From: an uncultured Halieaceae bacterium
Lineage (GTDB): Bacteria; Pseudomonadota; Gammaproteobacteria; Pseudomonadales; Halieaceae
Length of the DNA stretch: 39,993 nt
Assembly: GCA_913057135.1 (NCBI GenBank)
Contig: CAJXNM010000026.1
Span: 1 to 39,993, forward strand
Reading direction: 5' to 3'
Below, one piece after another: positions 1 through 39,993 of the stretch. The number at the start of each line of letters is the position of its first letter. Position 1 is the first letter of the stretch. The notes under the pieces are model-generated. The model worked only from the letters and a program-made list of their open reading frames with translations, was not told the DNA's origin and did not search any database. The position numbers and the translations under genes are program-made.

Positions 1-1293
1 ATTGCGGTGGCTCGCTCTGAGGGCAACGGCACGGTGGCCAATGGTGATCATCAGTTTGAGCGTATTAACATGCGGGCACAGTGGCGCTCAGACAGCACCC
101 AAACCGACGCGGTCATCGCCTATCAAGATAAGTTCTATGGTTGGCCCGGTGCCTACACCGGCTTTGCAACCTTACCCGAGATCGACGATACGCAAACCAC
201 CTTGTGGTTGCTGAGCCACCGGCAACAGCTTAACTCGGGTGATGTCACGGTGACGGCGTTTCAACGCACCCTCGTCGACGACTATGATTTCGATCGTCGC
301 ACTACCGAGAGCGGTGCTCCTGGGGCCTTCGATCACAAAACCCGAATCCGAGGACTCGCCGTAGCGGGTACGCAGAGGGCGGCGGCTTGGGGGTTGCGCT
401 GGTCTATGCAATACAGTGATGACGCACTGCTGCGCTCTACCGACCTAACTGGAGGTGATTTCACAACCCGTGAATACTTCAGTGCCAGGGTGGTTCCTGA
501 ATACAGCTGGTCATTACCTGATGCCACTGTTTCAGTGCGGTTGGGCGCCAGCATAGATCGAACCAATCGCGATGGGGACGTGCTTCAACCCATCGCTGGC
601 CTTACCTGGTCAGCTGCCCAAAGTGATAGCACCCTTGCCATTACCTACGTCGGCTCCTCCCAAGTCCCCGGTTACACCGCATTGAACAGCCCTGCGCAAG
701 GTCTTTTTGGTGGCAATCCAGATCTTGGCCGTGAGCGTGCGCGACAGCTGACCTTGTCTTGGCGCTACGGCACAGAAAGCGGTGAGTGGCGTATGGCAGG
801 TTTCGTGCGTCACGATGACGACCTTGTTGATTGGACTTACTTAACGGCAGTACCGTTTTCCCGACAAGCTAATCCCGTCGATTTGGATGTGACCGGTGTC
901 GAAATGAGTTGGCAGCAGGCCCTTGATAAGGGACGTTGGAGTATTGGGCTCACTTGGCTCGACAAATCTGCTGACTACGGTGCCGCTTCGGTTGACGCCA
1001 GTTTTTACGCACTTAACTTCGCCGAGTGGCGTGCGACCAGCAGCTGGGTTTATGCCCCTGTGACGGGATTAACGGCACGCCTCGACGCCGAGTGGCGCCA
1101 GCAGGCCGACAACCCACTGCGGCAATCCTCAGACAGCGCGTTAATTGCTGCTGCGTCGCTGACCTGGTCTCTCTCTGAGGCGCTCTCCTGTGCCGTCATC
1201 ATCGACAATCTGACCGACGCCGACTTCGAGTTTTTCCCGGGTACGCCCGCGGTCGGGCGTCAAGGTAGCGTCAGTCTGAGCTACCAATTCTAG
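1..1293 (+). CDS. TonB-dependent receptor, C-terminal beta-barrel part (5' end outside window)
   Basis: The reading frame is open from base 1, so the true start, the TonB box and the plug domain lie upstream. The GTG at base 7 is an internal codon. The visible ~430 residues alternate aromatic/hydrophobic and polar residues in the way of outer-membrane strands. They include a central GNPDLGRERA-type segment followed by repeated 'W..YG' strands, and the protein ends in SLSYQF with the terminal phenylalanine recognised by the BAM machinery. These are hallmarks of the TonB-dependent receptor barrel, which takes up siderophores, cobalamin or oligosaccharides across the outer membrane using ExbBD/TonB energy. 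The ligand cannot be told from the barrel. The next gene is convergent, so this is the last gene of its unit. Confidence 0.88.
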   Translation: MAVARSEGNGTVANGDHQFERINMRAQWRSDSTQTDAVIAYQDKFYGWPGAYTGFATLPEIDDTQTTLWLLSHRQQLNSGDVTVTAFQRTLVDDYDFDRRTTESGAPGAFDHKTRIRGLAVAGTQRAAAWGLRWSMQYSDDALLRSTDLTGGDFTTREYFSARVVPEYSWSLPDATVSVRLGASIDRTNRDGDVLQPIAGLTWSAAQSDSTLAITYVGSSQVPGYTALNSPAQGLFGGNPDLGRERARQLTLSWRYGTESGEWRMAGFVRHDDDLVDWTYLTAVPFSRQANPVDLDVTGVEMSWQQALDKGRWSIGLTWLDKSADYGAASVDASFYALNFAEWRATSSWVYAPVTGLTARLDAEWRQQADNPLRQSSDSALIAAASLTWSLSEALSCAVIIDNLTDADFEFFPGTPAVGRQGSVSLSYQF

Positions 1294-1330
1294 GTCAATT
1301 AGACGCTATGATTGATCCCGGCGGGTAGCG

Positions 1331-1345
1331 GCAACCGTGGGTTGC
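1331..1345. terminator. small hairpin between convergent genes
   Basis: GCAACC and GGTTGC form a perfect 6-bp stem with a GTG loop, placed between the receptor stop and the stop of the opposing FAH gene. No T-run follows on either strand, so a factor-independent terminator is only a possibility. Confidence 0.25.
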
Positions 1346-1351
1346 TGGAAC

Positions 1352-1987
1352 TTAGACAGCGATCCAACCGACGTTGACTAGCTCCTCGTTGCCATTCAAT
1401 AACCGCGCCTCAAAGTGTTCACCTGCCTGTACTGGACCGACACCTGACGGGGTGCCGGTCATGATGATGTCGTTATCGTTGAGGGTGACGAAGGTTCGTA
1501 GCTCGTCCAGAATCGTGGCTGGCCGATACAACATTTGTTCGCTGCCCCCTCGCTGGCGGAGTTCGCCATCGACCCAAAGCTCGAGTACCAAACTGCCCAG
1601 ACTGATGGGTGCCGCAACAAACCCACTGAACAGGGCCGAGCCGTCAAAGGCTTTGCTGCGCTCCCAGGGTAGCCCTGCCTGTTTCAGACGCCCCTGCAAA
1701 TCCCGTTTGGTTAAGTCCAGACCCAAACCAACCGCTGCCACTTTATCGTCTCGGATAAGAAGACATATCTCTGTTTCGTAATGCAGGGTCTCGCCCAATG
1801 ACGCATACAAGGTGTCGGTCACAGCGCTTGCGGGCTTCATAAAGACCACCATGTCATCGGGCACGGCACCTCCCATCTCCTCAATATGTGCGGCGTAGTT
1901 TTTACCCACGCAAAGGATTTTTCCGGGTTGTACGAGGGTGCCTAAAACGTCGACGGTGGTCACTGTGGAAACTCCATGGCTTTGCAT
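1352..1987 (-). CDS. fumarylacetoacetate hydrolase family protein (acylpyruvase/FAHD1 type)
   Basis: A 211-residue single-domain FAH protein, the usual length of the small YcgM/FAHD1 class. Family signatures run in order: ILCVGKNYAAH near residue 24, KPASA near 51, the HYETEI acidic metal-binding motif near 69, KAFDG near 112, and TGTPSGVGP near the C-terminus. Such enzymes hydrolyse C-C bonds of acylpyruvates or decarboxylate oxaloacetate with Mg2+ or Mn2+ in the cytoplasm. I chose the ATG at 1987 because the family motifs begin ~20 residues after it. The frame stays open to 2107, but that extension is not family-like and would run into the divergent transporter. The exact substrate is unknown. 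Confidence 0.85.
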   Translation of the reverse strand: MQSHGVSTVTTVDVLGTLVQPGKILCVGKNYAAHIEEMGGAVPDDMVVFMKPASAVTDTLYASLGETLHYETEICLLIRDDKVAAVGLGLDLTKRDLQGRLKQAGLPWERSKAFDGSALFSGFVAAPISLGSLVLELWVDGELRQRGGSEQMLYRPATILDELRTFVTLNDNDIIMTGTPSGVGPVQAGEHFEARLLNGNEELVNVGWIAV

Positions 1988-2128
1988 CCGCCCTACTATA
2001 GGTCGACTTTTCCGTCGGCGCTCGGAAAAAACGGACTCCGTGATTTCGGCATCGCCAATCTCATAGGGCTGCTTGAGTGTGTCCGCCTCTGGTAGTGTGT
2101 GGCACAAATAACTAATGGGACAACAGAC

Positions 2129-3358
2129 ATGGCGTGGACATTAGGACTAGGTGCCATGGTGGCGGCGGCCTTTATCGGCCCCGGTACCGTCACCACAGCC
2201 ATAGCGGCAGGAGTGACCACGGGCGCCGGCTTGTTGTGGGCAGTGCTGTTATCGATTGTCGCGACGGTGGTTTTACAGGAATTAGCCTTGCGGAGTGCTT
2301 TGGTAACCCAGCGAGATCTGGCCGCTCTTATGCGGGATCTGGGGCAGGGTCATTGGTGGGGCGCTATCGTGGTGACATTGATCATTATTGCTCTTGGTGT
2401 TGGCAACGCGGCGTACCAGTCGGGCAACCTGCTGGGTGCTGGTCTGGGTGTCAATGCTGCCCTGAGCGTCGCAACAGGGGCCCAAGAGAGCTTTGCTATG
2501 TCAGCCGACGTGGGCTCGGCGGCTATCGTACTGGTGTCCTTGTTTGCGGCCGCTTTGATACTGCGCAACCGCTATCTGTGGTTAGAGAGATCCTTGGTTA
2601 CCTTGGTGGCGCTGATGGCTCTGGGTTTTTTAGGGCTTGCGATAGTTATCCTGCCCACGATTGCTAACAACGATTTGAGTTTCTGGGTCCCTCAATTCGA
2701 TGCCAGCCATGCCACCTTGAGTTTGGCACTTATCGGCACCACCGTGGTGCCCTATAACTTATTTCTCCATGCTACGGCGGTGCGCAAGCGCTGGCAGGAC
2801 AACGCCGCAGCTTTGACGGCAGCGCGCCTAGAATCCTTTGTGTCTATTTTGCTGGGTGGTGTAATTACCACTGCTATTGTGCTGATTGCGACGGTGGCGG
2901 CGGCTAACGCCGACGCCAATACCCCTCTTGAGCGTGTCATGTTGGGATTGGAGCAACGGTTTCCCTCCTACGGTGTCGCCATGTTGGGCTTAGGGCTATT
3001 CGCTGCTGGCTTCACCTCTGCATTGGCGGCTCCGGTTGCTGCGGGTTGGGCGGTGTGTGGTGCCTTGGGTTGGTCAACTGAGCGCACGAGCTGGGGATTT
3101 CGTAGTGTTGCCCTGTCGGTATTGGCTACGGGTACCGCCTTTGCGTTGGTAGCAACTCGTCCTGACGTACTGATTATTGGTGCCCAAGCTACCAATGGTT
3201 TGCTCTTGCCGCTGGTAGCGTGGGTGTTGCTTGCGGTAGCCAACAGCCGGCGCCTGTTGGGTGGGCATCGGAATGACTGGGTTTTAAATTCAGTGGGCAT
3301 CCCCGTGGTGTGTTTGGTGACAGTTCTGGCGCTTCGTAAACTGCTGATGCTGTTGTGA
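2129..3358 (+). CDS. NRAMP-family divalent metal transporter with noncanonical metal-site motifs
   Basis: A ~409-residue, highly hydrophobic inner-membrane protein with about 11 predicted helices, the NRAMP length and layout. Family landmarks are visible but changed. The first helix carries FIGPGT (residues 15-20) where classical NRAMPs have DPGN. The third helix has the VGNAAYQSGNLLGAG region. The sixth helix reads VVPYN where MPHN is expected. In NRAMPs the Asp/Asn of helix 1 and the Met/His of helix 6 bind Mn2+ or Fe2+, so this protein probably belongs to an NRAMP-related branch with another cation preference. The ATG at 2129 is preferred (GGGA upstream). A GTG at 2099 would add ten residues. 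It is divergent from the FAH gene. Confidence 0.82.
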   Translation: MAWTLGLGAMVAAAFIGPGTVTTAIAAGVTTGAGLLWAVLLSIVATVVLQELALRSALVTQRDLAALMRDLGQGHWWGAIVVTLIIIALGVGNAAYQSGNLLGAGLGVNAALSVATGAQESFAMSADVGSAAIVLVSLFAAALILRNRYLWLERSLVTLVALMALGFLGLAIVILPTIANNDLSFWVPQFDASHATLSLALIGTTVVPYNLFLHATAVRKRWQDNAAALTAARLESFVSILLGGVITTAIVLIATVAAANADANTPLERVMLGLEQRFPSYGVAMLGLGLFAAGFTSALAAPVAAGWAVCGALGWSTERTSWGFRSVALSVLATGTAFALVATRPDVLIIGAQATNGLLLPLVAWVLLAVANSRRLLGGHRNDWVLNSVGIPVVCLVTVLALRKLLMLL

Positions 3359-3518
3359 CGCTTTGGCACCGAATGAAGTAGCATAAGCCGCGAACATAGC
3401 GCTTATACCAACGGCTTGTTTGGCCTAATAGTCCTTTCAATCGAAATGCTATCTGGGTTTCTAGACGATGAGTCGTGGGTAATTGCGAATGACACAACGA
3501 TAACAACATAGAGGTCCT

Positions 3519-5042
3519 ATGAACCCAAAACACTTGTACCCACTACTAACGCTCACCGTCATGAGCCTCCTTACGGTTATGCCCCTCGCCGCTGCCGAAA
3601 AACCTAATATGCTGGTTATATGGGGGGATGACATTGGGTTTTGGAACTTATCGACCAACAATATGGGCATGATGGGTTACCAAACCCCCAACATCGATCG
3701 CATAGCCAACGAGGGAGCGAAGTTCACCGACTACTACGGTCAACAAAGTTGCACCGCCGGCCGTTCAGCATTCATCACGGGTCAGTCCCCGATACGAACT
3801 GGCCTCACCAAGGTGGGCATTCCCGGCGCTGATATGGGTATCCGGCCTGAGGACGTGACCTTGGCCAGCCTGCTCAAGGATCAAGGCTACGTCACCGCCC
3901 AGTATGGCAAGAATCATCTTGGGGACAGGGATGAATTTCTACCCACCGAGCACGGCTTCGATGAGTTTTTTGGCAACCTGTATCACTTGAACGCCGAAGA
4001 GGAACCCGAGCACCCCGATTACCCGAAAGATCCTGCCTTCCGGGAGCGCTTTGGGCCCAGAGGAGTTATTCGCTCCTATGCTGATGGTCGTGTCGAAGAT
4101 ACCGGTCCGCTCAACAAGAAGCGTATGGAAACGGTCGACCGTGAGTTCTTAGCCGCGGCTCAAGATTTTATGGCCAATGCGGTGGCGCGAGATGTGCCGT
4201 TCTTCGTGTGGTTTAACTCTACCCGCATGCATTATTACACGCACACAGCACCCGATGAGGTGGGGCTGTCTGGTCAGGGTTTCTATAACGATGCCATGGT
4301 GGGTCATGATCAGTTGGTAGGAAAGTTGCTCGATCAGCTCGATGAGCTCGGAGTCAGCGATAACACTATCGTTTTTTATTCAACCGATAACGGTCCCCAT
4401 TACAACATGTGGCCCGATGCGGGTATTACCCCGTTTCGCAGTGAGAAAAACACTAACTGGGAAGGGGGCTTTCGGGTGCCTGCTATGGTGCGCTGGCCCG
4501 GGCACATCCCCGAGGGCGTCATCCTCAATGACATGATGTCCCACGAGGATTGGGTGCCAACGTTTATGGCGGCAGCTGGTCAGCCCGATGTTGCAGACCA
4601 GTTGAAGGCGGGTACGACGGTCAATGGCCGGGAGTATCGGAATCATCTCGATGGCTACAACTTTCTGCCTTACCTGACTGGGAAGGCCGAGCGTGGTCCA
4701 CGGAATAGCTTTTTCTACTGGAGTGATGACGGCTTACTCACCAGCATCCGCGTGGGTGATTGGAAAGTGGTCTTTGCCGAGCAACGTGAGCGAGGCTTTG
4801 AGGTATGGCGTGAACCCTTCGATGTGTTGCGTATTCCCAAAGTTTTCCACTTGCGCCGGGATCCCTTTGAGCGGGCCGACAATCATGCTAACACCTACGA
4901 TGACTGGTGGAATCGTGTCGCCTTGGCGCGTCTCGCCCTTGCCCGCGTTGAACTCGCAAAGTTTTTGGAAACCATGAAGGCGTATCCACCGCGTCAGCGA
5001 CCCGATACCTTCACTATCGATAAGATGATGGAAGGCTTTTGA
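3519..5042 (+). CDS. exported arylsulfatase
   Basis: A 507-residue sulfatase of the alkaline-phosphatase superfamily. Residues 1-26 form a signal peptide (charged start, hydrophobic core, cleavage around PLAAA), so it acts in the periplasm or outside. The metal site begins WGDD (D37, D38). The type I sulfatase signature is CTAGR, with C78 as the residue oxidised to formylglycine. A YGKNHLGD motif (catalytic Lys/His region) follows at about residue 130, and STDNGPH supplies the later metal ligands. It hydrolyses a sulfate ester, perhaps from algal polysaccharide or a steroid or aryl sulfate; the substrate is not evident. AGAGGT lies just before the ATG. The dehydratase follows without a gap. 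No formylglycine-generating enzyme is encoded in the window. Confidence 0.92.
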   Translation: MNPKHLYPLLTLTVMSLLTVMPLAAAEKPNMLVIWGDDIGFWNLSTNNMGMMGYQTPNIDRIANEGAKFTDYYGQQSCTAGRSAFITGQSPIRTGLTKVGIPGADMGIRPEDVTLASLLKDQGYVTAQYGKNHLGDRDEFLPTEHGFDEFFGNLYHLNAEEEPEHPDYPKDPAFRERFGPRGVIRSYADGRVEDTGPLNKKRMETVDREFLAAAQDFMANAVARDVPFFVWFNSTRMHYYTHTAPDEVGLSGQGFYNDAMVGHDQLVGKLLDQLDELGVSDNTIVFYSTDNGPHYNMWPDAGITPFRSEKNTNWEGGFRVPAMVRWPGHIPEGVILNDMMSHEDWVPTFMAAAGQPDVADQLKAGTTVNGREYRNHLDGYNFLPYLTGKAERGPRNSFFYWSDDGLLTSIRVGDWKVVFAEQRERGFEVWREPFDVLRIPKVFHLRRDPFERADNHANTYDDWWNRVALARLALARVELAKFLETMKAYPPRQRPDTFTIDKMMEGF

Positions 5043-6035
5043 TTGTCGTCCCCGTCGCTGCCTAATTTTAGTGATATCACCGCAGCGGCTGATCGCCTAC
5101 GCGGGGTTGCTGTGCGCACCCCGCTACTTAGCAACTATTATCTTGACCAGAGCACAGGCCGCAGTATTTGGCTAAAAGCCGAGTCCCTGCAACACACCGG
5201 AAGTTTCAAATTTCGTGGCGCCTACAATCGGCTATGCCAGCTAAGCCCCGACGAGCGCGAACGTGGTGTGATTGCTTGGTCATCGGGTAACCACGCCCAG
5301 GGTGTGGCGCTGGCTGCGGCAATGCTTGGCATTCGCGCTCGCATTGTTATGCCCGCGGATGCCCCCGACATCAAGCGCACAAATACCCGTGCCCTAGGCG
5401 CTGAGATCGTGTCATACGATCGATACACTGAAGATCGCGAGTTAATTTCCAGAGAACTGGCCCGCCGTGATGGCGCCATCATTGTGCCGTCCTATGACGA
5501 CCCACACATCATTGCCGGGCAGGGCACCATGGCGCTGGAGTTGTTTCAAGACTGCCCAACACCCCTCGATGCGCTCTTGGTGTGTACAAGCGGTGGTGGC
5601 TTGTTAGCGGGTGCGGCTCTAGCGGCTGGCGGTCTCAGTCCTAAGACTGCTCTGTTTAGCGTCGAACCCGAGGGGTTCGATGATCACGCTAAATCCTTTG
5701 GTCAAGGACGGCGAGTTTCCAATGACGCCGCCGTTAACTCACTTTGCGATGCCTTATTGGCACCAACACCCGGTGAGCTCACGTTTGCGATCAATCAATC
5801 TAGGCTGGCCGGCGGTTTGGTTGTGACCGATACCGAGGTTCAGAGCGCCATGGCCTTTGCCTTTGAGCGTTTACGGCTGGTGCTTGAGCCCGGTGGTGCC
5901 GTGGCACTGGCGGCGGTGCTGGCGGGCAAAGTCGCGCCAAATTACCAACACATTGCTGTGGTGTTGTCGGGGGGGAATGTCGACCCAGTGATATTTCACG
6001 AGAGTTGTCGGAATGGCTCAGAACAATCGCGCTAG
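5043..6035 (+). CDS. PLP-dependent serine/threonine dehydratase-like protein
   Basis: A 330-residue fold-type II PLP enzyme of the threonine dehydratase/serine racemase family, without an ACT regulatory domain, as in catabolic forms. The PLP lysine is K56 in SFKFRGA, the SSGNHAQG substrate loop is at 80-87, and the glycine-rich phosphate loop is TSGGGLLAG near 180. It probably deaminates L-threonine or L-serine to the 2-oxo acid, or racemises serine or aspartate. The start is a TTG directly after the arylsulfatase TGA (TGATTG), in the same frame. GGAAGG seven bases upstream is a good ribosome site, and there is no ATG before conserved sequence. Translation is probably coupled to the sulfatase. 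The last 18 bases overlap the convergent UbiA gene. Confidence 0.88.
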   Translation: MSSPSLPNFSDITAAADRLRGVAVRTPLLSNYYLDQSTGRSIWLKAESLQHTGSFKFRGAYNRLCQLSPDERERGVIAWSSGNHAQGVALAAAMLGIRARIVMPADAPDIKRTNTRALGAEIVSYDRYTEDRELISRELARRDGAIIVPSYDDPHIIAGQGTMALELFQDCPTPLDALLVCTSGGGLLAGAALAAGGLSPKTALFSVEPEGFDDHAKSFGQGRRVSNDAAVNSLCDALLAPTPGELTFAINQSRLAGGLVVTDTEVQSAMAFAFERLRLVLEPGGAVALAAVLAGKVAPNYQHIAVVLSGGNVDPVIFHESCRNGSEQSR

Positions 6036-6920
6036 TGTCAGACCCAAAGCCAACAGCACGGGCGTCAAGAGAGTCACGAGCACATTGCCTGAGAGCGCTG
6101 AAAGGGGCAGTTTACCCGAGTGGGTCAGCGTTTGATGGCATACCTTTAGGGATATGGGAATTGTTAGCAGGCCCAGCAGTGCCGTACTGGGGAGCATGTC
6201 TGTGAGCCAACCGATAGCAATAGTGGCGTAAACGCCAATGGCAAAGACGGTGTAGAGCTTTGCCGCTATAGCGGTTGAAGCGATGGCCCAGTTGTCGCGA
6301 CCGACTTGTACGTCGGCCTGGCGATCGGGGAATTGATTGAGCAACAGTAAATTGTTCACTAATGCGAACACTACAGCTGAACAAATAACGGCGACGTTAT
6401 CGATACCACCCGATAGGCTATAGTAGGCGCCTCCTACCATCATAGGACCAAAACCCAAGCCTGGTGCAATAAGAACTGCCCACCGGTTGGTGCTTATTGG
6501 GCCACCGTAGAGCAGTATTAAAAACAGACCCGGCACACCAAACCACAGCAGTCCCAAGCCAACCCGTTGTAACAGGGCAGCGCCACAAACCATCACCAGT
6601 CCGACCGCGATAATCGCCAACTGCCGAGCGCGAGGTGCCAGTGCTGGATGATTGATTAGCGTACCGCTACCGCCACTAAACGGTGTACGCTGGGTCATAA
6701 AGTCCAGTCCCGAGTGAAAATCGGCGACTTCATTCAGTACGTTTACCGCTACGTGCCCTAGGGTTGCGCCCACTAAAATCAGTGCAGTGGTGATCCAGTC
6801 GATCTCGTTATTGCTATACCAGCTCGCTGCGAGGGCAAGGCCAACGCAGATGGGAGCCAGAATTAGAAACTTGGGTCGCGTGACGCCAAGCAGGGTAGAG
6901 AATGGGTTAAGGCTTGCCAT
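6018..6920 (-). CDS. UbiA-superfamily prenyltransferase (MenA-like)
   Basis: A 300-residue polytopic membrane protein with about nine helices. The first aspartate-rich motif is N63-x3-D67-x5-D73, followed by the PFSGGSG loop characteristic of MenA-type enzymes. The second is NQFPDRQADVQVGR near residue 195. These motifs bind Mg2+-prenyl diphosphate. The family attaches prenyl chains to aromatic acceptors in quinone, heme O or chlorophyll synthesis at the inner membrane. No other menaquinone or ubiquinone gene is nearby, so the acceptor is undetermined. It stands alone between convergent and same-strand neighbours, and its tail overlaps the dehydratase by 18 bp. Confidence 0.87.
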   Translation of the reverse strand: MASLNPFSTLLGVTRPKFLILAPICVGLALAASWYSNNEIDWITTALILVGATLGHVAVNVLNEVADFHSGLDFMTQRTPFSGGSGTLINHPALAPRARQLAIIAVGLVMVCGAALLQRVGLGLLWFGVPGLFLILLYGGPISTNRWAVLIAPGLGFGPMMVGGAYYSLSGGIDNVAVICSAVVFALVNNLLLLNQFPDRQADVQVGRDNWAIASTAIAAKLYTVFAIGVYATIAIGWLTDMLPSTALLGLLTIPISLKVCHQTLTHSGKLPLSALSGNVLVTLLTPVLLALGLTLARLF

Positions 6921-6941
6921 AGGTCGCTATGTGCCCACTAT

Positions 6942-7922
<981 letters not shown>

Positions 7923-8097
7923 GGGGATCCAAGTCACATAATTATGAGGGCTAACGGGTCGGCGGCCTATAGTGCCCTAATTGTGCGTGCTCTGTGTCAA
8001 CGATTCTATTATTTTGCCGAAAGCCCAAGATTGTGCACAGTGGCGCTGGCATACTCCAGATAGTGTCGAATTAGTCTAGTCTCAGGAGGTCGTACCA

Positions 8098-8676
8098 GTG
8101 GAACCCATTATCGATTGGGAAGCCCGTTACAAAGAGAAAACCACCGCGTGGGAGCGGGATCATTTAAATCCTGCCTTTAATGAGTGGCGCGCCCGTTTCC
8201 AATTGAACCCAGGCCACGCAGTTGTACCCGGATGTGGCCGAGCCCCCGAGGTGTTGGAATTTGCGCGTATGGGTTGGCAGGTTACTGGTATTGATCTGGC
8301 CGACACTGCGGTGGCATTTCAACAGGCTACTTTGAACCACTCTGGCTTTGGGGCTGAGGTGGTACAGGCGAATGTATTAGCTTGGTCCCCGAGCGAGCCT
8401 GTGGACTTGGTATATGAGCAAACTTGCCTGTGTGCACTAAACCCTGATCACTGGAGCGATTACGAGGCACAGCTACACAAGTGGTTAAAGCCTGGCGGCG
8501 TCTTGGCGGTACTGTTTATGCAAACCGATCGTGAAGGGGGGCCGCCATTCCACTGTGGACTCGAGCCTATGCGGGCTCTGTTCAGTGCCGAGCGCTGGGA
8601 TTGGGATGGTCAGTCAGTGGTATCTGAGCACCCAGCGGGCATTCACGAGCTGGGCTTTTGGTTGACCAAGCGATAG
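8098..8676 (+). CDS. thiopurine methyltransferase-family SAM-dependent methyltransferase
   Basis: A 192-residue class I methyltransferase. WEARY near the start and PAFNEWRARF match the TPMT family. The SAM-binding loop VVPGCGRAPEVLEFA is at about 42-56, the acidic end of strand 2 is GIDLAD, and the post-motif YEQTCLCAL is also TPMT-like. Relatives S-methylate thiopurines, thiocyanate/halides or metalloid anions such as tellurite; the natural substrate here is unknown. The start is a GTG preceded by a very strong ribosome site, AGGAGG at 8084-8089, eight bases upstream. It faces the class V aminotransferase across a palindrome. Confidence 0.88.
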   Translation: MEPIIDWEARYKEKTTAWERDHLNPAFNEWRARFQLNPGHAVVPGCGRAPEVLEFARMGWQVTGIDLADTAVAFQQATLNHSGFGAEVVQANVLAWSPSEPVDLVYEQTCLCALNPDHWSDYEAQLHKWLKPGGVLAVLFMQTDREGGPPFHCGLEPMRALFSAERWDWDGQSVVSEHPAGIHELGFWLTKR

Positions 8677-8680
8677 AGCA

Positions 8681-8700
8681 TTGGGGCGTTAGCGCCCCAA
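8681..8700. terminator. palindrome at the meeting point of two convergent genes
   Basis: TTGGGGCG and CGCCCCAA pair over 8 bp around a TTAG loop, five bases after the methyltransferase stop. The loop contains the stop codon of the opposing aminotransferase. It is GC-rich like a bidirectional terminator, but no U-tract follows on either strand. Confidence 0.45.
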
Positions 8701-9807
8701 AACAGCACCTAATGCGGTTAAACAGCGGGTCACGTTGACGTCATTGCAGGCGTAGCCCATCAAGCCAATACGCCACTGCTTACCTGCTAATTCACCAAGA
8801 CCTGCGCCAATTTCCAGATTGAATGCCTCGAGTAGCTGCTTTCGCACCTGTGCGTCATCTACCCCTTCGGGGATTAGTACTGAGTTTAACTGTGGCAGTC
8901 GATATTCCGGTGCGACAGCCATCGCCAGTCCCATGGCCTCAAGGCCTGCAACCAAGCTGTTGTGATGTCGTTGATGCCGAGCGAAAGCCTGTTCCAGCCC
9001 TTCCTCTTCCACCATGAGCAGCGCTTCATGCAGCGCATACATGGCATTCACCGGTGCGGTATGGTGGTAAGCGCGCTTACTGTTGCCGCCCCAGTATCCC
9101 ATGACCAGCTGCATATCCAAGAACCAACTTTGCACCTTCGTCGCGCGGCTCTCGATACGCGCCACGGCAGCTGGGCTAAAGGTAATGGGTGCAATACCGG
9201 GAACACAGGATAGGCACTTTTGTGTGCCTGAGTAGGCCACATCAATCCCCCAATTATCCACTTGTAGGTCAATACCTGTTAAAGCGGTAACCGTATCGGC
9301 AATAACAAGGGCGCCATGCTGTTTGGCAATTTGGCTAAGGGTTTGCGCATCGCTGCGTACACCAGTAGAGGTTTCAGCGTGGACGAAGGCCAGTAGGTTG
9401 GCCTCGGGATGGGCTTTGAACGCTTCGCTCACTTTGTTGGGATCCACGGGGTCACCCCAGCGGTCCTGCACCATTACGGCCGTTGCACCACAGCGCTCAA
9501 CATTTTCCTTCATTCGTCCGCCGAAGACGCCGTTTTGGCACACAATGACCGTATCACCCGGGGATACGAGGTTAACGAAGGCCGCCTCCATACCCGCCGA
9601 GCCAGGCGCAGAGATCGGAATGGTCAGCGCATTGTCGGTTTGAAAAACGTACTGCAGTAGACGTTTCACATCATCCATTAAATCCACAAACAGCGGATCC
9701 AGGTGACCGATGGTGGGTCGCGCTAATGCACCCAATACTCGGGGAGATACGTCGGACGGACCTGGGCCCATTAGGGTGCGGACCGGGGGGTAGAAGCTCT
9801 TCGTCAT
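8689..9807 (-). CDS. class V PLP aminotransferase, alanine/serine-glyoxylate aminotransferase type
   Basis: A 372-residue fold-type I PLP enzyme. GPGPSDVSPRVL at 14-25 is the N-terminal signature of alanine-glyoxylate and serine-glyoxylate aminotransferases. SAPGSAGMEAA binds the PLP phosphate, ADTVTALTG holds the ring-stacking region, and K197 in SGTQKCLS is the PLP lysine. It probably transfers the amino group of alanine or serine to glyoxylate; phosphonate or purine-degradation relatives cannot be excluded. The ATG at 9807 is chosen because AAAGGT lies seven bases upstream. The frame extends nine codons further to 9834. It is a single gene with its own 5' region. Confidence 0.88.
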   Translation of the reverse strand: MTKSFYPPVRTLMGPGPSDVSPRVLGALARPTIGHLDPLFVDLMDDVKRLLQYVFQTDNALTIPISAPGSAGMEAAFVNLVSPGDTVIVCQNGVFGGRMKENVERCGATAVMVQDRWGDPVDPNKVSEAFKAHPEANLLAFVHAETSTGVRSDAQTLSQIAKQHGALVIADTVTALTGIDLQVDNWGIDVAYSGTQKCLSCVPGIAPITFSPAAVARIESRATKVQSWFLDMQLVMGYWGGNSKRAYHHTAPVNAMYALHEALLMVEEEGLEQAFARHQRHHNSLVAGLEAMGLAMAVAPEYRLPQLNSVLIPEGVDDAQVRKQLLEAFNLEIGAGLGELAGKQWRIGLMGYACNDVNVTRCLTALGAVLGR

Positions 9808-9933
9808 GGATTTGACCTTTAACTCGTTGTGCAAGCTACTTGCTCTAGATAGGTGGTACTACCAGCGCGGATATTATGAAGCTTAGTAGCGCTATGATGC
9901 CGCAACAGGCCTAGCGATGCGATTCAGGTCTGG

Positions 9934-11841
9934 CTATGACGCCAATAGCGCCTCGTTATGTTCAAGCTCTTCCTGCAGTTCCAGCCATCGCTCTTCAAGG
10001 GTCGCTAATGCGCTTTTGGCTACACCCTCCTCGCGCACTAGTTCGGCGAGTTCCTCTTTGCGTTCCCCTTGGTAGAGATCGGGGTCGCTCAGGGCATTTT
10101 GTAAATCGGCGAGTTTTGCATGCGCTTGATCCAACTCTCGCTCCGCTTTTTGTAATGCCTGTCGCAGGGGCTTGAGTTTGATCCGTCGTTCGGCGGCTTC
10201 CTGGCGTTGGGCTTTACGGGATTGGCCACTCTCCTCGGTCTTTGCTTTATCCGATGCGACATTGGCGTCGCTGTTGCCCCTAAGGATCCACTGCTCATAG
10301 GCGGCGAGATCATTGTCGTATTCTTCTACGGCACCGTCATCAACCAATAGCAGGGTTTCTACGGAATTGCGCAGCAAGTGGCGATCGTGGCTAACCAATA
10401 GAAGGGCGCCTGAGTAACCCTGAAGTGCCACCTCAAGCGCGTGGCGCATTTCAAGGTCAAGGTGGTTAGTGGGCTCATCAAGTACAAGCAGGTTAGGGTC
10501 TTGCCACACCACCATCGCCAACGCCAGGCGAGCCTTTTCACCCCCCGAGAACGGCGCAATGGAGTCTTTGGCCATATCGCCCCGAAAATTAAAACCCCCA
10601 AGGAAGTCGAGGATGTCCTGCTCACGGGCCGTGGGGCTCAAGCGTTGTATGTGTAACAGCGCACTAGCCTCGAGGTCGAGCACATCGAGCTGTTGTTGAT
10701 CGAAGTAGCCAATCCGCAAATGGGCCCCTTCATGACGCTCACCGGACTTGAGTGGTAACGCGCCTGTTAGGCTTTTCAGTAACGTTGTTTTACCGGCACC
10801 GTTCTTCCCTAGCAGACCGATACGATCCCCCGGGCGCAGGCTCATGTTGATGCGGCTGAGAATGGTTGTGTCGTCATAGCCGACACTGGCCTCGGATAAA
10901 ATGAGTAACGGATCGCTGCTTTTACCCGGTTCAGGAAAGTTAAATTGAAACGGTGAATCGATATGTGCCGGCGCAAGCTGCTGCATGCGCTCAAGCTCCT
11001 TTAACCGGCTTTGGGCCTGCTTAGCTTTAGTGGCCTTGTAGCGAAACCGGCGTACAAAGTCCTCGATTTCAGCGATGCGTCGCTGCTGTTTGTCGAAACT
11101 AGCCTGTTGTTGGGCCATGTGTTCCGCCCGTTGGCGCTCGAAATCTGAGTAGCCGCCTTTATAGAGACCCAGCCGCTGATGCTCGATGCGCATGACTCGC
11201 TCACAGGTGGCATCGATAAAATCCCGATCGTGGGAAATCATTACCAGCGTACCGGGGTAGCTGGCTAGCCAGCGTTGTAACCAGAGTGTGGCATCCAGAT
11301 CTAAGTGGTTAGTGGGCTCGTCGAGAAGCATGAGATCCGAGGGCGTCATCAGCGCCCGACCCAAATTGAGTCGTATACGCCAACCACCAGAGAAGTCGCT
11401 GACGGGTCGCTGGCACTGGGCTTGGGAGAATCCTAGACCTAGCAGCAATTGCTCCGCTCGGCGCAACAAACTGTAACCATCGCAATGCTCTAGAGCTTGA
11501 TGCAGTGTGGCAGCGCGATCGTAGTCACCGCTTTGCTCTGCCTTGGCGATGGCTTCAAGTAGCTCAAAGCTAGCTCGGTCACCGGCGGCGACATAATCGC
11601 GAGCGGGCGCTTGGGTAGCTTCAACCTCCTGCGCCATGTGGGCCAGTCGCAGTGCTTCTAACCCCCGGATAGTGCCGGCATCAGGTGTTAGCTGGCCCAA
11701 AAGCATGGCAAAGAAACTCGATTTACCGCAGCCATTGGCGCCGATCAGGGCGATTTTTTGGCCCGGCTGCAAGGTTGCGGATGCCTGCTCGAGAAGGTTT
11801 TTAGCGCCGCGGCGGAGTTGAATGTTTTCGAGGATGATCAC
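9934..11841 (-). CDS. yheS: ABC-F ATPase YheS
   Basis: A 635-residue soluble protein with two ABC cassettes and no membrane segment, almost the length of E. coli YheS (637). The first Walker A is GANGCGKS (34-41), with signature FSGGWRIRLNL and Walker B MLLDEPTNHLDLD. The second set is GKNGAGKT, FSGGEKARLAL and VLDEPTNHLDLE. The linker KATKAKQAQSRLKELERM is the ABC-F P-site tRNA-interaction motif region, and the C-terminus is a charged coiled coil. ABC-F proteins act in the E site of the ribosome to resolve stalled peptidyl transfer. The same-strand ATM1 exporter ends 71 bases upstream. Confidence 0.95.
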   Translation of the reverse strand: MIILENIQLRRGAKNLLEQASATLQPGQKIALIGANGCGKSSFFAMLLGQLTPDAGTIRGLEALRLAHMAQEVEATQAPARDYVAAGDRASFELLEAIAKAEQSGDYDRAATLHQALEHCDGYSLLRRAEQLLLGLGFSQAQCQRPVSDFSGGWRIRLNLGRALMTPSDLMLLDEPTNHLDLDATLWLQRWLASYPGTLVMISHDRDFIDATCERVMRIEHQRLGLYKGGYSDFERQRAEHMAQQQASFDKQQRRIAEIEDFVRRFRYKATKAKQAQSRLKELERMQQLAPAHIDSPFQFNFPEPGKSSDPLLILSEASVGYDDTTILSRINMSLRPGDRIGLLGKNGAGKTTLLKSLTGALPLKSGERHEGAHLRIGYFDQQQLDVLDLEASALLHIQRLSPTAREQDILDFLGGFNFRGDMAKDSIAPFSGGEKARLALAMVVWQDPNLLVLDEPTNHLDLEMRHALEVALQGYSGALLLVSHDRHLLRNSVETLLLVDDGAVEEYDNDLAAYEQWILRGNSDANVASDKAKTEESGQSRKAQRQEAAERRIKLKPLRQALQKAERELDQAHAKLADLQNALSDPDLYQGERKEELAELVREEGVAKSALATLEERWLELQEELEHNEALLAS

Positions 11842-11912
11842 GGGTCATTGGCGGGTTGGGTAGAGGTGGAGAGTGTAACCCCCACGTGGTTAGTTTGCTT
11901 GCCAGTGGCGGC

Positions 11913-13706
11913 TCATGTTTGCGAGCGCTGTTGCGCCTGCCAAAGCGAGGCGTAGGTGCCGTCTCTGGCGAGAAGGTCGGTGTGTTGGCCCTGCTCCACC
12001 ACGACGCCATTTTGCAGCACTACGATGGAATCTGCATCGACAATGGTCGACAGTCGATGGGCAATGACCACGGCAGTGTGGTGACCCGCCAGCTCTCGAA
12101 AGGCTGACAGCACGGCTTGTTCCGATTGGCTGTCTAGGCTCGAGGTGGCTTCATCGAACACCAGGATCGGTGCATCTTTGAGCACTGCGCGGGCAATAGC
12201 CACCCGTTGGCGCTCACCACCGGATAATTTTAAACCCCGCTCACCGACCAGGGTATCGAGCCCGTCGGGAAGCCGCGCCACAAAGTCCTCGAGATGCGCT
12301 GCTCGAACCGCTGCAGCAACCGCATCATCATCGGCACTGGGCTTGCCGTAGCGAATATTCTCCCGCAGCGAATCGTTGAACAGCACACAGTCTTGGGGAA
12401 CGATGGCTATGTGTTGCCGCAGGCTGTCTTGGCTCACCCTGTGAATGGGTGTGCCATCGATACTAATGGTGCCGCTGTCCGGGTCGTAAAAACGAAACAA
12501 GAGTTTAATCAAGGTCGATTTGCCCGCGCCGCTGGCGCCCACAATCGCCACGGTTTGACCACCCTCAATGGTCAAGTCTAAACCCCTGAGTACCGTGCGT
12601 TCGGTCTGGTAGGCGAAATGTACCTGCTGGAATTGTATGCGTCCGGGACCCACTCTGAGTGTGCTGGCATCGGGTGCATCGGCGACCTTTGGTTGTCGAT
12701 CGAGCAATTTGAACATCGTTTCAATATTTGCCAGGGAGGCTTTGATCTCCCGATAGACAAAACCCAGAAACCCCAGTGGCATAAATAACTGCAGCATGAA
12801 CTGGTTAATTAAAACGAAGTCTCCCAGGGTTAGTTGTCCGCGCTGCACGCTGAAGGCGGCCATACCCACCATGAAGGTTTGGGATAGGGCAATGATGAGT
12901 GCCTGGCCACCATTTAACGCAAACAGGGATAGCCGATTCTTTTGACGCGCATCTTGCCATTGTTGCAGGGACTGATCGTAGCGGCTGGCTTCGTACTGCT
13001 CGTTGTTGAAGTACTTCACCGTTTCGTAGTTCAGCAGGCTGTCGACGGCCCGGGTATTGCTGTTCGAGTCTGCTTCATTAACAGCCCGCACAAAATGCGT
13101 GCGCCAACGGGTGGCACGAAATGAAAACCAGGCATAAACCACCACCGACGCTAGCACGACCCCGGTATAGCTAAAGCCATAGTTGAACCACAAAATGCCC
13201 GCCACCATGCCAATTTCGAATAGGGTTGGCGCAATATTGAAAATGAAGAAGCGCAGCAGGAAGCTGATCCCCGAGGTGCCCCGCTCAATGTCCCGGGCGA
13301 GACCTCCGGTGCGCCGGTTTAAGTGATAATCCAAGTCCAGCCGATGCACATGCTCGAATACCTGCAGGCCAATACGGTGCATTGCCGCTTCCGTCACTCG
13401 GCCAAACAGTGTGTCTCTTAATTCTGCAAATAAGGTGTTAGCGAAGCGAGCGCCGCCGTAGGCCAATACCATCATGAGCAACATAGTGCCGCCCACCGCA
13501 GGCGCATCGCCGTCGAGACCATCAACGAGGGCTTTTAACAGGAATGGAATAAGGAGTAGGCCGCCCTTCGCCGCCAGCAGGAATAGCAGTGCCAGTGCCA
13601 CCCGCATTTTGTGCTCGGCCAGCACGGGACTCAGCCTTTGCCAGAGCTTGGGTAACAAGACACGGCTAGCTTGTGCCGACAGGGTTTCGGTTTGCTTGGT
13701 GCGCAT
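11913..13706 (-). CDS. ATM1/HMT1-type ABC exporter (fused permease and ATPase)
   Basis: A ~597-residue half-transporter. Six transmembrane helices occupy about residues 35-325, then one ATPase domain with Walker A GASGAGKS (390-397), Q-loop PQDC, signature LSGGERQR (494-501), Walker B ILVFDEA (514-520) and IAHRLST. Membrane-domain segments such as HLNRRTGGLARDIERG and NYETVKYFNNEQYE are typical of the mitochondrial Atm1/bacterial heavy-metal family, which exports glutathione conjugates, polysulfides or metal-thiol complexes. It works as a homodimer in the inner membrane. The ATG at 13706 is preferred over that at 13739; neither has a clear ribosome site. Longer frames to 13925 would overlap aidB. 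It is divergent from aidB. Confidence 0.92.
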   Translation of the reverse strand: MRTKQTETLSAQASRVLLPKLWQRLSPVLAEHKMRVALALLFLLAAKGGLLLIPFLLKALVDGLDGDAPAVGGTMLLMMVLAYGGARFANTLFAELRDTLFGRVTEAAMHRIGLQVFEHVHRLDLDYHLNRRTGGLARDIERGTSGISFLLRFFIFNIAPTLFEIGMVAGILWFNYGFSYTGVVLASVVVYAWFSFRATRWRTHFVRAVNEADSNSNTRAVDSLLNYETVKYFNNEQYEASRYDQSLQQWQDARQKNRLSLFALNGGQALIIALSQTFMVGMAAFSVQRGQLTLGDFVLINQFMLQLFMPLGFLGFVYREIKASLANIETMFKLLDRQPKVADAPDASTLRVGPGRIQFQQVHFAYQTERTVLRGLDLTIEGGQTVAIVGASGAGKSTLIKLLFRFYDPDSGTISIDGTPIHRVSQDSLRQHIAIVPQDCVLFNDSLRENIRYGKPSADDDAVAAAVRAAHLEDFVARLPDGLDTLVGERGLKLSGGERQRVAIARAVLKDAPILVFDEATSSLDSQSEQAVLSAFRELAGHHTAVVIAHRLSTIVDADSIVVLQNGVVVEQGQHTDLLARDGTYASLWQAQQRSQT

Positions 13707-13772
13707 GATGTAGGACAGCCAGAAAGGACGCGGTACCATGGTAACAAATACCGATAACAGCGCAGGATGCCA

Positions 13773-15449
13773 ATGAACAGCACGCCACCCCCCGTTCATT
13801 TTGATGACAGCACTGAAACCCACCAGGTACTGAATCAGAGCCGTCCGCTGGAGGGCTACAACAGTTACACCGGTGATACCGCGCTTCGCGAGGCGGTAGA
13901 GCGCCACGGTGCCCTGTGGGCGCAAGCCGATTTAGTGGCTCACGGTGAGCGTTGTGGCAGCGCTGATGTGTACCAGTGGGGTTTTGATGCCAATGCCTTC
14001 AAACCTCAGTTTGCAAGCCATGACCGGCAGGGTTTCCGGGTGGATTTGGTGACCTATCACGAGAGTTACCACCGGCTCATGAATCTGGCGATGACCGAGG
14101 GTTTGCATGCCGACCCCTGGCTTGACCCTAGAGAAGGTGCCCACGTGGCCCGGGCGGCTAAATATTTTTTACAAGCCCAGGTTGAGTCGGGTCACGGTTG
14201 CCCGGTCACTATGACGTTCGCCGCCATACCCACCCTGAAGTTGGCTCCCCATGTGGCGAGTCAGTGGTGCCCAAAAATACTTAAGCGTCAGTACGACCCC
14301 CGCAACATCCCCCATACCGACAAAGACTGTCTAACGGTTGGTATGGGGATGACCGAGAAACAGGGGGGCTCTGACGTAAGAGCTAATACCACCCGAGCCC
14401 AACGTGTCACAAACGATGTTTGGGAGTTAACCGGCCACAAATGGTTTACCTCCGCGCCCATGTGCGACGGCTTTTTGGTTCTTGCCCAAACCGAGGCGGG
14501 GGTCACCTGCTTTTTGGTGCCACGTTGGCGCGACGATGGCTCTAAAAACCCGCTGTACGTGCAGCGTTTAAAGAACAAAATGGGCAATGTGGCTAACGCG
14601 TCGTCGGAGATCGAGATGCGACGCGCCATGGGCTGGTTGGTGGGCGAACCCGGAAGAGGCATACCGGCCATTATTCAGATGGTTGCTATGACGCGGTTTG
14701 ACTGCATGATCGGCTCAGCGGCCGCCCAGCGACAAGCCCTCTCCCAGGCCATCAATCACGCTGTGGGACGCCAAGCCTTTGGCCACCCGCTGCTTGAACA
14801 ACCCCTTATGCGTCAGGTACTGGCGGACTTGGCCCTGGAAGTTGAAGGATCCATTGCGTTAACCATGCGCATGGCCGAAGCCCTCGATCGCAGTTTGTCG
14901 CCCCAGGGGAGTCCGCACGAGGATCTACTGCTGCGCTTGGGTCTACCCGTCGGAAAATATTGGATCTGTAAGCGCACCCCTGGTTTGGTGTACGAAGCTA
15001 TGGAGTGTCTTGGAGGCAACGGTGTTACCGAGGAGTTCATTATGGCGCGGCTCTACCGGGATGCGCCTATCAACGCCATTTGGGAGGGCTCGGGCAACAT
15101 TCAGGCCCTTGATGTATGGCGTGCTATCGGCAAGTCCCCTGGGGTCATTGACGCTTGGCTATCCGAGCTTGAGATTACTCAAAATGCCCATCCACTGCTG
15201 GATAAGGCCGTATCAGCGCTTAAAACCATGTTGTATGCCCAACAGAATCAAGAGGCTCAGGCGCGGGTCGTGGCGGTACAACTTGCCTTAACGTTACAGG
15301 CCAGTTTGCTGGTTCGCGGGGGCAGCAGCGCCGTCGCCGAGGCTTTCATCCAGTCGCGCCTGGGTGCCGGTGTGGCTGCGGGTCTGACCTTTGGTACCTT
15401 ACCCGAAGGCCTTGACGTGACGACCCTGTTGCAGCGGGCGGCCCCTTAA
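13773..15449 (+). CDS. aidB: AidB-like acyl-CoA dehydrogenase-family flavoprotein
   Basis: A 558-residue acyl-CoA dehydrogenase-fold protein that follows E. coli AidB over its length: VFNQ-like NQSRPLEGYN start, CPVTMTFAA, GMGMTEKQGGSDVRANTTRA, GHKWFTSAP, AMTRFDC, QPLMRQVLADLALEVEG and the late SGNIQALDVWR. AidB belongs to the Ada adaptive response to alkylation and binds FAD and DNA; its catalytic activity is debated. Isovaleryl-CoA dehydrogenase activity is an alternative. The ATG at 13773 has AGGA about six bases upstream; the ATG two codons earlier does not. It is divergent from the ABC exporter with only ~66 bases between. No ada gene is in the window, but an AlkB-type gene lies 5 kb away. 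Confidence 0.88.
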   Translation: MNSTPPPVHFDDSTETHQVLNQSRPLEGYNSYTGDTALREAVERHGALWAQADLVAHGERCGSADVYQWGFDANAFKPQFASHDRQGFRVDLVTYHESYHRLMNLAMTEGLHADPWLDPREGAHVARAAKYFLQAQVESGHGCPVTMTFAAIPTLKLAPHVASQWCPKILKRQYDPRNIPHTDKDCLTVGMGMTEKQGGSDVRANTTRAQRVTNDVWELTGHKWFTSAPMCDGFLVLAQTEAGVTCFLVPRWRDDGSKNPLYVQRLKNKMGNVANASSEIEMRRAMGWLVGEPGRGIPAIIQMVAMTRFDCMIGSAAAQRQALSQAINHAVGRQAFGHPLLEQPLMRQVLADLALEVEGSIALTMRMAEALDRSLSPQGSPHEDLLLRLGLPVGKYWICKRTPGLVYEAMECLGGNGVTEEFIMARLYRDAPINAIWEGSGNIQALDVWRAIGKSPGVIDAWLSELEITQNAHPLLDKAVSALKTMLYAQQNQEAQARVVAVQLALTLQASLLVRGGSSAVAEAFIQSRLGAGVAAGLTFGTLPEGLDVTTLLQRAAP

Positions 15450-15463
15450 GCTGGGTAAAACAA

Positions 15464-15492
15464 CACAGCCGCAGCTCGAAGCTACGGCTGTG
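15464..15492 (-). terminator. rho-independent terminator for the VOC gene
   Basis: CACAGCCG pairs with CGGCTGTG, and inside it AGCT pairs with AGCT around a CGA loop, with one C/A mismatch. On the minus strand the stem is followed by TTGTTTT, a usable U-tract, and it lies 11 bases past the VOC stop. On the plus strand it sits 14 bases after the aidB stop and could also slow transcription from that side. Confidence 0.6.
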
Positions 15493-15502
15493 AAGTGAGT
15501 AC

Positions 15503-15880
15503 CTACATACGGCAGAGAGCGCAGACTTTATTGCCTGAGGGGTCGCGCAGATACGCGAGATACAACCGACCCAAGCCGCCCTCACGAACGCCTGGAGGAT
15601 CTTCACAGCTGGTGCCACCTGCGGCTAAACCGGCCGCATGCCAAGCATCTGCAGCTTCAGGTGTTGCAGCAGCAAAGCCAATGGTGCTGCCATTACCGTG
15701 GCAGGCGGGGTTGCCATCAATGGGCAGGCTGACGGCAAAAATGCCCGTTTCGGTCATGTAAAACAGACGACCTTTGTCGTCGGTAATGCCGGGGCCATAG
15801 CCGAGCGCACCCAGAATGGCATCGTAAAAAGTTCTTGATGCGTCGATATCGTTACTGCCAACCATGACATGGCTAAACAT
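15503..15880 (-). CDS. VOC-superfamily (glyoxalase-like) protein
   Basis: A 125-residue single-domain vicinal oxygen chelate protein. MFSHVMVGSNDIDASRTFY is the usual first strand and helix, with H4 as a likely metal ligand. YLAYLRDPSGNKVCAL forms the C-terminal strand containing the usual 'DPxGN'. Small VOC proteins act as dimers in isomerase, lyase, dioxygenase or resistance reactions, so the function is open. The start is secure: GGAGG lies five bases before the ATG. It has a downstream terminator and is monocistronic. Confidence 0.88.
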   Translation of the reverse strand: MFSHVMVGSNDIDASRTFYDAILGALGYGPGITDDKGRLFYMTETGIFAVSLPIDGNPACHGNGSTIGFAAATPEAADAWHAAGLAAGGTSCEDPPGVREGGLGRLYLAYLRDPSGNKVCALCRM

Positions 15881-16049
15881 GTTACCTCCTGTTATTTGTC
15901 GTTACGGCCACCCGTTGTTCACATTGCGGGTTACCGCTCGGTGATTGCTACCAGCGCAACCTCAGTTGCTGGCATAGGCATAGTGGTCTATCCCCCAATG
16001 CTTGCCAAGTTAAAGACGTTTGGCCCAGAGATTTAATTGGGACATTTGG

Positions 16050-16938
16050 GTGAAAAAAGCGCATTTTATTTTGCTTGCTCCCAAGACAGAACTGCCGGAT
16101 GCTCATCTACCCAACTACGAAGCGGCTGTGTATGCGTTTGGTGTCTTTTGATGCTCTGCGTGTGCTCGGTTTTCCGAACACATTTTGTATTAAACCCGAG
16201 CACTGGCTCCGCGACAGGGAGCGTGTGCGCGCCGCTGATTGGGTGCTGTTTCCCGCCTATTGGCAGCTACCGCCACTGGTGTTTGGACTCAATGCTCGTA
16301 TCTTCCCCAGCCTTGCCACCTACATTACCGGCCATACCAAGGTGGAAATGACTCGCGCCTTGGAAGCGGTGGTACCGAATCATCTGCCCACCACCTTAAT
16401 CGCTGCCAATACGCCTAATGGCGCCGATGAGATTTTCCATCAGATGTTAATGCCCTTTGTGGCTAAAACCCCCAAGAGCAGTATGGGCGAGGGGGTGTTT
16501 ATGATCACCAACGAGAGCGACTGGCGCCGTTATCTGGTTCAAACTGACATTATTTATGCTCAGGAGTACCTGCCCATCGATCGTGATCTGCGGGTTGTTT
16601 GGGTGGGCGATGGGGTTATCGACGCCTATTGGCGGCTTGGGGCTGGCTTGAGTTTCCGCAACAACGTGGCAAGAGGTGGGCAAATTATGCGTGGTCCCGC
16701 GCCGGAAGCCGCCCTTGAGCTGGTCGCTCGCGCAGCCCGCGGTTTAGGCATCGACCACGCGGGCTTCGATGTGGCTATGGTGGGCGGGCAGCCTTATATT
16801 CTGGAGTTTAATCGTCTGTTCGGTACCCGGGGTGTCGATGGTCATCAGCTACGGGACGCTATCTTGGGTTACCTACACGCCAATAGCACACCGCGAGACC
16901 CAGACCACCCGCAGCCAGCACCACCGGTTGCTGTTTAA
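16050..16938 (+). CDS. ATP-grasp domain protein, N-terminus in a different frame (apparent +1 frameshift)
   Basis: From about 16150 the frame encodes ~262 residues of an ATP-grasp (RimK-like) protein. A pre-ATP-grasp region is followed by FVAKTPKSSMGEGVF (ATP-binding loop), IIYAQEYLPIDRDLRVVWVGDGVI, and the Mg2+-binding GGQPYILEFNRLFGTRG. This frame has no convincing start: TTG 16075 and ATG 16099 yield unlikely basic sequence. The GTG at 16050, with GGGA upstream, opens another frame reading KKAHFILLAPKTELPDAHL...YEAAVYAFGVF before TGA at 16149, which looks like the missing first strand of the domain. Reading one base ahead at TTT-TGA joins both parts. It may be a broken gene, a sequence error or programmed frameshifting. 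If neither applies, ATG 16132 is the likeliest start. The stop overlaps the convergent BCCT stop. Confidence 0.72.
16140..16152 (+). other. candidate +1 frameshift site
   Basis: Codons in the upstream frame read GGT GTC TTT TGA. Slipping forward one base lets the Phe tRNA re-pair with TTT and the next codon become GAT, joining the downstream frame. This resembles the prfB site (CTT TGA C). A GGTG a few bases upstream could pair weakly with anti-SD. A one-base gain in the TTTT run would give the same picture. Confidence 0.4.
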
Positions 16939-18473
16939 TGCTCTGTGCCCCGGTCGAGCACACCGAAGACGCCCCATAGTGTGGGCAGCAACAAGATCGA
17001 TACCGGCACAGCGGTGACGACAATAAAGCTTTGCAGTTTGCCAATACCGCCGCCGGTGCCGGTAATGAGCACCATGGCGGTGATGCCCATCGCTAGGCCC
17101 CAGAAGACCCTCAGCCATAAGGGCGGATGCTCGGCACCCGAGGATACAACCGCCAAGCTATAGGTCATCGAGTCGCCGGTTGTAGCCACAAAGAGTGTGG
17201 CAAGCAGTAAGAATAAAACCGATACCAAAGTTCCCATAGGTAGCCCTTGGGTCATAGCTAACAAGGCCGCGGGTAAGTTGAAGCCGGTAAAGGGCTCTGA
17301 GATGGCCCCTGGCTGATTGACCTCGATGCCTAGTCCTGTGCCGCCGACTATCGCGAACCAGACCATCGTGAGTAGGGGTGCCACGATAGACATCATCAAA
17401 ATGATGCTGCGTGCGCTGCGCCCGCGGCTGACGCGAGCAATGAAGATGGCCATCATGGGCGTGTAGCCGATGAACCAGCCCCAAAAGAACACTGTCCAGT
17501 AACTGAGCCAGCCGGGGTCGCCGAATAATCCCGCCTCACCCCGATAAAGTGCCATGGGTAAAAAATCCCTTATGTGAACACCTAAGGCCGAAAAAAGATT
17601 GCTCATAATGAACGTGCTTGGCCCTGCAATGACCAGAAATAGCAAGAGCAAAGCCCCGAGCACAATATTGAGGCGGCTTAGGATCTGAATACCTCGATGC
17701 ATACCGCTAACCGCTGAGGTTAAGTACACCGCCATGAGCCCTGCAATAGTGACCAATTGAGTGAACAGGGTGTCGGGCACACCGAACAGCACGTGTAGTC
17801 CGTAACTAATTTGCACACCCAGAAAACCGATGGGTCCAACCGTGCCCGCGAACACACTCAGGGCTGACACAATATCGGCGGTATCACCAACCCACCCGTG
17901 TATCGCGCGCCGACCAAGCACTGGGTACAACAACGTCCGAGGCGCCAGTGGCAAGCCTTGATCATAGTGCAAGCGCATAAGTACGACGGCGCCCACGCTA
18001 CCCAGTATGGACCAGGCGAGAAATCCCCAGTGTAAGAACGACTGGGACAATGCAAGCGGAATGGCACTCTGAGACAGGGGGGCTATGTCACCATGGATAG
18101 GGGGTGGGCTGACAAAGTGGGCGATGGGTTCCGCGGCTGCCCAAAACACACCGCCACCTGCCAACAACGTGCAGAGAATCATCGTGACCCATTGAAATAG
18201 AGGGAACTCAGCGCTCTCTCTTGCCCCCAAACGCGCTTTTGCCGATGGCCTTGCGGACAAAGCTAGGGCAACCGCAAAGTTGGCTAGCAGCAGTAGCTGC
18301 CAGTAGCCACCAAAGTACTTGGCCGACCACGCGAAGCTGGTATCAACCTGGCGCGCAAATCCCTCGGTATCGACAAAGAAATAGCCCACAAACAGGGCCA
18401 CCAGCACGGTGCTAATAACGGTGACATGGGCGTAGCGAACGGATTGCTGGGTCTGCGCAGTACTATGACTCAT
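16935..18473 (-). CDS. BCCT-family betaine/carnitine/choline-type transporter
   Basis: A 512-residue inner-membrane protein with twelve predicted helices and short termini. Family motifs include GGGVFWAAAEPIAHF in helix 3, TSAVSGMHRGIQILSRLN in helix 7, and WTVFFWGWFIGYTPMMAIFIARVSRGR in helix 8. The tryptophans of helix 8 form the aromatic cage for quaternary ammonium groups. BCCT carriers import glycine betaine, choline, carnitine, DMSP or related zwitterions by Na+ or H+ symport. The C-terminal tail is short, unlike osmosensing BetP, so a nutritional carrier is plausible. It is 11 kb from the amine-catabolic cluster, so a link to it is only suggestive. The stop codon overlaps that of the opposing ATP-grasp gene. 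Confidence 0.93.
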   Translation of the reverse strand: MSHSTAQTQQSVRYAHVTVISTVLVALFVGYFFVDTEGFARQVDTSFAWSAKYFGGYWQLLLLANFAVALALSARPSAKARLGARESAEFPLFQWVTMILCTLLAGGGVFWAAAEPIAHFVSPPPIHGDIAPLSQSAIPLALSQSFLHWGFLAWSILGSVGAVVLMRLHYDQGLPLAPRTLLYPVLGRRAIHGWVGDTADIVSALSVFAGTVGPIGFLGVQISYGLHVLFGVPDTLFTQLVTIAGLMAVYLTSAVSGMHRGIQILSRLNIVLGALLLLFLVIAGPSTFIMSNLFSALGVHIRDFLPMALYRGEAGLFGDPGWLSYWTVFFWGWFIGYTPMMAIFIARVSRGRSARSIILMMSIVAPLLTMVWFAIVGGTGLGIEVNQPGAISEPFTGFNLPAALLAMTQGLPMGTLVSVLFLLLATLFVATTGDSMTYSLAVVSSGAEHPPLWLRVFWGLAMGITAMVLITGTGGGIGKLQSFIVVTAVPVSILLLPTLWGVFGVLDRGTEH

Positions 18474-18558
18474 GGGTACTCATTAGTAGTTATGTGGCAC
18501 CAGCCTAGCATCTGACTCCCGTGGGGGCACGCCAGTGGTCAGAGACTGTGTACCCGAA

Positions 18559-19920
18559 TTAGTCAGTAATCGCTGCCAGCAGACGGTGGAACCGGTCGGC
18601 TACCGGGTAGTCCCCATCGGTCCAACCTAGTCTCACGATGACGGTATCGTGGCTCGGGAATACCATTAAAAACTGTCTACGGTTACCAGACGCGAAAAAC
18701 GCGTCTGCTGGCAACTCGGGGAAGCGAAGGGTTGCGTTGCCACGATTAAGCCACCATTGATAGCCGTAGGCCCGATAATTGTTGCTACCGTTCGGGGTGG
18801 TTGCTCGCTCGACCCAGTTTTCGCTCAGCAGTCGATAGCCATTGATTTCACCCTTGGCCAACATCAACTGGCCCAGTCGAGCCCAGTCCCGTGCCGAGGC
18901 ATACAAATAAGAGCTGCCAATGAACCGACCGCTGGCATCCACTTCAAAAACCGCCTGCTGTAGACCCAAGGGCCTTGCAATATGGTCAGAAAAATCTGCC
19001 AGCGCCGCCTGTGGTCCCCCTAAGATCTCGGTGTACAGATAGGCAAGGATATTGGCGGTACCCGAGCTGTAATTGAAGTGTTTGCCGGGAGGCTCACCCA
19101 GGGGCTGTGCAATGGCATAAGCGCCGACCGATGGGCTGTTAAATAGCATAGCGGTGGCATCGTCACCCGGTAGGTAGGCTTCGCTGAAGTCGATGCCGTC
19201 GGTCATGGTGAGAAGATCGACCAGGTCGATCTCGGCACGCTCATCCTGCGACCATGCGTTAAATAGCGGCGACTCGACATCTGTCAGGAGGCCCCGATAC
19301 TCGAGGTTGCCTAGCATCACGGCGGTCATACTCTTTGCCATAGACCAACCGAGTAGCGGCGTCGTGGCACTGGCACCCTGTGCGTATGTCTCGGCCACTA
19401 CTTGTCCGCGGTGCACAACCAGTAATGCCCGGGTATTTAAGCCCTCGCTGTTGTCCTCTTGAACCAGTTCGTCCACCAAGGTTTGCAAGGGCAGGGTGGC
19501 TGCAGATACCTGCGGTCCGGCAGGCCAGACATCTCCTGGTGAAGTGATGGCAATGGGTACCGTCAATCGCTGCCGCGTTTCGTAACTGGCATCGTCAATG
19601 GCACAACCCAAACCGGGAACAAAACTGGCGGTTTTCTCTTGGCTGCCAAGCAAGTTGGCGGAGACGGATTTCCCATCGTCGTTGTAAGTAACGGTTAGGT
19701 ATTTCAGCAGCGCCGAGTATTGCTCAAGATCCTGCCGAGCCCGATCACGATCCTGCCCCATCACGTGTTCAGCGCTGCATAAAAGCTTTGCACCCATTCC
19801 CGTACCGACGGCTGCAGCTGTGGCAAAAAAGCCTGTTGCCCAGCCCAATGCCACTGCAAAGAGCAGTAAGCCCAGCAGTGTCAGCAGTATGCGTTGGCCA
19901 ATGCGAATAAGCAGGGTCAT
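18559..19920 (-). CDS. membrane-anchored class C beta-lactamase-like serine hydrolase
   Basis: A 453-residue protein with an uncleaved or signal-like N-terminal helix (residues 9-35), so the enzyme part faces the periplasm. It carries the class C serine hydrolase triad: nucleophile in S193-M-A-K196, Y284 in NYSSGTAN, and a late 'GWTDGD' strand in place of the KTG box. Long relatives include 6-aminohexanoate-dimer hydrolase and esterase EstB types, so amide or ester hydrolysis is likelier than antibiotic resistance. The ATG at 19920 has GAGGA five bases upstream; the longer frame to 19971 would overlap the AlkB gene. It may be cotranscribed with alkB (44-base gap). Confidence 0.85.
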   Translation of the reverse strand: MTLLIRIGQRILLTLLGLLLFAVALGWATGFFATAAAVGTGMGAKLLCSAEHVMGQDRDRARQDLEQYSALLKYLTVTYNDDGKSVSANLLGSQEKTASFVPGLGCAIDDASYETRQRLTVPIAITSPGDVWPAGPQVSAATLPLQTLVDELVQEDNSEGLNTRALLVVHRGQVVAETYAQGASATTPLLGWSMAKSMTAVMLGNLEYRGLLTDVESPLFNAWSQDERAEIDLVDLLTMTDGIDFSEAYLPGDDATAMLFNSPSVGAYAIAQPLGEPPGKHFNYSSGTANILAYLYTEILGGPQAALADFSDHIARPLGLQQAVFEVDASGRFIGSSYLYASARDWARLGQLMLAKGEINGYRLLSENWVERATTPNGSNNYRAYGYQWWLNRGNATLRFPELPADAFFASGNRRQFLMVFPSHDTVIVRLGWTDGDYPVADRFHRLLAAITD

Positions 19921-19964
19921 GGCTGTCCTCGGTTTTGTTGTTGGGCGAGCCGGTGACCTGGAGC

Positions 19965-20618
19965 TTAACAAGTAATGATGCGTCGGAATGTTAGATTGAG
20001 TCGCGGCTGCGTAATTTTTTTACTTCTGGGCAGCTGATGACGCCAATGCTGTTGGGTGGCACCGGCCATGACAAGCAGCGAGCCCGCGGGTAGCCAGACT
20101 TTATGGGTTTCCCCGCTGTGCCGGTGACGTAAATCAAAGCGTCGTGAGCAGCCGAGATTGAGCGAGGCGATAACCGGCTCATGTCCTAACTCAGGCTCAT
20201 CGTCAGCATGCCAGCCCATAGCGTCGTTGCCATCGCGATAGAGGTTCAACAGCACGCTGTTGAAAGTGGTCTTGCTTATATCTTCGCAGCGTTGGCGCAA
20301 GGCCTGGAGTGTCGGTACCCAAGGTTCGGGGTACCAGGTATCCCCGGAATACCGGTAAATAGCCTCTGGATCCCCATGCCATGCGATGAGTCTAGGCTGC
20401 ATGACCTGCTTACCAAACAGGCGAATACTGCGTTGTTGCCAATGAATGCCGCTCTTTAACGCCAGAAAGTACGCTGAACTTTCTTCATCCGAGAGCACCT
20501 CGTGGTACAGCGTTACCCGGCACACACTTGTGGGATCCGATCCGATGATCCACTCGGGGCTTGGCAGATCAGCAACAGGGTCTTGTAGGATAGGCGGCGT
20601 TATCAACGTGACGTCCAC
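19965..20618 (-). CDS. alkB: AlkB-type 2-oxoglutarate/Fe(II) dioxygenase
   Basis: A 217-residue protein of the AlkB family, closer in layout to ALKBH2/3-type proteins. PRLIAWHGD is the nucleotide-recognition area and NLYRDGNDAMGWHADDE contains the 2OG-binding N-x-Y and the iron ligands H137 and D139. H194 in QHWRHQLP is the third ligand, and R206 and R212 in PRLNLTFR bind 2-oxoglutarate. It oxidatively removes methyl groups such as 1-methyladenine and 3-methylcytosine from DNA or RNA. The start is a GTG with a weak ribosome site, so it could shift by a few codons. It is divergent from yeeN. Confidence 0.9.
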   Translation of the reverse strand: MDVTLITPPILQDPVADLPSPEWIIGSDPTSVCRVTLYHEVLSDEESSAYFLALKSGIHWQQRSIRLFGKQVMQPRLIAWHGDPEAIYRYSGDTWYPEPWVPTLQALRQRCEDISKTTFNSVLLNLYRDGNDAMGWHADDEPELGHEPVIASLNLGCSRRFDLRHRHSGETHKVWLPAGSLLVMAGATQQHWRHQLPRSKKITQPRLNLTFRRIITC

Positions 20619-20694
20619 TGTTGTAGCAAGTTTCCAAACTGTAGCCGGTTTGCGGGTAAAATCCTGCCAACTAACAATGTCACAGGAGTCGACA

Positions 20695-21408
20695 ATGGGT
20701 CGCGCTTACCAGAATCGCAAAGCGTCTATGGCCAAAACGGCCGATATGAAAACCAAGCTGTATTCGCGCTACAGCCGCGAGATTTATGTCGCAGCCAAAT
20801 CTGGCGGTATTGATCCCGATGCCAATCTTACCCTGAGGTCGCTGATTGATCGTGCAAAACGCGAGCAAGTGCCCTCCCACGTAATTGACAAAGCCATCGA
20901 CAAAGCTGATTCAGGGGCCGGTGAGGATTTTCAGGTGGCCCGTTATGAAGGTTTTGGTCCGGGCGGTGCCATGGTCATGGTCGAGTGTCTTACCGACAAT
21001 CAAAACCGCACGATTGGCGAAATCCGCCCTGCGTTCACCAAAGGCAAGGGTAAGCTGGGTACACCGGGTACCGTGTCTCATATGTTTGAGCATGCCGCTG
21101 TTTTTGCATTTAAAGGCGATGAAGATGAGGTGCTTGAGACTCTGCTAATGGCCGATGTCGATGTGCTGGATGTCGAGTCCGAGGAGGGTGTGGTGAACGT
21201 CATGACACCTCACAGCGAGTATGCGAAGACCCGCAATGCGTTGACCCAGGCGTACCCAGGTATTGACTTCGAGATGGATGAAATTCAGTTTGTCCCCAAA
21301 GGTGAGACGCCTCTGGCGGGCGAGGAGCTGGAGCAGTTCGAAAAGTTGATGGACTTACTGAATAACGTCGACGACGTTCAGAATATTTACCACGACGCTA
21401 AATTTTAG
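20695..21408 (+). CDS. yeeN: YebC/PmpR-family protein, YeeN type
   Basis: A 237-residue three-domain protein of the YebC/TACO1 family. MGRAYQNRK opens the protein where YeeN has MGRKWANI; YebC itself has MAGHSKWAN. Family blocks are EIYVAAKSGGIDPDANLTLRSLI, QVPSHVIDKAIDKA, RYEGFGPGGAM and TPGTVSHMFEH. Members bind DNA as regulators, and recent work ties YebC proteins to relief of ribosome stalling at proline stretches. The ATG at 20695 has AGGAG seven bases upstream. The longer open frame to 20446 runs through the opposing alkB gene and is not real. The stop lies in a small palindrome GCTAAATTTTAGC. Confidence 0.93.
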   Translation: MGRAYQNRKASMAKTADMKTKLYSRYSREIYVAAKSGGIDPDANLTLRSLIDRAKREQVPSHVIDKAIDKADSGAGEDFQVARYEGFGPGGAMVMVECLTDNQNRTIGEIRPAFTKGKGKLGTPGTVSHMFEHAAVFAFKGDEDEVLETLLMADVDVLDVESEEGVVNVMTPHSEYAKTRNALTQAYPGIDFEMDEIQFVPKGETPLAGEELEQFEKLMDLLNNVDDVQNIYHDAKF

Positions 21409-21536
21409 CGGTAAGCCCGGGCGGCGTTTTAGGCACCGCCATTCCCATGACATCTTGAGCCGAGTGAGGTTGAGGTGGCCGCGGGGAAAAGCCAGAGCCA
21501 GTCAGAACAATAACAGGCCAACCACAGGGGGCAGCA

Positions 21537-24500
21537 ATGTCAGCATGGCAGCGACCTTGGCATGACCACATTGACGGCGCTAAATCGGTTGCCGAAGCCG
21601 AGCGGGTAAGCGCTCTTCGTGAGCGCGCCATGCTCGATGCTGACGCTCGAGCAGCCATTGGACGCCGGGCGGTCCGCTGGGTGGAACAGATTCGTGCGCG
21701 ACACGATGCCGGCCTCATGGAGATATTCCTAGCGGAGTATGGGCTCTCTACCGAAGAGGGCATTGCACTTATGTCCCTGGCCGAGGCCCTGCTGCGGGTA
21801 CCGGATGCGGCCACCATCGACGCACTGATCGAGGACAAAATTGCCCATGGTGATTGGCAGCGCCACCTAGGACGATCCCCATCGACCTTGGTGAATACCG
21901 CATCGATTGGTTTGTTGATCACGGGACGTTTACTCGACGATGGCGCCCCTGCCCGCAGTGCCGCAGGCCTGCGCAAGTTGGTTAAACGTTTGGGCCAGCC
22001 TGCGATTCGCACCGCGGTCGCAGCAGCCATGGCGCAGATGGGGCGCCAATTCGTTTTGGGCGAGACCATCACTGGGGCTATGACTCGGGCCAAACACTAC
22101 GAGCAGCGCGGTTATACCTTTTCCTATGACATGTTGGGAGAAGCGGCAAGGACCGCAGAGGCGGCTCATGCCTATCGTAAAGCCTACGAACTAGCCATTG
22201 AGGCAATTGCAGGGCGCTGCCAAGCTTCGGTGCCCTTCCATGACAACCCCGGTATTTCCATCAAATTATCGGCCCTGCATCCGCGTTATGAGGAGGCTCA
22301 ACGGGAGCGCTGTATGCGCGAGTTGGTGCCCACGGTGCTCGATCTGGCCCTGCGTGCTCGCGCTGCCAATATGGGTTTATCGATTGACGCCGAAGAGCAG
22401 GATCGTTTGTCGCTCTCCCTCGATATCATCGCTGCTGTACTGAGTGACCCGCGTTTGGCGGGCTGGGATGGGTTTGGTGTGGTGGTACAAGCCTATGGCC
22501 TGCGCGCTGACCATGTCATCGACGAGCTGTATGCCCTCGCCACTCAATTCGATCGTCGATTAGCGGTGCGACTCGTCAAGGGCGCGTACTGGGATGCCGA
22601 AGTTAAGTTAGCGCAAGTGGAGGGGTTACAACACTTCCCCGTCTTCACCCGCAAAGCCGCTACCGACATTAGCTATTTAGCCAATTGTCGTACGCTACTT
22701 AATTACCGGGATCGACTATATCCCCAGTTTGCTACCCACAACGCCCACACGGTGGCGAGTATCCTGCACATGGCCGATGGCAGTCGCGACTTTGAGTTCC
22801 AGCGCCTGCACGGTATGGGTGAGAGTTTGTATGCCCTTTTGCATGACGAGTTTGCCGGTGAAGAGGCGCTGCGCTGCCGAGTTTATGCGCCAGTGGGGCA
22901 GCACGAGGATCTGCTGGCCTATCTTGTGCGTCGGCTGCTTGAGAACGGTGCTAATTCCAGCTTCGTCAATCAAATGGTTGACCCGACTATCCCGCCAGAG
23001 ACCGTCGTTGCTGATCCCTATGAGCAACTCGATTTTGGGCATCATTTGTCCTCGGGCAGCCAGCTTTATGGTCAGTATCGACGTAACGCTCGAGGTTTCG
23101 ATCTGACCGATCGAGCACTGTTGGCATGGCTGGAGCAGAATCGAGCATCGTTTCGCAGTCACCAATGGCTAGCACAGCCCCTGTTGGCTGCGACACCGGT
23201 CGACGACCTTCTGGGATGCGGTGAGCGAGCTGTTTATAACCCCGCGCGTAGGGATGAGCGAGTGGGCTTGGTGAGAGAGGCCAATGCCCAAATAGCCCAA
23301 CAGGCGGTGGCGGCTGCCAGGCCCTGGAAGTTGACTGCATCGGAGCGTTCTGATGTGCTCAATAAGGTGGCGGATCGTTACGAGGCGCGAGCAGGTGAAA
23401 TCTTCGCCCTGCTGACCTTAGAGGCCGGAAAAACAATACCCGATGCGGTGGCCGAGCTACGCGAGGCGGTGGATTTTTTGCGCTATTACGCGGCGCAAGC
23501 GGCGGATCTAAGCAGTGAACAAGAGGCGCTGGGTACGATTGTATGCATTAGTCCATGGAACTTCCCGCTGGCTATTTTCACGGGACAGATTGCGGCGGCA
23601 TTGGCCGCTGGCAATGCGGTGATTGCCAAACCCGCAGAGCAAACCGCATTAATCGGCCAGTTGGCCATTGAGTGTTGCTTTGATGCGGGTGTACCGAGAA
23701 CGGCTCTACAGTACGTGCCGGGCACGGGTGCCGACGTGGGTGCGGCACTGTCGGCTGCCGCTTCGGTGGCTGGGGTTGCCTTTACCGGGTCCACCGCGAC
23801 GGCACGTCGTATTCAACACACCATGGCAGACAATCTAAAACCCGGCGCGGTGTTTATTGCCGAGACCGGTGGTCTCAACGCCATGATTGTCGACAGCACC
23901 GCGCTACCAGAACAGGCGGTCGTTGCCGTGATGGAAAGTGCGTTCCAATCCGCCGGCCAGCGTTGCTCGGCGCTGCGTTGTTTGTATGTGCAAGACGATA
24001 TCGCCGATGACTTTATTGCCATGCTTAAGGGTGCCATGGATGAGTGGACGGTGGGTGATCCTTGGTCTTTGGCGACTGATTGTGGGCCTGTTATTGATGA
24101 CGCGGCTCAAGCAAAAATTCTTGAGCACATTGCAGTCGCCGAGCAACAAGGTCGGCTACTGCACCAGGTGCCGGTGCCCGAGTGCGGTTATTTTGTGCCC
24201 CCTTCGGTACTGGCGCTGGGTTCGATTAACGAGTTGGCGGAAGAAGTGTTTGGTCCGGTGCTGCATCTGTGTCGCTTCAAAGCCGATCAGTTGCAGCAGG
24301 TCGTGACTGACATTAACGCATCGGGTTATGGTCTTACCTTCGGTGTGCAAACCCGTATTACTCGCCGTGCGGCATGGTTAGCCGAGAAGGTTCACGTTGG
24401 CAATGTATACATCAATCGCAATCAGGTAGGCGCCATCGTGGGGTGTCAGCCCTTTGGCGGCGAGGGTCTCTCGGGCACTGGCCCTAAAGCTGGCGGCCCC

Positions 24501-24935
24501 CATTATTTGCCCCGTTTTACAAAGGCTAGGGCAAGCCGCGTTATCGCTACCGAGTTTGAAATGGCGGGCCCAACCGGTGAAACCAATACCCTGCGCTTGG
24601 TGTCTAGGGCGCCGGTATTTTGCTGTGGCCCGGGCGCAGACTTGGCGCAGCAACAGGCCAATCGTGTGCGGCAGCTTGGCGGCTCAGCCGTAGTACTCGA
24701 CACCCCCCCTGAACCCGAGGCGCTCACCGGCGCTAATGGAATATCCGCTGTTCTTTGGTGGGGTGATGAGGATCGAGGTAGGGCCTATGCCCGTGCGCTT
24801 GCCCAGCGCGAGGGCGCTATCGTACCGCTTATTTGTGGCGAGCCCGATGTGGCCCATGTCTGCCATGAGCGCCATATTTGCGAGGACACAACAGCATCGG
24901 GTGGCAATGCCACGCTGTTGGCTGGAAGTGCTTAG
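21537..24935 (+). CDS. putA: bifunctional proline dehydrogenase / glutamate-semialdehyde dehydrogenase, type B
   Basis: A 1132-residue fusion that oxidises proline to glutamate in two channelled steps. The FAD-dependent proline dehydrogenase barrel spans about 170-480, with VRLVKGAYWDAEVK (344-357) and RLHGMGE. The NAD+-linked aldehyde dehydrogenase part has ISPWNFPLAIF (671-681), general base E776 in AETGG and nucleophile C810 in SAGQRCSALR. There is no N-terminal ribbon-helix-helix domain, so it is not an autorepressor. A divergent C-terminal ALDH-superfamily domain follows residue ~1000 and ends ASGGNATLLA. That combination defines type B PutA. GGGGG lies seven bases before the ATG. It is monocistronic; the regulator is not adjacent. 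Confidence 0.96.
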   Translation: MSAWQRPWHDHIDGAKSVAEAERVSALRERAMLDADARAAIGRRAVRWVEQIRARHDAGLMEIFLAEYGLSTEEGIALMSLAEALLRVPDAATIDALIEDKIAHGDWQRHLGRSPSTLVNTASIGLLITGRLLDDGAPARSAAGLRKLVKRLGQPAIRTAVAAAMAQMGRQFVLGETITGAMTRAKHYEQRGYTFSYDMLGEAARTAEAAHAYRKAYELAIEAIAGRCQASVPFHDNPGISIKLSALHPRYEEAQRERCMRELVPTVLDLALRARAANMGLSIDAEEQDRLSLSLDIIAAVLSDPRLAGWDGFGVVVQAYGLRADHVIDELYALATQFDRRLAVRLVKGAYWDAEVKLAQVEGLQHFPVFTRKAATDISYLANCRTLLNYRDRLYPQFATHNAHTVASILHMADGSRDFEFQRLHGMGESLYALLHDEFAGEEALRCRVYAPVGQHEDLLAYLVRRLLENGANSSFVNQMVDPTIPPETVVADPYEQLDFGHHLSSGSQLYGQYRRNARGFDLTDRALLAWLEQNRASFRSHQWLAQPLLAATPVDDLLGCGERAVYNPARRDERVGLVREANAQIAQQAVAAARPWKLTASERSDVLNKVADRYEARAGEIFALLTLEAGKTIPDAVAELREAVDFLRYYAAQAADLSSEQEALGTIVCISPWNFPLAIFTGQIAAALAAGNAVIAKPAEQTALIGQLAIECCFDAGVPRTALQYVPGTGADVGAALSAAASVAGVAFTGSTATARRIQHTMADNLKPGAVFIAETGGLNAMIVDSTALPEQAVVAVMESAFQSAGQRCSALRCLYVQDDIADDFIAMLKGAMDEWTVGDPWSLATDCGPVIDDAAQAKILEHIAVAEQQGRLLHQVPVPECGYFVPPSVLALGSINELAEEVFGPVLHLCRFKADQLQQVVTDINASGYGLTFGVQTRITRRAAWLAEKVHVGNVYINRNQVGAIVGCQPFGGEGLSGTGPKAGGPHYLPRFTKARASRVIATEFEMAGPTGETNTLRLVSRAPVFCCGPGADLAQQQANRVRQLGGSAVVLDTPPEPEALTGANGISAVLWWGDEDRGRAYARALAQREGAIVPLICGEPDVAHVCHERHICEDTTASGGNATLLAGSA

Positions 24936-25037
24936 GCCGGGCGACTGCTGGCGCAACAGCAGGCGAATGCCTATACGAATGCCTATAAGAGCGCCCTGAA
25001 CCCAAGGCTCAGAGCGCGCAAGCAGCAGCGTTAGCGA

Positions 25038-26180
25038 TTAGTCGCTCACCGAAACCCAGTTATCGCCCTCACTGAGCATATCGGCCAGCCATTGATTGAC
25101 GGTTGTGCCACCGACTTCGCGGGTGAACTGTGCCTGCAAGAAGGTGTGGCTATCGCCATCCGCAATTAGGCTGCGGAAGCGCTCAGGGTGGGCCTGCTCC
25201 AGCGCTGCCATTTCTGTCAGCAGTGCGGCTTCGAAGGCCTCGCCACCAATACCAAGGAACGTGTCGGCAATGACAGAGTCCCGCTTGGTACTCATGAAGC
25301 CCATGCGTAGATTGGGATCCTGATCCAACTGATAAATGTGATAGCCGGTTAGATGACCTTCGGCAGTCACACAGTCTTCACAGCTCTCGGGAAGGAACGC
25401 CGTCGCGTTCCATTCGTTGCTGACGAAATCGATGTAGCCCGGGAAGGCAATACCCACGCCCGAATCGTTGACTAACTCGATAGGTGTATCCGGGAACAGC
25501 TTACGAACTAAGGGCAGTGCATAGTCGGTACCGTAGCCGCCGGCACTATTACCCGTAAGCAGTATCTTACTGGGTGCGGTAAAGGTGCTGGCAACGACAT
25601 CGAGTGCTGCCGACAGGTTCTTCAAACCACGGTGATAGCGATCAACGGTGCCATCATCGTTGTCATCGTACTCGGTATCACCTGAGAACACCGAGCCGTC
25701 GCAGTAGGGCAAGTAAGCTACATCGAAGTCCGCAGCCGGGTTAGCCTCATTGGTGGGATCCATGATGCCAAAGGTAGGCATACCGGGTGTTGCTACAGGC
25801 GTTGCCTGACACAGCTGGCTGGTGCAGGCACCGCCGCCTTCGAGGAAGATCATCACGGCATCGCCATCGCCCTCGCGGGTAGCCATGGTGTATTCACCGC
25901 CGGTCAGACATAGCGGTCCATCACCAACACCAAAGGTGTGCTGCACGATATCCTCGGTGGTTTCCGACAGCATGGGGGTGTACGCACCCAAGTAGCGGTC
26001 AACCCCCTGCGTATACAGCTCTTCAAATGGTTGGGCTTCTGGTTCCGGCTCCGGCTCGGGCTCAGGAGCTGCTGTCGGTGGTTGCGTATTGGGTGCCGAG
26101 TCAGAATCTGAACACGCGGACAGGCCTACTGTGATGACAAGTGCAAGCAGAGCAATGATGTGGGTGTGAGCAACGGCCAT
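25038..26180 (-). CDS. pectin-acetylesterase-like hydrolase, predicted lipoprotein
   Basis: A 380-residue protein with a lipoprotein signal (VGLSAC, lipidated C23), a low-complexity Pro-Glu linker at 37-48, and then a pectinacetylesterase/NOTUM-family domain. Visible motifs are FLEGGGACTSQLC (oxyanion region), TGNSAGGYGT with nucleophile S212, and GDSHTFL with probable catalytic H345. Several cysteine pairs suit an exported protein. It probably removes acyl groups from a polysaccharide or other ester at the cell envelope. The ATG at 26180 has AGGAAA eight bases upstream. It lies 51 bases after the GFA gene on the same strand, perhaps in one transcript. Confidence 0.82.
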   Translation of the reverse strand: MAVAHTHIIALLALVITVGLSACSDSDSAPNTQPPTAAPEPEPEPEPEAQPFEELYTQGVDRYLGAYTPMLSETTEDIVQHTFGVGDGPLCLTGGEYTMATREGDGDAVMIFLEGGGACTSQLCQATPVATPGMPTFGIMDPTNEANPAADFDVAYLPYCDGSVFSGDTEYDDNDDGTVDRYHRGLKNLSAALDVVASTFTAPSKILLTGNSAGGYGTDYALPLVRKLFPDTPIELVNDSGVGIAFPGYIDFVSNEWNATAFLPESCEDCVTAEGHLTGYHIYQLDQDPNLRMGFMSTKRDSVIADTFLGIGGEAFEAALLTEMAALEQAHPERFRSLIADGDSHTFLQAQFTREVGGTTVNQWLADMLSEGDNWVSVSD

Positions 26181-26231
26181 AGTCGATTTCCTTATTGGTT
26201 TTTGTAAAATCAGGCTGTTAATTTGGGGTGT

Positions 26232-26627
26232 TTAAATTTTTGATTTGTGTGCTAATTTCCCAGCGTTTGCTTCCCAGTTTTGACCGTCGAACGGTGTTAC
26301 GGTTGCCTCCAACGACATCCAGTTATCAAGACAGCGCCAGGTAACGGCCACACCGTCCGGGTTAGATCTCGGTATATAAAAACTCTTAATACCACAATGT
26401 TTACAGAACAGATGCTGTGCATTACCCGTGTTAAAGCGGTAACGTCCGAGCTGCTCTTCACCCGATAGCAGTCTGAAGCGCGAGCTGGGCACGATGACAT
26501 GAAGGTTGCCGCTCATGGCACAAATGGAGCAATTACAATCTTCCACTTCCAGCGCGCTGGGTAGGTCTGCCTCGAAGCGAACCGCCTGACAGTGGCAGCC
26601 ACCGAGTTGTGTCGTCAATGTCGTCAT
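26232..26627 (-). CDS. GFA/CENP-V-family zinc protein
   Basis: A 131-residue protein of the glutathione-dependent formaldehyde-activating (GFA) family. Zinc ligands are seen as GGCHCQAV (10-17), CNCSIC (32-37) and FCKHCGIK (about 74-81). Family members are beta-sheet proteins binding two zinc ions; despite the name, most have no proven formaldehyde activity. AGGGTG lies six bases before the ATG. It is upstream of the pectin-acetylesterase-like gene and divergent from the isocitrate dehydrogenase. Confidence 0.9.
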   Translation of the reverse strand: MTTLTTQLGGCHCQAVRFEADLPSALEVEDCNCSICAMSGNLHVIVPSSRFRLLSGEEQLGRYRFNTGNAQHLFCKHCGIKSFYIPRSNPDGVAVTWRCLDNWMSLEATVTPFDGQNWEANAGKLAHKSKI

Positions 26628-26789
26628 GTTGGCACCCTAACTCAGAGTTCTGACCCATGCTAGCGGGCTAAGTGGCGCTGACAATAGCGACCATAAGTGA
26701 ATTTGACCTGAAACTGGGACCATGACCTTCTTAAATACAGAGTGTCGCGGTACCTTTGGCAGCACTTAAAATACACACAGGGGGAAGCT

Positions 26790-28529
26790 GTGAGCAACAA
26801 GATCAAGGTCGACAAACCACTCGTTATCCTGCACGGAGACGAAATGGCACAAATCGCGTTCGAGCGCATTCTCGAGCAATTTGTGACATCGCGACTCGAC
26901 ATCGACCTGATCGAGGTGGACTTATCGGCGGAAACCCGTTTTCTTAGCAATGGCAAGGTGGTAACCGAGGCCATTGATGCGCTTAAAACCCATGGTGTCG
27001 GTGTCAAGAATGCAGGCATGACGGTTAATCGGGCGCAGCTCGATGAGCTATTGTCGAAACACCCTCACGTCGTCGAGGCCGAGCTCGATAAGCTGGCCAC
27101 TAAATCCCCCAATGGTGCTATCCGTAAAGGTATTGCGGGCAACATCACCCGGGAAGATATTGAATTCCGCAACCTCACCAGTGTCCGGCCTGACTGGATT
27201 AATCGCGATATTGAAGTCGATACCATGGAAACCGGTGGCCTTGATTTCAGTTACAGCGAGCTCTCTAACGCCACCGGTGTGGCCAAGGTGATGTTTGTGG
27301 GTAGCAGCGGCGATCCGGTTGAGTTACACCGGCGCACCTTGGTGAAAGGCGACCCTTGGATGTTGGCCACTAACAGCATCGAGGACGTTCAGGCCTGGGC
27401 GCATCGCTTCTTCCAGCGGGCCATCGATGAGCAGCGTGACATTTACCTGGGCTTGAAAGATACGGTGGTGCCCGGCTACGACGGTGTTATGCGAGCGGCC
27501 ATTGAGGAGATTTACCACAGCCACTATCAGGCACAGGTTGAAGCCGCCGGGTTGCGCTATCACTACGAGCTGATCGACGCTCAAGCTGCGCGTATCGTCG
27601 CGAATCCACCCGAGCGCGCACTGTGGGGTGTGCCTGACAATGTCACTGGCATGAAGCTCTATAAACTAGTGCAGCAATTGAAGCGCTACGGACTGCCCGA
27701 GCGCAAAGCGCATGTGTCGATTTCGCGCATGAGTGCCGGTGGCGGTGATCAGTACGGCAGTTACAACACCCCCGCGCCGGAAGACGGCATCATCAAGGTA
27801 CTGGTTGATGGCGAGGAAAAACACGCCCGATTTGTGAGTGCTAACGACCCCATTCTATTCATGTCGAACGACCGCGAATCCATTAAAGACTGGGTGACGC
27901 AGGTGTTTAAAGACGCGGCGGCGAACAAGAAAGAAGTGTACTTTGGGCTCAAGCGCGAGTTCGTTCAGTACGATGAGGTGTACAGCTCCATTATTCTAGA
28001 GATTCGCCAGGAGCTGGCGGCCCTCGATACGCCGCCTCCGTCGTTCATGATTATGCGACCCTCGCGGCAGCTGAGTAAGATGATCTGCGATCCACCGCGC
28101 TGGGGTCTTTACCCCGCTCAGAACCTCGATGGCGACATCTTCTCTGATATCTCTGCGGCGTTGGGCGGCAGCCTAGCCACCGCCAGCTCGGTTATTATGA
28201 GTAAAGACGGCACGATGCTATTTGAGGCACCCCACGGTACCGCCCACGATTTGTATCTGCGCTATCTTGAAACCGATGGTAAGGAAGCCAACTTCAACTC
28301 ATCGGCACTGATTTTTGCGGTTGCCAATGCACTCGAAGAGTTGGCAAACCGAGAGAGTAATGAGGCGCTGCGGGATTATGCGAAGAAATTGAAAGTGGCG
28401 CTTATCGATACGGTCGACCAAGGCATTATTACAGGCGATCTGAAAGGTAAGACGACCGATCCTGCGAGCGAGCGCATTGTCGACATGGCCGGTTTCCTCG
28501 ATGCCATTGAGGCCAACCTGGCTGCTTAA
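26790..28529 (+). CDS. type II isocitrate dehydrogenase, probably NAD+-specific, with an inserted duplicated domain
   Basis: A 579-residue cytosolic beta-decarboxylating dehydrogenase that turns isocitrate into 2-oxoglutarate and CO2. Eukaryote-like (type II) motifs are HGDEMAQIAF (15-24), KSPNGAIR (105-112), K223 in GLKDT, the metal ligands in DGDIFSD (D449, D453), and PHGTAHDLY (481-489). D487-L488 replaces the Arg-His that grips the NADP phosphate, indicating NAD+. It is ~165 residues longer than dimeric type II enzymes because of a segment around 285-445 that repeats the preceding region. From memory, the C. litoralis enzyme is a hexamer with a 163-residue extra segment and coenzyme determinants at D487/L488, which coincides with my count. 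GTG 26790 follows GGGGGA; the frame extends upstream to 26742 without support. Confidence 0.92.
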   Translation: MSNKIKVDKPLVILHGDEMAQIAFERILEQFVTSRLDIDLIEVDLSAETRFLSNGKVVTEAIDALKTHGVGVKNAGMTVNRAQLDELLSKHPHVVEAELDKLATKSPNGAIRKGIAGNITREDIEFRNLTSVRPDWINRDIEVDTMETGGLDFSYSELSNATGVAKVMFVGSSGDPVELHRRTLVKGDPWMLATNSIEDVQAWAHRFFQRAIDEQRDIYLGLKDTVVPGYDGVMRAAIEEIYHSHYQAQVEAAGLRYHYELIDAQAARIVANPPERALWGVPDNVTGMKLYKLVQQLKRYGLPERKAHVSISRMSAGGGDQYGSYNTPAPEDGIIKVLVDGEEKHARFVSANDPILFMSNDRESIKDWVTQVFKDAAANKKEVYFGLKREFVQYDEVYSSIILEIRQELAALDTPPPSFMIMRPSRQLSKMICDPPRWGLYPAQNLDGDIFSDISAALGGSLATASSVIMSKDGTMLFEAPHGTAHDLYLRYLETDGKEANFNSSALIFAVANALEELANRESNEALRDYAKKLKVALIDTVDQGIITGDLKGKTTDPASERIVDMAGFLDAIEANLAA

Positions 28530-28542
28530 ATGAGGGTCCCGA

Positions 28543-28576
28543 CACGGGCGGCTAGCTGCTTCGTCAGCGGCCCGTG
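28543..28576. terminator. hairpin between convergent genes
   Basis: CACGGGC pairs with GCCCGTG, and a further GCTG/CAGC stem closes a CTTCGT loop, 13 bases past the isocitrate dehydrogenase stop and 22 bases past the porin stop on the other strand. No clear T-run follows in either direction, so it may be a weak bidirectional terminator. Confidence 0.4.
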
Positions 28577-28598
28577 GGGAATTCAAGTTGGCTGCACC

Positions 28599-29774
28599 CT
28601 AAAAACACACGTCCCATTGCAAAACCACTTGGGTATCGCTTCGTGTCACGGCGTCGGTTCGATTGGCGTATTGCCGATTTACTTCAAGGGTGAATTTGTT
28701 GCGATGCCCCGTGAGGAACCAATTTAAGGCTAAAGCGGCTTCACCCTGATGAGTATCGCTGTAGTCGATATCTACCCAGGCGAGGCGTGTTGCGAGTTCT
28801 ATTTGCCCTGCTCGCCCAAAGCGTAGCGATGGCGGAATGTAACCCAGCTGAATGTAGGCACCATAAATATCGTTATTGGACCCCGTGGTCTTATCCTCGA
28901 TACGCTTCCAATGGAGCTCTTGCTGTAACGCCAACCCATTCTTTGACCAACGCCAGTCTTGGGTCACTTGCCGCAGCTGGTAGCGATCTCGACTCCCCTC
29001 CGTAAACCCCGGTAGTTGGCTGCCACCCGAGCTTGAGTATCGGGTGTAAGCACTGGTATTGGTGAGTAAGGAGATGCCAATTTGGCTCCGTGCCGTTGTT
29101 TGCGGCGTTATATCACTGGAGCTAAAGCCAACGCCGCCTCCGGCGTTATTCCACTGTAGCCGCACCAATCCCATGGGTTTGCTGCCGTCGTAATCAGCAC
29201 GAGGCCCAGTACCACTGAGCACAGCGGCCCAGAGCTCAACAGGCCACTGTGTTTGGCTGGACTTGCCATGCCACGCCAAACCTGTCTGTCGGTCGATTTG
29301 CATCCAGTAGTTCACAATGGAGCGCTCTGCCATCGTTTGCTTGCCCGAGGATACTTTACGCTCGTAGCTGAATTCGGGCTTCCACTGACCCAACAACCAT
29401 TCACCGTTGGCGCCAGCGGGGACCGCCAATTGAAGATCGTAAAGCAGGTCGTTGTTCCAGTCGTACTCGTGGGCGATTTTCAGTCCATCTTGGGTCTGTA
29501 TGTTGAGTTTGAAACGGCCGCGACGCAGCTCGGCATCGCCTTGATCGGGGTCATCAAATTGGTCGTAGTGGGATGGGCGTTGCTCATCAAAGGCGCGAAA
29601 CTGGGTACGAAGCCAAGCTGTAACCAATGTCCCCTCGCCGCTGCTCCAACGCCAGCGCCGATCGTCGGTGTACTCGAATTGGCTGCTACCCCTAACGGGT
29701 GTCGCAGTGGAGGCCAGGATTAAGAGCGCTGCAACTATCAACTTGCGTGATTGTGGCGGGTACATCGCGAGCAT
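28599..29774 (-). CDS. OprO/OprP-like outer-membrane porin
   Basis: A 391-residue beta-barrel protein with a signal peptide (hydrophobic residues ~13-24, cleavage near VRGSS). RRGRFKLNIQTQDGLKIAHEYDWN is the conserved entry of the phosphate-selective porin O/P family. Alternating-residue strands follow, and the chain ends in WDVCF with a terminal phenylalanine. Such channels admit anions such as phosphate or small solutes; selectivity cannot be read here. Two in-frame ATGs (29774, 29765) share a GGAG at suboptimal spacings. No pho-type genes are adjacent. Confidence 0.8.
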   Translation of the reverse strand: MLAMYPPQSRKLIVAALLILASTATPVRGSSQFEYTDDRRWRWSSGEGTLVTAWLRTQFRAFDEQRPSHYDQFDDPDQGDAELRRGRFKLNIQTQDGLKIAHEYDWNNDLLYDLQLAVPAGANGEWLLGQWKPEFSYERKVSSGKQTMAERSIVNYWMQIDRQTGLAWHGKSSQTQWPVELWAAVLSGTGPRADYDGSKPMGLVRLQWNNAGGGVGFSSSDITPQTTARSQIGISLLTNTSAYTRYSSSGGSQLPGFTEGSRDRYQLRQVTQDWRWSKNGLALQQELHWKRIEDKTTGSNNDIYGAYIQLGYIPPSLRFGRAGQIELATRLAWVDIDYSDTHQGEAALALNWFLTGHRNKFTLEVNRQYANRTDAVTRSDTQVVLQWDVCF

Positions 29775-29849
29775 TCGCTCCAGCTATTTATGAGGCAGTG
29801 CGGGCGTAAATTTAGCGCGATCGCTACCTCTAATGTAACCTTTGATGCG

Positions 29850-30953
29850 CTAGCTGAGGACCAGGTCGGGCTCGCCCAGTAACGTCATGTCAGGTGTTAC
29901 GCCTAAGCCCGGTCCTGAGGGTGCTGTGATGCTGCCGTTAGTTCGTACAGGCGCCTGTGGGTCGAGCCTTGGATGCACATAGCTCGATAAGTCACATACG
30001 TTCATCACCAACTCTGTCGGTGTAGCGGCGGCGAGATGCAATGCTGCCGCAGTGACAATGTCGGACCCCCAGGTGTCTTCGACACACATCTTGATACCCA
30101 GCTGAACGCAGCGATCTCTTGCCTGCAGCGCCGCGGATAGGCCACCAAATTTAGAGATCTTTAAAGCGACGGCGTCAATACAATCGAGTTCGCTGGCACG
30201 CTGGAGGTCCGCCACTGACTGGGCGTTTTCGTCAATCTTCATGGCCAGTCCAGTGGCGTGCTTTACGCTGGCACATTGCTCAAGCGTGGCGCAGGGTTGC
30301 TCGAGCATAATGTCGAGATCATTAACCGCACGTCCCACCCGAATAGCGTCGAGCTTACTGGCGCCGCAGTTCCAATCGCCATAAACCAAAGGACCATCGC
30401 CCACGGCTGCGCGCACAACACGAAGACGCTCGACGTCGCTCTGCCAGTCGTTGTCTGCTCCCAATTTACATTGAAACTGTCGGATACCACTGGCATGAGC
30501 ATCAAGCGCGATCGTACGCATTAGCTCAGGATCCGTGCAGGTTATGGAGTGATAAGTGGGCAAGTTGGCACTAAACAAACCGCCCAGCAAATTGTACAAA
30601 GGTTGCCCTGCCGCTTTTGCATTAATGTCCCACAGAGCCATATCGATCGCCGATTTTGCATAACCATGACCAATAAGATACTTATTGAGCCGGTACATGA
30701 TGACTTGTACCCCAAGCGGGCTCTGGCCAATCAGCTGAGGTGCCAACTCTTTAACTACGGGTGCGACACCGTTAGCGTATGCCGGTAAGTAGTGAGGAAT
30801 GGCGCAGTACTCTCCCCAACCGTGAACATCGGAGTCAGTATCAATGCGCAACACCACGGTGGTCACTGTATCGCACGCCTTACCTTCAGACATCTGGTAT
30901 TTCAGGTGACTAGTAAGCGGTATATGCCACAGGGAAAGGCGGGTTATTTCCAT
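29850..30953 (-). CDS. enolase-superfamily enzyme, muconate-lactonizing subgroup, possible betaine epimerase
   Basis: A 367-residue TIM-barrel enzyme of the mandelate racemase/MLE type. An N-terminal capping domain covers residues 1-120. The acid/base lysines are K163 (QCK) and K265 (ALKISKFGG), and the Mg2+ ligands are D193 (GDWN), E219 (LEQP) and D241 (IDEN). The first lysine of the usual K-x-K is Gln161. VEDTWGSDI near 291-299 resembles enzymes acting on proline-type betaines (HpbD), whose catalytic lysines I recall as K163 and K265. It may racemise or epimerise an amino-acid betaine, or catalyse a dehydration. It is the last gene of the regulator-led operon. The ATG at 30953 has GAGA upstream; the longer frame to 31052 would overlap the previous gene. 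Confidence 0.83.
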   Translation of the reverse strand: MEITRLSLWHIPLTSHLKYQMSEGKACDTVTTVVLRIDTDSDVHGWGEYCAIPHYLPAYANGVAPVVKELAPQLIGQSPLGVQVIMYRLNKYLIGHGYAKSAIDMALWDINAKAAGQPLYNLLGGLFSANLPTYHSITCTDPELMRTIALDAHASGIRQFQCKLGADNDWQSDVERLRVVRAAVGDGPLVYGDWNCGASKLDAIRVGRAVNDLDIMLEQPCATLEQCASVKHATGLAMKIDENAQSVADLQRASELDCIDAVALKISKFGGLSAALQARDRCVQLGIKMCVEDTWGSDIVTAAALHLAAATPTELVMNVCDLSSYVHPRLDPQAPVRTNGSITAPSGPGLGVTPDMTLLGEPDLVLS

Positions 30954-30984
30954 CGTTGCTGTCTCGGAGAAGGGTGCTAAGCCC

Positions 30985-31374
30985 TCAGAGTTTGCCTTCT
31001 GCTTCCAGCACTTTGCGCGCCGCACGGAAACATTCAAGGGCTTGCGGTACACCGCAGTAGATACCCACTACGTGGATAATGGCCCGGATCTCTTCAGTGC
31101 TGACACCGTTATTGATGGCACCGCGACAGTGGATTTCCCATTCATGCATCTTGCCCAATGCGCCGATCATGGCCAGGTTCATCATGCTGCGAGTTTTCAT
31201 ATCAATGGCTTCATCACCCCAACCAAAACCCCAGCACCAAGCTGTCATGGCTTCTTGAAAGGGTCGCGTAAAGTCATCGGCTGCCGCGAGATTTTTTTCC
31301 ACGTATTCAGCACCCAAGGTGGTTTTGCGTTGGGTTAATCCCTTCAGGAATAGGTCTTCGTCAAATACTGTCAT
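30985..31374 (-). CDS. carboxymuconolactone decarboxylase (PcaC/AhpD) family protein
   Basis: A 129-residue all-helical protein. The centre and end (RSMMNLAMIGALGKMHEWEIH, NNGVSTEEIRAIIHVVGIYCGVPQA) follow PcaC, which decarboxylates 4-carboxymuconolactone. The paired catalytic cysteines of AhpD peroxidases are absent, so a lyase or decarboxylase-like role is likelier than a redox one. No ring-cleavage enzymes are nearby, so a protocatechuate role is doubtful. The ATG at 31374 has AGGAGA five bases upstream; the open frame to 31461 overlaps the aldehyde dehydrogenase. It lies 35 bases after that gene and 31 bases before the enolase-superfamily gene. Confidence 0.85.
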   Translation of the reverse strand: MTVFDEDLFLKGLTQRKTTLGAEYVEKNLAAADDFTRPFQEAMTAWCWGFGWGDEAIDMKTRSMMNLAMIGALGKMHEWEIHCRGAINNGVSTEEIRAIIHVVGIYCGVPQALECFRAARKVLEAEGKL

Positions 31375-31409
31375 GGCACTCTCCTGGCGATGTGGGCGCT
31401 TTACGAGGT

Positions 31410-32867
31410 CTAGATGGATGAGGTTTTGATGGCGATATTCTTGGTTTGCACGTAATTCCACAGTGCCTCTCGCCCCTTTTCGCGACCATAACCGGATCGG
31501 CCGTAGCCCCCAAAAGGCGTTTCAACACCCCCTGCATACCATTCGTTGATAAAGACCTGGCCGGCACGAAGTTGTCGAGCTGCTCGGGTTGCTCTGTCGA
31601 GATCACGAGTAAACACACCAGCTACCAATCCGTAGGGCGTGCTGTTGGCGAGGGTAATGGCCTCTTCGTCACTGTCGAAACTGAGGACTGACAGCACGGG
31701 GCCAAATACCTCTTCACTGGCAATCGCCATATTAGGGCTAATGCCGCCCAATACTGTTGGTGCCAAAAATGCGCCGGGTCCGCCTAGTCGCTGGCCTCCG
31801 TGCACGCATTGTGCGCCTTGATTTAATGCTCTCTTCACCATATCCAATGCGCGCTGGCATTGGGCTTCGCTGACCATGGCACCCATATTTGGACCGAACT
31901 CCTTGCGTTCGATGCCGGCCCCCACCGATAAGCTACCTGCCACTCCGACGGCTCGTTCTATTAGCTCGTCGTAACGGCTATGGTGCACGATGACGCGACT
32001 CATTGCGCTGCAGACCTGGCCGGCGTTGAAGTAGATTCCCCAGCGAAGATCCGTTTCAAAGGCGTCAAGATCAGCATCACTATGGACGATAGCGGCAGAT
32101 TTGCCCCCGAGCTCGAGTACGCAGGGAACGACGTTTTGGGCGGCCGCCGTGGCAATGGCAATGCCGGTCGCCACAGAGCCCGTGAACACCAGTTGGTTAA
32201 CATCGGGGTGCGCGGACAGGGAGGCTCCCGCTTCATGACCAACACCGCAGATGACATTGATAGCACCCTTGGGCATACCAATGGCATCTGCTGCAAGCCC
32301 AAAAATACGACTACTGAGTGGCGTGAGTTCCGGGCTTTTAACCACGCAGCTATTTCCGGTAGCCAGTGCCGCCGATAGGGATCGGGCGGTCATCTCAATG
32401 GGGTAATTCCAAGGGATGATGTGAGCTGAGACCCCATAGGGTTCAAGTTCAGTGAAATCTAAATAGCCAGCGCCCAAGGGTACAGAGCGGCCCTCTACAG
32501 TGCTCGCTTGGTTGCCGTAATACTCAAAATACTGTGCTGCACCGTCAATCTCGAGTTTAGCTTCCCATAGTGGCTTGCCTTGCTCGCGAGTCAGCAGCTT
32601 AGCCAGTTCATCGCTGTGGTCCAGTAAATAGCGGCCCATAGCTTGAACTAAACGGCCACGCTCGAGTGGCCGCATTGAGCGTAGTTCCCCGTTTTGATGT
32701 TGTTGTCGCGCTGCTTGTACGGCCGCATCGACATCGCGGTGGTCGGCAAGCGTGTGTTGCCCCAGGATATCCCCTGTCGCCGGATCGATAACGTCGATGG
32801 CGCCGGCGCCTCCCGCGCACCAACGGCCAGCAATGTAGTTATGGTACACATCGCGGTGCTCAAGCAT
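31410..32867 (-). CDS. NAD(P)+-dependent aldehyde dehydrogenase, betaine-aldehyde/amino-aldehyde type
   Basis: A 485-residue aldehyde dehydrogenase. N154 lies in IPWNYP, the general base is E252 in LELGGKS, the nucleophile is C286 in NAGQVCSA, and EEVFGPVL and FGGYGRSGYGREKG follow. Overall it is like betaine-aldehyde, aminobutyraldehyde and succinate-semialdehyde dehydrogenases. It would oxidise an aldehyde released by the cluster, for example after transamination, though formaldehyde from the Rieske enzyme cannot be excluded. Its ATG lies inside the last codons of the Rieske gene (8-bp overlap), so translation is coupled. The longer frame to 32942 is therefore unlikely. Confidence 0.92.
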   Translation of the reverse strand: MLEHRDVYHNYIAGRWCAGGAGAIDVIDPATGDILGQHTLADHRDVDAAVQAARQQHQNGELRSMRPLERGRLVQAMGRYLLDHSDELAKLLTREQGKPLWEAKLEIDGAAQYFEYYGNQASTVEGRSVPLGAGYLDFTELEPYGVSAHIIPWNYPIEMTARSLSAALATGNSCVVKSPELTPLSSRIFGLAADAIGMPKGAINVICGVGHEAGASLSAHPDVNQLVFTGSVATGIAIATAAAQNVVPCVLELGGKSAAIVHSDADLDAFETDLRWGIYFNAGQVCSAMSRVIVHHSRYDELIERAVGVAGSLSVGAGIERKEFGPNMGAMVSEAQCQRALDMVKRALNQGAQCVHGGQRLGGPGAFLAPTVLGGISPNMAIASEEVFGPVLSVLSFDSDEEAITLANSTPYGLVAGVFTRDLDRATRAARQLRAGQVFINEWYAGGVETPFGGYGRSGYGREKGREALWNYVQTKNIAIKTSSI

Positions 32868-33942
32868 TGTGGGCCTCGCGTATCCACTGGTGCAAGGTAC
32901 GTATGGAGTGCTCCGAGTTAACCCCCGACTTAGGGTCGACAATAAGAGGCCCCGGCTTATAACCGCGGGATTTCATGCCGCGTTGGACCGACTCCACGAG
33001 TTTGATGTCTTCTTCCACTGTGGTGGCTCGGTCCTGCACAGCCAGGCGCCGGATCACCTCGCTGTCCCAGCCACCTTCGGTGTACCAGCCCCGCCAAACA
33101 ACCACGCGTTCGGTGTCGACAGCACGCCAGTGATAGGTGTTAAGTACGTTGCCTGGATAAACCTGAAAGCTAAACATGGGCCATAAAAACCAACTGGAGT
33201 ACTCATCCGCATGGGGTTTGCTGTGGTCGATGTCATAGGTCATGTTGTCGAGACTTTGACACTCGGTGGTGTGGCGAAGGCAATAGCCTTGGGGTTGGAT
33301 GTCGTAGGTTTCTGGCTTGATAACGCCTGTGGCGAAGGTCGGGTGATTTAGCGTGCAGTGGTAACACTCGGAATAGTTCTCAACCGATACTTTCCAATTG
33401 CAATGCTCTTCGATTTCTACCCACTCAAGGGGTTTGAGGGTTTGCCAGTTAGGTAGCCACGCCTCTAATTCTGCTCGAGCATTAGGAAACCATGTATCCA
33501 TTGGCTGCGCATCGGGATCGAGATTCACAAAAATGAATCCAACGAACGTCTCGGTGCGGACTTCATTAAGGCAAATGGCGGACTTATCAAAACCAGGCAC
33601 TGCGTGGCCATTGGGTGCTGCGCGAAGCTGGCCGGTTAGCTCATAGGTCCATGCATGATAGGGGCACACGACAACCCGAGTTGAGCCTTCACCGCTGACC
33701 AATTGATGAGCGCGATGTTGGCAGACATTGTAAAAGGTGCGAATGACATGATCGCGCCCCATTATGCAAAAGAGACTCTCTCCGGCGAGCTCGAAGGTAA
33801 AGTAGTCACCGGGGTTATTGAGTTGGCTGCAGTGGCCCGCGAATTGCCAGGTAGTTGACAACAAGCCGTCACGCTCTGCTTTGAAAAGTTCAGGGTCTGT
33901 GTAGTAACGAGGGTCTAGCGCATGGATGGGCTGCTCATTCAT
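32860..33942 (-). CDS. CntA/YeaW-like Rieske oxygenase, probable quaternary-amine N-demethylase
   Basis: A 360-residue oxygenase component. The Rieske [2Fe-2S] ligands are C74-x-H76 and C93-x2-H96. The catalytic mononuclear iron site is H195, H200 and D312, with E192 as the bridging acid in NYSECYHC. The C-terminal LVESVQRGMKSRGY...SEHSIRTLHQW closely follows E. coli YeaW and carnitine oxygenase CntA, and is unlike two-subunit ring hydroxylases. Relatives attack carnitine, gamma-butyrobetaine, stachydrine or glycine betaine. Oxidative N-demethylation (releasing formaldehyde) or C-N cleavage is expected. The required flavin/ferredoxin reductase is not in the window. The ATG overlaps the regulator stop (ATGA). 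Confidence 0.9.
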   Translation of the reverse strand: MNEQPIHALDPRYYTDPELFKAERDGLLSTTWQFAGHCSQLNNPGDYFTFELAGESLFCIMGRDHVIRTFYNVCQHRAHQLVSGEGSTRVVVCPYHAWTYELTGQLRAAPNGHAVPGFDKSAICLNEVRTETFVGFIFVNLDPDAQPMDTWFPNARAELEAWLPNWQTLKPLEWVEIEEHCNWKVSVENYSECYHCTLNHPTFATGVIKPETYDIQPQGYCLRHTTECQSLDNMTYDIDHSKPHADEYSSWFLWPMFSFQVYPGNVLNTYHWRAVDTERVVVWRGWYTEGGWDSEVIRRLAVQDRATTVEEDIKLVESVQRGMKSRGYKPGPLIVDPKSGVNSEHSIRTLHQWIREAHNA

Positions 33943-34826
33943 GACGGATCGTCCTCATACATACCCAGCTCGTGACGCCGGCGATGGAAGGCATCCACGC
34001 GCTCTACGATTTCCCCACTCGCAATCGAGATAACAAAGCTGAGCAGGGTTTCGAGAAGCGCAATGGTCGACACCGAGGATGGAAAAAATTGGGGAGTATC
34101 GACACAGACATTGAAGTGATGATGGGCGCGCAGACTAATAGGGCTGGCAGGGCTATCGGAAATTGCAATGACCGTCATGCCTTGTTGCAAAGCGATCCGA
34201 ACCGCTTCAACGACCTCGGTGCGGTAGGGTTTCATGGTCATTGCAATCAGCACATCCCGCTGGTCGGCCCACGCCAAGTCGTCCACAGCGGTTGATCCGG
34301 GCCGGGGAATAGCGTGAAACTGGGTCATTCCCGTTGCGGCAAGATGTGTGAAATTGCGCGCATTGGCATTGTGAACCCCCACACCCAGTACAAACACCTG
34401 CCTCGATTCCCATATGGCTTTTGCGGCGACTTGCAGGTCATCTGCCCTGATGTTTGCGAAGGTCTCTTCAATGTTGCGAACCGCACCGCCCACCATTTCT
34501 GCATACAGTTCGCCAATTTCGCCAGATTTTCTAATGTCTTGTAGCCATCGCGCCCGATCGGGAAAGCTGGCGGTACCTGCTCGGATGGCGTCCCGAAAGG
34601 GTGTTCTGAAATCTTCGTAGCCTTCGAACCCAATCTGCCGAGCCATGCGCACAAATGTGTTGGGTTTAACGTTGGCGGACTGGGCGATCTCTCGCACCGT
34701 GGATACACCCACATCTTGCGGATTTTCCAGCACATAACGGGCTGCCTTCTGGGTTTCAGGGGTCAGTTCGTCCCACTGATCCGACAGCTGCTGCAAAATC
34801 TGCTTTGAAACATTTGTACCATTCAT
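33939..34826 (-). CDS. RpiR-family transcriptional regulator
   Basis: A 295-residue regulator. The N-terminal helix-turn-helix domain occupies about residues 1-80 (LTPETQKAARYVLENPQDVGVSTVREIAQSANVKPNTFVRMARQIGF), and a SIS sugar-isomerase-like effector domain about 115-260 (VFVLGVGVHNANARNF, DVLIAMTMKPYRTE, VIAISDSPASPIS). RpiR proteins usually sense sugar phosphates, but some control amine or amino-acid catabolism. It heads the leftward operon, its stop overlaps the Rieske start (ATGA), and it is divergent from the FAD enzyme gene. The inverted repeat over its start codon implies autoregulation. The frame extends to 34892, but that would cover the whole divergent promoter region. Confidence 0.92.
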   Translation of the reverse strand: MNGTNVSKQILQQLSDQWDELTPETQKAARYVLENPQDVGVSTVREIAQSANVKPNTFVRMARQIGFEGYEDFRTPFRDAIRAGTASFPDRARWLQDIRKSGEIGELYAEMVGGAVRNIEETFANIRADDLQVAAKAIWESRQVFVLGVGVHNANARNFTHLAATGMTQFHAIPRPGSTAVDDLAWADQRDVLIAMTMKPYRTEVVEAVRIALQQGMTVIAISDSPASPISLRAHHHFNVCVDTPQFFPSSVSTIALLETLLSFVISIASGEIVERVDAFHRRRHELGMYEDDPS

Positions 34827-34848
34827 GGTTGACGATCGTACAAATGTT
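34809..34848. promoter_or_regulatory. inverted-repeat operator, likely RpiR-family binding site
   Basis: AACATTTGTAC (34809-34819) and GTACAAATGTT (34838-34848) are perfect 11-bp inverted copies separated by 18 bases. Half-site centres are 29 bp apart, close to three helical turns, so two regulator dimers could sit on one face. The left copy lies in codons 3-6 of the regulator gene and the right copy lies in the intergenic region, suiting control of both divergent units. Confidence 0.7.
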
Positions 34849-34858
34849 GCCCTAGCCT
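34829..34858 (+). promoter_or_regulatory. possible sigma-70 promoter for the rightward operon
   Basis: TTGACG (34829-34834) is a good -35 box. TAGCCT (34853-34858) after an 18-base spacer is a poor -10 box. The right operator arm (34838-34848) would fill the spacer, consistent with repression. The -10 is weak enough that the true promoter may differ. Confidence 0.3.
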
Positions 34859-34896
34859 GTCCACCGAAATTCGACGTTTTTGACGGGGTCAACCGT

Positions 34897-37359
34897 ATGT
34901 CTCAGAAGCAGCTGCCATCCCAAGCACGGGTCGTCATTGTGGGTGGTGGAATTATGGGTGTTGGCCTCGCCTATCACTTAGCTCATGAAGGTTGGGGCGA
35001 AGACACCATCCTTCTTGAAAAAGCGGAGCTCACCAGCGGCAGTACTTGGCACGCCGCTGGCCAAATTACCCACTCTACGTCGAGCTACAGCCTTGGGAAG
35101 TGTGTTGACTACAACATTGGATTATATGCTGGGGCATTAGAGGCGGAGACGGGTCAAGCGGTTACCTGGCACGGTTGTGGTTCGTTCAGACTAGCTTACA
35201 CCCCCGACGAGATGGATTGGTTGCGCCACACCTTAAGCGTGGGTCGAAGCTTGGGTTTTAACATCGAGTTGGTGGGCCCAGAGCGGGTGGCCGCACTGCA
35301 CCCGTTTTATAATCTTGATGGTGTCATGGGTGCGCTGCACACCCCCGATGACGGTCATGTTGATCCGACAAACGTGACTATGGCTATGGCGATTGGTGCG
35401 CGTCAGCTGGGAGTGCGCATTTTCCGGCGTTGCCGTGCTACCAACATTACCCAAGCCGAAAACGGCGAATGGTTGGTAGCGACGGAGCAGGGCACCATTC
35501 GCTGCGAACATGTAGTGAATGCGGGTGGTACATACGCCCGTCAAATGGGCGAATGGTCGGGTCTGCAACTACCCATGACTAGCATGACCCACCACTATCT
35601 CGTCACAGATGAGGTACCCGAGTTTCAACATTTAGACCGTGAGCTCCCCGTGATTCGAGATGACCGAATGGTGTCGGGTTACATTCGCATGGAGCAAAAA
35701 AAGGGGCTCATCGGGATCTATGAGAAGGCCAACCCCAATACGGTGTGGGAGGACCACTGCCCCTGGGATGCTGAAAACGAGCTGTTTAGTCCCGACTATG
35801 ATCGCATCATGCCCTGGTTGGAAAACGCCATGGAGCGTATGCCTATTTTTGCCAATCTAGGCATTGCTCAGGATTTTCACGGCGCTATTAGTCATCCGCC
35901 CGATGGCAATCCGCTCATTGGGCCCGCGCCGGGGGTTCAAAACTATTGGTGTTGTTGTGGCACTCAGATTGGCATCGGCTGGGGGCCAGGGCTGACCCGA
36001 GAGTTGGCGCGATGGATGGTTTATGGCGCCGCCGATATCTCTATGCGGGACTATGATCCTCGTCGTTTTGGCAGCTACGCTGATAAGCCATGGCAGGTTA
36101 TTAAAGCCAAAGAAGACTACTGTTTACGCCACGAAATTCCATTCCCCCATTTCAATAGGTTGGCAGGTCGACCGGTTAAGCCATCGCCCCTTTATGACGT
36201 GCTCAAGGGAAAGGGTGCCGTATTTGAAGAGGTCTACGGACACGAGCGTCCGCGATGGTTCGCCACAGGTAATATTGAGCAGCATGATCATTACTCGTTT
36301 CGCCGGAACTGCCTGCATGAGGTGGTTGCCGCCGAGTGCCGTGCGGTCCGTGAGCGCGTGGGTATCATGGATATCTCGGCCTTCACCAAGGTTGAAGTCA
36401 CCGGTCCCGATGCCGCGTTATTCCTTGAGCGGTTGGTGGCCAACCGTCTGCCAAAGAAGGTCGGGGGTACAGCACTCACTCACATGCTGAATCGTCGCGG
36501 TCGTATTGAATTAGAGACCACGGTTTTCCGGTTAGAGCACGATCGCTATTACTTAGTGTGTGCGGCCTTCTTCGAACAACGTCTTCTTGACCATCTTGCG
36601 TCTCAGCGTCGCGACGAAGACCTTGTTATTAGCTTGCGCTCCGATGAGTGGGGCGCTGTTGCGCTTAATGGACCACGGGCGCGGGATGTATTGGCCCAAT
36701 GTACCGATGCGGACTTATCCAACGCTGGTTTCCGCTGGCTCAGCGCCAAGCCAATCACCGTGGCAGGTTATTCTCTGTGGGCGTTTCGCATGTCCTATGC
36801 GGGAGAGTTAGGTTGGGAATTGCATATGCCTCGAGAGGCTATGGTGCCCGTGTATGAAGCCCTGTGGTCAGCAGGTGAGCCACTGGGTATAGCGGACTAC
36901 GGCAGCTTTGCCATGAACGTCATGCGCATGGAAAAAGGCTACAAAGGTGCCGGCGAGTTAACCAATGAAGTCACCTTACCTGAAGCTGATGTCATGCGAT
37001 TCGTGAAGCTCGACAAAGACTTTCTTGGGGCTGAGGCTACGCAAGCTAGTGTTGAGCAGTGCAATCAGGGCCTCATGCCCTGGGTCTGCAGCTACCTCGC
37101 GATTGAACCCGATGGCGAAATCGATGGTCACGGTGGTGAGGCGGTGCTATTCGATGGCGAGGTGGTGGGTAGTACAGCGTCGGTTGTTTATGGACACACT
37201 GTCGGCACAATTCTGGCCTTTGCCTATATCAAGCCGGCATTCGCAGTTCCGGGCACACATCTTGAGGTGGTTATTCATGGTCAGCCTCGCCCTGCTCAAG
37301 TCCTCGCTGAGCCAGCCTACGATCCAAAGGGTGACTTGCCTCGGGCCGATAGCGCGTGA
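34897..37359 (+). CDS. dimethylglycine/sarcosine dehydrogenase-like FAD and folate enzyme
   Basis: An 820-residue protein with the four-part dimethylglycine-dehydrogenase layout. The FAD-binding DAO domain begins at VVIVGGGIMGVG (12-23), with GSTWHAAG placing H52 as the usual covalent FAD ligand. An FAO-type middle domain is followed by a GcvT-like tetrahydrofolate domain from about 430 (RVGIMDISAFTKVEVTGPDA) and a GcvT C-terminal barrel. Such enzymes oxidise N-methyl groups of tertiary or secondary amines and pass the carbon to tetrahydrofolate. It is divergent from the Rieske operon and would suit the next demethylation steps. The ATG at 34897 follows GGGG; a frame open from 34825 would start inside the regulator gene. 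Confidence 0.9.
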   Translation: MSQKQLPSQARVVIVGGGIMGVGLAYHLAHEGWGEDTILLEKAELTSGSTWHAAGQITHSTSSYSLGKCVDYNIGLYAGALEAETGQAVTWHGCGSFRLAYTPDEMDWLRHTLSVGRSLGFNIELVGPERVAALHPFYNLDGVMGALHTPDDGHVDPTNVTMAMAIGARQLGVRIFRRCRATNITQAENGEWLVATEQGTIRCEHVVNAGGTYARQMGEWSGLQLPMTSMTHHYLVTDEVPEFQHLDRELPVIRDDRMVSGYIRMEQKKGLIGIYEKANPNTVWEDHCPWDAENELFSPDYDRIMPWLENAMERMPIFANLGIAQDFHGAISHPPDGNPLIGPAPGVQNYWCCCGTQIGIGWGPGLTRELARWMVYGAADISMRDYDPRRFGSYADKPWQVIKAKEDYCLRHEIPFPHFNRLAGRPVKPSPLYDVLKGKGAVFEEVYGHERPRWFATGNIEQHDHYSFRRNCLHEVVAAECRAVRERVGIMDISAFTKVEVTGPDAALFLERLVANRLPKKVGGTALTHMLNRRGRIELETTVFRLEHDRYYLVCAAFFEQRLLDHLASQRRDEDLVISLRSDEWGAVALNGPRARDVLAQCTDADLSNAGFRWLSAKPITVAGYSLWAFRMSYAGELGWELHMPREAMVPVYEALWSAGEPLGIADYGSFAMNVMRMEKGYKGAGELTNEVTLPEADVMRFVKLDKDFLGAEATQASVEQCNQGLMPWVCSYLAIEPDGEIDGHGGEAVLFDGEVVGSTASVVYGHTVGTILAFAYIKPAFAVPGTHLEVVIHGQPRPAQVLAEPAYDPKGDLPRADSA

Positions 37360-37421
37360 CTGTGTCTGCGCGGCATCTTCTGGTGATCGTAGGCCATTGA
37401 GGATTCGGAGGAGTCGAGTCG

Positions 37422-38708
37422 ATGGGTAAGGCAGCAGATCAGTCCACGTGGGTAAGTCGCGCTCGCCGGGTGCTGCCCGGTGGTGGCTTTGGTAATTTTG
37501 ACCCTGCGATGGTGATGGCCCGTGGTGTGGGTAGTCATATCTGGGACCAGGATGGCAATGAATACATTGACCTACTGATTGGCTCGGGACCTATGCTGCT
37601 TGGCCACAGTCACCCTGAAGTGTTGGCGGCAGTTGCTGAGCAGTTACCTCTTGGGCAGACATTTTTTGCCAATAATCCAGCGGGTATCGAACTTGCAGAA
37701 CGGATTTGCGCCACGGTACCCAGTGCAGAGCAACTCCGTTACGTGACTTCGGGGGGTGAGGCAGATATGTACGCCATCCGTCTGGCGCGTGCGTTCACTG
37801 GCCGTGATATGGTTTTGAAGTTCGAAGGTGGCTATCACGGTATGTCGGCGGAAGCCCAAATGAGCCTGGCCCCGGGGGCCTCGCAGCCATCTGACTTTCC
37901 CCATCCGATCCCTGACAGTGCCGGTATTCCTGCGAGCACCGCGAATGGTGTACTGGTAGCACCCTTTAACGACCCGGCTTATTTAGATCGGTTATTGGCT
38001 GACAACGGCCACCAGATCGCCTGTATTATTGTTGAGCCCATTCAGCGCATCGTGCCACCCGAGCCCGGTTTTCTCGGCCACTTACGTGCGCAGTGTGATC
38101 GTTATGGCATCGTTCTGATTTTTGATGAGATTGTCACTGGATATAGATTGGCACTGGGTGGTGCACAAACTCATTATGGGGTTGTGCCTGATTTGTGCAC
38201 GTTGGGTAAGGTGATTGGGGGTGGTTTCCCGCTGGCAGCGGTCGCAGGTCGGGCTGATATTTTGGCGCATTTCGACAAATCATTGGTCGGCGCCGACAAT
38301 TGGCTTATGCAGTTAGGGACGCTCTCGGGCAATCCAGTGGCTGCGGTTGCGGGCCTGAAAACCCTCGATATTCTGGAGCGTGACGGCCAGTATGCTGAGC
38401 TTCGTCGGAAAGGTGCCGCTATTTGGCGCAGTATGGATCAAGCACTATCCCAGCAAGGTATTGGGCATCAAATGGTCGGTGACGAGACCCTCTTTGAAGT
38501 TGTCTTCACTGACAAGCCACCGACAAATTACCGCGATGTGCAGGCAGGTGACAGCAAACAAGCCGCTCTCTGGAATAACGCGTTACGTGCCCATGGTATT
38601 TTTAAGTCGCCTGGCAAGGTCTATCCCAGCTTGGCGTTGACCAGTGATGATCTTGAGCAGATCGATCAGGCCGCGCAAATTGCTGCTCGCGCCGTAGCTA
38701 GCGGCTGA
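37422..38708 (+). CDS. class III aminotransferase, glutamate-1-semialdehyde aminomutase-like
   Basis: A 428-residue fold-type I PLP enzyme. Its plan is that of GSA aminomutase and omega-aminotransferases: VLPGGGFGN near the start, VTSGGEADMYAIRLARA (108-124) around the PLP phosphate, D235 in FDEIVTG and PLP lysine K263 in LGKVIGGGFP. It is unlikely to be the heme-pathway HemL given its catabolic neighbours and altered SGGEAD (SGTEA in HemL). It may transaminate a demethylated amino acid to an aldehyde or shift an amino group. GGAGGAG lies ten bases before the ATG, and it is 62 bases after the FAD enzyme in the same direction. Confidence 0.88.
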   Translation: MGKAADQSTWVSRARRVLPGGGFGNFDPAMVMARGVGSHIWDQDGNEYIDLLIGSGPMLLGHSHPEVLAAVAEQLPLGQTFFANNPAGIELAERICATVPSAEQLRYVTSGGEADMYAIRLARAFTGRDMVLKFEGGYHGMSAEAQMSLAPGASQPSDFPHPIPDSAGIPASTANGVLVAPFNDPAYLDRLLADNGHQIACIIVEPIQRIVPPEPGFLGHLRAQCDRYGIVLIFDEIVTGYRLALGGAQTHYGVVPDLCTLGKVIGGGFPLAAVAGRADILAHFDKSLVGADNWLMQLGTLSGNPVAAVAGLKTLDILERDGQYAELRRKGAAIWRSMDQALSQQGIGHQMVGDETLFEVVFTDKPPTNYRDVQAGDSKQAALWNNALRAHGIFKSPGKVYPSLALTSDDLEQIDQAAQIAARAVASG

Positions 38709-38860
38709 AGAGCTTCTCAATAAAAGTTGTTAACTGAATAACTCCAATCGATTAAACCCACTGGCGGTTGTCTGCAGAAAGTCTAAAGTGGCCGCCATAA
38801 AGGTGTTGTTGCCTTTGAGGTCACGTCGGCGCCGAAAACCCCATATCGATTGGAGCAGTC

Positions 38861-39993
38861 ATGCAGAGCTTTCAAGCCCAGTATCAAGATAAACGTATTG
38901 CACCCGAGGAGGGCCTGAATTTTGTCCCCGAGGGGGGCAACCTGATTCTGGCAATGGGGGTCGCCCAGCCTCCGGCACTGATCGAAGGTCTTGCAAAGGC
39001 ACTTAGCGAAAGCAGTCGTCCGGCGCTTCCGGTGTATTACATGCACGGCTCCCAAGCCCTGAGCGATCATCTTTTGGTGCCGTCACTGGCGGGTAAAATC
39101 ATTCCTCGGCCTTTATTTTTAAGTAAGCATGATCGAGACGGGAGCCATCATTTCGCCGACCCGCACATCCTTGAGTTTGTGCCCGCGGCATTTCACCAGG
39201 TGGGGCGACTACTCACGGAGCAAATCAATCCCGATTGCTTTATGGCCACCGTGTCACCCATGGATCGTCACGGTTACTTCAGCCTGGGCACCAACCCCGA
39301 CTATGGCGCGTCCGTCGTGCGCAAAGCCAGTAAAGTCATTGTCGAAGTCAACCCGCAGATGCCACGCACCTTTGGGGAGTGCAGCGTTCATATCTCTGAG
39401 GTTCACGGCATTATTGAAAACGATCAACCGCTCGCTGAGGTACCGGTACACGTACCCAACGCAACCGATCTCGCTATCGCTGAGCGTATCCTCGAGCACA
39501 TTAACGATGGCGATACGCTGCAGATGGGCGTCGGCGGGGTGCCGAATGCGGTACTGAATCAGCTTCATGGGCACAACGACTTGGGTTTGCACTCAGAGCT
39601 GTTCAGCCCTGCCATGGTGGATTTGATAAAACGTGGGGTCATCAATGGTCGGCGTAAATACTGGATGCAGCACCGACATGTGTTTACGTTGGCGTTGGGT
39701 AATCGTGAGTTATATGACTTTCTCGACGATAACCCGTCGGTGTTGGGTTACCCCGCGTCATGGGTCAACAACCCCATTATTATCGCTAAGAACCCCAATA
39801 TGGTGTCGGTGAATGCCGCCCTTGAAGTTGATCTTACAGGCCAGATTAACGCCGAGCAGATTGACGGAGCGCCGTTCTCGGGTACTGGGGGCCAGCTAGA
39901 TTTTGTGCGAGGTGCTTATGCTTCCCGGGGTGGTCGCTCGTTTATTGCCCTGCACGCTACCGCAAAAAATGACACTATCAGCAAAATCGTGCC
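38861..39993 (+). CDS. acetyl-CoA hydrolase/CoA-transferase family protein (3' end outside window)
   Basis: The frame is open from the ATG at 38861 (GGAG six bases upstream) to the window edge, giving 377 residues. The family is that of acetyl-CoA hydrolases, 4-hydroxybutyrate and butyryl-CoA:acetate CoA-transferases. MGVGGVPNAVL binds CoA, the catalytic glutamate is in LGLHSELFSP, and GAPFSGTGGQLDFVRGA is the C-terminal signature. The enzyme moves CoA between carboxylic acids through a glutamyl-CoA intermediate. It follows the aminotransferase after 152 bases with no obvious terminator, so it may share its transcript or have its own promoter. It could activate the acid end product of the cluster. 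Confidence 0.87.
   Translation, partial: MQSFQAQYQDKRIAPEEGLNFVPEGGNLILAMGVAQPPALIEGLAKALSESSRPALPVYYMHGSQALSDHLLVPSLAGKIIPRPLFLSKHDRDGSHHFADPHILEFVPAAFHQVGRLLTEQINPDCFMATVSPMDRHGYFSLGTNPDYGASVVRKASKVIVEVNPQMPRTFGECSVHISEVHGIIENDQPLAEVPVHVPNATDLAIAERILEHINDGDTLQMGVGGVPNAVLNQLHGHNDLGLHSELFSPAMVDLIKRGVINGRRKYWMQHRHVFTLALGNRELYDFLDDNPSVLGYPASWVNNPIIIAKNPNMVSVNAALEVDLTGQINAEQIDGAPFSGTGGQLDFVRGAYASRGGRSFIALHATAKNDTISKIV

Follow-up and report, generated by a model that had tools for sequence, protein, structure and literature searches.

Genes and candidate operator at the locus

The window analyzed here is an entire contig of 39,993 nt, and the genes discussed below are arranged in two divergent arms. 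The minus-strand arm holds an MLE-type enolase-superfamily enzyme (MLE-A, 29850..30953; PF13378 and PF02746), a carboxymuconolactone-decarboxylase-family, PcaC-like protein (CMD, 30985..31374; PF02627, 67 bits), an aldehyde dehydrogenase (ALDH, 31410..32867; PF00171, 503 bits), a CntA-like Rieske oxygenase (32860..33942; PF00355 and PF00848), and a MurR/RpiR-family regulator with HTH_6 and SIS domains (33939..34826). On the plus strand lie a DMGDH-like FAD/THF protein (34897..37359), with DAO, FAO_M, GCV_T, and GCV_T_C domains all above cut-off, a class III, glutamate-1-semialdehyde-aminomutase-like aminotransferase (37422..38708; PF00202, 194 bits), and a CoA-transferase (38861..39991; PF13336, 126 bits). 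The CoA-transferase ORF is severed by the contig end and lacks its 3′ end; its last 25 residues recur at the start of another contig (C85). Gene starts were picked by comparison with relatives rather than as the longest ORF, and the longest ORFs of MLE-A, CMD, ALDH, RpiR, and the DMGDH-like protein begin further upstream. Domain and family searches recovered from the window all eight families named in the initial annotation, with the RpiR regulator in the middle of the set as claimed. The enzyme identities given there hold as resemblances, and none of the proteins reached a specific-family cut-off in the family-model search.

Between the arms lies an inverted repeat, ACATTTGTAC-N18-GTACAAATGT (34810..34847, no strand assigned), which is a candidate RpiR operator. 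This is the sole exact copy in the genome, and the reversed control returned 0. The left arm is coding and overlaps the first RpiR codons. Among 76 relatives, the same register is conserved in sequence, with 6–8 of 10 arm pairs formed at that fixed register in 62 and fewer in 14. In a free scan, 8 pairs occurred in 20 of 78 relatives vs. 44 of 1560 simple shuffles, and 6–7 pairs in 55 of 78 vs. 1182 of 1560. Arm pairing in the relatives is imperfect; the candidate operator is thus conserved as sequence, but its palindrome is only weakly above chance there. A lone two-mismatch copy on contig C3 was rejected as a second site, being close to the chance expectation by our own estimate.

Conservation and exchange of the cassette

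We compared the locus with the best 80 of at least 589 confirmed relatives, retrieved with the DMGDH-like protein; these 80 loci are the nearest relatives, Ruegeria-rich, and mutually non-independent. Matches of more than 50% identity were found among these best 80 to the Rieske protein and to RpiR (78 loci each), MLE (72), the aminotransferase (68), CMD (62), and ALDH (27, some of them short pieces). No CoA-transferase match exceeded 50% identity in the same 80 loci, and a single locus had any match at all (31% identical). Gene-pair tests used the 66 of the 80 loci that carry the aminotransferase, Rieske, and DMGDH genes together.

The initial annotation had proposed an eight-gene island and named the lack of a conserved neighborhood in related genomes as evidence that would speak against it. 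Instead, the neighborhood is conserved among the best 80 of at least 589 loci, and this conservation indicates a grouping beyond chance. The seven genes at 29850–38708, in their divergent arms, form a conserved cassette. The adjacent CoA-transferase is judged not to be a member, since just one of the 80 loci has any match to it. It was likewise not found in the 40 kb compared around the copy in a same-genus genome (G006), which does carry the cassette core. The CoA ester with which the proposed pathway had ended was therefore dropped.

The cassette also occurs on alphaproteobacterial plasmids, in Roseovarius sp. THAF8 and, with a different MLE type, in Mesorhizobium sp. 131-2-5. In the latter copy, electron transfer flavoprotein (ETF) genes and a ferredoxin-reductase-like gene come next, the kind of electron-transfer partners that DMGDH-type and Rieske-type enzymes would need. 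In a quick tree, the window's DMGDH-like protein clustered with 69 alphaproteobacterial sequences, mostly Rhodobacterales (SH-aLRT 95), and apart from that of G006. This placement, with Alphaproteobacteria and away from a member of the same genus, suggests that the cassette has been exchanged horizontally.

No transporter is consistently linked to the cassette. An ABC operon follows it on the THAF8 plasmid, and its binding protein had matches in none of the best 80 of at least 589 loci, so a dedicated cassette transporter was rejected. The window also holds a BCCT transporter (16935–18473) and PutA (21537–24935). Both were dropped as members, as BCCT reached at least 40% identity in 1 of the best 80 loci and PutA was found in 0.

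Enzyme resemblances and a candidate pathway

The closest solved structure to the Rieske protein is carnitine monooxygenase CntA (207 bits over residues 12–358 of 360). The residues that we take to be its Cys/His and mononuclear-iron ligands and its bridging Glu are present in the window and, depending on the site, in 74–76 of 76 relatives. Its score against the GbcA model NF058607 was 151 bits, below the 670-bit equivalog cut-off. No cognate reductase was detected among the window genes by family and domain searches, nor among annotated gene families common to at least 5 of the best 80 loci. The DMGDH-like protein is nearest to dimethylglycine dehydrogenase among solved structures (526 bits), and its FAD-linked His is kept in 79 of the best 80 relatives, with one gap. 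The PLP Lys of the aminotransferase is present in 68 of 68 relatives.

MLE-A is nearest to the solved structure 4mgg (268 bits). Lysines K163 and K265, metal ligands D193, E218, and D241, and an active-site Tyr are found in 65 of 65 type-A relatives, and W295 in 64 of 65; the Tyr and Trp also occur in 2pmq and 4e8g, two HpbD-type sequences included in the alignment. In enzymes of this group the lysines and metal ligands are catalytic, and in the HpbD type the Tyr and Trp bind the betaine. On these alignments, MLE-A is likely an alpha-carbon epimerase or dehydratase. A single-sequence structure prediction had a mean pLDDT of 42, too low for use.

These resemblances could reflect a variant of a known betaine route, for carnitine, gamma-butyrobetaine, proline betaine, or hydroxyproline betaine, as CntA is the closest solved relative of the Rieske protein and MLE-A groups with hydroxyproline dehydratase/epimerase and betaine epimerase. 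The BCCT transporter and PutA would fit a pathway whose end product is proline. However, they recur in only 1 (BCCT, at least 40% identity) and 0 (PutA) of the best 80 loci, MLE-A scored 330 of the 500 bits required by the hydroxyproline dehydratase model, and a proline-betaine route is not known to call for an aminotransferase beside an MLE. The same genome also carries, on contig C6, a glycine-betaine-type cluster of GbcA-like, GbcB, SoxB, and SoxA genes with an old-yellow-type oxidoreductase and a DHDPS-family protein; its oxidoreductase, GbcA-like Rieske, and DHDPS-family protein would suit a known betaine route better than the cassette does. We consider such a variant unlikely. Glycine betaine itself was judged an unlikely cassette substrate because GbcA-like, GbcB, SoxB, and SoxA proteins are encoded on C6.

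We lean instead toward a cassette that is inducible, has been exchanged horizontally, and breaks down a betaine-like carboxylic acid that bears N-methyl groups and is not glycine betaine. This reading is favored because the CntA-like Rieske and DMGDH-like proteins persist together with the aminotransferase and MLE in most of the best 80 loci, in G006, and on the two plasmids. The nearly invariant catalytic residues, the Tyr and Trp of MLE-A, the single exact operator copy between the arms, the ETF and ferredoxin-reductase-like genes of the Mesorhizobium copy, and the separate cluster on C6 also count for it. The substrate or an early product would bind RpiR and thereby open both arms. The Rieske enzyme, with a reductase supplied from elsewhere, for which GbcB on C6 is a candidate, would strip the first N-methyl group as formaldehyde, and the DMGDH-like enzyme would hand the remaining methyl groups to tetrahydrofolate. 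MLE-A might act at the carbon beside the carboxylate by epimerization or dehydration. The aminotransferase would convert the freed amine to a carbonyl for ALDH to oxidize, and CMD may serve a late step, perhaps as a decarboxylase. From the enzyme families, we infer the previously suggested N-demethylation, transamination, and aldehyde oxidation, possibly in that order. We note several observations against this pathway: simple N-demethylation leaves CMD and MLE without an obvious role, none of the proteins attains a specific-family cut-off, ALDH is present in only 27 of the best 80 of at least 589 loci, these loci are not independent of one another, and the window cassette has neither a Rieske reductase nor a consistently linked transporter.

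MLE, CMD, ALDH, and the glutamate-semialdehyde-like aminotransferase would have a more natural use if the substrate were a cyclic N-methylpyridinium acid such as homarine or trigonelline. The Rieske enzyme would then attack the ring, and the chain so opened would pass to MLE, CMD, and ALDH, with the DMGDH-like enzyme demethylating N-methylglutamate or a similar N-methylamino acid. In favor of this route, marine bacteria reportedly have a homarine operon of about six genes. Still, we found no publication with these genes in the accessible part of the homarine catabolism literature, and ring attack finds no support here, as the solved structure closest to the Rieske protein is that of an enzyme for an open-chain betaine; the route seems to us quite improbable. 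An acid without N-methyl groups, with the enzyme families shifted to other substrates, is less plausible still. Rieske and MLE families do switch substrate readily and no protein attains a family cut-off, but two separate N-methyl-acting families occur together with the aminotransferase in most of the best 80 loci.

If the N-methylated-acid reading is true, many marine Alphaproteobacteria, the window's lineage, and a rhizobial plasmid would have in common a pathway for a methylated nitrogen compound, testable in culturable Roseobacters; the laboratory strains Roseovarius nubinhibens ISM and Ruegeria lacuscaerulensis ITI-1157 both harbor the cassette.

DddQ and comparison with known systems

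DddQ is a DMSP lyase, familiar as a source of the climate gas dimethyl sulfide (DMS). Its gene lies within the cassette in 41 of the best 80 of at least 589 loci; the other 39, some of them incomplete, show none. In a broader sample, dddQ was located ≤10 kb from a cassette-type DMGDH gene in 17 of 45 DddQ-bearing genomes, and the Roseovarius nubinhibens ISM locus (L074) combines the cassette with two DddQ genes, an MDR gene, and four MLE genes. In eleven further DddQ regions, which lack cassette genes, a comparison of ORF starts (none called in L108, one in L109) showed no common context. The window genome gave no DddQ match with a query that matched two other genomes (G058 and G059), and none was seen in the G006 cassette copy.

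The 41 loci would fit a sulfonium (DMSP/DMSOP) cassette, with DddQ as the lyase and with onium compounds, or acids further along the route, as substrates of the remaining enzymes. Yet DMGDH-like enzymes act on amines, the window genome and the G006 copy keep the core without a detected DddQ, and 39 of the best 80 loci, some incomplete, also show no DddQ gene. As far as the accessible text of each source goes, DMS output falls by 97% in an R. pomeroyi dddQ mutant and DMSP induces dddQ (PMC5395565), and DddQ works more efficiently on DMSOP (PMC10686828), all in favor of the sulfonium cassette; by contrast, the Km of DddQ for DMSP is 22 mM (PMC5395565), and the MDR gene adjoining dddQ in Roseobacters did not correct acrylate sensitivity (PMC3338564). 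Overall, we view a sulfonium cassette as very unlikely.

A further, rather doubtful reading is that the native home of DddQ is the N-methylated-amine cassette rather than DMSP catabolism, with DMSP cleavage partly a side activity. DddQ and the extra MLEs would then take nitrogen analogues of DMSP as substrates, abstracting the alpha proton and expelling a beta-placed ammonium or converting them in some other way. Such analogues would be beta-ammonio-propionates, beta-alanine betaine among them, or the hydroxymethyl-trimethyl-beta-alanine headgroup that betaine lipids of algae carry. One published mutant result counts against DddQ natively serving the cassette pathway. The link matters all the more given the enzyme's poor DMSP affinity (PMC5395565) and the modest, 1–4 fold induction of dddQ by DMSP (PMC4437653), according to the accessible parts of these reports. 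Its gene company points to where another substrate may be sought, and an alternative substrate would bear on counting DMS-producing potential from metagenomes.

The cassette had been called undescribed, and we found no account of it as such in the open-access literature searched. One part is published, namely the dddQ-MDR pair of Roseobacters; the accessible text names just these two genes, both absent from the window (PMC3338564). The glycine-betaine route, comprising gbcAB, dgcAB, and soxBDAG in the available portion of its description, similarly starts with a Rieske enzyme and continues with flavoprotein demethylations of an N-methylated acid (PMC12093977). The cassette differs in that its Rieske is CntA-like and has no reductase of its own, in its one DMGDH-like protein, and in the addition of an RpiR regulator and of MLE, CMD, ALDH, and aminotransferase enzymes. 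Compared with the carnitine monooxygenase CntAB, which converts carnitine into trimethylamine plus malic semialdehyde, the cassette Rieske is nearest to CntA among solved structures and has the bridging Glu in common, whereas the window cassette has no reductase gene. Systems of the HpbD/LhpJ type, including LhpJ, the Labrenzia cis-3-hydroxyproline dehydratase (PMC5144071, accessible text), have other gene neighbors, and MLE-A falls short of the dehydratase model. Still, the lysines, metal ligands, Tyr, and Trp of MLE-A match in our alignments those of HpbD, of the hydroxyproline-betaine and proline-betaine epimerases, and of LhpJ.

Gene content and conservation of the cassette

The initial annotation had proposed an eight-family betaine catabolic island ending in a CoA ester, and all eight families were matched by open reading frames in the window. 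From the middle of the cassette (29850-38708), the left arm runs leftwards through genes for an RpiR regulator, a Rieske oxygenase, an aldehyde dehydrogenase (ALDH), CMD and an MLE-type enolase, and, given the start codons we chose, the first two junctions overlap by 4 and 8 bases while the next two are spaced by 35 and 31 bases. The divergent right arm runs rightwards through a dimethylglycine dehydrogenase (DMGDH)-like gene and an aminotransferase gene, downstream of which a CoA-transferase gene is interrupted by the contig end. Another contig of this genome, C85, starts with the last 25 CoA-transferase residues of the window contig, and the rest of it holds, by eye, ORFs of other kinds. Also seen by eye on C85 was a sulfotransferase-like gene adjoining a class IV aminotransferase-like gene (locus L138, 3953-5526). 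All core proteins scored below the cut-offs of their best-matching NCBIfam models, and their names therefore denote resemblance only.

A contig scan with the DMGDH-like protein confirmed at least 589 relatives, and the best 80 loci (74-81% identical) were taken. We presume these to be alphaproteobacterial, as their titles give Alphaproteobacteria or genera known as such. Several stop inside the cassette. Proteins >50% identical were found in these best 80 of at least 589 loci for Rieske and RpiR (78/80 each), MLE (72/80; two short pieces, L010 and L080), aminotransferase (68/80), CMD (62/80) and ALDH (27/80, some short). Gene clustering of the same best 80 loci placed DMGDH in 80, Rieske in 76, RpiR in 74, the MLE family in 73 (156 copies), aminotransferase in 68, CMD in 62, MDR (a gene often beside dddQ) in 54, the DMSP lyase DddQ in 41 (48 copies) and ALDH in 25. 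The recurrent layout is RpiR-Rieske-(ALDH)-CMD divergent from DMGDH-(...)-MLE-aminotransferase. Unlike this, the window has MLE closing the left arm; a Mesorhizobium plasmid shares that feature, yet its MLE is only 35% identical. By eye, the aminotransferase of a Roseovarius cassette (L072, 20239-22436) is followed by an MttB-like gene and then another DMGDH-like gene. The cassette is real and conserved. The CoA step of the initial annotation gained no support, as a CoA-transferase >50% identical was found in 0/80 of the best of at least 589 loci. The best-supported scheme is N-demethylation, transamination and oxidation.

Active sites, regulation and a second cluster

Catalytic residues were strongly retained. 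In MLE type A, two lysines, three metal ligands and Y55 are present in 65/65 relatives and W295 in 64/65, with position 293 split between Asp (28 sequences) and Cys (37); types B (52 sequences) and C (32) are unlike A, B having Gly at the W295 position in 52/52. The Rieske ligands are kept in 74-76 of 76 relatives, the FAD histidine of the DMGDH-like protein in 79/80 (the remaining one is a gap) and the aminotransferase PLP lysine in 68/68. These residues favor active enzymes without pointing to a particular substrate. The nearest solved relatives were CntA for the Rieske protein (207 bits), dimethylglycine dehydrogenase for the FAD/THF protein (526 bits) and 4mgg for MLE (268 bits), followed by 2rdx, 2qdd, 4e8g and 2pmq/4h2h (223 to 183 bits). 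Glutamate-1-semialdehyde aminomutases were nearest to the aminotransferase (286 bits), and D-phenylglycine and beta-transaminases ranked lower. The characterized functions assigned here to matched PDB entries are those we take them to have. A Labrenzia enzyme is described as acting on cis-3-hydroxy-L-proline both as a 2-epimerase and as a dehydratase (PMC5144071).

Between the divergent arms, a repeat at 34810-34847 (ACATTTGTAC-N18-GTACAAATGT) is the likely operator. A genome search for ACATTTGT-N22-ACAAATGT with up to two mismatches returned this one exact site and one two-mismatch site, and the reversed control pattern returned zero in the same genome. The sequence in this register is conserved in 76 relatives, where arm pairing is imperfect, and the left arm of the repeat is coding, at the start of RpiR.

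Contig C6 of the same genome encodes a GbcA-like protein scoring 486 bits against a cut-off of 670, GbcB (633, cut-off 500) and SoxB and SoxA, both above their cut-offs, and therefore carries a glycine-betaine-type cluster outside the cassette. Its GbcB could also feed the cassette's Rieske protein. The same cluster (L131, 35500-51500) includes an old-yellow-type oxidoreductase, the GbcA-like Rieske, a DHDPS-family protein and an ALDH, and is possibly a proline- or hydroxyproline-betaine route. A BCCT (betaine/carnitine/choline) transporter (16935-18473) and a PutA proline dehydrogenase (21537-24935) lie 9-16 kb from the cassette in the window; neither was linked to it in relatives.

Distribution and probable horizontal transfer

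Among 36 other genus genomes sampled, many of them incomplete, this DMGDH-like type occurred only in G006 (70% identical); other genus matches at E up to 1e-150 were at most 49% identical. The G006 16S rRNA is 85.6% identical to that of E. coli, which suggests a gammaproteobacterium; the 16S search found none in the window's genome or in a control genome. As in the window, the G006 cassette lies near idh. It has MLE types A, B and C and MDR, and its visible stretch contains no DddQ. After its CMD gene come a flavoprotein weakly resembling SoxB, at 84.5 bits against a cut-off of 529, and another Rieske protein (L099, 17047-19710).

In a quick, arbitrarily rooted tree of 82 DMGDH-like proteins, the window was the first branch of a 70-row, mostly Rhodobacterales group (SH-aLRT 95), and G006 sat outside it on a long branch. 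In a protein-by-protein ranking that excluded DMGDH, G006 came first for MLE alone; its aminotransferase, RpiR, Rieske and ALDH ranked low. Tree placement and ranks together point to separate acquisition of the two cassettes by horizontal transfer. Plasmid records held six DMGDH matches at E up to 1e-200, four of them >60% identical; the three plasmids inspected carry the cassette genes, with no annotated RpiR or ALDH on that of Ruegeria SCSIO 43209. The idh gene (26742-28529) was compared in five of seven genomes (loci including L099, L149, L150 and L151). Beside it were the cassette in G006, a 33% DMGDH relative in G024, a 28% Rieske relative in G035, a 32% porin relative in G015 and none of these genes in G030. 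Within the genus, idh appears to be a hotspot for insertions.

Association with DddQ

A cupin-family member in L033 matched the solved Ruegeria lacuscaerulensis DddQ at full length (439 bits), and the two cupin members tested scored 65 and 75 bits against the Pfam DMSP_lyase model, above its cut-off of 27. Roseovarius nubinhibens ISM (L074) carries two DddQ copies side by side. Two MLEs there (16254-17360 and 17381-18484) match by eye the aligned stretches of 2rdx and 2qdd exactly; these structures, labeled merely putative MLE enzymes, appear to be its two accessory cassette MLEs. Other accessory families include f9, weakly arylmalonate-decarboxylase-like (24.4 bits, cut-off 25.9), and f10, a Sulfotransfer_5 protein.

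DddQ is present in 37 of the 66 loci that combine aminotransferase, Rieske and DMGDH. MDR accompanies 35/37 of these vs. 10/29 without DddQ (Fisher p 3e-7), and MLE type B 34/37 vs. 11/29 (p 3e-6), both tests ignoring relatedness. In a broader sample of 295 genomes from the family of L033, DddQ (E up to 1e-20) occurred in 45, cassette-type DMGDH (E up to 1e-290) in 47 and both in 23, lying within 10 kb of each other in 17 genomes (21/54 DddQ sites). Counting against the link, 28/45 DddQ genomes lack this proximity. Of 18 other DddQ regions fetched from 16 genomes, seven have a cassette-type gene >50% identical nearby, one of them being a piece of the cassette that sits on a short contig, and 11 have none, with DddQ homologs there 32-52% identical to the query.

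DddQ might be native to an N-methylated-amine cassette, with DMSP cleavage partly a side activity. Excerpts of the dddQ literature describe an MDR028 gene linked to dddQ in R. pomeroyi and R. nubinhibens, the R. nubinhibens version leaving acrylate sensitivity uncorrected (PMC3338564). They also give a DddQ Km for DMSP of 22 mM and DMSP-induced dddQ (PMC5395565), a 1-4 fold rise of dddP and dddQ under DMSP (PMC4437653), dddQ values of 0.83 to 1.87 across listed conditions (PMC9769926) and DddQ among enzymes 2-83-fold more efficient with DMSOP (PMC10686828); where three dddQ papers use the word "racemase", it refers to the superfamily of the algal lyase Alma. Mutants in dddQ made 97% less DMS in R. 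pomeroyi and 20% less in R. nubinhibens (PMC5395565). The 97% loss speaks against a native amine role and, together with the 28/45 unlinked genomes, slightly lowered our estimate for it, which we consider improbable. Excerpts of the open-access literature yielded no description of the cassette. Its tie to DddQ is the aspect worth pursuing, and the cassette itself combines known enzyme types in a new way.
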